Made by a program: the position numbers and the translations under genes | Notes under the pieces: generated by a model | Database searches by the model: none | Told to the model about the DNA's origin: nothing | The model's input: only the letters and a program-made list of their open reading frames with translations | NCBI RefSeq assembly: GCF_016918015.1 | Contig: NZ_JAERMK010000002.1 | Location: 248,001-312,000, forward strand | Direction: 5' to 3' | DNA from: Glycomyces sp. YM15 | Lineage (GTDB): Bacteria; Actinomycetota; Actinomycetes; Mycobacteriales; Micromonosporaceae | DNA length: 64,000 bases | In this document: piece after piece, positions 1 through 64,000 of the stretch | Layout of the letters: every line of letters starts with the position of its first letter | How positions within the stretch are numbered: the first letter of the stretch is position 1

Positions 1-51
1 TTCAACGCCCTGCTCAAAGTCGCGGGCCAGCCGAAGCGGACCCTCGCATGA
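1..51 (+). CDS. 3' end of an upstream gene (partial)
   Basis: An open frame runs from the window edge to a TGA at 49-51 and encodes a 16-residue tail ending KRTLA. Its stop overlaps the ATG of the next gene in an ATGA arrangement, so the two are very likely translationally coupled in one operon. Too little is visible to name the product. In actinomycete sugar or inositol catabolic operons, TIM-barrel isomerase genes often follow an oxidoreductase or aldolase-like gene, but nothing in these 16 residues tests that. Confidence 0.6.
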   Translation, partial: FNALLKVAGQPKRTLA

Positions 52-860
52 GCATCATGCAGCGGTTCTCCTTCAACCACGCCACGGCCAAGTTCTGGGA
101 CCAGCGCGAAGCCGTCGAGGCCTGCGCGCGCACCGGTTCCGGGATCGGCCTATGGCGCGAACCGGTGCAGGAGATGGGCGTCGAAGCGAGCGCGAAGCTC
201 GTGAAGGACGCCGGAGTCCAGGTGACCAGCCTGTGCCGGGCCGGGTTCTTCACGGACCCGACGCAGGCCGCGATCGACGAGAACCGAAGGGCCATCGACG
301 AGGCGGCCGAGCTCGGCGCCCCGACCCTGGTGCTGGTCTCGGGAGGCATCCCGGAAGGCGGCACGATCGACAGCGCCAGAGAAGGCGTCAAAGAGGCGCT
401 GTCGGTGCTCGCCCCCTATGCGGGCGAGCGCGGCGTGACCTTGTCGATCGAGCCGCTGCACCCGATGTTCGCGAGCGACCGGTGCGTGGTCACCACCATC
501 AACGAGGCCCTCGACCTGGCCGCGCCGTTCCCGGCCGAGCAGGTCGGCGTCGTGGTCGACACGTACCACATCTGGTGGGACCCGCAGGTGTGGCAGGGCA
601 TCGCCCGCGCTGGCCGCGAAGGCCGCATCGCCTCGTTCCAGTTCGCGGACTGGGTCACCCCGCTCCCGGCGGGGGTGCTCACGGGCAGAGGCCAGCTGGG
701 CGACGGTTGTGTGGACTTCAAGCGCTATCTGGCCGAAGTGGATGCGACCGGGTTCATCGGCCCGATCGAGGTCGAGCTGTTCAACGACGCGCTTTGGGCC
801 CGCCCGGGTGCGGAGGTGTTCGAAGAGACCAGGGCCGCGTTCGCGCGGGTACTGGAATAG
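48..860 (+). CDS. sugar phosphate isomerase/epimerase family TIM-barrel protein
   Basis: This 270-residue protein belongs to the xylose isomerase-like TIM-barrel family (AP endonuclease 2 fold), a usual full length. Visible hallmarks are the acidic metal-ligand strand SIEPLHP near residue 137, VVDTYHIWWD near 170 and the C-terminal IEVELFND near 245. Such enzymes isomerise or epimerise sugars or inositol intermediates in the cytoplasm with a divalent metal; the substrate cannot be read from sequence. The start is fixed by the 4-base ATGA overlap with the upstream gene. A strong hairpin follows 70 bases after the stop, so this is the last gene of its operon. Confidence 0.85.
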   Translation: MSIMQRFSFNHATAKFWDQREAVEACARTGSGIGLWREPVQEMGVEASAKLVKDAGVQVTSLCRAGFFTDPTQAAIDENRRAIDEAAELGAPTLVLVSGGIPEGGTIDSAREGVKEALSVLAPYAGERGVTLSIEPLHPMFASDRCVVTTINEALDLAAPFPAEQVGVVVDTYHIWWDPQVWQGIARAGREGRIASFQFADWVTPLPAGVLTGRGQLGDGCVDFKRYLAEVDATGFIGPIEVELFNDALWARPGAEVFEETRAAFARVLE

Positions 861-931
861 GAGCATTGCGGGCGCGGATCCGGTAGCGGTTGGGCAATGC
901 CGGAGCGCCCGCGGATGAGCCCCCTGGAATG

Positions 932-982
932 CCGCGGGGGCGGGGACGGCAGGGGTCAAGAACTCCGTCCCCGCCCCCGCGG
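932..982 (+). terminator. strong intrinsic terminator hairpin
   Basis: A perfect 18-bp inverted repeat (CCGCGGGGGCGGGGACGG at 932-949 and its complement at 965-982) encloses a 15-base loop. A T-containing stretch follows. It lies downstream of the isomerase gene and probably ends that operon. Confidence 0.8.
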
Positions 983-984
983 TC

Positions 985-1115
985 GTGTTTCGACTTGTTG
1001 CCGTTGTAGCGATCGGGCTTCAAGCGGGCGGCGACGACGAGGTAGCGGGTTGGCGGGCGCCTCCATTCGGCTGCGGGGTCCGGTGGGTACGGGTTCAAGC
1101 GCGCGGCGACAAAAG
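985..1115 (-). repeat. two degenerate repeat units, inverted relative to the array at 3.1-3.6 kb
   Basis: Read on the minus strand, two units carry the core GTCGCCGC-N-CGCTTGAA, with core starts near 1021 and 1096, a period of about 75 bases. The same core recurs at least seven times on the plus strand after the HNH gene, so the HNH gene is bracketed by repeats facing opposite ways. The rest of 861-1360 holds only the terminator at 932 and the HNH ribosome binding site; no gene is seen there. Confidence 0.6.
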
Positions 1116-1360
1116 GGTCTCATGGTGGTGGGGTGTGCGGTGCGGCTGCCCGGCAGCGCCGGGGCCGGGGCGGCGGAGGCCCATTTGGCCCCTGGTTTGC
1201 TTTGCGCCCCAGGCGGAGTGGCGGAGTGTCGTGAGTGTCCCTCATGGAATGTTCACCCGGTTGGGTGATGACACCGGCACAGCATTCTGTCATCATTGAA
1301 CTACGAACAAGGAACCGAAAACAGGCAGGACATTCGAGAATCGGTGAGGAGGCGAGACCC

Positions 1361-3157
1361 ATGGCCGCATGCAACACCCACACCAGCCCGGTAGCTCCGG
1401 TCCTTCCCGTCGCCTCGCTCCTCTCCGCTTCCCCTGACCGCCGCTCCCAGGCTGCGGCGATCCGCTCGACTCTCAATGAGGCCGCGTCCCTCATCAACGC
1501 CCAGCACGCGGCGGTCCTCGCCTCGGTCATCGCGATGAAGGAGGCGAACCTGCACCGCTCCGAGTTCGGGTTCTCCGCCCTCCGCGACCTGCTCCTGTCG
1601 CAGTTCGACTTCACCTTCAACACCGCCAGCGCCATCGCCGCCATCGCGCGGTTGTCGGGGAAGTTCCGTCTTCTTGCTTCGGCGGCGGTGTCGGGGCAGG
1701 CCCGGATTGACCAGGTCGCTTACGCCGTCCGCCAGCTCGACCAGACCCCGGCCATGCGCCTGTTCGCCCGCACTCCTTTCACGGCCCCGGTCCCCTCCCC
1801 CTTCGACCCGGCGGTGGAGTGTGCGACGCCGGAGGCGATGGTGGTCGAGTACTGCGCTCATGCTTCCTTCAAGGACCTGCGTCGTCACCTTGAGGGGCTG
1901 TGGGCCGCGATCGCCGGAGAGACCGAGCTGCTTGATGGGCTCGGCGAGCAGTCGATGCAGCGCCTGGAGTTGATCGAGTGCGGTAACGGCATGTGGGCGC
2001 TGGAAGGGCACCTCTCGAATGCGACCGGGCGGCTGCTCGACAAGTACCTGCAGACCGCCTGCCCACCACCCCGCCAAGACGAGGGCGACCCTGAGGACGG
2101 CGGTCTGCTGCCGCCGCAGGCCAACCGCCACGCCGAGGCCCTCCACCAGCTCCTGGCCGGGTACGGGTCCTCCCCGCAGGCCGCGACCCGGCACGGGCAC
2201 ACCGCGACCCTGGATCTGACCGTCGACATCGAGACGTTGCAGGGCAAGGACACCGGGCGCCTCCCCCTCCTGGAAGGCCGACCGATCTCCCTCGCCCGTG
2301 CCCGGCTCCTGGCCTGTGAAGGCCTCATCATCCCCTCGGTGTTCAACTACGCCAAGGGTGAAGCGGTCGAACTCGGTCGGGCGCTGCGCCTGCCCAACGC
2401 CGCCCTGCGGCGCAAGCTGGAGCTCGAGCAGCCGGAAGGGTGCGCTTGGCACGGTTGTGACCGGCCCATCGCCTGGACCGAGGCGCACCACATCACCCAC
2501 TGGGCCGACGGCGGCCCCACGGTCGCGGAGAATCTGATCCTGCTGTGCCGCTTCCATCACGGCCGCATCCACACCACCGGGTGGAGCGTGGAGAAGACCG
2601 GCCCCGGCCAGGCGATCATCACCCACCACGACGGCCACGCAGCAGCGGCCGGGACCGGTCAGAGCGGCCCCGCCGATGCCTCGGCCGGGTGCGGGTGCGC
2701 GGACTGGCGCACCGATGCCGACATGGACGCCGAGCATGCAGGCTCGGACTGGGATGTGTTCCCCACCGGGCTCTACCGGACCGAATGGTCCGAGACGTTG
2801 AAGCCCGACCTCGACGGGATCGCTGAGATGATCGACCGGGACCGGGCGGTCAAAGCCATGCGAGACTCGAAAGCGCAATGCCGAGCGAAGTTCAGCATCA
2901 GCCAACCCCCGGGGGCCGAGGAAGCAGTCCAGGCACCCGCACCACCGACAGCGACAGCGACGGCTGCAAGGTCGGCGACCGACGACTACGGCGACCCGCC
3001 GTTCTTAGGCTGCCCCAGCAGGCGACTGCTGGGGGAAGCGCCGCACACACCACGCAGCGCCACCCGAACCCCAAGCGAGGGTTCGGGCCCTCGGCATGCC
3101 CACACCAGGAAACCCACCCCACCCCAGCCACACACCCCACCATCGCCGCCGGACTGA
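1361..3157 (+). CDS. HNH endonuclease with DUF222 domain (13E12 repeat family)
   Basis: The 598-residue product has an N-terminal DUF222 region (about residues 40-330) and a C-terminal HNH nuclease motif: CAWHGCDRP, then WTEAHHITHWADGG, ENLILLCRFHH and GRIHTTGW. Two Cys pairs and the His residues of the HNH fold are intact. I chose the ATG at 1361 because GTGAGGAGG sits about 10 bases upstream; the frame is open further 5' to 1235 without a good site. A Pro/Thr-rich tail of about 100 residues ends the protein. The family is abundant and multicopy in actinobacteria and is often linked to dispersed repeats (REP13E12 in Mycobacterium). Its role is unproven. The flanking repeat arrays here suggest a mobile or repeat-associated nuclease. 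Confidence 0.85.
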   Translation: MAACNTHTSPVAPVLPVASLLSASPDRRSQAAAIRSTLNEAASLINAQHAAVLASVIAMKEANLHRSEFGFSALRDLLLSQFDFTFNTASAIAAIARLSGKFRLLASAAVSGQARIDQVAYAVRQLDQTPAMRLFARTPFTAPVPSPFDPAVECATPEAMVVEYCAHASFKDLRRHLEGLWAAIAGETELLDGLGEQSMQRLELIECGNGMWALEGHLSNATGRLLDKYLQTACPPPRQDEGDPEDGGLLPPQANRHAEALHQLLAGYGSSPQAATRHGHTATLDLTVDIETLQGKDTGRLPLLEGRPISLARARLLACEGLIIPSVFNYAKGEAVELGRALRLPNAALRRKLELEQPEGCAWHGCDRPIAWTEAHHITHWADGGPTVAENLILLCRFHHGRIHTTGWSVEKTGPGQAIITHHDGHAAAAGTGQSGPADASAGCGCADWRTDADMDAEHAGSDWDVFPTGLYRTEWSETLKPDLDGIAEMIDRDRAVKAMRDSKAQCRAKFSISQPPGAEEAVQAPAPPTATATAARSATDDYGDPPFLGCPSRRLLGEAPHTPRSATRTPSEGSGPRHAHTRKPTPPQPHTPPSPPD

Positions 3158-3640
3158 ACCCCGACCCGACCAGGCCAGAGAACCGGAGACGAACCCGAAC
3201 CCCCATCCACCCCGTCGCCGCCAGCCTGAACCCCGAGCCCGATCCGGCCGGGGGGCCGGAAAAGGACCCGGCCCCGCCCCCACCTTGTCGTCGCTGCCCG
3301 CCTGAACCCCGAGCCCGATCAGGCCGGGAAGCCGGAGGCAGACCCGGCCCCTCCCTCACCTCTTCATCGCTGCATGTCTGAGCCTCAGCTCGAATGGACC
3401 GAGAGGCCGGAGACGAACCTGGATTCCTCCATCCCTCGATCCCTCTTCGGCCTTGTTGTCGCCGCCTGCTTGAACCAGCACCAGATCGGACCGGGAGGTC
3501 GAAGAGCGACCCGAGCGCCGCTCCACCTCTTTGTCGCTGCCCGACTGAACCTGAGCAGGCCCGGACTCGAGTGTCGAAGAGCAGCCCGACCCGCTCCTCC
3601 TTGTTGCCGGAATTGCCCTGAGCCGGGTGTGGTGCTCGAA
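3140..3640 (+). repeat. array of about seven degenerate repeats, period 70 to 92 bases
   Basis: Units share a core of the form GTCGCCGCC-N2-CTGAACCC, with starts near 3142, 3214, 3290, 3366, 3458, 3533 and 3603. Between cores are partly conserved spacers with GACC-GGCCGG-AGGCCGGA-type sequence. Similarity to the consensus falls with distance from the HNH gene. The array fills most of the 630 bases between the HNH gene and the GNAT gene, and I see no gene in it. Two inverted copies lie on the other side of the HNH gene at 985-1115. Confidence 0.65.
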
Positions 3641-3786
3641 ACGCTGTACCGAAACTCGTTGCCGTGGAGGAGTGGAGTTCGTTTTCAGTCGCTGACCGGC
3701 GGGTTGGAAATCAGCCAACGGGTCGGCCCTGTGAAGCGGCCCGCAACGTGGCTGAGAATGTAAGGCCCGGTCACTAGGTTGAGGTA

Positions 3787-4245
3787 ATGAACGATGCTCC
3801 GCGACTCGAGACCATCACGCCCGCCAATGTTGGCCTCGCCTGCCGAATCCAGGTCGGGCCAGAGCAGGAAGCGTTCGTAGCGCCGGTTGCGGTTTCGCTG
3901 GCCGAGGCGTACGCGTCCTTCGAGACTGCGTGGCCGCGTCTGGTGTACCTCGGTGATGAACCGGCGGCGTTCGTGATGGGTGGATTCGATCCAGATGCAG
4001 AGATCGAGTTCTTCCGCTGCGGCATATGGCGGCTCAATGTCAGCGCGCGGCATCAACGCGCCGGTCTGGGTCGCTTCGCGGTCGAGGCGGTACTCGGGGA
4101 GGCGCGCCGACGCGGCTCGAAACGGGCAACTGTGCTGTGGAAACCCGGCGCGGCAGGCCCTGAGGGCTTCTACCGGAGAATGGGGTTCGAGCCTACGGGT
4201 CAGGAGTTCGCCGGGCAGGTCGTCGGGGCGATCAACCTGTGCTGA
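3787..4245 (+). CDS. GNAT family N-acetyltransferase
   Basis: This 152-residue single-domain protein fits the GNAT fold. IWRLNVSARHQRAGLGRFAV (about residues 80-100) is the acetyl-CoA binding motif A (RxxGxG/A) with its preceding strand, and GPEGFYRRMGFEPTG is motif B. The EIEFFRCGIWRL strand and overall length resemble SpeG/BltD-like polyamine or small-amine acetyltransferases, but the substrate is not determined. GGTTGAGGT immediately precedes the ATG at unusually short spacing. It is monocistronic, with a hairpin following at 4311. Confidence 0.85.
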   Translation: MNDAPRLETITPANVGLACRIQVGPEQEAFVAPVAVSLAEAYASFETAWPRLVYLGDEPAAFVMGGFDPDAEIEFFRCGIWRLNVSARHQRAGLGRFAVEAVLGEARRRGSKRATVLWKPGAAGPEGFYRRMGFEPTGQEFAGQVVGAINLC

Positions 4246-4310
4246 ACCTGCCGATCCCGCAGGAGCAGCATGGGCTCGAGTGCGCCGATTCCTCCCCGTG
4301 CAGGGCATAA

Positions 4311-4346
4311 CGAAGGGGCCCAAGGCGGAAAGCCTTGGGCCCTTCG
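4311..4346. terminator. intrinsic terminator, GGGCCCAAGGC type
   Basis: CGAAGGGGCCCAAGGC at 4311-4326 pairs with GCCTTGGGCCCTTCG at 4332-4346 with one bulged G. Nearly the same stem recurs at 9196-9223, so this is a standard terminator of the genome. The following 4347-4631 shows no convincing gene on either strand. Confidence 0.75.
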
Positions 4347-4631
4347 AAGCATGGTTCTGGGAGACGGGTCAGCCTAGACGATCGCCGTGCGTCCGCTTGT
4401 GGGCAGCCAGTGGACGCCGACGGTGCGAGTGCGGCGCATCGATACCGCCGTGGAGCGCTCACGGGCATCCACTGGAGCCGCGCCTCGCGGAGGGCACGGC
4501 GGTTCTGGGCGTGTTCGCTCGGCGATGCGGACGCGATGATGCGCATCAGCGGGATCGCGCCTCGATGATCGAAGTCAGGCACCGGAACGCCTCGGAACCA
4601 GCTGGGCCGGTGCCGGTCAGTCGACTTGGGG

Positions 4632-4976
4632 TCAGTGGCCTTGGGACACGCAGAACTCGTTGCCGTCGGGGTCCTTGAGGACGGTCCAGGAGAACACGCC
4701 GCCGGGGGCCTCGTGGTGGGAGACCTGGGTGGCGCCGGAGGCGATGAGGCGTGCGACCTCCTGTTCGGCGTCGCTGGTGACGAGGTCGAGGTGGATGCGG
4801 CCCGGCTGCGTGCCTTCGACGTACTGGAAGGCGAGACCGGTGCCGTCGCCGAGGCCGACCATGACGTACTCGCCCCAGTCGGCGGTGATCTCACCGCCGA
4901 GCGCGGCGAGCCACCACTGCGCGAGCTCCTTGGGCCGGTCCGTGTTGACGGTGACGTTCGCGATCTTCAAATCCAT
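4632..4976 (-). CDS. VOC family protein (glyoxalase-like)
   Basis: This small single-module vicinal-oxygen-chelate protein has about 114 residues from the chosen start. It begins KIANVTVNTDRP and ends with the typical SWTVLKDPDGNEFCVSQ strand; an internal RIHLDLVTSD strand carries the metal-ligand-like His. VOC proteins act as glyoxalases, dioxygenases or drug-binding proteins, and none can be chosen here. The ATG at 4976 is preferred. A TATCTT box lies 7 bases upstream and there is no ribosome binding site, consistent with leaderless transcription. An alternative ATG lies at 5006. Confidence 0.8.
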   Translation of the reverse strand: MDLKIANVTVNTDRPKELAQWWLAALGGEITADWGEYVMVGLGDGTGLAFQYVEGTQPGRIHLDLVTSDAEQEVARLIASGATQVSHHEAPGGVFSWTVLKDPDGNEFCVSQGH

Positions 4977-5025
4977 GCGGGCGAAGATAACCGGAGGGTC
5001 CGACATCCGGTCGTCCGCTGTGCCG

Positions 5026-5787
5026 TCACCTGAAATGGTCGCGGCCGTTCAGGGGGCGGTCGCGGTCCTTGTCGGTGGCGTCGCGGTGGCCGGTGTAGGT
5101 CGCGAAGACGACGAGGTTCTCCGTGTAGTCACCGGATTCTCGGTCGAAGGCGCCGCCGCAGGTGATGAGGCGCAGGGCCGGTTCGGGCTCGATGCCGAAG
5201 ACCGCTTCGTAGGGGAGGCGCTGCTTGGCGTACGACTCGATCGCGGTCACCTCGTAGGTGACGACGACGCCGTCCTCGCGGGTGACCTCGATGCGGTCGC
5301 CTTCGTCGAGTTCCTTGAGCGGGTAGAACACCGCGGGCCCCGAGCGATCGGTGTCGACGTGGCCCATCAGCACCGTGGTACCGAACTCGCCCGGCGTGGG
5401 CCCCGCCTCGAACCAGCCGGCCTCGTGGGGCCGCCACATCTTCGGGACCTCGAAGTTCCCCTCGTAGTCGAGGCCGAGCGCGGTGAGCGGGGCGTGCACG
5501 CTGATCGCGCCGATGTCGACGCGGGTCGGCTCGGAGCGCTCGAGCCAGGTCCCGCCCGCCGGGTCGGCGACGGCGAACGGGTCGTCGTGGAACGGGTTCC
5601 CGAAGTGCGGCATCTGGATTGACGGCACCGCCAGGACGCCGCCGAGCATGAGCCCGAGGCCCCCGGCGAGCACGAACGAGAGGACGACAGCGGCCACCGG
5701 CCGGAACGCGGGTTCCGGCCGGTGAGCGGGTCTCTCAGTTCGTTCGTCGGGCGACGCCTCGCCCGTCGTCTCAGGCGGCGGTGACAT
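5026..5787 (-). CDS. class F sortase
   Basis: The 253-residue protein has a short cytoplasmic N-terminus, one membrane helix (about residues 30-55, [20 protein letters not shown]) and an extracellular sortase domain. The catalytic His is in VLMGHVDTD (about residue 143) and the nucleophile Cys is in [17 protein letters not shown] (about residue 211), followed by the class F hallmark ENLVVFATY. It would act as a cell-wall transpeptidase on the outer face of the membrane. Its start overlaps the end of the upstream surface-protein gene by 17 bases, so the two are cotranscribed and form a likely enzyme-substrate pair. Confidence 0.88.
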
Positions 5788-6247
5788 TGCCGCGGCGCTT
5801 GAGCAGCCAGAGCCCCGCGGCGGCCACGAGCACCGCGGCGGCGCCCGTCCACAGGACCGCGGTGGCCGCGTCCGAGGCCGTCGAGCCGCCGCCGGTCGCG
5901 GCGCCCGTCCCCGAAGTGACCGTGAACTTCGTCGAAGCGATGTCGGAACCGCAGGTCACCGTCACCGTGTACACGCCGGGCTTCATCTTGTCCGTGACGG
6001 TGAAGCTGCCTTGCGCGTTGTTGTCGTTCTTCGGCAGCTTGAAGCTCGTGTCGGTGTTCTCGACATCGCCGGTGGCGTCCTGGTCGCAGTTCGCCGCGAG
6101 CACGTCCACCCGGGTGCCCGTGGCGCCCGCGGTCGGCGAGAGCGTGACGGTGATGGCCGCGTTCGCCGGAGCGGCGGTGTTCAGCACGAGCGCGGCACTG
6201 AGGCTCAGCGCGGCGAGCATCCCTCGGATGGGCTGCGTCAATCGCAT
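5771..6247 (-). CDS. secreted surface protein with C-terminal membrane anchor, candidate sortase F partner
   Basis: The product is 158 residues from the ATG at 6247, which has GGGGAGGAA 8 bases upstream. A signal peptide (about residues 1-30, ending ANAAITV) is followed by a small beta-rich Ig-like domain with two Cys residues (ANCDQDATG and VTVTCGSD) and a Gly/Ser/Thr linker. The C-terminus is a hydrophobic helix plus a basic tail, [14 protein letters not shown]. That layout is the cell-wall sorting signal pattern, yet no LPxTG pentapeptide is visible before the helix. It overlaps the sortase gene downstream. Function beyond a wall- or membrane-anchored protein is unknown. Confidence 0.75.
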
Positions 6248-6402
6248 GGGCACGGTTCCTCCCCGAACGGCGCCGGGCCATGCCCGGCACGTGACGTGTC
6301 GATGGCTCACGGTATCGGCTCTTGTGGACGCGTCAGGCGGCTTCAGGGGAAAACCGGTCCCCGACGCCACGCCTGGCGAGTCGGGAATCGGACAACCTGA
6401 TC

Positions 6403-6486
6403 CGCGAAGCGGACGAGTAGCGCAGCCGCGAAGCGGACCGGTAGCGCAGCCGCGAAGCGGACGGACATTTCAGCCGCGAAGCGCGG
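6403..6486 (+). repeat. 3.5 tandem copies of a 24-base repeat
   Basis: Units begin CGCGAAGCGGAC at 6403, 6427, 6451 and 6475 (partial). The first two are nearly identical and end TAGCGCAGC; the third has a diverged end. They sit 45 bases upstream of nuoI in the divergent spacer between the surface-protein gene and nuoI. With no unique spacers they are not a CRISPR array. Confidence 0.8.
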
Positions 6487-6530
6487 CCTCGGGTCTGGAA
6501 AAGATCGGTGTCATCTGCGACGATGAGGGC

Positions 6531-7007
6531 ATGAGGCTTCCCGGGAGCGGTCTGGTCAGCGGTCTCGCCGCGACCGCGCGTACCGCCGCGCGCCGCGCCG
6601 TCACCAGCCAGTACCCCGAGAACGAACCCGAACTGCCCGAACGCACCCGCGGCGTGATCGCCCTGCACGAACCGAGCTGCACCTCGTGCATGCTGTGCGC
6701 CCGCGAATGCCCCGACTGGTGCATCTACATCGACTCCCACAAGGAGACCGTCGAGATCGAAGGCGCGGCCCGCCCGCGCCAGGTGAACGTCCTCGACCGC
6801 TTCGACATCGACTTCTCCCTGTGCATGTACTGCGGGATCTGTGTCGACGTCTGCCCGTTCGACGCCCTGTTCTGGGCCCCCGACTTCGCCTACGCCGAAG
6901 GCGACATCCGCGACCTGCTCCACGACAAGGAGCATCTGGGGGAGTGGATCGCGACGGTGCCGGAATCCGCCAAGACCGAGGCCGTGAAGGCGGAGGCCGC
7001 CGAGTGA
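6531..7007 (+). CDS. nuoI: NADH-quinone oxidoreductase subunit I-like ferredoxin protein
   Basis: The 158-residue protein carries two complete 4Fe-4S binding motifs, [15 protein letters not shown] (about residues 49-63) and [16 protein letters not shown] (about 97-112), with the spacing of complex I subunit NuoI. In complex I this subunit carries clusters N6a and N6b in the peripheral arm. The ATG at 6531 is taken because the family begins shortly before the first Cys motif; the frame is open far upstream through the repeat region. The stop overlaps the GTG of nuoJ by 4 bases. No other nuo genes occur within the window, so this is an orphan or secondary pair. Confidence 0.85.
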
Positions 7008-7525
7008 CGCTCGCCGACGTGCTGCTCCTGGCCTTCGGGCTGCTCGCGCTCGGAGCGGCCCTCGCCGTCGTGACCACGAAGCGGATCGTGCGGGCCGGGC
7101 TGTGGCTCGCGGTCGCGTTCGCCGGGATCGCCGGGGCCGCGCTCGTGCTCACCGCCGAATTCCTCGCGTGGGTGCTCGTGCTCGTCTACGTGGGCGCGAT
7201 CGTGGTGCTGCTCCTGTTCGCGACCATGCTCACCAGGGCCCCGACCGACCCGTCCGACGACCTCGACCGGGCGAGACTGCCCGGGGCGCTCATCGCGGGC
7301 GGCGTGGGCCTCGGCCTCGCGGCGGTCGTGACCGGCGCGTTCGGCTGGACCAAGGCCGGTCTCGACGACCGCGAGAGCGGCGGGGCGGCCGTGATGGGCG
7401 AGGCGGTCTTCGCCGACTGGGTGCTGCCGTTCGAGGTGCTGTCGCTGCTGCTGCTCGCCGCTTTGGTCGGAGCCGTGGTCGTCTCCACGCGTGAGAGCAA
7501 CAATCACGTAACGAAGGATTACTAG
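7004..7525 (+). CDS. nuoJ: NADH-quinone oxidoreductase subunit J-like membrane protein
   Basis: This 173-residue protein, starting with GTG at 7004 (GTGA overlap with nuoI), has five predicted membrane helices. They include the NuoJ core [17 protein letters not shown] near residues 63-80, the region of the conserved third helix in complex I. Its C-terminus is short and polar. NuoJ belongs to the membrane arm. Neighbouring nuoK to nuoN are absent: the next gene encodes a DUF885 protein. A functional complex would need subunits encoded elsewhere. Confidence 0.85.
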
Positions 7526-7546
7526 CCGCGCGGTAAGCTGTCGCCC

Positions 7547-9190
7547 ATGACCTCACCGATATTCGCACTGGCCGACGAGTACATCACCGCGTACGCCCGG
7601 CTGCACCCGATGTTCGCCGGGGCCGCCGGCATCAAGGGCGACTTCGGCGTCGCCACCGACTTCGGCCCCGCGGCCGTCGCCGGGCGGGCGAAGCTCGACG
7701 CCGACACCCTCGCGAAGCTCAAGGCGCTCGAATCGACCGGCCCCGCCGACGACCTGGCCCGACTCCACATGGCGGAACGCCTCGAAGTGAGCGTCGCCCA
7801 GCACGAGGCCGGCGAATGGCGCCGCGCCCTGCGCGTCCCCTACGGGATGCTCCAGAGCCTGGTGAGCTATGTGGACCTGACGCCGCGCCGCACCGAGAAC
7901 GACTGGCGGCTCAATGCCTCGCGGATGCGCGCCATCCCGCAGATGCTCACGACTTGGCGCCAGACCCTCGACGCCGGGATCGAAGCGGGCCAGACGGTCG
8001 CGCTCCTCCAGGTCACCGAAGGCGTCAAGCAGGCCCGCCGCAACGCCGAGTCGCGCACCTTCGACAAGCACCTCGCCGCGTACGGCGACGGCCCGCAGGC
8101 CCGCGACCTGCGCGAGGCCGCCGAGGCCGCGTACGCGGCCTTCGCCGCCGCCGCCGACTACCTCGAGCGCACCTACGCCCCGCACGCGACCGAGCGCGAC
8201 GGCGTGGGCGAGGAGCGGTACCTCCTCGCCGCCCGTTCCACCCTCGGCGCGGTCCTCGACCCCCGCGACGCCTACGACTGGGCGTGGGACGAACTGCACC
8301 GGATTGAGGACGAGATGGCCGCCGAGGCCGACAAGATCGTCCCCGGCGCGGGCCTCGAGGAGGTCATCGCCCACCTGGACGCGACCCAGGCCTTGCGCAC
8401 CCACGAGGAGTACCTGGCCTGGCTCACCGAGAAGCACCAGAGCGCGCTCGAATCCCTCAACGGCGTCCACTTCGACATCGACCCGCGCCTGATGAACCTG
8501 GACGTGCAGGTCGTGCACGGCTCCTCTGCCGGATCGGCCTACTACACCGGTCCCAGCGAGGACCTCTCCCGGCCGGGCCGCACCTGGTGGCCCGTCGCCG
8601 AACGCGAGACGTTCCGCACCTGGGGCGAGCTGACCACCGTCTTCCACGAGGGCGTGCCCGGCCACCACCTCCAGATCGGCCAGACCAAGGTCACCGGCGA
8701 CGGGCTCTCCCGTTTCGCGAAGGTCTTCGGCTCGGTCTCGGGCCACGCCGAAGGCTGGGCCCTGTACGCCGAGCGGCTCTCGGACGAGCTCGGCTGGTTC
8801 ACCGACACGGGCACGCGTCTGGGGATGCTCAAGGGCTCGGCGCTGCGCGCCGCCCGCGTCGTGATCGACATCGGCTGGCACCTGGACCTGCCGCTGCCCG
8901 CCGCCGAGGCGAAGTTCCACGGCGAGCGGTGGAGCTTCGACGTCGCCCTCGACGTGCTCAAGACCCGCGGCCGCATCGCCGAGCACCGTGCCTACCCGGA
9001 GATCGTCCGCTACGCGGGCTGGCCCGGCCAGGCCATCTGCTACAAGCTCGGCGAACGCGCCTGGGTCGACGCCCGCGCCGAGGCGCAGGCCGCCGCCGGC
9101 TCGGCGTTCGACCTGAAGGCCTGGCACACCCGGGCCCTCAACCTCGGCCCGATCGGCCTCGACAACCTCGCGTCCGTCCTGCGCGGATAG
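7547..9190 (+). CDS. DUF885 family protein (putative metallopeptidase)
   Basis: This 547-residue cytoplasmic protein has no signal peptide. It is the usual length for DUF885, a family of predicted zinc metallopeptidases related to M32/M3-type gluzincins. The signature FHEGVPGHHLQIGQ (about residues 366-379) carries the HExxxGHH variant zinc motif. SGHAEGWALYAERL about 35 residues later supplies the downstream Glu, and GWPGQAICYKLGE is also characteristic. The ATG lies 21 bases after nuoJ but has its own spacing, and a terminator follows directly. The substrate is unknown. Confidence 0.85.
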   Translation: MTSPIFALADEYITAYARLHPMFAGAAGIKGDFGVATDFGPAAVAGRAKLDADTLAKLKALESTGPADDLARLHMAERLEVSVAQHEAGEWRRALRVPYGMLQSLVSYVDLTPRRTENDWRLNASRMRAIPQMLTTWRQTLDAGIEAGQTVALLQVTEGVKQARRNAESRTFDKHLAAYGDGPQARDLREAAEAAYAAFAAAADYLERTYAPHATERDGVGEERYLLAARSTLGAVLDPRDAYDWAWDELHRIEDEMAAEADKIVPGAGLEEVIAHLDATQALRTHEEYLAWLTEKHQSALESLNGVHFDIDPRLMNLDVQVVHGSSAGSAYYTGPSEDLSRPGRTWWPVAERETFRTWGELTTVFHEGVPGHHLQIGQTKVTGDGLSRFAKVFGSVSGHAEGWALYAERLSDELGWFTDTGTRLGMLKGSALRAARVVIDIGWHLDLPLPAAEAKFHGERWSFDVALDVLKTRGRIAEHRAYPEIVRYAGWPGQAICYKLGERAWVDARAEAQAAAGSAFDLKAWHTRALNLGPIGLDNLASVLRG

Positions 9191-9195
9191 GCGAA

Positions 9196-9223
9196 CGGGC
9201 CCAAGGCGACCGCCTTGGGCCCG
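9196..9223. terminator. bidirectional intrinsic terminator
   Basis: The perfect 13-bp stem CGGGCCCAAGGCG / CGCCTTGGGCCCG has almost no loop. It lies between the convergent DUF885 and CHAD genes. The stem is the same type as at 4311-4346. Confidence 0.8.
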
Positions 9224-9277
9224 ATTGCTCTCGTGCCGCCCCGTGAGCGCGGCGGGGCCGTGCTCACCAGCCGGCCG

Positions 9278-10159
9278 CTATCGCCACCGTTCGACCATGT
9301 CGGCGGCCGCCCGGTCGATCTCCTCGCCCAGCTGGCGCAGGTGCGCCTTCTCCAGTTCCGCCAGGCTCGTGGTGAGCCGGTCGGCCCGGTCCGCGCCGGG
9401 CAGGCGCAGCAGCCAGTTCCGTGCGATCACGGCCTGGCGGTACCGGGTCAGCAGGTGCTCGAGGTCCGCCATCGGACCGGCGACGTCCTCGGCGGCCTGA
9501 CCCAGCGCGGGCACGGCGGCCTCGGCCAGGAAATGCGCCTCCCGGGCCGCGATGCGCGTCTCGTCCCGCGCGAGCACCAGGTCGGTGGCGTGGCTGAGCT
9601 TCCCGTAGGTGTCGAGCAGATGGGTCTTGGCCTGCGAGAGCACGCCCATGAGCGAGGACGCGGGCTTGTCGCCGTCCCGCGTGAACCGGGCGTGTTCGGT
9701 GAACAGGCGCACCTGGCTGAGCAGGACCGCGACCCAGGTCTGCGAAGCGATCCCCTCGGTCTGCTCGTAGGAGGTGCGCATCTCGTTATCAAGGGCCCCA
9801 TACCATTTCGGGTACTCGGGGGCCACGAGGCCGAGCTGGTCGAAGCGGTCCGAGAAGTGGACGCGGAGCCGCTCCAGGTCCTCGGTGTGCTTCAGCGCCG
9901 TGAGCAGATGGTCGAGCTCCTGACTGCGCGGCGGCGTCTCCGTGAACAGATGCGCGTAGCCGCGGATCACGGTCCGAAGCCGGTGGATGGTGATGCGGAC
10001 GGTCCCGGCGGATCCGGGCGCCTGACGTTCGAAGGCCGTTATGGCCTGATTGAGCGTGTCGACATGATCGGCGATATAAGCCAGGACGACGACGCCGGCG
10101 CGTGTGGACGCCGTCATCGGTTGCGAACCGGCATGTGTCGGCGCTGTGGATGCTGACAT
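9278..10159 (-). CDS. CHAD domain-containing protein
   Basis: This alpha-helical protein has 293 residues from the ATG at 10159, which is preceded by GGGGGGAGGAG. The segment GTVRITIHRLRTVIRGYAHL (about residues 52-71) matches the CHAD signature V-x-x-LR-x-x-R, and many conserved His, Arg and Lys residues follow. CHAD domains bind polyphosphate and often accompany CYTH phosphohydrolases; no CYTH domain is fused or adjacent here. A role in polyphosphate association is inferred from the family only. The frame is open upstream to 10273, but the site at 10159 is much stronger. Confidence 0.75.
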   Translation of the reverse strand: MSASTAPTHAGSQPMTASTRAGVVVLAYIADHVDTLNQAITAFERQAPGSAGTVRITIHRLRTVIRGYAHLFTETPPRSQELDHLLTALKHTEDLERLRVHFSDRFDQLGLVAPEYPKWYGALDNEMRTSYEQTEGIASQTWVAVLLSQVRLFTEHARFTRDGDKPASSLMGVLSQAKTHLLDTYGKLSHATDLVLARDETRIAAREAHFLAEAAVPALGQAAEDVAGPMADLEHLLTRYRQAVIARNWLLRLPGADRADRLTTSLAELEKAHLRQLGEEIDRAAADMVERWR

Positions 10160-10259
10160 GGCTCCTCCCCCCGGAAGACCTGCTGGCTCAAGTATTCCAG
10201 CAGGCCTCCGAGGGGAGGAGTCGAAGCGGCGATATTTCGATGATCGTTCGGGTTCCGGC

Positions 10260-10280
10260 CGGGACGGCGTCACCGTCCCG
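10260..10280. terminator. terminator hairpin after the LPMO gene
   Basis: CGGGACGG at 10260-10267 pairs perfectly with CCGTCCCG at 10273-10280 around a 5-base loop. It lies 14 bases past the stop of the minus-strand LPMO gene. Confidence 0.6.
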
Positions 10281-10293
10281 AATCACCGCCTTG

Positions 10294-11430
10294 TCACGCC
10301 GGCATGCACTCCATCGCGGGCATCGTCGTCAGGTCGCCCGTGACGTTGAAGCCGAAGCTCGCCGTCCCGCCCGACGCGATGGTCGCGTTCCAGCCCGAGG
10401 GGCCGGCCATCTGCATGTCGCCCATCGTGCTGATGGTGGTGTTCCACGAGTCCCTGATCGTGATGCCGGAGTTCGGCGGCCACAGCCAGTGGATCATCCA
10501 GTCGCTCATGCTCGAGTCGCTGGTGTTCTCGACGGTGATGTTCACCGTCGCGCCGCCGGACCACGAGTAGACCGAGGCGGTGGCGGTGCAGGCGCCCGTC
10601 GGGCCGCCGGTGGGCGTCTCGGTCGGGTCGTCGGTGGGCGTCTCGGTGGGCGGGTTGACGACGCCGCCGTCGTTGCCCGGCAGGTTCGCGCCGGGGCGGA
10701 TGCCGGTGATCTCACCGTTGCCGCCGTCGAACTCGATGTCGGAGCAGGCGTAGAAGTTCTCGCTCGAGTCCGAGCGCACCCAGTGCGTGAACACAATGTG
10801 GTACCCGCTCTTCTGCGGGAGCGTCATGTTCGCGTAGTAGTAGTGGTCGTCGCTCCCGGCGCCGCCGTTGGACGGCGGGTTCGAGATGGTCTGGAACTTC
10901 TCGAGGTCGTCCCAGGCGAGCGGCTGGCTCGGGTCCCACCCGTCCTTGGTGATGTAGAGGTCGAACCTGCCGGGGTGGTGGGCCCAGTTGTTGTAGCGCC
11001 ATTCGACGGTGGCTCCGGCGGTCACGTGCGTGCGCGGCCAGTTGCCCGGGTCGTTGAAGGGCGAGAAGTCGTACGGGCCCTTGCCGCCGCCGTTGCAGAG
11101 CTGGCCGTCGGGGACGTATCCGACGGTCTGGCCTGCGCCGTTGGAGTCGAGGTTCCCGAACCAGTTGTAGAACGGGGTCGGGCCGACCTCATCGAACGCG
11201 GCCTGGCAGGCCTCGTTGTAGGGGTCGAGCGAGCCGTTCTGGGCGAGCGCGTCGAAGTAGCAGAAGTACTGGCGCGAGCCGGGGAAGACCGTGGCGCCAT
11301 GGGCTTCGGCCTCGTCTCTGCTGAAAAGCCCCGTGATGGTCAGGGCCGCGACGGCGGCCAGGACCATCGACATGACGATGGCGATGCGGCGGCGTCTGCC
11401 GCCCAGCGCCAACGTGGCGGTGGTGGACAT
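10294..11430 (-). CDS. secreted lytic polysaccharide monooxygenase, AA10 plus CBM2
   Basis: The 378-residue precursor starts at 11430 (AGAGGAG upstream). A signal peptide ends DEAEA, leaving His44 as mature residue 1, the first ligand of the copper histidine brace. The second is in NNWAHHPGRFDLYI, probably His152. ENFYACSDIEF closes the AA10 domain (to about residue 250). A Pro/Thr linker (PTETPTDDPTETPTGGP) joins a CBM2 that starts CTATASVYSWSGGATVNITV. This is the architecture of cellulose-active AA10 enzymes such as Streptomyces CelS2, which cleave crystalline cellulose oxidatively. A CebR-like operator lies just upstream, suggesting cello-oligosaccharide induction. Confidence 0.92.
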   Translation of the reverse strand: MSTTATLALGGRRRRIAIVMSMVLAAVAALTITGLFSRDEAEAHGATVFPGSRQYFCYFDALAQNGSLDPYNEACQAAFDEVGPTPFYNWFGNLDSNGAGQTVGYVPDGQLCNGGGKGPYDFSPFNDPGNWPRTHVTAGATVEWRYNNWAHHPGRFDLYITKDGWDPSQPLAWDDLEKFQTISNPPSNGGAGSDDHYYYANMTLPQKSGYHIVFTHWVRSDSSENFYACSDIEFDGGNGEITGIRPGANLPGNDGGVVNPPTETPTDDPTETPTGGPTGACTATASVYSWSGGATVNITVENTSDSSMSDWMIHWLWPPNSGITIRDSWNTTISTMGDMQMAGPSGWNATIASGGTASFGFNVTGDLTTMPAMECMPA

Positions 11431-11451
11431 GGAATTACTCCTCTGCCGGAC

Positions 11452-11465
11452 ATGGAGCGCTCCCA
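11452..11465 (-). promoter_or_regulatory. CebR-type operator upstream of the LPMO gene
   Basis: On the minus strand the site reads TGGGAGCGCTCCAT, 12 of 14 matches to the actinomycete CebR box TGGGAGCGCTCCCA. It ends 22 bases before the LPMO start, a usual place for repression of cellulase genes by this LacI-family regulator. The regulator gene is not in the window. Confidence 0.75.
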
Positions 11466-11619
11466 ACCTGGCTCTCGAAGAGCCAGCGCGATCTTGTGGA
11501 CAGCTGCTGACGATATCGTGATATTCGAGTGTATCTATATCTAATGACGGAATGCAACGCCTCCGGGCGCCCGGACCTGAAGCGGTTCACTCCCGGAATC
11601 CGCGGATAGACTCGGACTC

Positions 11620-12069
11620 ATGGAGACCGGAGACATCGCACCCGCATTCACCCTCGACGACGACCATGGCAATCCCCGCAGCCTCGACGAACTCATCGAG
11701 TCCGGCCCCGTCGTGCTCTTCTTCTATCCGCAGGCGATGACGGCGGGCTGCACCGCCCAGGCCTGCCACTTCCGCGACCTCGCCGCCGACTTCAAGGCCG
11801 TCGGCGCGACCCCGGTCGGCATCTCCCACGACGACGTCGACCGCCAGGCCGCGTTCGCCGCGAAGCACTCCTTCGGCTACCCGCTGCTGTCCGACCCTGA
11901 GGGCAAGGTCGCCGAGGCCTTCGGCGTGCGCCGCCGACTGGGCATCGTCGCGACCAAGCGCAAGACCTTCGTGATCGGCCAGGACCGAACCATCCTGGGG
12001 GCGTTCAAGAGCGAGCTGAACATGAACGCGCACGCGGACAAGGCCCTGGAACTGCTGCGGGGCAGATAG
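11620..12069 (+). CDS. peroxiredoxin, BCP/PrxQ type
   Basis: This 149-residue thioredoxin-fold peroxidase has peroxidatic Cys in TAGCTAQAC (about residue 45) and resolving Cys five residues later, the PrxQ atypical 2-Cys pattern. PxxxT is represented by YPQAMTAGC. It would reduce peroxides in the cytoplasm with thioredoxin. A second family member lies at 21639-22112. It is monocistronic and shares a terminator with the convergent rdgB gene. Confidence 0.9.
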   Translation: METGDIAPAFTLDDDHGNPRSLDELIESGPVVLFFYPQAMTAGCTAQACHFRDLAADFKAVGATPVGISHDDVDRQAAFAAKHSFGYPLLSDPEGKVAEAFGVRRRLGIVATKRKTFVIGQDRTILGAFKSELNMNAHADKALELLRGR

Positions 12070-12074
12070 CGAAC

Positions 12075-12094
12075 AGGCGGCCCGAAGGCCGCCT
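12075..12094. terminator. bidirectional terminator between peroxiredoxin and rdgB
   Basis: AGGCGGCC at 12075-12082 and GGCCGCCT at 12087-12094 form a perfect 8-bp stem with a CGAA tetraloop between convergent genes. Confidence 0.75.
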
Positions 12095-12110
12095 CAAGCC
12101 GGGTGTGCCG

Positions 12111-12695
12111 CTAGATCTTCTTCGCGAGCTCGCGGAATGCTTTGCCCCGGTGGGAGATCGCGTTCTTCTCCGCTGCGGAGAGCTCGGCGCTGGTCCGGTC
12201 GAAGCCGTCGGGAGTGAAGAGCGGGTCGTAGCCGAACCCGTTGTCGCCCTTGGGTTCACGCCCGACCTTGCCGTGCATCTCGCCGTGCACGACGAGCTCG
12301 CGCCCGTCGGGCCGGACGATCGCGGCGGCGCACACGAATTTCGCGCCCCGCAGTTCGTCGGGGACGTCGGCGAGCTGGTCGAGCAGCAGCGCGTTGTTCG
12401 CCGCGTCGTCCTTGGCGCTCCCGGCCCAACGCGCGGAGAGCACGCCGGGCATCCCGTTGAGGGCGTCCACGGCCAGGCCCGAATCGTCGGCGATCGTCGC
12501 GAGCCCGGTGTGCTTGACACCGTCGCGGGCCTTGAGCAGGGCGTTCCCGGCGAAGGTCAGCTCGGTCTCGGGGGTCTCGGGGTAATCGGCGACGGCGTTC
12601 AGACCGACGAGCTCGATGTGCGGGGCGGCCTCGGCGAGGATCTCCCGCAGCTCGTCGATCTTCCCGACGTTGCGGGTGGCGAGCAGGACCCTCAT
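12111..12695 (-). CDS. rdgB: XTP/dITP diphosphatase (RdgB/HAM1)
   Basis: The 194-residue housecleaning nucleotide pyrophosphatase removes XTP, dITP and ITP. Typical motifs are present: the N-terminal [47 protein letters not shown] and [10 protein letters not shown], ending with [10 protein letters not shown]. Its ATG overlaps the stop of the RNase PH gene by 4 bases (ATGA). This is the conserved actinobacterial rph-rdgB gene order and fixes the start. Confidence 0.95.
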
Positions 12696-13420
12696 GACGA
12701 GAGCAGGGTCCGGGCCTGGAGGCCGGCGAGTTCCTTGCAGCCCTTGAGCGCCAGGTCGAGCAGGGTGTCGAGTTCGGCGCGGTTGAACACGGCCTCCTCT
12801 CCGGTGCCCTGGACCTCGACGAAGTCGCCTTCGCCGGTGCAGACGACGTTCATGTCGACCGAAGCGGCGACGTCCTCCTCGTAAGGCAGGTCGAGCACCG
12901 GCACGCCGTTGACCACGCCGACGCTGATCGCGGCGACGGAGGTCGTCAGGATCTTGTCGGGCTTGCGGGCGATCTTCTGCTCCTTGAGCCAGCCCACGGC
13001 GTCGTGCAGCGCGACGTAGGCGCCGGTGATCGCCGCGGTACGCGTCCCGCCGTCAGCCTGCAGCACATCGCAGTCGAGCGTGATCGTGTTCTCGCCGAGG
13101 GCTTTGAAGTCGATGCAGGCGCGCAGGCTTCGGCCGATGAGGCGCGAGATCTCGTGCGTCCGGCCGCCGATCTTCCCGCGGATCGACTCGCGGTCGGAGC
13201 GCGAGTGCGTGGAGCGCGGGAGCATCGAGTACTCGGCGGTCACCCACCCTTCGCCGGACCCGCGCCGCCAGCGCGGCACGCCGGTCGTCACCGTCGCGGT
13301 GCACAGCACCCGAGTGCGGCCGAATTCAACGAGCACCGAACCCTCGGGGTGGTCGGTCCAGGATCGGGTGAACTTCACGGGGCGCAGCTCATCGGCGGCG
13401 CGCTTGTCAGGTCGAGTCAT
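12692..13420 (-). CDS. rph: ribonuclease PH
   Basis: From the ATG at 13420 (GGAGGGG immediately upstream) the product has 242 residues, the family length; the frame is open further upstream without homology. It is a phosphorolytic 3' exonuclease that trims tRNA precursors. Motifs include [20 protein letters not shown] (about residues 87-106), [20 protein letters not shown] and the C-terminal [12 protein letters not shown] tRNA gene lies 112 bases upstream on the other strand. Confidence 0.95.
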
Positions 13421-13532
13421 CCCCTCCAGACTACGGGACCCCTGACGCGTGTGAAACACTAGTTGCTGCCCATCGCCGGACCACCCGGCACGGCAACCGG
13501 CGCATCGGCGACGATGCCGCCGACCACTTCTG

Positions 13533-13614
13533 GCGCGAGTGGCGGAACTGGCAGACGCGCAGGATTTAGGTTCCTGTGTCCTCGGACGTGGGGGTTCAAG
13601 TCCCCCCTCGCGCA
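13533..13614 (+). tRNA. tRNA-Leu(UAG)
   Basis: Class II tRNA: acceptor GCGCGAG/CTCGCGC, anticodon stem CAGGA/TCCTG around loop TTTAGGT (anticodon TAG), a long variable arm, and T stem GGGGG-TTCAAGT-CCCCC. The 3' CCA is not fully encoded (CCG follows the discriminator A). It reads CUN leucine codons. Confidence 0.93.
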
Positions 13615-13629
13615 CCGACCCTCTTCAAC

Positions 13630-13657
13630 GAACCCGGTAGGCAGGCCTGCCGGGTTC
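13630..13657 (+). terminator. terminator after tRNA-Leu
   Basis: GAACCCGG at 13630-13637 pairs with CCGGGTTC at 13650-13657, with an inner GCAGGCCTGC palindrome extending the stem. It lies 16 bases after the tRNA. Confidence 0.65.
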
Positions 13658-13708
13658 ACGGGTTTCCGCTTGCGGATGCAGGAAGAGGACCCGGGTATCA
13701 AGCTCAAG

Positions 13709-13761
13709 AACTGATGCATAACGTCAGTGACGTACGACGTCACTGACGTTATGCATCAGTT
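13709..13761. promoter_or_regulatory. 25-bp perfect inverted repeat with nested palindromes, upstream of the ATPase gene
   Basis: The arms at 13709-13733 and 13737-13761 are perfectly complementary with a 3-base spacer (ACG). Each arm contains its own palindrome, ACGTCA-G/C-TGACGT, and an ATGCAT. The element ends 12 bases before the ATG of the ATPase/DUF234 gene. As RNA it would form a very stable hairpin next to the start codon; as DNA it could be a tandem operator or cruciform. There is no T-run after it, so a plain terminator is less likely. Confidence 0.7.
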
Positions 13762-13773
13762 ACGATTCCGGGT

Positions 13774-15165
13774 ATGGCTTTCGTGAACCGCCGCAGTGAA
13801 CTGGCAGACCTTGAGACCTGGTGGGCCCGGACCCACCCCCGACCCGCCATGGTCTGGGGACGCAGGCGAGTCGGTAAGACCGCGCTGCTGCAGCGCTTCG
13901 CCTCGGACAAGCGATCGATCTTCCATCTGGGGACCGGTCGTCCCGAGCGGGGCGAGGTGGCCCAGCTGTCCCGCAAAGTCCACCAGATCGCACCCAGCCG
14001 AGTCCGGAACCTGGCCGAATCGCCGTTTCAGAGCTGGGAGGAAGCCCTGGAATACCTGGACGCGGCCGCCCGAGAAGCACCGCTTCTGCTGGTTTTCGAC
14101 GAGTTCCCCGAGATGATGTCGAAATCCCCGGAGCTGCCGGGGATCCTGCGCGCCTTCGTCGACACCACCGGCCCCGAGAGCGGCCTGCGGATCCTGCTGT
14201 GCGGGTCAGCGATGCGGACGATGGAGGCGATCCAGGAGTATCGGGCGCCGCTGTACGGGCGCTTCGACCTCTCGATGCAACTGCACCCGTTTCGCCCGCA
14301 TGAGGCCGCCGAGATGCTCCCCGCCCTGAACCCGGCTGACCGCGCGCTGGCCTACGGCCTCCTGGGAGGGATGCCGCTCTACCTGTCGTGGTGGGACGCA
14401 GGGGAATCAGTGCGCGAGAACATATCCCGGCTCGCGTGCCGGCCGACCGCACCGATGCTGGTGGAAGGGGACTATCTCCTCGCGACCGAAGCGCGGCACG
14501 GTGACCAGCTGGCCGACGTGCTGCGCGCCATCGCGGAGGGCCGGACCAAGCACCAGGAGATCAGCGACGCCATCGGGGCGGACCCCAGCCGAACGCTTCG
14601 GGAGCTGCAGCGGCTGCGGCTGATCGAGCGGCTGATGCCCGTGACGGAGACCGAGAAGAGCCGCCGGCGGATCTACCAGATCACCGACAACTTCCTGGCC
14701 TTCTATCTGCGGGTCCTGGGCCGCTACCGCTCGGAGATCGATCGCGGGTTGGGTGACACGGTGCTGAACGCCGTCACCCATGGCATCGACGACCACATGG
14801 GTCCGGTCTGGGAGACGGCGTTCAGAGACCACCTCCGCAGATATGCCGCCCAGATCCACGCTGAGACGGTGGCGGTAGGGCCGTGGTGGCGAGAGGGACG
14901 AGACGAGATCGACGCGGTGGTGCTGGCGGGGCGATCGCGGACTCCTGTCATGGTCGGAGAAGCGAAGTGGGCGCGCAAGGTCGACGCCCGACGGCTGCTC
15001 CCGAGGCTGGTGCAGAAGTCCGCTGCGCTTGGTGTGGAAGCCGAAGCGCTGCGGTTCGCGATCTGCGCGCGGGAGACGGTGACCGGGGCAGGCGAAGGCA
15101 CGCTCACGGTGACGGCGGCCGACATCTTCACCCAGGACACCGGACAGGAACGTCTCAGTCGATAG
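13774..15165 (+). CDS. AAA+ ATPase with C-terminal DUF234 (archaeal-ATPase family)
   Basis: The 463-residue protein has an N-terminal STAND-like archaeal ATPase domain: FVNRRSELADLE, Walker A VWGRRRVGKTALLQ (about residues 27-40), Walker B LLLVFDEFPEM (about 105-115) and sensor LLCGSAM. A winged-helix segment follows. The DUF234 region has a PD-(D/E)xK nuclease-like core, REGRDEIDAVVL and VGEAKW (about 370-398). The family is scattered through archaea and bacteria, is often on mobile DNA, and its role is unresolved. The start has no clear ribosome binding site. A large palindrome ends 12 bases upstream, suggesting tight control. Confidence 0.85.
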   Translation: MAFVNRRSELADLETWWARTHPRPAMVWGRRRVGKTALLQRFASDKRSIFHLGTGRPERGEVAQLSRKVHQIAPSRVRNLAESPFQSWEEALEYLDAAAREAPLLLVFDEFPEMMSKSPELPGILRAFVDTTGPESGLRILLCGSAMRTMEAIQEYRAPLYGRFDLSMQLHPFRPHEAAEMLPALNPADRALAYGLLGGMPLYLSWWDAGESVRENISRLACRPTAPMLVEGDYLLATEARHGDQLADVLRAIAEGRTKHQEISDAIGADPSRTLRELQRLRLIERLMPVTETEKSRRRIYQITDNFLAFYLRVLGRYRSEIDRGLGDTVLNAVTHGIDDHMGPVWETAFRDHLRRYAAQIHAETVAVGPWWREGRDEIDAVVLAGRSRTPVMVGEAKWARKVDARRLLPRLVQKSAALGVEAEALRFAICARETVTGAGEGTLTVTAADIFTQDTGQERLSR

Positions 15166-15454
15166 CGTCCGAGTCTGATCGCACCTTGTCGTTACCAGCG
15201 GCTCGGAGTCTGCGGTCGATCTCGGCCGCGTCCGGTGGCTCGGGCAGGTAGTAGGCGCGGTCGTGCTCGCTGACGTATTCGAGGGCTTCGGTGTGGTCGG
15301 GATGGGCGGTGTCGGCGAGGGCTTCGCGCAGCCATTGGTGGCGCCAGATCCTGCCGCAGTCCTCCGGGGGAGCGGCGAGTACCGCCTTGCGGGCTCGCAC
15401 GCACCGCCTCGGCCAGGCCGTCGGCCATTCGGGGCCGTCTTCGTTTCCGGTCAC
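15155..15454 (-). CDS. small hypothetical protein
   Basis: The 99-residue polar protein, rich in Trp, Asp and Arg, matches no domain I know. The ATG lies 10 bases after the stop of the molybdopterin oxidoreductase gene with GGAG just upstream, so it is probably the second gene of that operon. Its 3' end overlaps the convergent ATPase gene by 11 bases. A true gene is likely from spacing and codon usage, but its function is unknown. Confidence 0.55.
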   Translation of the reverse strand: MTGNEDGPEWPTAWPRRCVRARKAVLAAPPEDCGRIWRHQWLREALADTAHPDHTEALEYVSEHDRAYYLPEPPDAAEIDRRLRAAGNDKVRSDSDAID

Positions 15455-15464
15455 TCCGTTTCGA

Positions 15465-16583
15465 TCACCCCGGTTCGACGCAGTGGACCGGGAGGCGCTG
15501 CACGAGGTTGTTGGCGAAGCCGCCGCGGTTCCAGGGCTGGTCCACCGGTTGGGTGTCGCCTTCGGCGTCGGTCGCGCGGGCGCACAGCATGTGCTCGCCG
15601 GGTACAGCGGTCCAGTCGAACCGCCAGCGGCGCCAGGCCCAGTGGTGCCCGGTCGGTGCGTCGAGAGCGGCTTCGTTCCAGGTGCGGCCGTCGTCGGTGC
15701 TGACCTCGACGGCGGTGACCGGTGCCCTGCCCGACCAGGCGCGGCCTTCGATGAGCACCGGACCGGGGCGGACGACGCGGGCCCGGGACATGAAGTCGGG
15801 GAAGCCGGGCGGGACCATGAGGGCGCGCGGGGCGATGCGGGTGACCGGTGTCCCCTCCTCGTGCGGTTCCTGCCGGATCCGGTAGGCCGTGGTCTGCTGG
15901 AAGCCGGTGAACGGCTGTTCGGCGATCGTGATGTCGCGCAACCACTTCACGTGGGCCATGCCGTACCAGCCGGGCACGACCAGGCGGAGCGGCCACCCGT
16001 GCTGCGGCGGCAGCGGGGCGCCGTTCATGGCGTAGGCGACCAGGACCCCGGGTGCGTCGCCGATGGCCGTGTCGAGCGGGAGGGCCCGCTGGTAGTCCTG
16101 TTCGACGCCGCGTTCGATCCCGTGGTCGGCGCCGGTGAAGACCGCGTCGACGGCGCCGTCGCGCACGCCGGCTTCGGCGAGGAGGGCACGCAGGGGCACG
16201 CCCGTCCAGTCCGCGGTGCCGACCGCTTCGACCAGCCAGGGCTGGCTCACGGGGCGGGGCGTGAGGAGGGCGCGGCCGTTCCCGGCGCATTCCATGGTGA
16301 CGCGGGTGGTGACCGCCGGATGCGACCGCAGGTCGTCCATGCTCAGGCGGAGGGGATGTTCGACGTGGCCGCCGATCGTGAGCTCCCACGCCGCGTCCTC
16401 GGCGACGTACGGGATGTCGTAGTGGGTGAGGACGTAGTGCAGGCCGGGCGGGGTGCGGTCGTAACGGAGGGCTTCGAGCGGCAGGCCGTGGTTGCGGGTG
16501 GCGAGCGAGAGTTCGTCCCGGCCGATGCCCTCCCCGGGCTCGGCCGTCCGGGCGGGCGAGCTGACGTCTTCGATGCGGGCCAT
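15465..16583 (-). CDS. sulfite oxidase-like molybdopterin oxidoreductase
   Basis: The 372-residue protein has the SUOX fold: an N-terminal molybdopterin domain (about residues 20-230) and a C-terminal Mo-co dimerisation domain (about 245-365, with VEVSTDDGRTWNEA and WRRWRFDWTAVPGEH). The Mo-ligating Cys is in VTMECAGNGR (about residue 98), and GWPLRLVVPGWYGMAHVKWL is diagnostic. There is no heme domain and no clear signal peptide, so it is a cytoplasmic or unusual member. The electron acceptor and substrate, sulfite or another oxyanion or sulfoxide, are not decidable. Confidence 0.88.
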   Translation of the reverse strand: MARIEDVSSPARTAEPGEGIGRDELSLATRNHGLPLEALRYDRTPPGLHYVLTHYDIPYVAEDAAWELTIGGHVEHPLRLSMDDLRSHPAVTTRVTMECAGNGRALLTPRPVSQPWLVEAVGTADWTGVPLRALLAEAGVRDGAVDAVFTGADHGIERGVEQDYQRALPLDTAIGDAPGVLVAYAMNGAPLPPQHGWPLRLVVPGWYGMAHVKWLRDITIAEQPFTGFQQTTAYRIRQEPHEEGTPVTRIAPRALMVPPGFPDFMSRARVVRPGPVLIEGRAWSGRAPVTAVEVSTDDGRTWNEAALDAPTGHHWAWRRWRFDWTAVPGEHMLCARATDAEGDTQPVDQPWNRGGFANNLVQRLPVHCVEPG

Positions 16584-16631
16584 GTTCCGATGCTAGGCCC
16601 CAGCGCCGCCGCGTGGGCGGTTGTCGGCCGC

Positions 16632-16661
16632 CGGGCCCCGGCGATCGCCCGCCGGGGCCCG
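16632..16661 (-). terminator. terminator after katG
   Basis: CGGGCCCCGGC at 16632-16642 pairs perfectly with GCCGGGGCCCG at 16651-16661, lying just beyond the minus-strand katG stop. Confidence 0.75.
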
Positions 16662-16666
16662 ATGAC

Positions 16667-18943
<2,277 letters not shown>

Positions 18944-19119
18944 TCATACCATCACAATGCTTCCTTATGCCAGAAATCGCCCCAGGGTCCAGCCTCGATC
19001 GGGGCCGGACCGGCGAGAACCCGATCGGGGGCAAACCGGACATCGATCGTTGTAGCCGCGTCCGGTCCGGTTCACCTCGGGTTCGCCTCCAGGACGCCTT
19101 CAGAGTGGACGGTCATTCC

Positions 19120-19344
19120 ATGAACGCTGCTGACAACGGTGACAACGACCTCGCGCGGGTCGCCGCCCTCGCACTCGCGGTGCAGCGCTCCGGCCTGCTG
19201 CCGCAGGACGAGCAGGCCGCCCTCCTCGACCGGTACCGGCGCCTGCGCGAGCACGTGCTGCGCACCGGCACCGCCGAGACCGCCCGGCGGCTCCGCGAGA
19301 TCGAAGACGCCGCCGGGCCGCGCCCGGCGCTCACCCGCCTCTGA
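19120..19344 (+). CDS. small hypothetical protein upstream of a two-component system
   Basis: The 74-residue, mostly helical protein begins MNAADNGDND and has a Leu/Arg-rich coiled-like segment (DRYRRLREHVLRTGTAETA). I recognise no domain. The ATG at 19120 has only a weak ribosome binding site. It lies 92 bases upstream of the response regulator on the same strand, and may or may not be cotranscribed. Confidence 0.5.
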   Translation: MNAADNGDNDLARVAALALAVQRSGLLPQDEQAALLDRYRRLREHVLRTGTAETARRLREIEDAAGPRPALTRL

Positions 19345-19436
19345 CCCCGACTCTGACGCTTCTCTGAGGTGCCTCCCAGCGACGCTGCGGCCTGCGAGGA
19401 TAGAAATACCTGGCACCCCAGACAGAAGGAGTCCAG

Positions 19437-20147
19437 GTGAACGAAGCGCCCGAGCACAGCGACCGCGTCCTCGTGGTCGACGACGAGGAGAACATCGGCG
19501 CGCTCCTGTCCGCCACCCTCCGCCTCACCGGCTTCGAGGTCGACGTCGCCCGCGACGCCGCCGAAGCGCTCCGCGCCGCCGCCCGGTTCGAGCCCGACCT
19601 CGTGATCCTCGACGTCATGCTCCCCGACATGGACGGCTTCGAAGTCGCCAAGCGGCTGCGCGCCTCCCGCGACCTGCCCGTCCTCTTCCTCACCGCCCGC
19701 GACGCCGTGCGCGACCGCGTCACCGGCCTCCACGCCGGCGGCGACGACTACGTGACCAAACCCTTCGACCTCGAAGAGGTCGTCCTCAGGATCCAAGCGA
19801 TACTTCGCCGCGCGAAGACCCCCGCGCCGCCCGAAGACCGCGTGCTCCGCTACGCCGACCTCGAACTCGACGAGACCGCCCACGAGGTCCGGCGCGCCGG
19901 GCAGCCCGTCGAACTCTCGCCCACCGAGTTCAAACTCCTGCGCTACCTCATGCTCAACGCCGGGAAGGTGGTGAGCAAATCCCAGATCCTCGACCGGGTC
20001 TGGAACTACGACTTCGGCGGCAACGGCCGCATCGTCGAATCCTACGTCTACTACCTGCGCAAGAAGATCGACCAGGTCGAGCCCGCGCTCATCCAGACCG
20101 TGCGCGGCTTCGGCTACGCCCTCAGAGAGCCCAGGACCCCGAAGTGA
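19437..20147 (+). CDS. OmpR-family response regulator
   Basis: The 236-residue protein has a receiver domain (LVVDDEEN acidic pocket, phospho-acceptor Asp in LVILDVMLPDMDGF, Lys in DDYVTKPFDL) and a winged-helix DNA-binding domain (about residues 135-230, LSPTEFKLLRYLM and TVRGFGYALR). It starts with GTG at 19437 behind AAGGAG. Its stop overlaps the GTG of the histidine kinase, forming a coupled two-component operon. The signal is unknown. Confidence 0.93.
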   Translation: MNEAPEHSDRVLVVDDEENIGALLSATLRLTGFEVDVARDAAEALRAAARFEPDLVILDVMLPDMDGFEVAKRLRASRDLPVLFLTARDAVRDRVTGLHAGGDDYVTKPFDLEEVVLRIQAILRRAKTPAPPEDRVLRYADLELDETAHEVRRAGQPVELSPTEFKLLRYLMLNAGKVVSKSQILDRVWNYDFGGNGRIVESYVYYLRKKIDQVEPALIQTVRGFGYALREPRTPK

Positions 20148-21631
20148 GGGGACCGCGACGCTGGCGGCACTGGACCGTCCGCTCCCGCATGGCGTTCACG
20201 ATCGTGACCCTGTGCACGCTCGCGCTGGCCGCCGCGGTCCTGACCGCCACGATCCTCCTCCAGAACGTGCTCACCGACCGGATCGACTCGCAGCTGCGGA
20301 CCGCCTCGGCGATGGCGCTCAACGAGGAACCGCGCGAGGGGCAGGACGGCGAGTTCAAACCGCCCGCCCCGCAGCCGGGCCTGCCGGACACGCCCCGCGT
20401 CTACGTCTACGACGCCGACGGTTCGCTGGTCCACGCCTTCGCGGACGAGGACGGCGCCGCGCTCGTGGGCCTGGGCGACCTCGCCGATCGCACCGGCGAG
20501 GCCTCCACCGTGGAGGACGCGGACGGGAACTCCTGGCGCGTGCTCGTCGAGGAGGCCGACGACACCGACGGGTACGTCGTCTACGCGCTGTCCTCGGAGT
20601 ACATCGGCGCGGCCACCGAGTCGCTGCTGCTCATCGGCGGGGCCGTGACGCTCGCGATCCTGCTGCTGCTCGCGGTGAGCGCGTTCTGGGTCGCGCGCCT
20701 CGGGCTGCGCCCGCTCGACCGGATGCAGGCGACGGCCGACGCGATCGCCGAAGGCCGCCTCGACGCGCGCGTCACCGACACCGACCCGCACACCGAGACC
20801 GGGCGGCTCGGCTCGGCCCTCAACACGATGCTCGGCCGCATCCAGGCGGCGCTCGACGCCGGCGCCGCCTCCGAAGCGCGCCTGCGCCAGTTCCTCGCCG
20901 ACGCCTCGCACGAACTGCGCACGCCGCTGACCTCGATCAAAGGGTTCGCGCAGCTGTACCGGCGCGGCGGGGTGCCGCCGGGGCCGGTGCTCGACGAGAC
21001 CATCGGGCGGATCGAGGCCGAGTCGAAGCGCATGGGGCTCCTGCTCGACGACCTCATGCTGCTCGCCGCGCTCGACCGGGAGCGGCCGCTGAGCCGCGGG
21101 CCGGTCGACCTGCTCGGTGTGGCCGTCGACGCGGTGGGGGACGCGCATCTGCGGGATCCGAGCCGGTTCATCGCGCTCGAATCGCTGGGCGGGCACGCGG
21201 GCGACGGCGACGAGGACCTGCTCGACGCGGTGGACGTCACCGGGGACGAGCCGCGGCTGCGTCAGGTGGTGACCAACCTGGTGGCGAACGCGCTGCGGCA
21301 CACGCCGCCGGACGCTCGGATCACCGTGCGCCTCGGATGGAGTGCGAGCCCGGGGCCGCGCTGCCTGGCGCAGGTCGGGGAGAACCCGGCGCTGCCGGCG
21401 GCCGTGCTGGAGGTGGCCGATACCGGGCCCGGTGTCGCGCCCGAGCACGCCGCGGGGGTGTTCGAGCGGCTGTACCGGGTCGACCAGGGCCGGTCCCGCG
21501 GCGCCGAAGGCGGCTCGGGGCTCGGGCTGTCGATCGTGGCGGCCATCGTGACCGGTCACGGCGGCTGCGTGCGCCTCTGCGGGACGCCCGGCGGCGGAGC
21601 GACGTTCCAGGTGCTCCTGCCGAAGTCCTGA
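20144..21631 (+). CDS. sensor histidine kinase, HAMP type
   Basis: From the GTG at 20144 (GTGA overlap with the regulator) the product is 495 residues. It has TM helix 1 (about 17-40), an extracytoplasmic sensor region of about 120 residues rich in Asp/Glu, TM helix 2 (about 160-185), HAMP, DHp with phospho-acceptor His in DASHELRTPLTSIKG (about residue 256), and a HATPase domain (N box NLVANALRHTP, G1 VADTGPGV, G2 GSGLGLSIV). It phosphorylates the OmpR-type partner encoded just upstream. The layout resembles MprB/PhoR-type actinobacterial envelope sensors, but that is only similarity of plan. Confidence 0.92.
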   Translation: MRGPRRWRHWTVRSRMAFTIVTLCTLALAAAVLTATILLQNVLTDRIDSQLRTASAMALNEEPREGQDGEFKPPAPQPGLPDTPRVYVYDADGSLVHAFADEDGAALVGLGDLADRTGEASTVEDADGNSWRVLVEEADDTDGYVVYALSSEYIGAATESLLLIGGAVTLAILLLLAVSAFWVARLGLRPLDRMQATADAIAEGRLDARVTDTDPHTETGRLGSALNTMLGRIQAALDAGAASEARLRQFLADASHELRTPLTSIKGFAQLYRRGGVPPGPVLDETIGRIEAESKRMGLLLDDLMLLAALDRERPLSRGPVDLLGVAVDAVGDAHLRDPSRFIALESLGGHAGDGDEDLLDAVDVTGDEPRLRQVVTNLVANALRHTPPDARITVRLGWSASPGPRCLAQVGENPALPAAVLEVADTGPGVAPEHAAGVFERLYRVDQGRSRGAEGGSGLGLSIVAAIVTGHGGCVRLCGTPGGGATFQVLLPKS

Positions 21632-21638
21632 CCCGGGT

Positions 21639-22112
21639 CTACTCGGGGAGGCCGAGCTGCTTCTTGAGGCGCGCAACGTGGCCGGTGGCCTTCACGTTGT
21701 ACTGCGCGAGTTCGATGTCGCCCCGCTCGTCGATGACGAACGTGGAGCGGACGACGCCGAGGATCGTGCGGCCGTAGTTCTTCTTCTCACCCCACGCGCC
21801 GTACTCCTCGAGCACCTTGTGCTCGGGGTCGGAGAGCAGCGGGAAGGTCAGGCCGTCGCGCTCGACGAACTTGGCCAGCGCCTCGGGCTGGTCGGGGGAG
21901 ATCCCGAGCACCGCGTAGCCGGCGGCCTGCAGACCGGTGAGGCTGTCGCGGAAGTCGCAGGCCTCCTTGGTGCAGCCGGGCGTCATGGCCTTCGGATAGG
22001 CGAAGAGGATCACCTTTCGGCCTTGGAGGCTCGACAGGGTCACCGTGTCGCCGGTATCGGTGGTCAGCGTGAAATCAGGCGCCGTCTCACCAGACTGAAG
22101 TCGTACGTTCAC
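21639..22112 (-). CDS. bcp: thioredoxin-dependent thiol peroxidase (BCP)
   Basis: The 157-residue peroxiredoxin reads FTLTTDTGDTVTLSSLQGRK, then AYPKAMTPGCTKEACDFRD with peroxidatic and resolving Cys five apart, and SDPEHKVLEEYGAWGEK. It is the classic bacterioferritin comigratory protein and reduces peroxides. I prefer the GTG at 22112 (VNVRLQSG), which begins at the family N-terminus with a TAGGGT box 8 bases upstream (near-leaderless). A longer frame to 22157 lacks support. Confidence 0.9.
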   Translation of the reverse strand: MNVRLQSGETAPDFTLTTDTGDTVTLSSLQGRKVILFAYPKAMTPGCTKEACDFRDSLTGLQAAGYAVLGISPDQPEALAKFVERDGLTFPLLSDPEHKVLEEYGAWGEKKNYGRTILGVVRSTFVIDERGDIELAQYNVKATGHVARLKKQLGLPE

Positions 22113-22215
22113 AGGTCGCAACCCTACCGGTCGTCCCTGACAATCCCCTGGGAGCACGCTTGACGGTCCCTGGTCGGCGGGGGCCGGTTACCTATCCGAC
22201 ACTTCCCGGTCCGGG

Positions 22216-22258
22216 TTGACGGCACCGAAGCGGCTATTGCAAAATGATTGCAATAGCC
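22216..22258 (+). promoter_or_regulatory. Nur-type (nickel) operator and promoter of the metal transporter operon
   Basis: An 11-bp perfect inverted repeat (GGCTATTGCAA at 22232-22242 and TTGCAATAGCC at 22248-22258, spacer AATGA) contains TTGCAA-N5-TTGCAA. This is the consensus reported for the nickel-responsive Fur-family regulator Nur of Streptomyces. A TTGACG -35-like box at 22216 puts the operator over the -10 region, as for repression. It lies 115 bases before the first transporter gene. No cobalamin riboswitch motif is recognisable in the leader. Confidence 0.8.
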
Positions 22259-22373
22259 TGACAGCGGGCTGTTGATTCCACGCGTGGGCGCCTCGCATCC
22301 GGTGAGGCGGCCGCCGCACCCACCCCGGCCCCGCCCCAGGGCCCCACAACCAGTCGAAAGGCGGCACCTGCCC

Positions 22374-23069
22374 GTGTCAGACCTGGCGCTGCACATCCCG
22401 ACGGACGTCGTCAACGGACCGATCTCCCTGGCCTTCGCCCTCCTCGCCGCCATAGCCGTCGGCGCCTGCGTCATCATGGCGCGCCGACACCTCGACGAGC
22501 GGCTCGTGCCGCTCGCGGGCCTCGCGACGGCGTTCATCTTCGCCGCGCAGATGCTCAACTTCCCGATCGCCGCGGTCGTATCGGGGCACCTCCTCGGCGG
22601 CGCGCTCGCCGCCGCGCTCCTCGGGCCCTGGCTCGGGGCGCTCTGCGTCACCGTCGTCATCGTCATCCAGGCGCTGCTGTTCGCCGACGGGGCCGTGACG
22701 GCCCTGGGGCTGAACGTGGTGAACATGGCCGTGATCGCCAGCTTCGCCGGCTACGGCGTGATCCTGTTGGCGCTCAAGGTCCTCCCGCGCACCCGCTGGG
22801 GGCTCGGCGCCGCGGTCTTCGCGGCCTCGCTCGTCTCCGTCGTGGCCGCGTCGGCCGGATTCGTGCTCCAGTTCCGGCTCGGCGGTGAGGAAGTGGGCCA
22901 GTCCTTCGGTGAGCTGGCGGCCGCGATCCTCGGCACGCACGTGCTCGTCGGCATCGGCGAGGGCGTCATCACCGCCGGAGCGGTGACCGCCGTCGCGGCC
23001 GTCCGCCCCGACCTCGTCCACGCGCTGCGCGGCACGCGCCTCGCCCAGCCCGCCGAGGAGACAGTGTGA
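22374..23069 (+). CDS. cbiM: ECF-type metal transporter S component (CbiM/NikM)
   Basis: This 231-residue membrane protein of about seven helices carries substrate specificity in a group I ECF importer. The CbiM-family N-terminal segment appears as LHIPTDVVNGPISL. In characterised CbiM and NikM, His2 directly after Met1 ligates the metal through the free amino terminus. Here the GTG at 22374 puts the His at residue 7, so either the start differs or the ligand set does. It overlaps the next gene by 4 bases. The Nur box upstream argues for nickel rather than cobalt. Confidence 0.82.
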   Translation: MSDLALHIPTDVVNGPISLAFALLAAIAVGACVIMARRHLDERLVPLAGLATAFIFAAQMLNFPIAAVVSGHLLGGALAAALLGPWLGALCVTVVIVIQALLFADGAVTALGLNVVNMAVIASFAGYGVILLALKVLPRTRWGLGAAVFAASLVSVVAASAGFVLQFRLGGEEVGQSFGELAAAILGTHVLVGIGEGVITAGAVTAVAAVRPDLVHALRGTRLAQPAEETV

Positions 23070-23404
23070 AGACCAAACGCTTCTGGATCACCGGCGTCGT
23101 CGTCACGCTGGTCCTCGCCGGGTTCGTGTCCCTGTTCGCCTCCGCCTCGCCCGACGGGCTCGAATCGGTGCTCCTCACCGGCTGCGAGACCGCGGACGGT
23201 GAGATCACCGGCGGCACCTGCGTCCTCCAGGCCGCGGGCGAGCACGAGATCGGCGGCGCCTTCGCCGACTACGGGATGTCCTTCCTGGACAATGAGATCC
23301 TCGGCGCCTCGCTCGCCGGGATCCTCGGCGTGGTCCTCACCCTCGGCGTCGCCACCGGGTTCTTCTGGCTGCTCTCCCGCGGCAAGAAGAAGGAGCACGC
23401 GTGA
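23066..23404 (+). CDS. PDGLE-domain auxiliary component (CbiN/NikN-like)
   Basis: The 112-residue protein has an N-terminal helix, the motif ASPDGLESV (about residues 27-35), an extracytoplasmic loop with a CETADGEITGGTC Cys pair, and a C-terminal helix ending in a basic KKKEHA tail. This two-helix PDGLE plan is the auxiliary subunit of cobalt and nickel ECF importers, needed with the S component for uptake. Start and stop overlap both neighbours by 4 bases. Confidence 0.85.
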   Translation: MKTKRFWITGVVVTLVLAGFVSLFASASPDGLESVLLTGCETADGEITGGTCVLQAAGEHEIGGAFADYGMSFLDNEILGASLAGILGVVLTLGVATGFFWLLSRGKKKEHA

Positions 23405-24162
23405 ACCCGGTCGACGGGCTCCACCGGCCCGGCGACTCGCCGATCCACCGCCTGCGACCGCAGGTGAAGATCGTCGCGCTCGTCGCCTTCACCTGCGCCA
23501 TCGCCGCCACACCGCGAGAGGCGGTGTGGGCCTTCGGGGTCTACGCCGCGCTCCTCGCGGGACTGTTCACGCTCGCCCGCGTGCCCCTGGCCTGGGTGCT
23601 CACCCGCAGCCTCGTGGAATCGCCGTTCCTGGTGCTGGCCTTGGCGTTCCCGTTCATGGTCGAAGGGGACCCGGTCCAGATCGGCTTCCTCCACGTCTCC
23701 GAACCGGGCCTGTGGGCCGGATGGAACCTGCTCGCCAAAGCCACCCTCGGCGTCTGGGCCGCCCTGCTGCTCGCCGCGACGACCCCCATCGCCGCGGTCC
23801 TCGCCGGGCTCTCGCGGCTGCGCTGCCCCGAGATCCTGCTGCAGATCACCGCGTTCGCGATCCGATACGCGCACCTCACCGTGGCCGAGGTGACCCAGAT
23901 GCGCCTGGCCCGCCTCGCCCGCTGCGACGACCCGCGGTTCCTGTGGCAGGCGGGCGCGCTCGCCCGCAGCCTCGGCGTCGTCTTCATCCGCTCCTTCGAA
24001 CGCGGCGAACGCGTCTGGCAGGCCATGTCCGCACGCGGCTACACCGGTCGGCTCCCACTCGAAGTCGGCCCGGCACCCGCCGGCGCCCTGCAGTGGACGG
24101 CCGCACTCGCCGTCCCCGCGATCGCGGCGGGCATCGCCACCTGGACGGCGGTGTTCGTATGA
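23401..24162 (+). CDS. cbiQ: ECF transporter T component (CbiQ family)
   Basis: This 253-residue transmembrane coupling protein matches the CbiQ/EcfT family, with five to six helices, SPIHRLRPQVKI near the N-terminus and a cytoplasmic coupling helix. The latter includes SFERGERVWQAMSARGYTG (about 198-216) with the conserved Ala-Arg-Gly that grips the ATPase subunit. It starts with GTG at 23401 overlapping the PDGLE gene, and its stop overlaps the ATPase gene. Confidence 0.88.
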   Translation: MNPVDGLHRPGDSPIHRLRPQVKIVALVAFTCAIAATPREAVWAFGVYAALLAGLFTLARVPLAWVLTRSLVESPFLVLALAFPFMVEGDPVQIGFLHVSEPGLWAGWNLLAKATLGVWAALLLAATTPIAAVLAGLSRLRCPEILLQITAFAIRYAHLTVAEVTQMRLARLARCDDPRFLWQAGALARSLGVVFIRSFERGERVWQAMSARGYTGRLPLEVGPAPAGALQWTAALAVPAIAAGIATWTAVFV

Positions 24163-24911
24163 GCGCCTTGGACATCAAGGGCCTCCAGCACGTCTACCCG
24201 GACGGGCACCGCGCCCTCGACGGCGTCGACCTCCAAGTCCACGAAGGTGAACGCGTCGCCGTCCTCGGCCCCAACGGCGCCGGGAAGACCACGCTCATGC
24301 TCCACCTCGCCGGACTCCTCACCGCCACCGAAGGCGAGGTGTCCGTCGCCGATGTCAAGGTGGCGAAGCAGACCCTCGCCGAGGTCCGCCGCCGCGTCGG
24401 CATCGTCTTCCAGAGCCCGGACGACCAGCTGTTCATGCCCACCGTCGCCGACGACGTCGGCTTCGGCCCCGCCAACCTCGGCCTGCGCGGACCCGAACTC
24501 GCCGAACGCGTCCGGGCCGCCCTCGCCGACGTCGGCCTGAGCGACCTCGCCGACCGGCCCCCGCACCACCTCTCGGTCGGCCAGCAGCGCCGCGCCGCCC
24601 TCGCCGGGGTGCTCGCCATGCGCCCCGACATCGTGGTGTGCGACGAGCCGAGCGCGAACCTCGACCCCGCCGCCCGCCGCGACCTCGCCCGCATCCTGCA
24701 GGCCACCGCGCCGACCCTGCTGCTCGTCACCCACGACCTGCCGTACGCGCTGCAGCTGTGCGAACGGGCCGTGATCCTCGACGCCGGCCGCGTCGCCGCC
24801 GACGGCCCCACCGTCGAGATCCTCGCCGACCCCGAACTCCTGCAACGGCACCGGCTCGAACTGCCCTTCGGCTTCTCCCTGGAGACGGCGCTGGCGGCGA
24901 TGCGGGCGTAG
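24159..24911 (+). CDS. cbiO: ECF transporter ATPase (CbiO family)
   Basis: This 250-residue ABC ATPase has Walker A LGPNGAGKTTLM (about residues 35-46), Q-loop VFQSPDDQLFM, signature LSVGQQRRAALAG, Walker B IVVCDEPSANLD and switch His in LLVTHDLP. It has only one NBD gene, so it presumably acts as a homodimer energising CbiM/Q uptake. It is the last gene of the four-gene operon. I chose the ATG overlapping the cbiQ stop. Confidence 0.92.
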   Translation: MSALDIKGLQHVYPDGHRALDGVDLQVHEGERVAVLGPNGAGKTTLMLHLAGLLTATEGEVSVADVKVAKQTLAEVRRRVGIVFQSPDDQLFMPTVADDVGFGPANLGLRGPELAERVRAALADVGLSDLADRPPHHLSVGQQRRAALAGVLAMRPDIVVCDEPSANLDPAARRDLARILQATAPTLLLVTHDLPYALQLCERAVILDAGRVAADGPTVEILADPELLQRHRLELPFGFSLETALAAMRA

Positions 24912-24969
24912 TCCTCAAGGGCCCGCCCGGGCACACGTCGACGCCGACGCCCTTGGGGAGACTCCGGGA

Positions 24970-25707
24970 TCAGCCCGCGTCGATCGCGGCCTGGACCTCG
25001 TCGGCGAACGCCGAGTTCTCGACCGCTTCGCCGTCGACCTTCGCGGTCGGCGTCGCGGAGATGCCCTGCTCGTTCGTGGCGTCGGCGTTGCCCTCCTGGA
25101 CCCAGCCGCGGTATCGCTCGTCCTCCACACAGGACTGCCAGTCGGCGTCGAGGCCGACGTCGTCGGTGCCGATCGCGATCAGCTCCGCATCGGTGAGGCC
25201 CTCGGTGTTCTCGGCGGGCTGGTTCGCGTACAGCGCCAGCGTGTAGTCGAGGAACTGCTGCTCGCCGGCGTCGGCCGCGCACACGGCGGCGGCGGCCGCG
25301 CGGCTCGAGTACTCGGTGCCCGAGCTCAAGCGGTCGAGGATCGCGAGCGGGTGGTAGTTCACCGTCACCGAGCCGTCGTCGACCCACGACTGGATCTGCT
25401 CGGCGTACGCGGACTCGAACTGGTTGCACGCCGGGCACATGTAGTCGATGTAAAGGTCGACCTCGACCGGGCCGTCGCCGATCTGCACCCCGTACGTGTC
25501 GGTGACCGACGCGGAGGGATCGTGCACCTCGTACTCGGGTTTGCCGTTCATCCAGATGCCCCATGCGAGGAGCCCCCCGATCAACACCACGGCGGCGCCG
25601 ATCGCCACCCCGAACACGATCTTCCGGCGCCGCGCCTCCGCCTCCTGCTGCCTGCGCAGCGCCTCGGCGGCCTGTCGGCGGTCGATATTCCGGTTCGACT
25701 TGCCCAT
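24970..25707 (-). CDS. membrane-anchored DsbA-like thioredoxin-fold oxidoreductase
   Basis: The 245-residue protein has a basic N-terminal stretch, one membrane helix (about residues 30-52) and an extracytoplasmic DsbA/DsbG-type domain with active-site DYMCPACNQF (about residues 88-97). The insertion helical region contains a second Cys pair (AVCAADAG and QSCVEDE), and cis-Pro is in ISATPTAKVDG. It would form or shuffle disulfides in exported proteins, as in Mycobacterium DsbA-like proteins. It is divergent from the CopC-CopD gene, 69 bases away. Confidence 0.88.
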   Translation of the reverse strand: MGKSNRNIDRRQAAEALRRQQEAEARRRKIVFGVAIGAAVVLIGGLLAWGIWMNGKPEYEVHDPSASVTDTYGVQIGDGPVEVDLYIDYMCPACNQFESAYAEQIQSWVDDGSVTVNYHPLAILDRLSSGTEYSSRAAAAAVCAADAGEQQFLDYTLALYANQPAENTEGLTDAELIAIGTDDVGLDADWQSCVEDERYRGWVQEGNADATNEQGISATPTAKVDGEAVENSAFADEVQAAIDAG

Positions 25708-25776
25708 GTGCCTCGCCCAGCCTTTCTCCGGTCCAACTCTCGATTCACGAAGCGGATTCGAGTACGCTCAGCGGCG

Positions 25777-27438
25777 ATGCGATCCCGATCGAACGACCGC
25801 CGCCCCGCCGCCAGAGCGACCCGCTTCGCCTGGTCGTCGCTCGCAACGGCACTCGTCGGCGCGGCTCTCGGCGCACTCTGGGCCTCCGGGGCCTCGGCGC
25901 ACGCCACCGCCACCAAGACCGAACCCGCCTCCGGGGCGCTCCTCGACGCGCCACCGAGCGAAGTCGTCGTCGAGTTCAACGAACCAGTCACCCCCGTAGA
26001 CGCGGCCACCGGCGTGGTGGCTCCCGATGGTGACCGAGCCGACACCGGGGTCGAGCAGAACGCCGAACAGACCACCCTCCAGATCAGCGTCGACGCCGAC
26101 CAGGAGGGCACCTACCTCGTCGGCTACCGGGTCGTCTCGCACGACGGGCACCCCGTCTCCGGCACCTTCACCTTCTCGATAGGGGCCGAGACCGAGGCGC
26201 CGAGCGCCGAAGCGCTCACGGCCGGAACCGACCCGTTCGTGCAAGCGCTCCTCTACGGCAACCGCTGGTTCGGATACGCGGGACTGGCGCTCGCGCTCGG
26301 CGCGGGCATCTTCCTCGCCCTCGGGGCACGGCCGCGCGAGGTCCCCGCGAAGAGCTGCGCCACCGGCCTCGCGGTCGTCGCCATGACCGCCGTGCTCGGG
26401 CTGCCCCTCCAGGCCGCCTACGAAACCGGGACCAGCATCTCCGGCCTCGACGCGGTCGGACTCCAGTCCGTCATGGAGTCGAACGTCGGCCTCGCCGGGC
26501 TCCTGCGGCTGCTCCTCGTGCTGCTCGCGCTGCCGCTCATGCGGACGGTCGTCACCAGCACCGAGGAACCGAAGCCGCTGCTCGTGACCGGCCTCGCCGC
26601 GGTCGGCCTCGCGCTCACCGCCACCTGGCCGCTCGCCGGGCACCCCATGGCGACCGAACCGATCGCCGTCGCGTTCACCGCGGACACGGTGCACCTCGCC
26701 GCTTCGATGGCGTGGGCGGGCGGCGTGCTCGCCATCCTGATCCTCGCGTTCCGCGAGGACACCGAGATCCCGGACGGCGCCGCCGCGACCTGGCTCGCGC
26801 TGGTGCCGTGGCTCGTCGCGAACGTCCTCGTCGCCGGGCTCGCCTCCGCGCTGCTCCACATCGACTCGATCGAGGCGCTCACCGACACGACCTACGGGCG
26901 CCTGGTGATCCTCAAAGCCGTGCTGCTCGCCGCGATCCTCGGCGCGGGCCTGTTCACGCGGCGCGCGCTGCTGCGCCGCACGGCGGCCCGGCGGCGGCTG
27001 CGCGTCGCGGCCGGAGTCGAGCTCGTGTTCCTCGCCGCCGTGATGGCCGCCGTGGCCGTGCTCGTGCAGGCCGTGCCCGCCAAGACCGCGCTGCTCGAGA
27101 CCGAGACGGCCACCGCCGCATCCACCGAGACGGCCACGCTCGTCACCACCGACGTGTACTCGGCGCAGCTCGTGCTCGAACCCGGGCGGCCCGGGCCCAA
27201 CAGCGTGCGGATCCTCGCCGACGACCTCGAAGGCGCGCCGTTCCCCGCCGCGGAGTGGACCGCGACCTACGGGCTCGAAGGCGAAGCGGCCGAGGAGATG
27301 CGGCTCATCGAGCTGCGCACCGGCATCCTCGCGGGCGAGGTCAGCCTGCCCGCCGAAGGACGCTGGATCTTCACGTTCACCCTCACCGACGCCGCAGGGA
27401 ACACCGCCACCGCCGAGGCCGCGGTCGACGTCAGCTGA
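25777..27438 (+). CDS. CopC-CopD fusion copper protein
   Basis: The 553-residue protein has a signal peptide ending GASA, then a CopC domain starting HATATKTEPASGALL, so the mature N-terminal His is a copper ligand. The second His pair is in VVSHDGHPVSGTFTF. An eight-helix CopD domain follows (about 150-450). The C-terminal extracytoplasmic beta domain of about 95 residues resembles YtkA/FixH-like modules. The family imports or handles copper at the membrane. The ATG at 25777 gives the signal peptide. It is convergent and directly abutting the TatD gene (stops 27438/27439). Confidence 0.88.
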   Translation: MRSRSNDRRPAARATRFAWSSLATALVGAALGALWASGASAHATATKTEPASGALLDAPPSEVVVEFNEPVTPVDAATGVVAPDGDRADTGVEQNAEQTTLQISVDADQEGTYLVGYRVVSHDGHPVSGTFTFSIGAETEAPSAEALTAGTDPFVQALLYGNRWFGYAGLALALGAGIFLALGARPREVPAKSCATGLAVVAMTAVLGLPLQAAYETGTSISGLDAVGLQSVMESNVGLAGLLRLLLVLLALPLMRTVVTSTEEPKPLLVTGLAAVGLALTATWPLAGHPMATEPIAVAFTADTVHLAASMAWAGGVLAILILAFREDTEIPDGAAATWLALVPWLVANVLVAGLASALLHIDSIEALTDTTYGRLVILKAVLLAAILGAGLFTRRALLRRTAARRRLRVAAGVELVFLAAVMAAVAVLVQAVPAKTALLETETATAASTETATLVTTDVYSAQLVLEPGRPGPNSVRILADDLEGAPFPAAEWTATYGLEGEAAEEMRLIELRTGILAGEVSLPAEGRWIFTFTLTDAAGNTATAEAAVDVS

Positions 27439-28296
27439 TCACCAGGCGCCGAACGCCGCCTCGGTGTTCGCCCACAGCCGCTCGCACCACGACTCGAGAT
27501 CGCGTTCGAGGTGTTCGGCGAGGAAACGGACCGTGTAGTTCGTGAGCGCCGGATGGTTCCGGTGCCCGCGCACCGGGATCGGGGCCATGAACGGCGCGTC
27601 CGTCTCCACCAGCACCAGTTCGGCCGGGGCGACCGACGCCGCGTCGCGCAGGCTCTGGGCGTTCTTGAACGTCACGTTCCCCGCGAAGCTCATGAAGAAC
27701 CCGCGCCGCGCGCACTCCTTCGCGAACGCGAAATCCCCCGAGAAGCAGTGCAGCACCACTCGATCGGGCGCGCCGTCGGCGTCCAGGATCGCCAGGACGT
27801 CCTCGTGCGCGTCCCGGTCGTGGATCACCAGCGCCTTGCCCCGCCGCTTCGCGATCTCGATATGCGCGCGGAACGACCGCTGCTGGGCCGCGCGGCCGCT
27901 CTCGTCGGTCCGGAAGTAGTCGAGCCCGGTCTCACCGAGGGCCGCGACCCGCGGCAGCGCCGCGACCGCGTCGATCGCCGCGAGCGCCGCGTCGAGGTCG
28001 GCCTGGCGCGGGGCGTCGTTCGGGTGCAGCGCGGCCGCGGCGAGCACGCGCGGATCGGCGGCCGCGAGCGCGGCGGCCCAACGCGACGACTCGACGTCAG
28101 TGCCGACCTGCACGACCCGCGCGACCCCCGCGGCGGCCGCCTCGTCGAGGCGGGCCCGCACGCCGGGCGAATCGGGAGCGGGCACCGGGAGCTCCTCCTC
28201 GGCGCCGAAGACGTCGACGAGATCGAGATGGGTGTGGCTGTCGGCGACGGGATGCGGCAGCGGCTCGGGCAGCGGCGCGGGTTCGGATCGGTACAC
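27439..28296 (-). CDS. tatD: TatD family hydrolase
   Basis: The 285-residue TIM-barrel metal-dependent hydrolase has the TatD motifs ADSHTHLDLVDV (about residues 18-29), GETGLDYFR (about 120-128), VIHDRDAHED, HCFSGD and LVETDAPFMAP. TatD proteins are 3'-5' DNA exonucleases or deoxyribonucleases of DNA repair and apoptosis-like turnover. It lies next to metG, a common neighbour in actinobacteria (metG-tatD-rpfB-ksgA), although here a hypothetical gene separates them. Confidence 0.92.
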   Translation of the reverse strand: MYRSEPAPLPEPLPHPVADSHTHLDLVDVFGAEEELPVPAPDSPGVRARLDEAAAAGVARVVQVGTDVESSRWAAALAAADPRVLAAAALHPNDAPRQADLDAALAAIDAVAALPRVAALGETGLDYFRTDESGRAAQQRSFRAHIEIAKRRGKALVIHDRDAHEDVLAILDADGAPDRVVLHCFSGDFAFAKECARRGFFMSFAGNVTFKNAQSLRDAASVAPAELVLVETDAPFMAPIPVRGHRNHPALTNYTVRFLAEHLERDLESWCERLWANTEAAFGAW

Positions 28297-28528
28297 ATGT
28301 CAACGATGCCACGCCTTCGCCGACGCGCGCCCGGTGCTTCCGGCGTAACATCTTCTTCATTTTCCGGACATCCCCGCCTGACACGCCGCGCTTACGTTGG
28401 CGGACAGTCGAACCACCGGCTGTGGACAAGCCACTACCGTCCGGCGACAGCACCGCAGACCACACCAGCGATCCACGACAACGCAGTCGCACCGCCGTCG
28501 CACCCGCGCAAGACGAATCGAGACGCAC

Positions 28529-29650
28529 ATGACCCGCGACCTCGCGTCCCGCCGCAACCGCGCCGCAGCGCTCCAGCAACGCCGCCCCGCCGTCCCGGCC
28601 GAAACGACGCAACCCCAGACCATCGTCACCGTCGAATGGCGCGGCGAGAAATACCCCGGCACCCCCTACGCCGACGGCGCCGCCTGGGAACTCTTCTCCG
28701 CCCTCCCGCGCCCCGACTTCCTGCCGAACCCCCGCCCCGGCAGCGACTACCCGTACCGCCACTTCGCCCACGCCGGCGAGGTCCTGCGCGACGGCGTGCC
28801 CGTCGCCGTCGCCGACGACCGGTCCCTCACCGTGCCCCTCGCGCCCGGCCTCGACCTCGAATACGTGCGCCGCCTGACCCAGACCCCGCACCTCGACCCC
28901 GCCGCACGCGTCCTCCTCGACCGCGTCCGCCGCTCCGCCGCGGTCGCCCCCGGCGACATCATGGAGCGACCCGTCACCGCTCCACAGATCGCCCGCCTCA
29001 TGGAGACCGCCGCCGTCCCCGGCGGCTTCTGCTACCGCCGCTGGGACATCGCGCACCTGCGCACCCCCGCCGCCCGCTCCGTCCTCGGCGGCGAGACCGA
29101 ACCGAGCGAGCCCTGGGTGTTCGCGCTGCGCTGGCCCGCGGCCGACGCATGGGACTACCAGGCGCCCGTCGCCCCCGAATACGAAGGCCTGACGGCGATG
29201 CCGTCCTCCGACCGGCGCGGCATGCCCGTCCTCGGCACCGGTTTCGCGATCTCGACCGCGCACCTGCTCCCCGAGCACGTCACCGCCGACCTCACCGACC
29301 TGCCGCTGCCCGAGGGCTCGCGGCTCCTCGCCTTCACCGAGCAGGGCGCCGAACTCGACCTGTTCGCCTACTCGGGTCAGCAGTGGTCGCCGCTCACCCT
29401 CGAACGGCGCGTTGACATCCCCGGCGTCGAGCAGGGCCGCGTCCACCAGGTGCGGCGGGTCCTGCGCGAGGCGAACCACGTGGTCTGGAAGGGCATCCCG
29501 GGCTCGCTCGTGGACGCCGACGACGACTGGGCGCGCTTCCGCCTCTCCCGCCCCAGCCCCGACGTCCTCTCCCGCTCCGGGGCCGAGGCCGTGCGCCGCG
29601 GCGTCTACGAGAAATGGGTGGAGCGCAGCGAAGTCGCCCCGGCGATCTGA
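28529..29650 (+). CDS. hypothetical protein, no recognised domain
   Basis: The 373-residue soluble protein starts at 28529 (MTRDLASRRN); the upstream open frame is Arg-rich and not protein-like. After a basic N-terminus with an LQQRRPA segment come several aromatic-rich stretches (TPYADGAAWELFSALPRPDF; YPYRHFAHAGEVLRDG). No transmembrane helix or catalytic motif is seen. Codon bias is that of the chromosome. It may be an actinomycete-specific protein, but no function is assigned. A strong terminator follows. Confidence 0.75.
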   Translation: MTRDLASRRNRAAALQQRRPAVPAETTQPQTIVTVEWRGEKYPGTPYADGAAWELFSALPRPDFLPNPRPGSDYPYRHFAHAGEVLRDGVPVAVADDRSLTVPLAPGLDLEYVRRLTQTPHLDPAARVLLDRVRRSAAVAPGDIMERPVTAPQIARLMETAAVPGGFCYRRWDIAHLRTPAARSVLGGETEPSEPWVFALRWPAADAWDYQAPVAPEYEGLTAMPSSDRRGMPVLGTGFAISTAHLLPEHVTADLTDLPLPEGSRLLAFTEQGAELDLFAYSGQQWSPLTLERRVDIPGVEQGRVHQVRRVLREANHVVWKGIPGSLVDADDDWARFRLSRPSPDVLSRSGAEAVRRGVYEKWVERSEVAPAI

Positions 29651-29659
29651 ACGCACGGA

Positions 29660-29687
29660 GAAGGGCCCGGCAACCGCCGGGCCCTTC
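29660..29687. terminator. bidirectional terminator
   Basis: GAAGGGCCCGGC at 29660-29671 and GCCGGGCCCTTC at 29676-29687 form a perfect 12-bp stem with an AACC loop between convergent genes. Confidence 0.85.
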
Positions 29688-29698
29688 CCTGTGCGCTC

Positions 29699-31489
29699 CT
29701 AAGCGTTCAACCGCTCGATCTCTTCGTCCACGATGGACGGATCGAGTTTGGTGAACACCGGCGTCGGCTTCTCCAGCACCGTGCCCGGGACCAGCGGCAC
29801 CGACTCCCACTTCGGGACGTCCGAGTAGTCGCCGGTGAGGATCGGGTACGGCCCGTCGGTCGCGCCGCCCTCGTCCAGCTCGGCGACCTCCTCGATGTAC
29901 GGCATCGGGGAGAACACGCCCTCACCGCCGAGCAGCTCGTGCACCCGCTGCGAGGAATGCGGCAGGAACGGGCTCATGATCGTCTTCAAGTCCGAGACCG
30001 CCTGCAGCACCGTGTAGAGGACCGTGGCCTGGCGCTTCGGGTCCTCCTTCATCTTCCACGGCGCGGTGTCCGCGAGGTACTTGTTCGCCGCCGCGACGGC
30101 CTTCATCGCCTCGCCGATCCCGGCCCGCACCTTGTTGGCGCCGATCAGGTCGCCCACGGTGTCGAACGCGTCGCGCGTCGCCGCCAGCAGCTCCCGGTCG
30201 ACCTCCTCGAGCTCGCCCGGCTCCGGCACGGCCCCGAAGTTCTTCGCGGCCATCGCGATCGAGCGGTTCACCAGGTTGCCCCAGCCCGCCACCAGCTCAT
30301 CGTTGTTGCGGCGCAGGAACTCAGCCCACGTGAAGTCCGAGTCCTGGTTCTCCGGGCCCGCCGCGCAGATGTAGTAGCGCAACGCGTCGGGGGAGTACCG
30401 CTCCAGGAAGTCCCGCACGTAGATCACGACGCGTCGCGAGGACGAGAACTGCTTGCCCTCCATCGTCAGGAACTCCGACGACACCACCTCGGTCGGCAGG
30501 TTCAGCTTCCCGAGCGCGCCCGGCTCGCCGCCGTTCGCGCCCTCGCCGTTCGCGCCCAGCAGCATCGCCGGCCAGATCTCGGAGTGGAAGACGATGTTGT
30601 CCTTGCCCATGAAGTAGTAGGACACCGCCTCCGGGTCCTGCCACCAGCGCTTCCACGCCTCCGGGTCGCCCGAGCGCCGCGCCCACTCGATCGTGGCGCT
30701 CAAATAGCCGATCACCGCGTCGAACCACACGTACAGGCGCTTGTCCGGCCGGTCGACCCAGCCTTCCAGCGGAATCGGCACACCCCAGTCCAGGTCGCGC
30801 GAGATCGGACGCGGATGCATCTCGTCGAGCAGGTTCCTGGTGAACCGCAGGACGTTCGTCCGCCAGCCCGTGCGCGTGTCCAGCCACGCGTTCAACGCGT
30901 CCGCGAACGCCGGCAGATCGAGGAAGAAATGATCCTCCTCCACGAACTTCGGCGTCTCGCCGTTGATCCGCGACTTCGGGTCGATCAGGTCGACCGGGTC
31001 GAGCTGGCGGCCGCAGTTGTCGCACTGGTCGCCGCGCGCCGAATCGAACCCGCAGTGCGGGCACGTGCCCTCGATGTAGCGGTCCGGCAGCGTGCGGCCC
31101 GTCGAAGGGCTGATCGCGCCGAGCGTCTTCTTCTGCAGGATGTACCCGTTCCCGTAGAGCGTCGTGAACAGCTCCTGCACGGTCCGGTAGTGGTTCCCCG
31201 TGGTCGTGCGCGTGAACAGGTCGTACGAGAGGCCCAGCGCGTCCAGGTCCTCCACGATGATCCGGTTGTACTTCGCGGCGGCCTCGGCGGCCGTCAGGCC
31301 CTCCGCGTCGGCCTGCACCAGGATCGGCGTGCCGTGCTCATCGGTCCCCGAGACCATGAGCACATCGTGACCGCGCATGCGCATGTAGCGGGCGAAGACG
31401 TCGGCGGGGACCCCGAATCCTGCTACATGGCCGATGTGGCGCGGACCGTTGGCGTAAGGCCAGGCCAGCGCGGTCAATACGTGAGTCAT
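29699..31489 (-). CDS. metG: methionine--tRNA ligase
   Basis: The 596-residue class I synthetase charges tRNA-Met. HIGH motif is [10 protein letters not shown] (about residues 14-23). The zinc knuckle of the connective peptide is [20 protein letters not shown], the KMSKS loop has the family variant GKQFSSSR, and an anticodon-binding domain follows. The start at 31489 ([14 protein letters not shown]) is standard; another ATG lies three codons upstream at 31498. The long open frame further upstream is not part of the protein. Confidence 0.95.
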
Positions 31490-31627
31490 GCGCCCCATGT
31501 TATCGGTCCAGATATCAGGACCGGCACTGTCCGGACCTCTCGACGGCGCACGTCTCGTCCTCACCCGACACGGCGATCCCGACGCGATTGCGCCCCCGTT
31601 CGCGAATTCGGTGATGCAATAACCGGT

Positions 31628-32377
31628 ATGTCTGGAACACACCGCGCGGTCGACCCCCAGCACCAGCCCGCGTCCCCCGGGGCGCCGGAAGCGAACGTGC
31701 CCGTTCCCGAAATGCCCGCCGCGTACGGCGTCGTCGGCGAGCACACCTGGGACCCCGGCGCCGAAGCCGCACCCAGGCCCGTCTCCCAGCGCGGCCCCCT
31801 CGGCTCCCAGACCGACGGCATGGCCGCCATCCGCGCCGTCTGGGAACGCGCCGGCGAATCCGCGCGGAAACCCGCCAAGCCCGGCCGGGCCCAGCGCCGC
31901 CGCGAACCCAAGGCCTTCGCGCCCGCGCTCCTCGGCATCCTCGTCTGCGCCTGCCTCCTCATGTTCTTCGCCTGGACCGCCGCCCCCGCGCTCTGGATCT
32001 CCGTCGGCCACTACGACTACGGCACCGTCCAGGTCACCTCCTGCGAGAACGGGTTCGCGCCCTCCTGCACCGGCCGCTTCCAGACCCACGACTGGGCGAA
32101 AGACCTCCACCTCACCGGCGAGGTCACGGCCGCCGACCTCGGCACCGAACTCCCCGCCCGCTCCACCGGGCCCGACGCGCACAGCGCCTACGTCGGCGGC
32201 ACCGCCGGACTCCTGCTCCGCTGGGCCCCCTCGCTCGTCCTCTTCATGGCCGCCGCGTTCGCACTCGTCGCCGTCTCCGGCGCCACCAGACTCTACGAAG
32301 GACGCTCCCGCGCGATCGGCCTGTGCTGGGCCTCCGCCGGAGCCGTCCTCGCCGCCGCCCTCGCCTTCGCGTGGTGA
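31628..32377 (+). CDS. hypothetical membrane protein
   Basis: The 249-residue protein has a Pro-rich, charged N-terminal 100 residues, then a membrane helix ([19 protein letters not shown]). An outside loop with two Cys ([15 protein letters not shown]) follows, then two further helices near the C-terminus. No family is recognised. It could be a small actinobacterial envelope protein. The ATG at 31628 fits the start of protein-like sequence. Confidence 0.65.
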
Positions 32378-32610
32378 CGCACGGGTGGTGCGGCGGCCCC
32401 GACGCCATCCCTGGCAACCTGTTCGGGTGCGGCACGAGAGCACCGGGACGGCCTGTAATGACGCCCACCCGCATCGGACGGCCCCTCGAGGCGCCGCGCG
32501 CGGCGTCGTAGAGTGAACCCGCCCCCGGAACGCCGCTTGACTCGGCGCCATGCCGCGCCCATTTTGCATTGACCGTTCCTACCCCGCTTCGGGGCTCTTC
32601 GGGAGACAGC

Positions 32611-34749
32611 GTGAGTGATTCTTCGAAACCGGTGGCGCAGACCTGGTTCGGACCCATCACGGCCGTGCAGCGGCGCGCCATGTTCGCGCTCGTGCCGGTG
32701 GCGGTCGCCTTCGGCCTCGTCGTCGGACTGGCGTTCCTGCCGCTGACGAGCGCCTTCGGCGGGCTCGCGAAAGTCGGCTCCGAAACCGTCCTCGAACTCC
32801 CCGACGAGCTCGTGCTCCCCCCCGCGCCCGAATCCTCCACCCTCTACGCCTCCGACGGCGAGACCGTCATCGCCACCTTCGGCGACCAGTACCGCGTGCA
32901 GCTCGAATACGACCAGATCCCCGCCTCCGTGGTCAGCGCGCTCGTCGCCACCGAAGACTCGAACTTCTTCGAGCACAACGGGGTCGACCCCGAAGGCGTC
33001 ATGCGCGCGCTCGTCACCAACATCGCCGACGGCGGCACCTCCGAAGGCGCCTCGACGATCACCATGCAATACGTGCGGCAGGTCCTCTCCTACACCGCGA
33101 CCACTCCCGACGAGGTCGCCGCCGCCAGCGAGGTCACCGTCGACCGCAAGATCAAGGAGATGGGCTACGCGCTGGCGCTCGAAGAGGAGATGACGAAGCA
33201 GGAGATCCTCACGAACTACCTGAACACCGTCTACTTCGGCAACGGGGCGTACGGGATCGGCGCGGCCGCGCAGGTCTACTACGGGAAGGTCCCGGCCGAC
33301 CTCACGGTCGCCGAGTCGGCGATGCTGGTGGGCCTGATCCAGTCGCCGTCGATCTACGACCCGATCAACGGCTCGTCGGAGGCCGCGCAGGTCCGCCGCG
33401 ACCACGTGATCAACCGGATGGTCGACGTCGGGTCCCTGACCCGGGCCGAAGGCGACGAGGCGAAGGCCGAGGGCCTGAACCTCAACCCGCAGCAGGCGAA
33501 CAACACCTCGGGCGGCGCGATCGACTCCGACTACGGCTTCTTCGTCGACTACTTCGAGCAGTGGTGGAACCAGCAGGAGGACTTCGGGGACTCCGAGGAG
33601 GTCCGCAAGGCCCGCCTCTACCGGGGCGGCTACGAGATCGTCTCGACCCTCGACGTGGAGCTGCAGCGCGCGGCGCAGGACGCGGTCGAGAAGCAGAAGG
33701 AGACCGGCTCGGAGTACGCGCTCGGCTCGGTCGTGGTCGAGCCGGGGACCGGCGGCATCCAGGTGATGGCCGTGAACCGCAACTACTCGAACGACGTCTC
33801 CGAGAACGGCCCCAACACCGGCGGCCCCGGCAAGGGCTCGTATCCGAACACCACGAACCCGCTGCTGAGCGGCAACTCGGCGGTGCCGGGCTACCAGGCG
33901 GGCTCGTCGTTCAAGATGTTCACGATGCTCGCGGCGCTCGAGGAGGGCTACCCGCTGGACACCACGATCTACTCGCCGTACCAGTACACGTCGAAGTACG
34001 TGGTGGGCGACGGCGAGGCCGCGTGCGGCAACAAATGGTGCCCGAAGAACGCCTCGAAGTCGGAGGTCGGGAACTACAACATGTGGACCGGCTTCGGCGA
34101 ATCGGTGAACACGTACTTCGTGCAGCTCGCGGAGCGGGTCGGCGTCGAGAAGGCGATCAACATAGCCGAGCGGCTCGGCATCAAGTTCCGCTCCCAGGAG
34201 GACCTGAACTTCGTCACCAACTACCCGGAGAGCTACGGCCCGTTCGTCCTCGGCGTCACGCAGACCACGCCGCTCGACATGGCGGCCGCGTACGCGACGC
34301 TCCCGGCGGACGGCGTGTACTGCCCGCCGATCCCGGCGTCGAACGCGACGACGCTGACCGGCCAGACCATCCCGTTCGAGTCCGCGTGCGACCGGGCCGT
34401 GAGCGTCGAGGTCGCCCGCGCCGCGGTGGACGCGGCGCGCTGCCCGACCGAGTACGGTGCGGCGGCAGGGAACTGCACGTGGGGCACCGCCCCGCAGGTC
34501 GGCAACGCGGTCGACGGGCCGGTGGCGGGCAAGACCGGCACCACCGACTCGAACTCCACCAACTGGTTCGTGGGATTCACGCCGAACGCGGCGGCGGCGG
34601 CGTTCATCGCCGACCCGGACAGCCCGCAGCACTTCGTCGGCAAGGCCAACCTCGGCAAGCCCGCGAACGCGGTCGCCGAGATCCTGGCCGCGCAGTGGGA
34701 TCTGAACGGCGAAGGCGATTTCACGCCGCCCACGGATCTGGTGCACTGA
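32611..34749 (+). CDS. class A penicillin-binding protein (glycosyltransferase and transpeptidase)
   Basis: The 712-residue peptidoglycan synthase starts with GTG at 32611 (GGGAGAC upstream). One membrane helix (about 22-45) precedes a GT51 domain with catalytic Glu in VATEDSNFFEHNGVD, then GASTITMQYVRQ and LNTVYFGNGAYGIGAAA. The transpeptidase domain has SxxK as GSSFKMF, SxN as ESVNTYFV and KTG as AGKTGTTDSNS. It polymerises and crosslinks glycan strands outside the membrane. All catalytic motifs are intact. Confidence 0.94.
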   Translation: MSDSSKPVAQTWFGPITAVQRRAMFALVPVAVAFGLVVGLAFLPLTSAFGGLAKVGSETVLELPDELVLPPAPESSTLYASDGETVIATFGDQYRVQLEYDQIPASVVSALVATEDSNFFEHNGVDPEGVMRALVTNIADGGTSEGASTITMQYVRQVLSYTATTPDEVAAASEVTVDRKIKEMGYALALEEEMTKQEILTNYLNTVYFGNGAYGIGAAAQVYYGKVPADLTVAESAMLVGLIQSPSIYDPINGSSEAAQVRRDHVINRMVDVGSLTRAEGDEAKAEGLNLNPQQANNTSGGAIDSDYGFFVDYFEQWWNQQEDFGDSEEVRKARLYRGGYEIVSTLDVELQRAAQDAVEKQKETGSEYALGSVVVEPGTGGIQVMAVNRNYSNDVSENGPNTGGPGKGSYPNTTNPLLSGNSAVPGYQAGSSFKMFTMLAALEEGYPLDTTIYSPYQYTSKYVVGDGEAACGNKWCPKNASKSEVGNYNMWTGFGESVNTYFVQLAERVGVEKAINIAERLGIKFRSQEDLNFVTNYPESYGPFVLGVTQTTPLDMAAAYATLPADGVYCPPIPASNATTLTGQTIPFESACDRAVSVEVARAAVDAARCPTEYGAAAGNCTWGTAPQVGNAVDGPVAGKTGTTDSNSTNWFVGFTPNAAAAAFIADPDSPQHFVGKANLGKPANAVAEILAAQWDLNGEGDFTPPTDLVH

Positions 34750-34815
34750 CCGGGGGAGCGAAAGGGCCTGACCGCGACTCGCCACAGTCGGCATTCAGGC
34801 CCTAGACTCACCCCG

Positions 34816-36381
34816 GTGAGCGCCACCGCAGTCCGGCCCGAGCAGCCGCCCGCCGCCTGGCGGCCGACGCCGCTCCCCGGCCCCCTCCCCGCCGTCCGGG
34901 CCCGCCTCGCGAGCACCCTCCCGGGCGACTCCCGCCGCGCCCTCTGGGTGACCCTCGTGGTCACCGGGATCGCCGCCGCGCTGCGCCTGATCGGCCTGAA
35001 CCACCCCAAGGGCCTGATCTTCGACGAGGTCTACTACGCGCAGGACGCGCACTCGATGCTGTCCTACGGCGTCGAATGGGATCCGGGCGCGGACGGCTCC
35101 TCGTACGTCGCGCACCCGCCGTTCGGCAAGTGGCTCATCGGCCTCGGCGAATGGGCGTTCGGCTACGACGAGGTCGGCTGGCGCATCGCGGCCGCCGCCG
35201 CGGGCGTCATCGGCGTCGCGGTCCTCATCCGCCTGATGCGCCGCCTCACCGGATCGACGCTCCTCGGCGGCACCGCGGGCCTCCTGCTCGCCGTCGAAGG
35301 CAGCCACCTCGTGCTCTCGCGTACGTCGCTGCTCGACATCTTCATCGCCACGCTCCTGCTCGGCGCCATGTACTGCCTGGTGCGCGACCGCGACTGGCGC
35401 CGCGCGGGCTGGCTCGCCGCGCTCGAGGACGGCCTCGACGTCCGGCGCCGCAGGCCCCGCCTCGGCATGCCCTGGTGGCGGATCGCGTGCGCGGTGCTCC
35501 TGGGGCTCGCCATGGCCGTCAAGTGGAGTGCGCTGTGGTACATCATCGTCGTCATCGTGCTGTACATCGTGTGGGACTGGCGGCTGCGCTGCGACGCGGG
35601 CGCCCGCAAGCCCTTCCGCGACACCCTGATCTACGAGTTCGGCCAGAACCTGTGGTTCGGGCTCCTCGCGGTCGGCGTCTACACGCTCTCGTGGACCGGC
35701 TGGTTCCTCAACGACACCGGCTCCTACCGGCACTGGCTCGCCGACCAGGGCCGGTCCGAGCCGCCCGTCGTCGGCGCGCTCGTCAACTGGATGCAGTACC
35801 ACTTCAGCGTCCTGGACTTCCACAACGGACTCTCCTCCGAGCACTCCTATCAGTCCTGGCCGTGGCAATGGCTGTTCGACCTGCGGCCGGTGGTCTTCTA
35901 CTGGAGCTCGGACGTGAACTGCGGCGCGAGCGACTGCGCGGGCGAGGTGCTCCTCCTGGGGACGCCGCTGCTGTGGTGGACGTTCGTGCCGGCCGCCCTG
36001 GCGCTCCTCGTCTGGGCGCTGCACAAGCGCGACTGGCGGGCCTGGTTCCTCCTGGCGGGGCTCGGCGCGGGCATCCTCCCGTGGTTCATGTACCCCGAGC
36101 GGACGATGTTCTTCTTCTACGCCGCCCCGGCCGTGCCGTTCTTCATCGGCGCGGTCACGTGGTGCCTGGGGTTGATCATCGGCCGTACGGACCTGCGCCG
36201 TAGGAACGCGGCCCTGCCGCCGCTCGGCTCACCGGAGCGGCGCCTCACGGGTGCGCTCATCGCCGGGGCGTTCGTGGCGGTCGTGATCCTCTGCTTCGCG
36301 TACTTCTGGCCGATCTACACGGGCGAGGCCATTCCGCGCGAGGAATGGCACGCGCGCATGTGGCTCGACTCCTGGATCTGA
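34816..36381 (+). CDS. dolichyl/polyprenyl-phosphate-mannose protein O-mannosyltransferase
   Basis: The 521-residue GT39 family protein has about ten membrane helices. The first extracytoplasmic loop has the Asp-Glu catalytic pair in LIFDEVYYAQDAHSM (about residues 74-88) with HPPFGKWLI after it. The C-terminal PMT_4TMC region ends RMWLDSWI. It transfers mannose from polyprenyl-phosphate-mannose to secreted proteins. It starts with GTG at 34816, and a TAGACT box ends 7 bases upstream, so the transcript is probably leaderless. Confidence 0.92.
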   Translation: MSATAVRPEQPPAAWRPTPLPGPLPAVRARLASTLPGDSRRALWVTLVVTGIAAALRLIGLNHPKGLIFDEVYYAQDAHSMLSYGVEWDPGADGSSYVAHPPFGKWLIGLGEWAFGYDEVGWRIAAAAAGVIGVAVLIRLMRRLTGSTLLGGTAGLLLAVEGSHLVLSRTSLLDIFIATLLLGAMYCLVRDRDWRRAGWLAALEDGLDVRRRRPRLGMPWWRIACAVLLGLAMAVKWSALWYIIVVIVLYIVWDWRLRCDAGARKPFRDTLIYEFGQNLWFGLLAVGVYTLSWTGWFLNDTGSYRHWLADQGRSEPPVVGALVNWMQYHFSVLDFHNGLSSEHSYQSWPWQWLFDLRPVVFYWSSDVNCGASDCAGEVLLLGTPLLWWTFVPAALALLVWALHKRDWRAWFLLAGLGAGILPWFMYPERTMFFFYAAPAVPFFIGAVTWCLGLIIGRTDLRRRNAALPPLGSPERRLTGALIAGAFVAVVILCFAYFWPIYTGEAIPREEWHARMWLDSWI

Positions 36382-38175
36382 CCGCCCACAACGAGACCCG
36401 TGCCACACGCCACCCTCGCGGCGGCCCCCCGCGGCTGTGCTAACCTTGTCGCCGCAAGGGGCTTTGGCGCAGTTGGTAGCGCGTTTCGTTCGCAATGAAA
36501 AGGTCAGGGGTTCGAATCCCCTAAGCTCCACCAAAGGGTTCTTACTTGAACCCTGACCCATAGGAAGAACGGCATCAGCCTCCGGGCAGGTGCCGTTTCG
36601 CCGTTCCCGGTCCCGGAACGTCACCAGCGGCGCGATGCTGGCAGTGGCTGTGCCCTGGCTGATCCGGGGGTGCTGGTCGGTGTCGGTGTCCACGTGTAGC
36701 CGGGTGAAGCAGATCGAGTTGAGCGTCTGCCGGTCCTCGTCTGCCAGCGACTCGTAGAGCCGCCTCGGATCCGACAGGAGCTCCAGGAACGGGGCGATGT
36801 GGGCTGCGGCCTGGTCGAGTCGAGGCAGGTCGGTGTCGGCCAGTTGGGTATCGATGGCTTCGCGTTGCGCGGCGATGTCGCGGATCTTGGCGGCGAGTTT
36901 GTCGGTGGGCCAGTCGGGGTCGCCAAGCAAGTCCAGGACCTGGTCCTCCAGGGTGTCGAGTCGGGTGCGTTCGCGTTTGAGGTTGCGGCGCAGGGTCTGC
37001 GCGGTCCGCTCATCGGTCCGGGCGACCTGCTCGAGCCCGTGCCTGGTCCGGCTCGCTTCGTTGGGCGTGAGCGCGATGGTGGCGTAGTGGGCGCTCACTG
37101 CGGCCTCGACATCACCCACGGCGAACCGCGGGAGATCGCAGGTGCCGTTCTCGTTGCGGCCCATGCAGAGGTAGTAGAAGTAGAGGCGGCCGGTCTTGGA
37201 CTTGGCGCGCTCGACGATCAAGCGGCGCCCGCAGCGCCCGCACCAGACGAGGCCTTTGAGGTAGTGGTCCCACTTGCGTTCGCGCACGCCCGCGCCGCGC
37301 TGCTCGGTGAGCACGGCCTGGACCTTGTCGAACAGGGCTCGGTCGATGAGGGCTTCGTGCCGGCCGGGGTAGGCGACGCCGTTGAAGGTGACGGTGCCGA
37401 GGTAGTACGGGTCGGTGAGGATCTGCCCGATCTTGTGGATCGAGACGGCAGTACCGGCCGGATGCTTTCGGGTGGGCCGGGTCTTGAGCCCGGCGGTAGT
37501 GGCGATTTCGCGGAGTTTCTTGAAGGAGTGCTGTCCCGTGGCGTATCGCTCGAAGAGCGTTTTGACGATCGGGGCGCGTTCGGGATCGAGGGTGACGGTG
37601 CGGATTTCGCGACCGTCAATAGTCTCCCGGATGTTCAAGTACCCGAGGGGCGCGCGACCGGGTGTGCCGCCTCGGGCGGCTTTTGCTTCCATCTTGTAGG
37701 CGATGTCCTGCCCCGAGACGCGCGACTGGTACTCGTTGAACCCGTCGACCATATGCGCCATCAGATCCCCGGTGGGCGAGTCGTCGGTGGGGTCCTTCAC
37801 CGACAGGATCGCGACGCCGAGGCCGCGGAGTTCGCGTTTGGTGAGTCCGGCGTCGGTGGCGTCGCGGAACAGCCGCGAGCGCATGTATACCACGACGAAG
37901 TCGACATCGCGCTGATTGCGAATCCGCCCCATCATCTTGCGGAATGCAGGGCGACCGTCAATTGAGCGGGCGGACTTGCCCGGCTCGACGTACTCGTCGA
38001 CAACGGTAAGACCCATGCGCTCAGCGAGCGCCAGACACGCATTCCGCTGGGCGGGGATCGAGTTCCCCTCGGGGTCGTAGTCGGTCTCAACCTGGCCTCG
38101 GGAAGAGACTCGCAGGTAGACCACTGCTCGCCCGCCGATGGGCGTCTCGCTCGTCTTGTCAGGTTGGCCGTTCAT
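36229..38175 (-). CDS. large serine recombinase (integrase) whose C-terminus is replaced by host DNA
   Basis: The frame starts at 38175 with MNGQPDKTSETPIGGRAVVY. It has a resolvase catalytic domain (nucleophile Ser24 in YLRVSSRGQ; VVVYMRSRLFRDATD), a Recombinase domain (about 175-290), a zinc ribbon (CGRCGRRL, later YLCMGRNENGTC), and a coiled-coil motif (about 395-450). Residue 549 (Val-Glu-Leu, codons at 36531-36523) falls in the att core. Residues after it are antisense tRNA-Ala (RGFEPLTFSL) and antisense of the mannosyltransferase gene, so they are host-derived. In the excised circle the same frame continues into the HTH segment at 47611-47901. It is coupled to the upstream small gene by an ATGA overlap. 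Confidence 0.92.
   Translation of the reverse strand: MNGQPDKTSETPIGGRAVVYLRVSSRGQVETDYDPEGNSIPAQRNACLALAERMGLTVVDEYVEPGKSARSIDGRPAFRKMMGRIRNQRDVDFVVVYMRSRLFRDATDAGLTKRELRGLGVAILSVKDPTDDSPTGDLMAHMVDGFNEYQSRVSGQDIAYKMEAKAARGGTPGRAPLGYLNIRETIDGREIRTVTLDPERAPIVKTLFERYATGQHSFKKLREIATTAGLKTRPTRKHPAGTAVSIHKIGQILTDPYYLGTVTFNGVAYPGRHEALIDRALFDKVQAVLTEQRGAGVRERKWDHYLKGLVWCGRCGRRLIVERAKSKTGRLYFYYLCMGRNENGTCDLPRFAVGDVEAAVSAHYATIALTPNEASRTRHGLEQVARTDERTAQTLRRNLKRERTRLDTLEDQVLDLLGDPDWPTDKLAAKIRDIAAQREAIDTQLADTDLPRLDQAAAHIAPFLELLSDPRRLYESLADEDRQTLNSICFTRLHVDTDTDQHPRISQGTATASIAPLVTFRDRERRNGTCPEADAVLPMGQGSSKNPLVELRGFEPLTFSLRTKRATNCAKAPCGDKVSTAAGGRREGGVWHGSRCGRSDPGVEPHARVPFLARNGLARVDRPEVREAEDHDRHERPGDERTREAPLR
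36458..36533 (+). tRNA. tRNA-Ala(CGC), target site of the integrated element
   Basis: The 76-base tRNA has acceptor GGGGCTT/AAGCTCC with the alanine identity pair G3:U70, anticodon loop TTCGCAA (anticodon CGC), T loop TTCGAAT, and an encoded CCA. A TAACCT box lies 11 bases upstream. Its last 11 bases, AAGCTCCACCA, are repeated at 47902-47912. Its own hairpin terminator is displaced to 47930, so an element has inserted exactly at the 3' end and restored the gene. Confidence 0.93.
36523..36553 (+). other. attL of the island
   Basis: Core AAGCTCCACCA (36523-36533) is followed on the element side by 9 bases and then TACTTGAACCC (36543-36553). That last block is the exact reverse complement of GGGTTCAAGTA at the other end, giving the right arm of a symmetric attP. 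Confidence 0.85.
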
Positions 38176-38543
38176 GCCGCGTCCCTCTCGCTCCGAACAT
38201 CGTCGTCACGGGCCGCGTCCTGGTCCGGACACCCGCTGTCTGCCGTCGGCGTGTCAGCGGCTTCCTGGGCGCGTCTGGCGGCGCGCAGCAACAGTGCGGC
38301 CAGCCGGTCGGTGTCGATGGTTTCCCGCCGCGCCCCGGTGACCCGGATCCGCTTCGAAACCCGGCTCACCGCCCCCACCACCAAGCAAAACTGCAGGTAG
38401 CGGCCCTGATGGCGACCGTAGCGCGGACTCGCTGCGGGTACGAGCTTTCGGATGGGCAGATCTGAAACGCTCGATGGAGCACTCGGCGGTGCGTGATTGC
38501 AGGCGTAGGCAAGGCGGGCGTCTCGCGCCGTCCTCAGGACCAA
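38172..38543 (-). CDS. small basic protein coupled to the integrase
   Basis: The frame of up to 123 residues ends in a TGA overlapping the integrase ATG by 4 bases, which argues that it is translated. The last 65 residues (GAVSRVSKRIRVTGARRETI, then DRLAALLLRAARRAQEAADT) look protein-like; the first part is less convincing, so the true start may be an internal GTG near 38390. No domain is recognised. Position makes a recombination accessory or directionality factor possible, but this is inference only. Confidence 0.5.
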   Translation of the reverse strand: MVLRTARDARLAYACNHAPPSAPSSVSDLPIRKLVPAASPRYGRHQGRYLQFCLVVGAVSRVSKRIRVTGARRETIDTDRLAALLLRAARRAQEAADTPTADSGCPDQDAARDDDVRSERDAA

Positions 38544-38742
38544 GGTCGCTCGAAGGTAGCTCGTTCCTGGATGCGCGTCAAGATCATCGATTTTCGGGCC
38601 GGGAGGCCGGTCGGCAGTCGCAGAGCAGGCCTCGCAGGCCGGAAACGCTCAGATTCGGAGTAAATATGTCGGGCCAACTTCTGACCCCTCCACGCATCCG
38701 CTATCGCAAGGCCTCTCAACGGCAATGACCTTGTCGAGCGGA

Positions 38743-38860
38743 TGTCACAACCGGGCTGTGACAGGGGTTGCGTCTCATCCTGCATGTCGATGGCGGGCGA
38801 GAAGCAAGGTCAAACTCAGGGTGAAAGTCGTGGGGAGAACGGAAGCGGCCACAACACAGG
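38743..38860 (+). repeat. diverged 110-bp repeat, copy 1
   Basis: It begins with the dyad TGTCACA-N7-TGTGACA (38743-38763), continues ACAGGGG, and ends in a GGAACGG/CACA-like stretch. Similarity to copy 2 at 39584-39695 is spread over the whole length. It lies in the 335-base spacer 38544-38878, where I see no gene. Confidence 0.65.
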
Positions 38861-38878
38861 TGCTGCGCGCGGGACGCG

Positions 38879-39394
38879 TCAGAAATAGCCGAAGAACCGA
38901 GCCCACCAGTCGGGCCGCTCACCGTCCAGGGACTCCTGGCTCGGCCCTTCATAGTCGCGGCCCAGCAGTTCCTCGGGAACTACGACGTATCCGAGATCCT
39001 TCAGCGCCTGATCGACCCTCACAAGGTCGTCCGCGTGCAGTGCCCTCTCGTCTATCGCCTCGGCCGTACTGAGGAACGCGCCTGGATTGTCGGCGCAAAT
39101 GAGGGCCAGGTTTCCGAACTTGCTGACGCAAACGACCAGCCTGGAATCGCCTTTCAGCGCCGCTGCAGGCACGTGGATGCGCCCGTATTCGCTGGAATCT
39201 TGGGTGTCTTGTTCAGACTCGCAGCGAACCGCAAAATCCTGTTCGAGCCGCGCCACCAGCCGGCCGAAGGGCTCGGCGCACTTCCTGCGCTCGTAGCCCT
39301 GTGGCCACTCCAAGTGGACAGGATCGTCAAGCTCGCGCAGCAGCGCCAACAGTTCCGATTCGCTTGAAGGCATGCAGTCATCATCAAGGAGCAC
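38879..39394 (-). CDS. hypothetical protein, small acidic
   Basis: The acidic protein of 164 to 171 residues may start at ATG 39373 (MPSSESELLALLREL) or GTG 39394. It has an N-terminal Leu-rich helix, a central RLVVCVSKFGNLALICAD strand pair, and a C-terminal VVVPEELLGRDYEG then DWWARFFGYF. The combination of a compact acidic fold and a Trp-Trp-Arg-Phe tail is reminiscent of small immunity-like proteins common in actinomycetes. I cannot assign a family. No toxin gene adjoins it. Confidence 0.65.
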   Translation of the reverse strand: MLLDDDCMPSSESELLALLRELDDPVHLEWPQGYERRKCAEPFGRLVARLEQDFAVRCESEQDTQDSSEYGRIHVPAAALKGDSRLVVCVSKFGNLALICADNPGAFLSTAEAIDERALHADDLVRVDQALKDLGYVVVPEELLGRDYEGPSQESLDGERPDWWARFFGYF

Positions 39395-39583
39395 TCAGAT
39401 GGGGCCTGCAGGGGCACAGAAGCGGCTGAGACCCGCCAACTATCGCCCCACATCAGCAACCAGTCCTCGCCCGTCTCTTCCGAGAAATGCTGCTGGCCCG
39501 AGTACATAAGTTGCCCCCCATTTGGCTCTGCGCGAGCGCCGCTCCCCTCTCGCCCGGCACCTTAATTGACCTGCGCATCTAGT

Positions 39584-39695
39584 TGTCACGAACGCTTGGT
39601 GACAGGGGCGGCATCTCTCCCGGCACCTGGTTGGCCGGTGAGATGCCGGGTCAGGTGCTGGGGCAAACCTCCGGGTGGAACGGCCACTGTCACAG
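39584..39695 (+). repeat. 110-bp repeat, copy 2, upstream of the HD gene
   Basis: It starts with the dyad TGTCAC-N9-GTGACA (39584-39604) and contains a second perfect dyad, GGCATCTC (39610-39617) with GAGATGCC (39639-39646). It ends in ACTGTCACAG. It lies 38 bases before the HD-domain gene, so it may hold that gene's control region. The 338-base spacer 39395-39732 contains no other feature I can support. Confidence 0.65.
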
Positions 39696-39732
39696 ACGTT
39701 GGCTCGACCATCCGGATCGATAGGATTGTCGA

Positions 39733-40299
39733 GTGCAGTCGAGCATGGTCAGCAGTGCGCGCGCTCTCGCGGAGCGGAAGCTCAGCGAGGCGTTGCCTCG
39801 ACGATGGCGACATGTTCAAGCGGTGACCGCCAAGGCCGAACGGCTTTCCCTAGTGCTCCGTGTCCAGCAGGATCGCGAGACGCTTGTCGCGTCTGCAGCG
39901 CTCCACGACATCGGCTACGCACCCTCGATCGATACGACTGGATTCCATCCATTGGACGGGGCGCGTTGGCTTCGCGAGATCGGGTTCAACGACCGGGTGG
40001 CCGCGCTGGTCGCCCACCACACCAATGCACTTGCCGAAGCTGAACAGCGAGGTCTCGACAAGGAGTTGTCCGGGGAGTTCGACCGTGAAGCCTCGCCCGT
40101 GGCGGACCTGCTTTGGTACTGCGACCTCACGACCGGCCCTGACGGACAGGCCTTCACGGTCGAGGAGCGGATAGCCGAGGTCCAGGAACGATATGAGCCT
40201 GACTCGGTCGTCTACGAGTTCATCACGGGCAGTGCCAGCGTATTTGCCGAGGTTGCGAAACGAGTCGAACCGATGTTGCCGTCAGCTCAACCAATGTAG
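39733..40299 (+). CDS. HD-domain phosphohydrolase-like protein
   Basis: This 188-residue soluble protein has an HD superfamily metal site: first His in RRWRHVQAVTAKA (about residue 27), HD pair in SAALHDIGYAPS (about 58), and later VAALVAHHTNA (about 93) and LLWYCDLTTG (Asp about 127). Such small HD proteins hydrolyse nucleotides or phosphoesters. The GTG start at 39733 has TAGGAT six bases upstream and no ribosome binding site, so the transcript is probably leaderless. It is convergent with the NUDIX gene (13-base overlap of stops). Confidence 0.78.
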   Translation: MQSSMVSSARALAERKLSEALPRRWRHVQAVTAKAERLSLVLRVQQDRETLVASAALHDIGYAPSIDTTGFHPLDGARWLREIGFNDRVAALVAHHTNALAEAEQRGLDKELSGEFDREASPVADLLWYCDLTTGPDGQAFTVEERIAEVQERYEPDSVVYEFITGSASVFAEVAKRVEPMLPSAQPM

Positions 40300-40757
40300 G
40301 GCTCGCCGTCGTTCGCAAAGCCGTGCTCGATTCGGAGCCGCATCGACGGATTGATCGGAAGAGCGTCAAGCTCATCTGCGCCAATCCAGCCAACCTGGGT
40401 GGACTCGGCGCTGGTGGCGAGCGATCCGCCGATCGGCTTGGCCCGGAAGGAGATCGAGAACTGCTGCCGGACCTCGCCATCGCTGTACTCGATCAAGTGA
40501 TCAGGGTCGGTGTAGAGGCCGATGATGCCAGTGACCTCGATGTCCAGGCCGGTCTCTTCCTTCGTCTCGCGGACTGCGGTGTCGGCGATTCGCTCTCCCA
40601 GGTCGTGCCCACCGCCGGGTAGGGCCCAGTCGCCGTTGTCCGAGCGCTGGATGAGCAGAACCCGGCCTTCGTCATCGGTCACGAACGCGACTGTCGAGGG
40701 CACGACGCTGTTCGGCTCGGGGGCATCGGGGTTGTTGATGTGGTCGATGCGGCTCAT
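40287..40757 (-). CDS. NUDIX hydrolase
   Basis: The 156-residue protein has the NUDIX box as GHDLGERIADTAVRETKEETG (about residues 50-70), matching GX5EX7REUXEEXG, and upstream VLLIQRSDNGDWALPGGG. It is an MutT-like pyrophosphohydrolase of unknown substrate. Its ATG overlaps the stop of the XRE-type gene by 4 bases, so both proteins are made from one operon. Confidence 0.9.
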   Translation of the reverse strand: MSRIDHINNPDAPEPNSVVPSTVAFVTDDEGRVLLIQRSDNGDWALPGGGHDLGERIADTAVRETKEETGLDIEVTGIIGLYTDPDHLIEYSDGEVRQQFSISFRAKPIGGSLATSAESTQVGWIGADELDALPINPSMRLRIEHGFANDGEPYIG

Positions 40758-41521
40758 GGCCTCACCTTGCCATGGTCGCCGGTCCAGGCGTCGCGCGAAG
40801 CGGTCCAGACTCGGTCGAAGCTGTCGGCGTAGGAGTTGAACAGGGTGCCACCGGCGAGTCGGCGCAGATGCATGACCGGGGCGTGCGCTGCCGGAAAGCC
40901 GTAGACGTGGGTGTTGACCAGCATCTCGTCGTCATAGCGGTAGATGCTGTTGTACAGCGTCGAAGTGTGGAAGCCGACGAACACGCCTTCGGTGCCTCTG
41001 AGCTTCTCGTAGAACGCCAGGACATTGCGGATCTTCGCAGCAAGCGCATCGCCGATGCCCTCCTCACGGCCGCGGACCGCTACGGCTCCACAGTCAGGAT
41101 CTCCGAGCAGGACCGTGATCTTGGTGCCCGCTTCGGCTTTGCGCTGCAGCGCCTCGATCAGGTGCGGATCATGCTCGGGTAGGAACAGCCCGGAGTACAC
41201 GAGAATCCCGATCCGCTCGGTAGCGTTGTCGAACAATCGCCGCCACAGTTCCGACGGCACCTGAAAGCGGCGCGGGTAGGTCCGGATCACCTCGGACTCC
41301 GACACACGCGCTTGCCGCTCGGCCGTGTCGATGTTGGGCCACAGGTACTCCTCAGCCTCGTCCAGCATCGCGGCGATGGCGGAGCGGTGCCGAGGGTACG
41401 GAGTGCGGCCGATACTGATCCACCGTCTCACGGTCTTGGCATCGACCTCCAGCTCGTCGGCCAGCGACTCCGGCGTCATCCCGGACGCTTGCAGGGCATC
41501 CTTCAATCGGTCATTCGGCAT
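40754..41521 (-). CDS. XRE-family regulator with C-terminal DUF5919-like domain
   Basis: From the ATG at 41521 (GGGAG upstream) there are 255 residues. An N-terminal helix-turn-helix (LKDALQASGMTPESLADELE, then DAKTVRRWISIGRTPYPRHR) is followed by a C-terminal alpha/beta domain. That domain has VYSGLFLPEHDPHLIE, ITVLLGDPDCGAVAVRG, FHTSTLYNSIYRYDDEMLVN and a terminal SFDRVWTAS. It resembles a phospholipase D-like fold in which the catalytic HKD has been reduced. The family occurs in actinomycetes next to NUDIX and HD genes. Regulatory role and ligand are inferred. Confidence 0.72.
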   Translation of the reverse strand: MPNDRLKDALQASGMTPESLADELEVDAKTVRRWISIGRTPYPRHRSAIAAMLDEAEEYLWPNIDTAERQARVSESEVIRTYPRRFQVPSELWRRLFDNATERIGILVYSGLFLPEHDPHLIEALQRKAEAGTKITVLLGDPDCGAVAVRGREEGIGDALAAKIRNVLAFYEKLRGTEGVFVGFHTSTLYNSIYRYDDEMLVNTHVYGFPAAHAPVMHLRRLAGGTLFNSYADSFDRVWTASRDAWTGDHGKVRP

Positions 41522-41680
41522 GAGCACTCCCAATCGTGGACGACTTCGATGCGTGAGGACGTCTCTTCGCGTCCCATTGTGTAGTTCTGTCGTCCCGTTC
41601 TGTCAACCACCATGTTCATATGCCGCTTTTCCACCGGGTCAGATGGCTGGGCGGTCAAACGGACGACAGGGAGGAAGTCG

Positions 41681-42259
41681 ATGACGCAAACACAGGTCAC
41701 GGGTCGGACCGTCCAGTCCGAGGTGCTGGGCGAATGGACTACCGATCACGGCAACCGGCTCACCCTCATGGCCCGCCGGGCGACGGGCTACGCCTCGATC
41801 TGGCTGAACCGCCACGGCAAACCAGTCAAGATCGGCTACGCGGTCCACGCGGGGGGCGTGCTCCGCGAGGTCCGCTGGGAACCGCTCTGGAACGAGCAAA
41901 CCGATGCCTGGAAGACCCAACAACGCAACCACATCGCCGCCCTCATCGCCGCCTGGCATGCCGAAGGCACAGTCCCGCCCGAACCCGCGGCGCTTCCCGC
42001 GAGCGTGCTCGGCACCTTCGACTCCTTCGGCTTCCGCTTCGCTGTCGAACCGACCGCCACCGCCGAACACGCCATCCTCAGCATCCTCAACGTGGCAGGC
42101 AGCCTCACACCCGTCGCCGACCTCCTCCACGAGCAAGGACGCATCGCCGGCATGTCAACTCGCCCCGGCTGGAAGAGCACCCCCGACGACCGCAAACGCC
42201 ACTGGCGCCACGAGTCCGAAGCTATCCTCACCCAAGCAGCCGAACGAGGCCGCCTCTAG
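41681..42259 (+). CDS. hypothetical protein of the island
   Basis: The 192-residue protein starts at 41681 with AGGGAGGA upstream. It shows TTDHGNRLTLMARRATGYAS, a Trp-rich middle (VRWEPLWNEQTDAWK), and a basic C-terminus (KSTPDDRKRHWRHESEA). No domain is recognised. It is divergent from the XRE-type gene across a 159-base spacer and has chromosomal-type high GC, unlike the genes that follow. Confidence 0.65.
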   Translation: MTQTQVTGRTVQSEVLGEWTTDHGNRLTLMARRATGYASIWLNRHGKPVKIGYAVHAGGVLREVRWEPLWNEQTDAWKTQQRNHIAALIAAWHAEGTVPPEPAALPASVLGTFDSFGFRFAVEPTATAEHAILSILNVAGSLTPVADLLHEQGRIAGMSTRPGWKSTPDDRKRHWRHESEAILTQAAERGRL

Positions 42260-42716
42260 ACCTTCCTCCAACGGGCGGGGCCGCCAGGTGGGTGGCGAGC
42301 CCCGCCACCAACTCGCCGCACCGATCCTCCGAGTCTCGAGGGAGAGGGCGAGCAACTCGGAATCTGGCTGCCTCCAGCAGACTTCGCTGTCCTGACAACC
42401 CTAGAATTAGCGCTGGAAGCACAGCACGGCGCTCTAACGATCGTCGCCACAACCGCGCTAGGCACAGTCTTCCCCCTACGCCATAGTTCGCCGAAGGAAG
42501 GTGGGTGAAGGATGTGGAAGCGTTGAAGCATACGCCCGTGTCACCGCTGGATCCTAGTGGCGCTAAACCAAGCATGACCTAAGCTAGGGTCCTCGAGTTC
42601 GGTAGAATTCAGAATCGGGTTGTTCGGAGCCCGCACTCGGCGCAACAGATCCCTGGAGTTACTCGCACCTCCGGGTCAGACATCAAAGTATATCCGGCTG
42701 TATATGGAGTGACTAC
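42260..42716. other. spacer before the AT-rich operon, no gene
   Basis: Base composition falls from high to moderate GC across these 457 bases, which marks the left edge of the AT-richer block. A short uninterrupted reading frame exists near 42300-42507 but has no start signal. The last 40 bases contain TATATC and TATATG boxes and a GGAG ribosome binding site for the next gene. Confidence 0.5.
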
Positions 42717-44300
42717 ATGGATACAAAAAGTGAGTTGATAAATCGACCTAGGCCTAGCACCTGGAGTATTCCTGAGCTTGTAGCTGAAGCGACTAGTGGA
42801 AATCTCAGGATTCCAAACTTCCAAAGAAAATTCACATGGGATCAGAGCGATGTTAAGAAGCTATTCGACAGTATTTGGAGGGGGTTTCCTATCGGCAATC
42901 TTCTCCTTTGGCGAAATCGCGCTGAGGCCGGAACTGTCAATCTCGGGCCGATATCGATTCAAGCCGATGCGCGGCCAGATGCCCTCTGGGTGGTTGATGG
43001 ACAGCAACGAATTACTTCAATTGTTTGCGTTCTTAACAAGGATTTCAAGGCGCAAGATGAACGGTTTCAGATCTACTTTGATCTTCGTCGGAAGCATTTT
43101 GTTTCAAAGGGCAAAGGTGTACCGCCATGGTGGATTCCTGTAAGCGAGGCTCTTGAGACTCGAACACTACTTTCCTGGCTGCGCGAGAAATCAGTGGATC
43201 TTGAGGAGGATGATCTTACGGTCGCTGACGCACTTGGAGGGGCAATACGAGATTACCAAGTTCCGGCGTATATAGTTGAAGGCAACGACGATTCTTTGCT
43301 CCGAGAAGTATTCGACCGCGTTAATTCTGCTGGAAAACCAATCGGACGCGCGGAAACATTCCATGCGCTCTTTGCTAGTGAATCAGAGCCTGGGAGCCCA
43401 GCAACGGTAGTCGAGAGTCTGAAAAGACTGCGATTCGGAGAAATCGATGCAGATCGCGTAGTCCAGAGTCTCCTTGCACTAAGGGGCGGGGACGTCCAGC
43501 GAGATATTCGTGATGAATTTGATGCTGGTGAGGATCCAGCTGAATGGTATGATCTCGTGGAGGTTGCTCTGGAGCGAGCGATCTCGTTTCTTCGATCCGA
43601 GGGAGTCCCGCATCTATTGCTGACTCCTTCTTCATTGCCGCTTCCAGTACTGGCTGTATTCTTTCATCTACACCCGGATCCTGATCCTTGGACAAGACAA
43701 CTTCTCTCTAAATGGCTGTGGCGAGGCTGGGCACTGGGATTTGGGCAAACGGGGCAAACTCCAGCATTGCGGCAAGCCATTCGGGCAGTCAACCCTAAAA
43801 AGAAGCGCAATGACTTGATTCCCAACGAGTTTGACGCCGTATCTGCGCTCATCAAGCTGGTACCTGACGATGAGCCACCGGTTCCCGCCCTTGAGCCTTT
43901 CAAGACCAATTCTGCTGCAGGGAGACTGTGTCTCCTCGCCCTCGCATCACTGACACCACTCGACAGGGAAGGCAACCCGGTAGATATTGCCTCGGAGCTT
44001 GGCAAGAATGGGTCCGCTGCAATTACAGAACTCGTGCCCTCCAAACGTGCGAATCTAGCTTCCAGAGGATTCTGGCCCATCGAAATGCGGAGGCCAAATG
44101 GAAATGAAGACGACAACATACTTATGAGTCATGGAATCGATTCCGTGGCGGCGCACGCTCTTAGAATTGGGAACATTGATGAATTCCTTGAAGCTAGAAG
44201 TTCCGTGATATTGCCTGTCATACGGAATTACGTTTCGGTTCGAGTGGATGCGAGGGCCTTGATTCGTCCGCCGCTTTCAAATCTGCTGGTTGAGGACTAG
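42717..44300 (+). CDS. DUF262 domain protein (GmrS/DndB-like ParB-fold NTPase family)
   Basis: The 527-residue protein has an N-terminal DUF262 domain with RIPNFQRKFTW (about residues 31-41) and the diagnostic DGQQRIT (94-100), plus FDRVNSAGKPIG. Helical regions follow, and no DUF1524 HNH nuclease half is seen. DUF262 occurs in type IV restriction enzymes (GmrSD), in BREX- and Dnd-related systems and in stand-alone defence proteins. Here the GmrD-like nuclease is missing and a HipA-like kinase is the partner. Base composition is clearly AT-richer than flanking genes, so it was recently acquired. The ATG is supported by GGAG 8 to 11 bases upstream. Confidence 0.85.
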   Translation: MDTKSELINRPRPSTWSIPELVAEATSGNLRIPNFQRKFTWDQSDVKKLFDSIWRGFPIGNLLLWRNRAEAGTVNLGPISIQADARPDALWVVDGQQRITSIVCVLNKDFKAQDERFQIYFDLRRKHFVSKGKGVPPWWIPVSEALETRTLLSWLREKSVDLEEDDLTVADALGGAIRDYQVPAYIVEGNDDSLLREVFDRVNSAGKPIGRAETFHALFASESEPGSPATVVESLKRLRFGEIDADRVVQSLLALRGGDVQRDIRDEFDAGEDPAEWYDLVEVALERAISFLRSEGVPHLLLTPSSLPLPVLAVFFHLHPDPDPWTRQLLSKWLWRGWALGFGQTGQTPALRQAIRAVNPKKKRNDLIPNEFDAVSALIKLVPDDEPPVPALEPFKTNSAAGRLCLLALASLTPLDREGNPVDIASELGKNGSAAITELVPSKRANLASRGFWPIEMRRPNGNEDDNILMSHGIDSVAAHALRIGNIDEFLEARSSVILPVIRNYVSVRVDARALIRPPLSNLLVED

Positions 44301-44319
44301 AAGAAATCGAGGGTGCGTG

Positions 44320-45600
44320 ATGGAGACTCGACACATTGCACAACGGTCCTTGCGTGTAGAAATACAGAAACCTGACGGGGTATGGGTCAAAGTCGGGAAT
44401 CTCAATCATTCTCATGACATAACATGGTTCGAAAGTGATGCGGGCTATTGGGAGACTTCCCAGCGACCAATCTTGGGCCAGATATTCGAAGAGCGAGGAC
44501 GAAGCTGGAGACCAAGTGCCAGAATGTCGCTGCCCAACTGGTTCTCCCAATTGTTGCCAGAGGGGATGCTCCGTTCCGCGGTTGCTAGGGCTGCTGGAGT
44601 CGACAGTAAGCGCGAGTTCTTCTTGCTTGCTCGCATCGGAAGAGATGACCTTCACGGTGCAGTTCGAGTTCAGTTTGATGAGTCAGCCAATTTGAGTGAG
44701 CCGCCAGAAGTCTCTGAAGAGCATGAAACTGATGACTCCGACAACCCCTATCTCAAATTTAGTCTTGCAGGCGCACAGCTGAAATTTTCCGTCGTACGAG
44801 CTGGGAAAACTGGCCTTACCATTTCGGCGCGTGGAGAAGCTGGAAACTGGATTGTGAAGCTCCCCGACGGGCGTGCAGGATTCGACGGAGTTCCAGAAGC
44901 GGAGCTTGGCGCAATGGAACTTGCTAGACGAGTTGGCATCGAAGTTCCTGAGACAATGATGATAAAGGCATCTAATATACCCGGACTGCCAAAGGTCGTA
45001 AGTGATATACCGGGGGATTCATTTGCGGTAAAACGATATGACCGTCTGGAAAACGGGGGACGAGTGCATGCAGAAGAGCTTGCCCAGATCCTGGATATTC
45101 CAACTGGCAACGAGTTTCACAAGTATCGCCGTGCCAATTTTGAGACAGTGGCATCCGTCATCGGAGGTCTGTGTGGTCGTGAATCGGTTGGCCTTGTTCT
45201 CGATCGTATCATTCTCAATATCTTGATTGGTAACGGTGACGCCCATTTGAAGAACTGGTCCGTCGTGTATCCGGATGGTCGTATCCCAATCCTTAGTCCA
45301 CTTTACGATGTGGTCCCCACGGTTCTGTATATGCCGACAATCGGAACGGGTCTGAACCTAAATCGCTCTCAGTCATTTGGAGTGATACAGCTCAGGAGCT
45401 TTGACAAACTGCTGAATCGCGCCGAATGGGAATTGAATGAGGGGCGCAGTCGGATGCGGGAAATGACCCAAAAGATTGAAACTGAATGGAATGTATTGCG
45501 GGATCATCTGTCGAAGGAGAATTTCAATAAGCTGACTCGGAGGCGCAATTCCCTCGGTCTTTTCAGAGAGATTCAAAATCTATTGGACTTAATTACCTGA
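44320..45600 (+). CDS. HipA-like serine/threonine kinase, second gene of the DUF262 operon
   Basis: The 426-residue protein starts at 44320 (GAGGG upstream), 19 bases after the DUF262 stop. HipA features: N-terminal couple domain with LLPEGMLRSAVAR, the P-loop SLAGAQLKFSV with Ser148 at the place of the E. coli HipA autophosphorylated Ser150, nucleotide Lys180 in WIVKLPD, catalytic NGDAHLKNW (305-313) and metal Asp330 in SPLYDVV. All catalytic residues are present. No HipB-type antitoxin is adjacent. A TTA leucine codon sits three codons before the stop, rare in such genomes. HipA kinases phosphorylate translation factors or tRNA synthetases; the target here is unknown. Confidence 0.87.
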   Translation: METRHIAQRSLRVEIQKPDGVWVKVGNLNHSHDITWFESDAGYWETSQRPILGQIFEERGRSWRPSARMSLPNWFSQLLPEGMLRSAVARAAGVDSKREFFLLARIGRDDLHGAVRVQFDESANLSEPPEVSEEHETDDSDNPYLKFSLAGAQLKFSVVRAGKTGLTISARGEAGNWIVKLPDGRAGFDGVPEAELGAMELARRVGIEVPETMMIKASNIPGLPKVVSDIPGDSFAVKRYDRLENGGRVHAEELAQILDIPTGNEFHKYRRANFETVASVIGGLCGRESVGLVLDRIILNILIGNGDAHLKNWSVVYPDGRIPILSPLYDVVPTVLYMPTIGTGLNLNRSQSFGVIQLRSFDKLLNRAEWELNEGRSRMREMTQKIETEWNVLRDHLSKENFNKLTRRRNSLGLFREIQNLLDLIT

Positions 45601-45851
45601 GAGCTGCGGGACCGCTCCACACATATGCAATAAGCCGTTTCATGCCGGATTGGCCCGGTTCTGATGGTTGTCGGTGAAGTGCAATCGTGGGCGCGAAAAT
45701 CGTGCGGCTCATCGTCATGGCGCACAAGTACTCTTAGCAGGGCACAGACTTACGCAGCCGGACTCGTACTCGGCGCGGACTGCAGTCGCCACCTCAACTC
45801 GCATTGAGGAGCCGGTGTACGGCTCCATGAACACATCGCCAAGGAGCAGCC

Positions 45852-47342
45852 ATGGGCAGCATGCCTTCCCCCTGGAAACTGGTTCCAGATTCAAGGCCTA
45901 TCGAATCGGGTCAGGCTTTTGTCTTCCGGGTGCAGCGTCGCGATGATCCGAAGGTTTATGCGCTCAAACGCTGGAAGAACCCGAAGCGGATGGACCGCTT
46001 CGAGCGCGAGTTCACCAGCATGAACGAACTCGCGGCGCTTGAAGTCCCGGTGCCTCCGGTCATCGATCACCGTCTCGATGACCCAAAGCCCTGGTACGTC
46101 ATGCCCTGGTACGACGAGGGTTCCCTTGACTCGCTGGTGGAGGGAGACCGCTCACAGCGAACGACCCAGGAGCGCATCGAGATCGTGGATGCGGTTGCGC
46201 GCGCCCTCTCCATGATCCATGAGCATGGCATCGCTCATCGGGATATTAAACCGGGGAACATCCTGCTGAACGGGATCGGCATTCTAGTTACCGATTTCGG
46301 CTTGTGCCTGTCGCTGGAGGACGAACGACTGACGGGTGTCAATGAGGCGGTTGGTCCGAGGCTGTACACCGCGCCCGAGAACCGGTCGGGATTCTCCGAG
46401 CTCCTCGATCAGCGGCCTGCGGATTTCTATTCCTGGGGGAAGCTGGCGTGGGCCGTAGTTGCCGGACAATATCCGACTGACGGTGAAGAGGTCCTCCTTC
46501 CCGAATATCGGCTCGAGATTCTCCTTCGCGATGACCGCCTCTCCGGGCTTCATGCCCTGTTCGAGCGACTCCTGGTTCGTGACCCGCGGAGCAGGCTTGT
46601 GGACTGGGGGCCTGTGCGACGGCAGCTTGCCGAGGTGCTTCAGGAATATGATGGCCGGACGCGCGCCGATGCAGGTGAAGAACGGCCCTCGTTCACTGCG
46701 GCGATCTCGACGGCGCACCGCATCGCGTTGAAGGCTGGCGCCGCAGCCCGCATCGCCGAGCGAGAGCGGGTTGCGTGGCGCCACAAGGCTGTTCGCGAGC
46801 TTCAGTTGCTAATGTTTCCGGAGATGCACAGAATCATCGGCGAAGACCTTGGATTCTTTAACGATGCGGCCAAACGGGAGGTCGAGGCGAGCCTGACTAG
46901 CGGCGGAGATTCCCTTGCTGCGATGCTCTACCACATCGACTTCATTCCTGGTCCCGAGGCGGACCAGCACAGCCTCGATGACAACTCGCACGCCATGATG
47001 AGCCTGTCCTGGAAATCTGATCCAGAACGTGAAAACGCCGATATCTTCCTTTTCCTCTCCCACTACACCCTGATCGAAGGCGATTCGGTGAGGCTCATCA
47101 GGATTCCGACGATCCATCGAAACGGCGACCCCTCAAGAAAGTTCGAAGGCGTTGAAGGCTTGGTGCACGTTTCCGAACCGTTGCCGCTCAGCCTTGCCGT
47201 CACGCAGAATGACGTCGTGCGCCTCATCGGCCAGAGCGCCCGAGTGTTCCGCAACCTCGTCATTCGCTGGGCACAGTTCATCGAAGAGGGCCTCGATCCC
47301 TACACCCAAGAAGACTGGACCCTCCCGGCCCACACAGACTGA
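45852..47342 (+). CDS. soluble Ser/Thr protein kinase with unassigned C-terminal region
   Basis: The 496-residue protein has no membrane helix. Hanks kinase domain (about residues 15-270): ATP Lys39 in VYALKRW, catalytic HRDIKPGN (129-136), DFG (148-150), activation-segment YTAPENR. The C-terminal 225 residues contain a charged coil (RIAERERVAWRHKAVRELQL) and an alpha/beta region (ADIFLFLSHYTLIEGDSV). They have no PASTA, Forkhead or WD repeat that I recognise. AAGGAGCAGCC precedes the ATG. It lies 251 bases after the HipA-like gene with its own leader. Cytosolic kinases of this plan occur in phage defence islands. Confidence 0.85.
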   Translation: MGSMPSPWKLVPDSRPIESGQAFVFRVQRRDDPKVYALKRWKNPKRMDRFEREFTSMNELAALEVPVPPVIDHRLDDPKPWYVMPWYDEGSLDSLVEGDRSQRTTQERIEIVDAVARALSMIHEHGIAHRDIKPGNILLNGIGILVTDFGLCLSLEDERLTGVNEAVGPRLYTAPENRSGFSELLDQRPADFYSWGKLAWAVVAGQYPTDGEEVLLPEYRLEILLRDDRLSGLHALFERLLVRDPRSRLVDWGPVRRQLAEVLQEYDGRTRADAGEERPSFTAAISTAHRIALKAGAAARIAERERVAWRHKAVRELQLLMFPEMHRIIGEDLGFFNDAAKREVEASLTSGGDSLAAMLYHIDFIPGPEADQHSLDDNSHAMMSLSWKSDPERENADIFLFLSHYTLIEGDSVRLIRIPTIHRNGDPSRKFEGVEGLVHVSEPLPLSLAVTQNDVVRLIGQSARVFRNLVIRWAQFIEEGLDPYTQEDWTLPAHTD

Positions 47343-47396
47343 CCGAGACGGCCTACGCGTGCGGATACCGACCTAATTCCGATTACCATTGAGCGC

Positions 47397-47564
47397 ATGG
47401 GGTGGTGCCGCCACAACGGCGAGGATAAGCAGATCACCGAGGAACACATCCCGCCGCGGGCTACGGGGAACGACGGCCAGGGCAAGCTCTACGTTGAGAA
47501 GCACGGCGGGTTTGACGGCTATGCGACTTTTGGGACGGTCCTGGCAATCGCCAAAGGACGATGA
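47397..47564 (+). pseudogene. N-terminal remnant of an HNH-like (EHIPP) protein
   Basis: A 55-codon frame reads MGWCRHNGEDKQITEEHIPP, then RATGNDGQGKL and a stop. The segment C-x-H-x-G and K/T-E-E-H-I-P-P-R-x-x-G-N is the beginning of a widespread HNH-type protein class that normally exceeds 200 residues and has a second metal motif. The rest is gone, so this is probably a truncated gene left by rearrangement near the island end. Confidence 0.5.
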
Positions 47565-47610
47565 ATCGCTCCTATCAGTGCTTGACAATTCCACAGGAAG
47601 TATTCGCTGA

Positions 47611-47913
47611 CTATGCTTCGGTTTTCATCTCGCTTACCCTCGTCTTCCGAACGAGGCGCTTGATGCTGGAGAGACTGATCCCGTAGTGGTCTGCGAGGAC
47701 TTGTTGGTGGACGCCCTCTTGGCACGCGGTCACGATGGCATTCCTGACTTCGTCGGACAGGCGGCGACTCAACGCCCAGGCTTTGGCGGTGCCTTGGGGT
47801 GGGATTGCGGGGTCAGGAATCGGGGCGGGCCGGGTGAGCAGGTCGGGGAGCTGGTTTGCGTGGGTGTTGAGCTGGGGTGATGGGTTCAAGTAGGCCGATG
47901 CAAGCTCCACCAC
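47611..47913 (-). CDS. helix-turn-helix segment, detached C-terminus of the integrase
   Basis: Minus-strand frame of 100 codons that begins inside the attR core (GTG-GTG-GAG-CTT reads VEL, the same codons as in the integrase at attL). The last 55 residues form a helix-turn-helix: LSRRLSDEVRNAIVTACQEG, then VHQQVLADHYGISLSSIKRL. This resembles the C-terminal HTH tail of many actinomycete large serine recombinases. In the circular element it is in frame with the integrase and adds 96 residues after Leu551. Whether it is translated alone from its GTG while integrated is unknown; no ribosome binding site is evident. Confidence 0.75.
   Translation of the reverse strand: MVELASAYLNPSPQLNTHANQLPDLLTRPAPIPDPAIPPQGTAKAWALSRRLSDEVRNAIVTACQEGVHQQVLADHYGISLSSIKRLVRKTRVSEMKTEA
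47882..47912 (+). other. attR of the island
   Basis: GGGTTCAAGTA (47882-47892) is followed by 9 bases and the core AAGCTCCACCA (47902-47912). Joined to the attL right half this gives a 51-bp attP with perfect 11-bp inverted arms equally spaced from the core. Confidence 0.85.
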
Positions 47914-47929
47914 ATCTACCAGGCAAAAG

Positions 47930-47956
47930 AGGCCACAAGGTTATCCCTTGTGGCCT
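47930..47956 (+). terminator. displaced tRNA-Ala terminator
   Basis: AGGCCACAAGG (47930-47940) pairs with CCTTGTGGCCT (47946-47956) around a 5-base loop, followed by TTTCT. It sits 17 bases beyond the attR core, where the terminator of an uninterrupted tRNA-Ala would lie. Confidence 0.8.
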
Positions 47957-48091
47957 TTCTGCTACTCGATCTGCTACCGATTGGTCGGCATATCCCCAGG
48001 TCAGGGGCTAGATTCTTGTCACCTATGCGCCGTGCCGCCCCCTCCGGGCATCGACCAGTTCCGCGATGCGTTTCACTCGCGCAGTCGCATG

Positions 48092-48123
48092 CGCCCGCGA
48101 CCTCGTCATCCAGGTCGCGGGCG
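48092..48123 (-). terminator. terminator of the esterase gene
   Basis: CGCCCGCGACCT (48092-48103) and AGGTCGCGGGCG (48112-48123) form a perfect 12-bp stem, just past the minus-strand stop at 48140. Confidence 0.75.
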
Positions 48124-48139
48124 TCATACGATGTTGCGG

Positions 48140-51908
<3,769 letters not shown>

Positions 51909-51926
51909 GTTTTTCTCCTTTGGATT

Positions 51927-51950
51927 GGGATATGGGATATGGGATATGGG
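51927..51950 (+). repeat. three tandem GGGATAT heptamers in the GH74 leader
   Basis: GGGATAT is repeated three times at 51927-51947 and followed by GGG, 19 bases upstream of the GH74 start. Slippage here could change leader length. A GGCGCGGGG/CCCCGCGCC hairpin (51961-51990) sits between it and the CBM2 relic. Confidence 0.6.
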
Positions 51951-52006
51951 GTCGCGAAGCGGCGCGGGGCTCGATGGGAACCCCGCGCCGTTCGGTCGGG
52001 TGTCGC

Positions 52007-52207
52007 CTAGGAGGCGGCGCCGGTCACGGTCGTGCCGGTCTCGGTGACCGTGCAGGGCACCGTGCCGCGTCCCGGAAGTCCATTCGAGGTCCCATCGGTC
52101 GATCGGCACGCAGAGGTTGGTCACCTTGACGTTGCCGGCGAGGCCGCCTGCCGTCGGCCGGCGACGTCGTGGTCGACCGCGCAGCCTTGGACCGCTTGGG
52201 CGCTCAT
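52007..52207 (-). pseudogene. frameshifted CBM2 (cellulose-binding module) remnant
   Basis: From an ATG at 52207 the sequence reads VQGCAVDHDVAGRRQ, the typical CBM2 start (C-x-V-x-Y-x-V). After a frameshift a second frame reads GLAGNVKVTN and then PIDRWDLEWTSG, matching the CBM2 core N-V-x-V-x-N and W-x-L-x-W. A third frame ends VTETGTTVTGAAS and TAG. At least two frameshifts are needed and the Trp-rich middle is incomplete, so this is a decayed CBM2, probably the tail of a lost cellulase or hemicellulase. Confidence 0.6.
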
Positions 52208-52550
52208 GGCGCCGAGCAGTTCCGCGAAGGTCGAGAAGTACCGATGTATCGAGGTATGTAGATTCCTGACCTGACGCGGAGTACGGTACAGCCCGCGATC
52301 GACTTTGTCAATCAAGCAAACTAAGAAAGCGCCTTCACGGCGGCCGGGCGCCGCCATAGCGGTGGTGATCGTCGACTGCGATCGTTCACATGGCACAGGA
52401 GGCGTATCCGGCCCGACTCGCGGGCTGAGGTTAGTTTCTTTACTTGACAAAGTATTGGTGTGGGTTCGACAAGGGGAACCCTGCTTCCCGTCGTCGGCGA
52501 CCACGAATTTCCCGGTCCTCGCCGACGGGGAGGGCCGGTGCCGTTGGGGC
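52208..52550. other. gene-free spacer with two oppositely facing promoter motifs
   Basis: Apart from the promoter and operator copies at 52283-52324 and 52431-52453, it holds a hairpin (CGTCGGCGA with TCGCCGACG, about 52490-52528) that may terminate the minus-strand MFS gene. No gene is seen. The plus-strand promoter copy has no gene after it, suggesting a deleted regulator gene. Confidence 0.5.
52283..52324 (-). promoter_or_regulatory. promoter with inverted-repeat operator, minus strand
   Basis: On the minus strand, TTGACA (52311-52306) and TACCGT (52288-52283) are separated by 17 bases, a good sigma-70-type promoter. The -35 is embedded in a motif beginning TTAGTTTGCTT at 52324. An almost identical motif starts TTAGTTTCTTTACTTGACA on the plus strand at 52431. 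The pair suggests a divergent regulator-controlled region. It now drives the CBM2 relic and perhaps the GH74 gene. Confidence 0.6.
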
Positions 52551-53843
52551 TCAAGGTTGTGCGACGTAGGTGCCGGCTTCGGCCTTCGGGCCGGTGCCGC
52601 TGCTGCCATGCGCGGGTTCGGACCGTTCGGTGCCGCGGAGGAACGCGACGGGGTCGCGGGCGGGCCACGCGGCCAGGCCGGTGGCGGCGGCGGCCGCGGC
52701 GACGGCCGCGAGCACGGCTGCGGCGATGGCCATGTCGGACGCGGCGAGCCACCCTGCGAGCGGGTAGGCGATGAGGAACCAGCCGTGGGAGAGGGAGAAC
52801 TGGGCGGCGAAGGCCGCGGGCCGGTCTCCTGCGGCGGCGGAGGCGGTGACGAGGCGTCCGGTGGGGGTGAGGATCGCGGCGGTGGCCGCGCCGAGGGCGG
52901 TCCAGGCCGCGAGGAGCCAGGTCCAGTCGAACGCGCCTGTCGCGAGTGCGGCGGCGATTGCGGTGAGGCCCGCGGCGAGGGTGAACGCGGCGGCGGCCAT
53001 GACCTGGCGGTCGCTCCGGCGGCGCAGCAGCCGCGGGGTCGCGAGCGTGACGAGGATCGAGCCGATGCCATAGGCGCCCAGGGCGATCGCCACGTCTCCG
53101 GCGGTGCGGCCGAGGACGCCCTGGACGAGCACGACGGTGTTGACGACGACCATCGCGGTCGCGGCGGCGACGGCCAGGTGCATGCACAGCAGGGCCCGCA
53201 GGCGGGGTGTGGCCGCGTACAGCTTGAAGCCGCGGGTGGTCCGGGCCCATCGGCCCCCCGACGGCTCGGTCCGCGGCTTCGGGATGGCCACGGAGACGAC
53301 GAGGACCGCGGAGGCGAGGAATCCGGCGGCGGTGCCGGTGAACAGCCACTGGTATCCCACGGCGGTCAGGAGCGCGGCGGCGAGCAGGGGGCTGGAGAGG
53401 GCCTCGAGGTCGTAGGCGAGGCGCGAGAGCGACAGGGCCCGCGTGTAGTCCTCTTCGCGGTCGAGGATCTCGGGGAGGGTCGCCTGGAACGTGGGGGTGA
53501 AGGCGGCCGAGGCGGCCTGGAGGACCAGGATGAGCACGTAGATCTGCCAGACCTCGGTCACGAACGGCAGCGCCAGGGCGGCCGCGGCCCTCGCGAGGTC
53601 CATCGCGCACATGAGTGTGCGGCGCGAGCACCGCTCGGCGAGGGCCGTGGCGATCGGGCCGATGAGCAGGTAGGCCAGCATCTTCAGGGCGAGCGCGGTG
53701 CCGAGCACGGCGCCCGCGTCGGCGCCGGCCAGGTCGTAGGCGAGGAGCCCGAGCGCCACCGTCGCGAGTCCGGTGCCGGTGAGGGCGACGGCCTGGGCCG
53801 CGAACAGGTGGCGGTAGGTGCGGTGGCGCAGGACGGCGAGCAC
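52551..53843 (-). CDS. MFS transporter
   Basis: From the GTG at 53843 (GAGGAA upstream) the product has 430 residues and twelve predicted helices. It begins VLAVLRHRTYRHLFAAQAVA, and the family loop motif appears as ALAERCSRRTLM between helices 2 and 3. It resembles small-molecule or drug efflux MFS proteins of the NreB/enterobactin-exporter-like group. The frame is open 93 bases further upstream across the operator, but that would include the regulatory palindrome. The adjacent ArsR gene is probably its repressor. Confidence 0.85.
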   Translation of the reverse strand: MLAVLRHRTYRHLFAAQAVALTGTGLATVALGLLAYDLAGADAGAVLGTALALKMLAYLLIGPIATALAERCSRRTLMCAMDLARAAAALALPFVTEVWQIYVLILVLQAASAAFTPTFQATLPEILDREEDYTRALSLSRLAYDLEALSSPLLAAALLTAVGYQWLFTGTAAGFLASAVLVVSVAIPKPRTEPSGGRWARTTRGFKLYAATPRLRALLCMHLAVAAATAMVVVNTVVLVQGVLGRTAGDVAIALGAYGIGSILVTLATPRLLRRRSDRQVMAAAAFTLAAGLTAIAAALATGAFDWTWLLAAWTALGAATAAILTPTGRLVTASAAAGDRPAAFAAQFSLSHGWFLIAYPLAGWLAASDMAIAAAVLAAVAAAAAATGLAAWPARDPVAFLRGTERSEPAHGSSGTGPKAEAGTYVAQP

Positions 53844-53891
53844 GGCGGTTCCTCGGTCCGGGACAGATGAGGACCCGACCGTAGCATATAT

Positions 53892-53907
53892 GTGCGCACC
53901 TGCGCAC
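53892..53907. promoter_or_regulatory. palindromic operator between arsR-type and MFS genes
   Basis: GTGCGCA-CC-TGCGCAC is a perfect 7-bp inverted repeat adjoining ATATAT, 49 bases before the MFS start and directly after the arsR stop. It is a suitable target for the ArsR-family protein encoded next to it. Confidence 0.55.
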
Positions 53908-53923
53908 GCGTCTAATGTGATGG

Positions 53924-54283
53924 CTATGCGTGCCACGGCTCGCCCGTGACCTGGTGGTCGGCACGGCTGAGGGCTTCGACGACGAGCCGGCGCAAGTGGC
54001 CGTCAGTGAGGCTGTAGACCGCACGGCGGCCCTCGCGGCGCGGCTGGACGAGCCCGGCGAGCCGCAGTTTCGCGAGGTGCTGGCTCACGGCGGTCCGGGC
54101 GGCCCCGGTGCGCTCGGCCAAGCCCGTCACGTCCGACTCGCCCTGGGCGAGCGCCCACAGCACATGCAGGCGGGTGGGATCGGCGAGCAGGGCGAACACG
54201 CTCGCGGCGGTGGCGAACTGCGCACCGCTCGGGGAATCGTGTTGCGACTTCGTTGCAGGAGCAGGTTGCTCGCGTTCGGGCAT
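53924..54283 (-). CDS. ArsR family transcriptional regulator
   Basis: The 119-residue winged-helix repressor reads FALLADPTRLHVLWALAQGE, then VTGLAERTGAARTAVSQHLAKLR (recognition helix) and EGRRAVYSL (wing). No CxC metal-binding motif is seen in the alpha3 helix (SDVTGL instead of CVCDL). A metal site, if any, would use C-terminal His and Asp residues (DGHLRRL, RADHQVTGEPWH), as in CzrA/NmtR/KmtR types. It is 80 bases upstream of the MFS gene, same strand, and the pair is likely one regulatory unit. Confidence 0.9.
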   Translation of the reverse strand: MPEREQPAPATKSQHDSPSGAQFATAASVFALLADPTRLHVLWALAQGESDVTGLAERTGAARTAVSQHLAKLRLAGLVQPRREGRRAVYSLTDGHLRRLVVEALSRADHQVTGEPWHA

Positions 54284-54321
54284 CAGCCCATCCTACGTGC
54301 GCGCCGCGCGCACGAGCCGCT

Positions 54322-54975
54322 TCAGACCAGGTCGGCGTCGTGCACCAGGAGCGCGATCTGGGTGCGGTTGTCGAGCCCGAGCTTGGTGAGGATGCTCGAG
54401 ACATGCGACTTGACCGTGGTGACGCTCATGAAGAGCGCACCGGCGATCTCCGCGTTGGCGCGGCCGTCGGCGATCGCGACCGCGACATCGCGCTCGCGAG
54501 GCGTGAGCGCGGCGAGCACCGCACGGGCCCGCTCATAGGCGCCGGTCTGAGCGACGGTGCGATCCATGAGCCGCCGCATCACACCCGGGGAGAGCATCGG
54601 GTCCCCAGCGGCCACACGGGCGACCGCGTCGGCGATCTGACCGGGCGGGGTGTCCTTGAGGAGGAAACCGCCCGCCCCGGCACGGAGGGCGTGGACGATG
54701 TTCTCGTCGGAGTCGAACGTCGTCAACACGATGACCTCAGGCGGGTCGGCCCGGGCGCGGAGCCTCCGCGTGGCCGCGATCCCGTCGACGTACGGCATCT
54801 GCAGATCCATGAGGACGACGTCGGGAGCGTGGGCGTCGACGGCCGTGACCGCCTCCCGGCCGTCCCCCGCCTCGCCGACCACGACGATGCCGCCAGTCCC
54901 GTCGAGCATCATCGACAACCCGGCCCGGACCAGCGCGTCGTCGTCGACCAGGAGCACTCGGATCACATCGGCCAT
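54322..54975 (-). CDS. NarL/LuxR-family response regulator
   Basis: The 217-residue protein has a receiver domain (VLLVDDDALVR, phospho-acceptor Asp in VVLMDLQMPYVDG about residue 57, Lys in GGFLLKDTPP) and a LuxR-type HTH (TPRERDVAVAIADGRANAEI, then SVTTVKSHVSSILTKL). It overlaps the 3' end of the sensor kinase gene by 13 bases, so they are coupled and cotranscribed. Confidence 0.93.
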   Translation of the reverse strand: MADVIRVLLVDDDALVRAGLSMMLDGTGGIVVVGEAGDGREAVTAVDAHAPDVVLMDLQMPYVDGIAATRRLRARADPPEVIVLTTFDSDENIVHALRAGAGGFLLKDTPPGQIADAVARVAAGDPMLSPGVMRRLMDRTVAQTGAYERARAVLAALTPRERDVAVAIADGRANAEIAGALFMSVTTVKSHVSSILTKLGLDNRTQIALLVHDADLV

Positions 54976-56078
54976 GGTAGCCGCGCCCGCAGCAGGAAAC
55001 GCCCCTCGCCGCGCTCGTGATCGAGCCGCCCGCCCGCCAGACGGACCCGCTCCGTGAGGCCGACCAGACCCAGACCGCCACCGGGCACGACCGGCGCATC
55101 GCCCTGCGAGGGAAGCGGATTGGAAAGCTCGACCGTGAGCTCAGCGCCCGGCCCGCCGCGCAACACCAGGTCGACAGGGAGCCCGACGGCATGCTTGCGG
55201 GCGTTCGTCAGCCCCTCTTGAAGCACCCGGAACGCGGTGCGACCGACCGAAGGCGGCAAGACCTCGACGGGAAGACCGCCCCGCACCGACACCGACTGCC
55301 CAGCCGCCCGCGACTCCTCGACCAGCCGCTCCAGATCGGCCACGGCCACCGGGCCACCCGCCCCGGCCGCATCGTCCTCCCTGAGCAGGCCGACCACCTG
55401 CCGCAGCTCCTCCAACGCCTGATGCACGCCGACCCGCACCACCCCCGCCGCCATGGCGACCTTCTCGGGCGGGGCGTCCGGGCGGAACTCGAGCGCCCCC
55501 GCATGCGTCGCGACCAGCGAAAGGCGATTCGCGAGCACGTCGTGCATATCGCGGGCCAGGGCACGGCGCTCCGCCGCACGGGCCTCCGCCACCCGCCGCC
55601 CCTGCTCGGCCTCGGCCCGCTCCGCCCGCTCACGCAAGGAGACGAGGAGCCTGCGGCGGGCGCTGGCCAGGGCGCCCCAGCCGAGCAGCGCGCCGTACGA
55701 GACCACGCAGAACAGTGCCCACCACCCGAACTCGAGCGCCGGTATCGGATACCACCGCCACTGCAGGAGATGCGCCAGGACCCCGGCGGCCGCCACGGCC
55801 GCGGCCGTCCGGAACCGCCCGCGCCACGCCGCCTGCAGCGCACCGATCGTGGCCGCCGGCGTCGCGACCGGCGACAGCACCGCCAGCACCGTGGCCGCGA
55901 AGGCCCCCGCGACGGGCCGCCGCACCTGCACGACCGCCGCCCCCACACTCAGCACCGCGACGGCGACCTCCAAGGGCCGCAACTCGATACGCGACCACAA
56001 CGCCAACGCCGTCATGAGCGCCACACCGCCGACCAGCACGGCCGCGTCGACGGGGCGGGGACTCCGGCACTCGCTCAC
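54963..56078 (-). CDS. NarL-type sensor histidine kinase
   Basis: The 371-residue protein has four to five membrane helices in the first 145 residues and almost no extracellular loop. A HisKA_3 segment has phospho-acceptor His in ALARDMHDVLANRLSLV (about residue 180), and HATPase motifs are VLQEGLTNARKHA and GGGLGLVGLTERV. It is the intramembrane-sensing type common with cell-envelope or antibiotic responses. It faces the DUF6069-esterase operon across a 130-base spacer, which is a plausible target. Confidence 0.92.
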   Translation of the reverse strand: MSECRSPRPVDAAVLVGGVALMTALALWSRIELRPLEVAVAVLSVGAAVVQVRRPVAGAFAATVLAVLSPVATPAATIGALQAAWRGRFRTAAAVAAAGVLAHLLQWRWYPIPALEFGWWALFCVVSYGALLGWGALASARRRLLVSLRERAERAEAEQGRRVAEARAAERRALARDMHDVLANRLSLVATHAGALEFRPDAPPEKVAMAAGVVRVGVHQALEELRQVVGLLREDDAAGAGGPVAVADLERLVEESRAAGQSVSVRGGLPVEVLPPSVGRTAFRVLQEGLTNARKHAVGLPVDLVLRGGPGAELTVELSNPLPSQGDAPVVPGGGLGLVGLTERVRLAGGRLDHERGEGRFLLRARLPWPM

Positions 56079-56208
56079 GAGCTCATGCTAGCCGCGAACG
56101 GACCGGACCCGTCACCTCCGAAAGTAGGAGACGACCCCTTCCCCGGCAGGAGACACCGCGGCCCCCCGACCGATGCGGACACCCCACGACCCCCACGACA
56201 CTGGTCAC

Positions 56209-56580
56209 ATGCACCAGCGCACCCGCCGACTCCTCACCGTCACCACCGCCGCCGCGGCACCCCTCCTCCTCTGGGCCGCGGCCGCCCCGCTCGCCGGCGT
56301 CGACCTCACCGTCGACCAGGCCGGCACCCCGCTCACCATCGGACCGACCCTCATCGCCCTCGCGAGCCTCACCGCCGGCTTCGCCGCCTGGGGGCTCCTC
56401 GCACTCCTCGAGCAACTCACGGCCCGAGCCGCTCTGATCTGGTCGATCACCGCCGCAGCCGTACTCGCCTGCTCCCTCACCGGCCCCCTCGCCGCCGCCA
56501 CCACCGCCGCGATGCTCGTCCTCATCGGCATGCACGTCACCACCGGCGGCATCCTCATCGCCGGGCTGGTGCGGCGATGA
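56209..56580 (+). CDS. DUF6069 family membrane protein
   Basis: The 123-residue protein has four membrane helices. The family pattern is clear: APLAGVDLTV near residue 27, TIGPTLIALASLTAGFAAWGLLALLE, and a C-terminal helix. The ATG at 56209 gives the family N-terminus. The function of DUF6069 is unknown. In actinomycetes such genes often lie beside two-component genes, as here. It overlaps the esterase gene by 4 bases. Confidence 0.8.
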   Translation: MHQRTRRLLTVTTAAAAPLLLWAAAAPLAGVDLTVDQAGTPLTIGPTLIALASLTAGFAAWGLLALLEQLTARAALIWSITAAAVLACSLTGPLAAATTAAMLVLIGMHVTTGGILIAGLVRR

Positions 56581-57680
56581 ACCTCCCCTGGGGCTACCTC
56601 ACCGGCCTGCTCCTCCTCGCGCTCCCCGCGATCCGACTGCCGCGCATGCCGATCGCCCCCGGAACCGCAGTCTTCCTCGCCGGCATCGCCGTCCTCGAAC
56701 TGCCATTCCTCGCAACGGCCGCCTTCGCCGCCGGCACCGCACTCGCACTCGCCCAAGGCGACCTCGAATCACCCGCGACGATCACCGCCGCCGTCCTCGC
56801 GGGAGCCTGCCTGACCCTGACCATACGGCGCAGCCTCCGCGCCCGGCCGACCCTCACGCGCACCATGGGCGACCTCCCCATCGCACACCGCCTGCCGTGG
56901 ACCCGCATCCTCCTGCTGCCCTTCCCCCTCCGGCCCCGCACCGTCGAACGGATCCCGAACCTCGCCTACGGACCGCACGGCAGACGCAACCTCCTCGACC
57001 TCTACCGGCACCGCTCCCCACCCGCCCACGCGCCGGTCCTCATCCACCTCCACGGCGGCTACTACACGACCGGGCACAAGAACTCCCAGGCACTGCCGCT
57101 ACTCCACCGCCTCGCCGCGCAGGGCTGGGTGTGCATCAGCGCCAACTACCGACTGGGGCACGCGGCGGGCTTCGAGGCCCACCTCCACGACGCGAAACGG
57201 GTCGTCGCCTGGGTCCGCGCCAACGGCCGCGAATGGGGCATGGACCCGGACCGGATCGTCCTCTCCGGTTCCTCTGCGGGGGCGCACATGTCGGCGCTGG
57301 CGGCGCTCACGCCCGGGCAGGCGCGCTTCCAACGGGGCTTCGAGGGTGTCGACACGTCCGTGTCCGCGGTGGTGGGCCTGGGCGGCTACTACGGCCCCTA
57401 CTTCGACGGCGGGCCGGACGGCGACCCGCTCACCCACGCTCATGCCGACGCCCCGCCGTTCCTGATCGTCCACGGCGGCAACGACACCGTGGCTCCGGCG
57501 GCCGCTGCCCGCCGTTTCGCCGAACGTCTCCGCGGGATCTCCGCTCAGCCGGTCGTCTACGCCGAGCTGCCGGGCGCCCAGCACGGCTTCGACGTGTTCC
57601 ACTCGCCGCGGTTCGAAGCCGTGGTCAACGCGATCGAGGCCTTCGCCACCAGGGCCGTTGCGGCCGGCGCGCGGCATTAG
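56577..57680 (+). CDS. membrane-anchored alpha/beta hydrolase (HSL-type esterase)
   Basis: The 367-residue protein has three N-terminal membrane helices (about residues 5-90), then an alpha/beta-hydrolase domain. The oxyanion hole is IHLHGGYYTTG, nucleophile Ser is in LSGSSAGAHMSAL (about residue 239), Asp in VHGGNDTVAP, and His in GAQHGFDVF. It is similar in plan to actinobacterial hormone-sensitive-lipase-type esterases. The ATG overlaps the DUF6069 stop (ATGA). A lipid or ester substrate at the membrane is likely but unspecified. Confidence 0.88.
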   Translation: MNLPWGYLTGLLLLALPAIRLPRMPIAPGTAVFLAGIAVLELPFLATAAFAAGTALALAQGDLESPATITAAVLAGACLTLTIRRSLRARPTLTRTMGDLPIAHRLPWTRILLLPFPLRPRTVERIPNLAYGPHGRRNLLDLYRHRSPPAHAPVLIHLHGGYYTTGHKNSQALPLLHRLAAQGWVCISANYRLGHAAGFEAHLHDAKRVVAWVRANGREWGMDPDRIVLSGSSAGAHMSALAALTPGQARFQRGFEGVDTSVSAVVGLGGYYGPYFDGGPDGDPLTHAHADAPPFLIVHGGNDTVAPAAAARRFAERLRGISAQPVVYAELPGAQHGFDVFHSPRFEAVVNAIEAFATRAVAAGARH

Positions 57681-57755
57681 CCCGTCCGCCGCCGAGGGAC
57701 CGGTGGTCCCCGGCCCTTCGGCGTTGCAGCCCGGGCGGGCACCGAGACGCGGAGA

Positions 57756-57780
57756 GGGACCGTCCCAAGGGGGCGGTCCC
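57756..57780. terminator. terminator between esterase and NmrA-type genes
   Basis: GGGACCG (57756-57762) and CGGTCCC (57774-57780) form a 7-bp stem between convergent genes. A second small stem, GGGACC/GGTCCC, precedes it near 57698. Confidence 0.55.
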
Positions 57781-57799
57781 GCTGCTCCACTGCTGCCGA

Positions 57800-58747
57800 T
57801 CAGGCTCCCGCGAAGGCGTCCTTGTTCGCGGCCAGCCATTCCCGGAAGGTCTTGAGCCGCGGGTTCAGCGCCCGCACGGCGGCGAGGTCGCGGCGGCCGG
57901 TGAACTCCTCGTCGAACTCGGCGTAGTACTGGAACATGTTGCCCATCTCCTCGGCGGCCGGGAACCCGGCGGCGCGGAAGCCGTCGAACGGGACGGGGTA
58001 GTAGGCGACCGGCTCGCCCAGTGCCTCGCTGAACGCCGCGGCGTACTCCTCACCGGTCAGGTGCTCGCCGGCGATGCTGATGGTCTTGCCGACGAGTGCC
58101 TTGCCGCGCTTGAAGATCCCGAACGCGGTGCGGCCGATGTCCTCGGCGGCGATCCCGGCGAGCTTGCCCTCGCCCATCGGCAGCGCCAGGACCAGGCTGC
58201 CGTCCTCCTGCCGCTTCGGGGGGAAGTAGGCCATGAAGCCCTCCCAGTAGAACGTCGTCTGCAGGAACGTGGTCGGGACCCCGGCCTCGGCGAACAGCGT
58301 GTTCGCCTCGCCCTTGACGTCGAAGTGCGGCACCTTGAAGCGGTCGAGGAGCGTCGGCATGCGGTCGTCGTCGAGCGGGACCGAGTCGCGGGTGTCCTCG
58401 AGGGTGGACCAGATCGCGTGCTCGACGCCCGCGCGCTTCGCGGCCCGTGCGAGGTTCCCCGCCTGCTCGTACTCGCGGTCGGGGGACATGTGCTCCCAGA
58501 AGTTGGTCACCAGGAACGCGCCGTACGCGCCGTCGAAGGCCTTCGCGAGACTCGCCTCGTCGTCGAGGTCGGCCTCGACCACTTCGGCCCCGAGCCGCGC
58601 GAGTGCACGGGCCTTCTCGGAACCGGCGTTGCGGGTGATGGCGCGCACGGTGAATCCGGAGTCGGGGTCGTCCAGGATCGCCTGGGCGAGCCCGCCGCCC
58701 TGGGCTCCGGTCGCGCCGACGACGGCGATGACGTTCTGCTCGGTCAT
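57800..58747 (-). CDS. NmrA/HSCARG-family NAD(P)-binding protein
   Basis: The 315-residue atypical short-chain dehydrogenase-like protein has the Rossmann motif IAVVGATGAQGGGLA (about residues 6-20), RAITRNAGSEKARAL, and LVTNFWEHMSPDREYEQ as in HSCARG-like redox sensors. The Tyr-x-x-x-Lys catalytic pair is absent, as usual for NmrA proteins, which sense NADP(H) ratios. The ATG at 58747 has AAAGG about 8 bases upstream. A perfect palindrome at 58842 may be its operator. Confidence 0.88.
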   Translation of the reverse strand: MTEQNVIAVVGATGAQGGGLAQAILDDPDSGFTVRAITRNAGSEKARALARLGAEVVEADLDDEASLAKAFDGAYGAFLVTNFWEHMSPDREYEQAGNLARAAKRAGVEHAIWSTLEDTRDSVPLDDDRMPTLLDRFKVPHFDVKGEANTLFAEAGVPTTFLQTTFYWEGFMAYFPPKRQEDGSLVLALPMGEGKLAGIAAEDIGRTAFGIFKRGKALVGKTISIAGEHLTGEEYAAAFSEALGEPVAYYPVPFDGFRAAGFPAAEEMGNMFQYYAEFDEEFTGRRDLAAVRALNPRLKTFREWLAANKDAFAGA

Positions 58748-58841
58748 GGTGTTGCCTTTCGTTGCGGTGTTCCGGGCGTTTTCACTCGGGACGATAGGTC
58801 GTCGGCAGCGTGCCCGGTCGCGATTCGGCCGAACCATTTGC

Positions 58842-58853
58842 ATGACGCGTCAT
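58842..58853. promoter_or_regulatory. palindrome ATGACGCGTCAT upstream of the NmrA-type gene
   Basis: This perfect 12-bp palindrome lies 95 bases upstream of the NmrA-type start, within AT-rich DNA (TTAA on one side, TTTGC on the other). It fits a dimeric regulator site such as TetR or HxlR. No regulator gene adjoins. Confidence 0.4.
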
Positions 58854-59001
58854 TTAACTTACGCTGCGATCGATGATGTGTCAACTACCGGTCTCGGGCG
58901 TGACGGACCCTTCTCGCCACAGCGCCCCGACCCGAGACCCCCCACCCAGGAAGTCCGTTCTGTTCAAGACCCCGAGACCGGACCCGCCCTAGCGTGGACG
59001 C

Positions 59002-59349
59002 ATGGCACGAATCACCGACTCCATGACCGAACGGGCCGCCGCATTCATCTGGCTGACCGGGAGCACACTCGACCAGCGCCGCCTCGCGCTCCACCTCGGC
59101 GACGGCGACCGCGACGTAGTCCTAACCGCACTGGCCGGACACCGGACCGCTGACGGCGGCTACGCCTTCGCACTCGGCGCCACCGCACCGGTACCGACGC
59201 TCCTCCAGCCCACGAATCCCGTTGCGACCCAACGATACGACCCGGCGCCCTTCGCCCTCAGGCGCCGACGGGGACCCCGCGGAGGTCCTCCACGACCGTC
59301 GCGTACGGGAGGTCATCGAGCGGTTCGCGGGAGAAGAAGCGGGTCATGA
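59002..59349 (+). pseudogene. truncated gene, N-terminal fragment
   Basis: The first 60 codons are protein-like (MARITDSMTERAAAFIWLTG, then QRRLALHLGDGDRDVVLTAL, then HRTADGGYAFALG). They resemble the start of a larger actinobacterial protein in which GGYAFALD is followed by several hundred residues. After about 59210 the frame becomes Arg/Pro-rich and overlaps the opposite-strand hydrolase gene, so the original gene was cut off here. The intact family is not identified with certainty. Confidence 0.5.
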
Positions 59350-60157
59350 GGTCCACGAGCTGCACCGGGCGTTCGAGATGGATGAGGTGGTCGGCGCGGG
59401 CGAGCTCGACGTACCAGCTCTCGGGGCAGGTGAACGCGAGCTCGCGGCAGCGCTCCGGCGGCGTGATCGTGTCGTGCTCACCGGTGGTGAAAACGGTCGG
59501 AACGGCGGGAGGAAGCGACGGGTCGATGAGGTCACGGGAGAGCAGCCGGTTCGTGTTGGCGATGAACTTCGCGAGGTCCGCGTCGTCGGCGGCCCCGAAA
59601 CGCATCGCGAGGACGCGGCGGACCACGGCCTGCGCCGCGATATCCGGATGCGGGCTCATGAGCGCCTCCACCGCGGCCGGACCGAACCGCTCCCGCGGGC
59701 CCCGTTCCGCAAGCGCCACAGCCGCTCGCATCATCGGACGCGATTCAGGCGGGACGCCGCCCATGGTACCGGCGAGGACCATTCTGGCGATCCGCTCCGG
59801 GCGGGTCTGCGCGAGCCGGTACCCCACCGACGAACCATAGGAGCCCGCGAACAGGTTCACCCGTTCGACGCCCAGGTCATCGAGGAGCCGCACCAGCGCC
59901 TCGGCGGGGAGGTCCGGCCCGAGATACGGCGGGAGGAGGTCCGCGCCGCCCCAGCCGGGCAGGTCCGGGCAGATCACGTCCGCGTGCTCGAGCAGGCCCT
60001 GCTCGACGCGGCCCCAGTCCTCCTTGCGGTGCAGCGCACCGCCCACGAGGACGACGGGCGCGAAGCGCGACGAGTCGGAACGGGTGCGCCGCGACCAGTA
60101 CGTGTAGCCCGCGAGCCGGTGCTTGTAGACCTGGGGGGTGGCGGCGTTCCGCGGCAT
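59258..60157 (-). CDS. alpha/beta hydrolase
   Basis: The 299-residue protein has a canonical alpha/beta-hydrolase plan. An oxyanion strand VVLVGGALHRKEDW is followed by DLPGWGGADLLPP, nucleophile Ser in NLFAGSYGSSVGYRLA (about residue 106), acid Asp in FTTGEHDTITPP and His in RADHLIHLERP. No signal peptide is present. Substrate unknown. It lies tail-to-tail over the truncated gene at 59002, consistent with a rearrangement there. Confidence 0.85.
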   Translation of the reverse strand: MPRNAATPQVYKHRLAGYTYWSRRTRSDSSRFAPVVLVGGALHRKEDWGRVEQGLLEHADVICPDLPGWGGADLLPPYLGPDLPAEALVRLLDDLGVERVNLFAGSYGSSVGYRLAQTRPERIARMVLAGTMGGVPPESRPMMRAAVALAERGPRERFGPAAVEALMSPHPDIAAQAVVRRVLAMRFGAADDADLAKFIANTNRLLSRDLIDPSLPPAVPTVFTTGEHDTITPPERCRELAFTCPESWYVELARADHLIHLERPVQLVDLMTRFFSREPLDDLPYATVVEDLRGVPVGA

Positions 60158-60322
60158 GGAGCCTCCCGTTCGAAGTTCACGGCGGCATCGAGGCCGCCGC
60201 AGGCACGGGAGATCACCCTAATATCCGAAATGCGAATTTCTGGTATTTTGCCGCACATCGAGGCATGTCCGCCTTTCGCGACGCAGCGGCCCGGGGCACC
60301 AGCCCCGGGCCACTCCATGCGC

Positions 60323-62074
60323 TCAGACCGCCACGCCCTTCCACGCCCGCCACAGGCTCGCATACGCGCCGCCCGCCTCGAGCAGCTCGGCATGACCGCC
60401 CTCCTCCGCGATACGGCCGTCCTGCACCACCGCGATCCGATCAGCCGACTCGGCCGCCTGCAACTGGTGCGCGATCGCGATCACCGTGCGGCCGTGCAAC
60501 GCCGCCGCCAGCGCCGCCTCCACATTCCCCGCACTGCCCGGATCGATACCCGCCGTCGCCTCGTCCAAGATCACCACGTCAGGATCAGCGAGGATCACCC
60601 GCGCCAGCGCCAACTGCTGCGCCTCCGCCAGATTCAGCCGGTGGTGCTCGTCGCCGAGCATCGTGTCCAGACCCTCGGGCAAATCCACCGCCCAACGCGC
60701 ATCGACCGTCTCCAGCGCCGAACGCAGCGCCTCGTCATCCGCCTCCGGCGCCGCGAGATTCAGATTCTCCCGCAACGACGCAGTGAAGATGTAATGCTCC
60801 TGCGTCACCAGGATCACCTTGCGGCGCAACGTCTCCAACGGAATATCAGCCACAGGCGCACCCCCGAGCGTCACCGCCCCCGAACGCGGCCGGTCGATCC
60901 CGGCCACCAGCCGCGCGATCGTCGACTTCCCCGCCCCCGACGGCCCGACCACGACCAGCCGCTCACCGCGCCGCGGATGCAGACGCAAACCGTGCAGCAC
61001 ATCAGGACCATCGCCGTACCCGAACGTCACCTCGTCCAACCGCACCTCAGCGCCCTCAGGAGCCGCCTCGCGGACCTCATCCGGCATGAGATGCACGCCC
61101 TCGACACGCGCCATCGCCGCCCCGCCCATCTGGAACTCGCTGAGCGACATCATCGACCGGAACACCGGGCCGTCCAGACGCAGCGTCAACATCGCCACCG
61201 CGACCACCTCGCCCACCGTCACCCAGTCGTTCAAATACCACAGGGCGCCAACGACCGTGACCACCACAGCTGGCGTCAGGAACGTCAAGTCCGTCGCCGG
61301 GAAGAACCACGTCTGCAACCGCACGATCCCCTTGAGACGCTCCATGTGCGTCGCCGCCCGCGCATACCCGGCCTCGCCCCGCTCACCCTGCATCCGATAC
61401 GCGGCCACCGTCGAAGCGCCCGCCGCAGAAGCCGTCGCCGTCTCCGCGATCTCGCTCATCGCCGCCCGCTCACTCAAGAACACCGGGCTCGCCGCCCGCA
61501 GATACCGGCGCCCCGCAATGAACAGCATCGGCATCCCGACCACGAACAGCAACCCCAGCAGCGGACTCACCACGAACGCCGCCACGATGATCACCGTGCC
61601 CTCGATCATCGCGACCGCCACCTCCGGCGCGGTCTTGCGCAGCAGCTCCGCCACCGCACCCACGTCACCCGACGTACGCGTGGCCAGGTCACCCGTACCG
61701 GCGCGCTCCACCACACCCAGCGGCAGCCGCAGCACCCGGTCGATGAACGACTCCCGCAACCGCGCCGCCGCCCGCTCCCCGAGCCGATACCCCAGACGCC
61801 GACCCGTGCGCATCAGCACCAACTGCAGCACCACGCATGCCACGATCACCCCGCACACCAGATCCACCCGGGCCGCGGTCCAACCCGACCCGATACCGTC
61901 GATCACCTCGCCGAGCATCACCGGCAGCGCCGCACTCGCACCCGCGGCCGCCACGTACAACGCGACGACGCCCGCGAACGCCCGCCGGTCCTCCAGAATC
62001 AACCGCTTGATCGCCCCGACCATCGCGGCACGGTCCGCCACCGGCAGACGCCCACTGGTTTCCTCGACACTCAT
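60323..62074 (-). CDS. ABC exporter half-transporter with intact Walker A, degenerate signature
   Basis: The 583-residue protein has six membrane helices (about 30-320) fused to an NBD. Walker A is VVGPSGAGKSTIARLVAG, Q-loop ILVTQEHYIF and Walker B VVILDEATAGID, with switch His in VIAIAHQL. The ABC signature reads LNLAEAQQLALAR instead of LSGGQ. It pairs with the half-transporter encoded just upstream (1-base TGATG overlap), whose signature is intact, so one composite ATP site has all consensus parts. Export of a drug, lipid or peptide is likely. Confidence 0.9.
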   Translation of the reverse strand: MSVEETSGRLPVADRAAMVGAIKRLILEDRRAFAGVVALYVAAAGASAALPVMLGEVIDGIGSGWTAARVDLVCGVIVACVVLQLVLMRTGRRLGYRLGERAAARLRESFIDRVLRLPLGVVERAGTGDLATRTSGDVGAVAELLRKTAPEVAVAMIEGTVIIVAAFVVSPLLGLLFVVGMPMLFIAGRRYLRAASPVFLSERAAMSEIAETATASAAGASTVAAYRMQGERGEAGYARAATHMERLKGIVRLQTWFFPATDLTFLTPAVVVTVVGALWYLNDWVTVGEVVAVAMLTLRLDGPVFRSMMSLSEFQMGGAAMARVEGVHLMPDEVREAAPEGAEVRLDEVTFGYGDGPDVLHGLRLHPRRGERLVVVGPSGAGKSTIARLVAGIDRPRSGAVTLGGAPVADIPLETLRRKVILVTQEHYIFTASLRENLNLAAPEADDEALRSALETVDARWAVDLPEGLDTMLGDEHHRLNLAEAQQLALARVILADPDVVILDEATAGIDPGSAGNVEAALAAALHGRTVIAIAHQLQAAESADRIAVVQDGRIAEEGGHAELLEAGGAYASLWRAWKGVAV

Positions 62075-63795
62075 CAGGACTCCTGCCTCGATGTGAGGGA
62101 CCGGTACTCGTCATGCAGCGAAAGCTCGGCGTGGCTCCCCACGGCCCGCACCTTCCCCTCCCACATCCACACCACCCGATCGGCACGCGCCAGCCACAAC
62201 GGCGAGGCCGTCACCACCGCCGTCGTCCGCCCCACCCGGGCCGCGGCGACCCGCTCGGCGATCAAGGACTCCGTGTGCGCGTCCACCGCCGAAGTCGGCT
62301 CGACCGCGAGCAGGACCTCCGCGTCGGCCGCGAGGGCCCGCGCGAGCCGCAGACGCTGGCGCTGGCCGCCGGAGAGGTTGCGGCCGGCGTTGTGCACTTC
62401 ACCGTCCAAGGTGGAGCCGAGACTGGAGTGCACGTCGCCCGCGCCCGCCGCATGGATCGCGGCGAGCGCACGCTCCTCGTCGACCCGCAGGGTCTCGCCG
62501 AGGGTCTGCGCGAACAGGTAGTCGTCGCGCAAGAGCAGCACGCGTTCGCGCACTTCGTCCAGTTCGAGGTCGGCGAGTCTCGTGCCGCCCCACTCCGCCT
62601 CTGAATCCCACTCCGCTCCTGAACCCGGCTCTGCGCCGGACTCGCGGTAGCGGGCCAGGCGCTCCATCGCGGCCTCCGCGGGCTTCGCCTCGGCGCTGAC
62701 GACCACGGTGAGGCGGCCCGGTTCGATCGCGAGCCCCGACTCGGGGTCGCGGAGCGTCCCGGACGCGCCCGTCGCGGTGCCGTCGTCGGCGATGTCGCTG
62801 CGGGTGTTGAAGAACGCGGTCAGACGCCGGGAGGCGACCTGCGCGGCGATCACGGCCTGGGCCATGCCGATCATCGCCCCCGAGTGCTGGGCGACGAGCG
62901 CGGTCATGCCGAACGCGGCGGAGAGCTCCCCGATCGTGATCGTCCCGTTCAGCGCGAGGCGCGCGCCGACCCACGTGACGGCCGCGATGAGCGCCAGCGG
63001 CAGGCTCGCCCGCAGGCCCTGCACCCACGAGTCGGCCGTCGCCACCCCGTAACCGGCCTCGCGCAGCTCCGTTGAGGCCGCCCGGTACCGCTGCGAGAAC
63101 TGCGCCTCGCCGCCGACCCCGCGCAGCACGCGAAGGCCGCCCACGACGTCGCTCGCCTGGCCGGTGAGGGTCGCGACCGACGAGCGGTACGCGATCTGGT
63201 GGTGCTGCAGGCGGCCGAGCACCGGCCCGACCACGAACCCGATGAGCAGCACTCCGGCCAGCGTGGTCAACCCGAGCGCGGGGCTGGCCCGCCACAGCAG
63301 GACCGCCCCCACGGCCGTCATGACCAGGCCCATCCAGCCGAAACCGAGCTGGAAGATGAACGACCCGGTCTTGTGGGCGTCCTCAGTGGAGAGGTTCACC
63401 ATCTCGCCCGGGGAGATCGCGCCCCGCACCCCGGTCCCGGCCCGGTTCAGGTGGTCGGTGAGATTCCGGACCGTGCGCACACGCGCATGCGACTCGGCCA
63501 TGAACAGCGACCGGTACCCGGCCACGAACACCCACGAGGACGCGATCGCCACGACGACGAGCACGATCGACCACTCCGCCAGCGGCTCCGCCGAGCCCGC
63601 GAGGAGCACCTCGTCGATGATCTTCGCGATCGTCCACGGCAGCAGGATCCAGGCCGTCCCGGAGACGCTGAGCAGCACGAACCCGAGCGCGACCAGACCG
63701 GTCTGCGCACGGGCCACGTACCAGAGGTACCGCCACGGGTCGGCTGGAATGTCCCCGGGGGACAAGGCAGGGGGGCGTAGTGGGTTGGGCTTCAC
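62074..63795 (-). CDS. ABC exporter half-transporter with missing Walker A, intact signature
   Basis: The 573-residue protein has six membrane helices and an NBD. The signature is canonical (NLSGGQRQRLRLARALA) and Walker B is near-canonical (LLAVEPTSAVD). Where Walker A should be, the sequence reads LTVVVSAEAKPAEAAMERLA, with no GxxGxGK(S/T). The switch His is replaced in VVTASPLWLARAD. This NBD therefore cannot bind ATP conventionally but completes the partner's site. It starts with GTG at 63795 and a TACGTT box lies 8 bases upstream; an 18-bp palindrome lies before it. Confidence 0.88.
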   Translation of the reverse strand: MKPNPLRPPALSPGDIPADPWRYLWYVARAQTGLVALGFVLLSVSGTAWILLPWTIAKIIDEVLLAGSAEPLAEWSIVLVVVAIASSWVFVAGYRSLFMAESHARVRTVRNLTDHLNRAGTGVRGAISPGEMVNLSTEDAHKTGSFIFQLGFGWMGLVMTAVGAVLLWRASPALGLTTLAGVLLIGFVVGPVLGRLQHHQIAYRSSVATLTGQASDVVGGLRVLRGVGGEAQFSQRYRAASTELREAGYGVATADSWVQGLRASLPLALIAAVTWVGARLALNGTITIGELSAAFGMTALVAQHSGAMIGMAQAVIAAQVASRRLTAFFNTRSDIADDGTATGASGTLRDPESGLAIEPGRLTVVVSAEAKPAEAAMERLARYRESGAEPGSGAEWDSEAEWGGTRLADLELDEVRERVLLLRDDYLFAQTLGETLRVDEERALAAIHAAGAGDVHSSLGSTLDGEVHNAGRNLSGGQRQRLRLARALAADAEVLLAVEPTSAVDAHTESLIAERVAAARVGRTTAVVTASPLWLARADRVVWMWEGKVRAVGSHAELSLHDEYRSLTSRQES

Positions 63796-63817
63796 AACTC
63801 ACAAACGTAAGCACGGC

Positions 63818-63835
63818 GCTTGCCGAGCGGCAAGC
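63818..63835. promoter_or_regulatory. palindromic operator upstream of the ABC exporter operon
   Basis: GCTTGCCG-AG-CGGCAAGC is a perfect 8-bp inverted repeat, 23 to 40 bases before the GTG start. It overlaps where the -35 element would lie relative to TACGTT. This is typical of a MarR or TetR repressor site in front of an exporter; the regulator is not in view. Confidence 0.55.
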
Positions 63836-63894
63836 AGATATACGACGAAGCGGAGTGTGATTCACGCCCGTCAGGCCTGCAATTTCTTGCGGTC

Positions 63895-63923
63895 GGGGGG
63901 GGCCCCGGGGCCCCCCCCCCCCC
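63895..63923. other. G/C homopolymer block
   Basis: Eight G, four C, four G and thirteen C in succession. Such a run is hard to sequence and may be a consensus or assembly artefact. No function is claimed. Confidence 0.6.
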
Positions 63924-63953
63924 GCGCTCCATGGAGGAGGCGGCTCCGGCGGG

Positions 63954-63985
63954 GACCGCGCGCGGCTGGAGTGCCGCGCGCGGTC
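63954..63985. terminator. hairpin near the window end
   Basis: GACCGCGCGCGGC (63954-63966) and GCCGCGCGCGGTC (63973-63985) form a perfect 13-bp stem with a 6-base loop. It is probably the terminator of a gene lying beyond the window. Confidence 0.6.
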
Positions 63986-64000
63986 TCGGTATGGCGACGT

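Follow-up and report, generated by a model that had tools for sequence, protein, structure and literature searches.

Does integration of a mobile element cut the gene of its own integrase, and what becomes of the severed end? The question is raised by an integrative element of approximately 11.4 kb in the chromosome of the soil bacterium Glycomyces sp. YM15, which has used the 3′ end of a tRNA-Ala gene as its target and lies in the 64,000-nucleotide stretch of contig NZ_JAERMK010000002.1 analyzed here (the window).

The split integrase gene and its integration site

The target tRNA-Ala (cgc) gene occupies 36458..36533 on the plus strand, and its 3′ end contains the 11-nt attL core AAGCTCCACCA (36523..36533, plus strand). 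A second copy of the core, attR, is located at 47902..47912 (plus strand). On the minus strand, the core is read as the codons ..TG GTG GAG CTT. The integrase (int) frame of the integrated state (36229..38175, minus strand, 648 aa) passes through the core into the antisense tRNA-Ala and then into host DNA. The element encodes 547 codons of this large serine integrase (LSR; 36535..38175, minus strand), and codon 548 consists of one element base and the first two core bases. At the other end of the element, a minus-strand frame at 47611..47910 encodes 99 residues from Val-Glu-Leu (VEL) plus a stop codon, and the GTG GAG CTT codons have the identical phase at attL and attR. The integrated protein thus comprises 551 plus 97 further residues, whereas the predicted circle product joins 548 int codons to the 99-residue tail in phase, giving 647 residues. 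The coordinates, codon phase, and protein lengths of the first-pass annotation were all confirmed on recheck, and its proposal that attP is inside the int coding sequence is supported by the in-phase int and tail frames across the core.

To the right of attR (B′ side), there is a terminator-like hairpin of the host tRNA (47930..47956), and the same flank is found behind tRNA-Ala in four of the 30 tRNA-Ala loci compared in the genus (L235-L264). In these four loci (L249, L256, L261, and L264), the right flank of the window begins 3-10 nt behind the tRNA gene, with 84-92% identity over 63-90 nt. They represent the unoccupied arrangement and confirm the element boundary. L249 is a cgc tRNA set apart by a small indel beside the core, and the other three are ggc tRNAs. 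An inverted repeat at the int 3′ end (36568..36597) may serve as a replacement terminator for the tRNA.

Each core copy is flanked by one half of a perfect inverted repeat, and attP therefore has the form of a symmetric LSR site. The P′ arm TACTTGAACCC (36543..36553) is written within the last int codons, and the P arm GGGTTCAAGTA (47882..47892) within the first tail codons. These 11-nt arms are in register, each separated from the core by 9 nt; an inverted-repeat run of such length did not occur among 20,000 random pairs from the window. The arms (GTTCAAG) copy the tRNA T-loop GTTCGAA (36510..36516, plus strand), set 5 bp further out; this T-loop is the proposed attB motif for the zinc domain. 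Measured from the core start, GAAC has an offset of 20 in the T-loop and 25 in the tail. In LSR systems, a 5-bp outward displacement of the attP motifs relative to the attB motif has been described (PMC3783163). In the window, this shift is seen for the tRNA half of attB only, and the arm comparison gave no evident corresponding motif in the other half. Among 36 int loci, 25 have GTTC at exactly −32 relative to the antisense T-loop codon, a position at which all five Gln loci lack it. Of the 51 tails, 39 carry GAAC at +23; codon shuffling gives a mean of 0.4 and a maximum of 3. Target choice probably rests on the T-loop, as far as these motif positions indicate, and a T-loop motif with the LSR-like 5-bp shift would explain the targeting of several tRNAs.

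The integrase before the core and the tail behind it

The int protein matches the Pfam domains Resolvase (residues 17-170), Recombinase (198-291), and Zn_ribbon_recom (306-363), which is the domain order of an LSR with an N-terminal resolvase domain, and it matches the PHROG 95 integrase at 6.1e-79. Only serine-recombinase domains were matched, and the test for a tyrosine recombinase was negative. Ser24, which we take to be the catalytic serine, is invariant in a 13-row alignment. All matched domains are upstream of the core, so that the split leaves the catalytic domain together with the others. The pre-core part covers residues 63-514 of the solved 545-residue SP-beta LSR. Three int relatives of the genus (L053, L063, and L100) have a natural end with no tail and no tRNA at that end, so that some members evidently do without the tail. 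The first-pass annotation had suggested that the integrase is competent only as a circle. This suggestion is unsupported because the Pfam domains stop at residue 363, and the SP-beta coverage and the tail-less relatives also oppose it. Because the canonical LSR domains precede the core, a changed enzyme is expected rather than a dead one; on this domain evidence, catalysis is probably retained after integration, the only loss being an accessory helix-turn-helix (HTH) domain.

The HTH domain of the tail (47620..47754, minus strand) was assigned from residues 53-97 of the AlphaFold model and weak HTH matches. The block pLDDT values are 79-85 for residues 51-90, and 58 for the last block. In a Foldseek search, the Tn3 resolvase chains 5cy1 and 5cy2 took ranks 1, 3, 5, and 6 as weak matches (E 0.17-0.25), and no match reached E 0.001 or better. 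In all, 51 different stranded tails were recovered. The median pN/pS of the HTH part is 0.41 (117 of 1275 pairs), compared with 0.57-1.66 in the five other frames of the same pairs, and synonymous change is halved in the first 15 tail codons (pS 0.25 versus 0.51). These substitution patterns show purifying selection on the HTH part, read in its own frame.

An SD-like 4-mer is found upstream in only four of 51 tails, a count made without a control set, and the first codon is a non-start codon in 19 of 51. In the window, no SD-like motif precedes VEL, which is a putative translation start only. Translation of some tails may begin upstream of the core; L003, for example, has an in-frame ATG. Purifying selection combined with so few SD-like motifs suggests that selection probably acts on the fused form, and we consider it likely that the tail is maintained as part of a fused protein.

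The remaining genes of the element include ORF215 (41612..42259, plus strand), which is conserved in many related elements and has homologues beside integrases with Ala, Leu, Trp, and Gln targets. Its model contains two beta5-alpha repeats, and a fold search gave no significant match; ORF215 is a candidate directionality factor or DNA-binding partner. The cargo, all on the plus strand, consists of a GmrSD_N / PDC-M55C-like protein (42717..44300), a HipA-like protein (44314..45600), and a protein kinase (45852..47342) whose best PADLOC match is PD-T4-6.

Recurrence and the search for the joined form

Of the 40 int loci examined in the genus, 34 have a tRNA or tmRNA call at the int end, and in each of these the int frame overruns the 3′ end of the RNA gene, by 33-1230 nt. 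The overrun loci include eight tRNA types, and the C-termini of the integrated forms vary widely. Some of the counted integrases have internal stops (for example, L041). When the upstream side of 18 int loci was inspected, a tail was present in only six, and none was found at the Trp, Gln, and Arg loci fetched among them. An automatic phase test gives a clean result only if the core is included in the longest shared string; of ten int/tail rows, five were clean and all in phase, and two were scored as the same phase on 6-nt non-core matches. L040, L041, and L047 were scored as different on 7-8-nt non-core matches, and their GTG codons line up by eye. Because the tails are homologous to one another, as are the integrases, their agreement does not represent many independent events. 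Relatives occur in 11 of the 101 genomes that were sampled within the family. They also recur in other families belonging to the order and the class, where the tail counts are lower bounds with at most 12 candidates scored per genome.

One chromosomal fossil (L073:4185-4718) carries an int C-terminus, the core, and a tail in one frame. This sequence has decayed, and it may instead mark the place where two neighboring elements meet. Together with the 51 homologous tails, this fossil supports the earlier idea that the stranded frame is a conserved HTH tail that would rejoin int in frame on excision. The related expectation that the tail aligns with the C-termini of full-length integrases is borne out by this one fossil only: neither a free circle nor an intact full-length int-tail gene was detected in phages, plasmids, or viral contigs. 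The window tail had no match in plasmids and phages, and a search of viral contigs with the window tail and int confirmed nothing. A two-HTH tail from L158 gave one plasmid match (36% over 61% of the query) and no phage match. A pattern scan of 22 genus genomes for attP-like sites returned attL-type sites only (seven in six genomes). A candidate LSR-tail fusion in another genus (L020) was rejected, as its LSR C-terminus and tail are, by eye, in different frames.

Competing explanations and known systems

The split-gene architecture is, in our assessment, very probable, and the same architecture together with a tail selected as part of the fused protein is likely as a joint reading. attP is situated within the LSR coding sequence, between the catalytic/DNA-binding core (roughly residues 1-500) and the HTH tail, and integration into tRNA-Ala cuts int at this point. 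The product of the integrated copy would be an LSR ending in antisense-tRNA and host residues, the tail being stranded at the far attR without a recognizable start signal. Excision should rejoin the two into the 647-residue protein, which would be made in the circle. Tentatively, the tail may be an accessory DNA-binding module with a directional role, the integrating enzyme having it and the excising enzyme lacking it. A neutral overlap, in which any C-terminal extension is tolerated, attP sits at the int 3′ end for economy of space, and recombination does not involve the tail, would agree with the canonical domains before the core, the three tail-less relatives, and the varied C-termini. It is nevertheless unlikely, in view of the purifying selection on the HTH part in its own frame and the recurrence of relatives across the family, order, and class. 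It is very improbable that the tail represents an independent small HTH gene next to attR, with a start of its own and a regulator or directionality factor as its product. In favor of this reading, GTG is a possible start for the window frame, and in the own genome eight of nine tail matches are on contigs other than that of the element, none of the eight sharing its contig with an int match. Against this, the codon phase at the core is that of int, the SD-like 4-mer is missing in 47 of 51 tails, 19 lack a start codon at the core, and the fossil reads in frame from int through the core to the tail.

Self-splitting integrases have been described as exclusively archaeal and of the tyrosine type. 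In SSV-type elements and pT26-2, attP is likewise in the integrase frame, integration into tRNA genes splits the gene, the att codons are translated, and one family uses many tRNA targets (PMC8371274). A suicidal integrase of this kind, with an inactive integrated form and excision by a complete enzyme from another copy, would also fit the several genus genomes with more than one int match. We regard it as quite unlikely here because the archaeal C-terminal fragment carries the catalytic domain (PMC8371274), whereas the Glycomyces enzyme keeps its LSR domains in one piece, with the catalytic resolvase domain at the N-terminus. The Glycomyces enzyme is also a bacterial serine recombinase rather than a tyrosine recombinase, and the split removes an accessory HTH rather than the catalytic domain. 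A further reading, possible though rather doubtful, is that a bacterial serine integrase is remodeled by its own reaction and that exchangeable tails form a shared pool on the chromosome. Int-less cassettes, each ending in an orphan tail and a core, would then make up tRNA-anchored arrays, and an int element excising with cassettes would gain the tail of the outermost cassette as its C-terminus. If the int element then left alone, attB would be restored at the tRNA, so that the array would grow much like an integron.

In the model LSR systems (A118/LI, SP-beta SprA/YokA, and phiC31), attP is, as far as is known, outside the integrase gene. In Glycomyces, by contrast, it is inside int with the HTH tail behind it, and the tRNA T-loop is proposed as the motif that marks the target. 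The Glycomyces enzyme resembles these LSRs in domain order and in the 5-bp shift of the attP arms (PMC3783163). phiRSM1 of Ralstonia, with a resolvase-like serine recombinase, likewise uses a tRNA 3′ end and a short core, but its attP is between ORF14 (int) and ORF15 (PMC3816273). Searches of the open-licence literature revealed no serine integrase whose gene contains attP.

Some phages carry attP inside a repressor gene, so that a regulatory protein acquires a different C-terminus on integration; in Glycomyces, it is the integrase gene itself that is cut. The Glycomyces element represents a bacterial case of a self-split integrase, in an unrelated enzyme class, that recurs through a genus. 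It provides a natural comparison of an LSR with and without a C-terminal domain, and directionality is a central question for LSRs. T-loop recognition would account for the access of a single LSR family to several tRNA genes, a prediction that would bear on the use of LSRs as genome tools. Finally, actinobacterial genomes contain short orphan HTH frames, some of which may be integration scars.

The integrase gene and its attachment core

The large serine integrase gene lies on the minus strand directly behind tRNA-Ala(cgc) (called with its 3' end at 36533), and its product matches Resolvase (residues 17–170), Recombinase (198–291) and Zn_ribbon_recom (306–363). The frame has no stop codon at the element edge; it crosses GTG GAG CTT, which is antisense to the tRNA end, and continues through the tRNA and host DNA to 36229. 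The same 11 nt are present again at 47902–47912, and leftward of this copy a minus-strand frame (47611–47910) contains GTG GAG CTT in the phase of the integrase and encodes 99 residues with a helix-turn-helix (HTH) at the end (the tail). In the predicted circle, the meeting arms (GTTCAAGT) form a perfect 11-nt inverted repeat, with a spacing of 9 nt between each arm and the core, which was matched by none of 20,000 random pairs. The attachment site is real. The right flank of the window was found 3–10 nt behind tRNA-Ala at four of 30 tRNA-Ala loci of the genus (L249, L256, L261 and L264; 84–92% identity over 63–90 nt), and these loci are the unoccupied arrangement of the site. The tRNA of L249 is cgc, and this locus has a small indel next to the core; the tRNAs of the other three are ggc. 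Hairpins occur in the last integrase codons of the window (36568–36597) and at the integrase 3' ends of other elements; they may substitute for the tRNA terminator displaced by integration.

Recurrence in Glycomyces and the tRNA target

The window belongs to a Glycomyces genome: integrase relatives are present in seven named genome records, all from Glycomyces (the nearest 92% identical), and matches at E 1e-20 occur in 21 of 22 genomes of the genus, with 48 matches listed. We examined the ends of 40 of these rows, which represent 39 places (L039 = L106) and include a few fragments or genes with an internal stop. A tRNA or tmRNA is called at the integrase end in 34, and in all 34 the frame overruns the 3' end of that gene by 33–1230 nt. 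The targets called are Ala, Leu, Trp, Gln, Pro, Arg, Val and Glu tRNAs, plus one tmRNA call. The remaining six rows are L039/L106, L043, L098, L100 and L114; L043 and L098 end in an antisense-tRNA-like peptide with no tRNA called. The integrases of L100 and of L053 and L063, both outside the 40 rows, end naturally with neither a tRNA nor a fused tail. In L100, a tail frame (4509–4790) lies about 0.2 kb upstream of the integrase (5002–6468). A separate locus, L201 (G108:C27), has a tRNA-Ala(ggc) followed by only about the last 39 integrase codons, so that the P' arm is kept and the rest of the gene is missing.

The T-loop of the tRNA reads GTTCGAA, and the complement GAAC is offset by 20 from the core start, compared with 25 for the tail-side arm, a shift of 5 bp. 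The zinc-domain motif of large serine recombinases is described as shifted by 5 bp between attP and attB (PMC3783163). We infer from the shift that the T-loop serves this family as the zinc-domain motif of attB. Two positions support this reading. Relative to the antisense T-loop codon, GTTC is located exactly at −32 in 25 of 36 integrase loci, whose targets include Ala, Leu, Trp, Arg, Pro, Val and Glu tRNAs. Relative to the first core codon, GAAC is located at +23 in 39 of 51 tails (37 if only the first GAAC in each is counted; codon-shuffle mean 0.4, maximum 3). Against it, GTTC at −32 is absent in all five Gln loci, and the right half of the window attB has no evident motif of this kind.

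Tails, fusions and cassette arrays

Relatives of the tail were found in 11 of the 101 genomes sampled from the family and, at E 1e-6 with scoring limited to 12 candidates per genome, in at least 32 of 397 genomes of the order and at least 15 of 394 of the class (own genome included). Most of the tail matches listed are held by short open frames. From the loci, 51 distinct near-full-length tails were recovered; some tails (L122, L123 and other loci) have a second HTH behind the first. Of 1275 tail pairs, 117 have a pN below 0.30 in the HTH part. In these, the median pN/pS of that part is 0.41 (median dN/dS 0.31 in 81 unsaturated pairs), and the five other frames of the same pairs give 1.22, 1.62, 0.96, 0.57 and 1.66. 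Median pS is 0.25 in the first 15 tail codons versus 0.51 in the HTH part, and this low value indicates constraint on the nucleotides themselves, which would be expected if these codons double as the P arm. A Shine-Dalgarno-like 4-mer upstream of the core codon is missing in 47 of 51 tails (a count without a control set), and the first codon is GTC, CGT, GCG, GCC or CCG in 19 of 51. Some tails may start further upstream; L003, for example, has an in-frame ATG. Because the coding frame is under selection and has no consistent start of its own, the tail is best explained, from sequence, as translated as part of the integrase.

The only clean in-frame integrase–tail fusion found is a fossil in L073 (G049:C17), in an array adjoining tRNA-Ala(ggc). 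Its frame (4185–4718) runs from the integrase C-terminus through the core VVEV into a tail without a stop, the tail frame being lost within the HTH; it may be a junction of two neighbouring elements. L020 was dropped as a fusion, its integrase and tail being in different frames. A tail was found upstream of the integrase in six of 18 loci examined on that side (L036, L037, L038, L040, L041 and L047). The longest string common to the integrase end and the tail start covers the core in five of ten rows, all five in phase; the other five rows gave short matches outside the core, of which two were in phase and three were not.

The genome of the window has two integrase matches and at least 12 tail matches. 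Behind a tRNA-Ala(ggc) of this genome, on G000:C23, an array (L064, G000:C23:95000–114900, at 11068–17338) has the order tRNA, core, terminator-like hairpin, genes, tail, core, hairpin, genes, tail, core, hairpin, each cassette ending in tail, core and a tRNA-terminator-like hairpin. No integrase match was found in the two array stretches examined (L064 and L065). We hypothesize, because it fits this order of parts, that the units lacking an integrase are carried by a composite circle and stay behind when the integrase element leaves by itself, an event that would exchange tails as well. One L064 cassette encodes a 690-aa protein whose start resembles, by eye, GmrSD/DUF262 proteins. In the window, the plus-strand cargo at 42717–47342 (a GmrSD_N/PDC-M55C-like protein, a HipA-like protein and a kinase with PD-T4-6 as best PADLOC match) looks like defence, and G+C is 51–62% per kb in 42001–48000, well below the host flanks. 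ORF215 (41612–42259, plus strand) is conserved among many related elements that differ in their tRNA target, and searches of Pfam, NCBIfam, PHROGs and PADLOC gave no match for it; its model has two β5-α repeats, and it is a candidate directionality factor.

Known systems and expected consequences for the enzyme

The SSV-type and pT26-2 archaeal integrases likewise split their own gene, a property that has been called exclusively archaeal (PMC8371274). Integration into tRNA genes by serine recombinases has been called rare (PMC3218068). The attP of phiRSM1 is located between genes (PMC3816273), whereas that of the Glycomyces integrase is inside its own gene; no serine integrase with this arrangement was found in the open-licence literature searched.

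The integrase before the core already spans residues 63–514 of the 545-residue SP-beta recombinase, so the integrated protein would lose the HTH but retain its catalytic, recombinase and zinc domains. In the tail model, residues 1–50 appear as a poorly ordered linker (pLDDT 50–57), followed by residues 51–90 with pLDDT 79–85; a fold search ranked Tn3 resolvase HTH chains high, with no significant match. Because only an HTH on a linker is lost, the integrated form is expected to be a changed enzyme rather than a dead one. The integrase would thus act with its tail when the circle integrates and without it when the integrated copy is expressed, and the presence or absence of the tail may bias the direction of the reaction.
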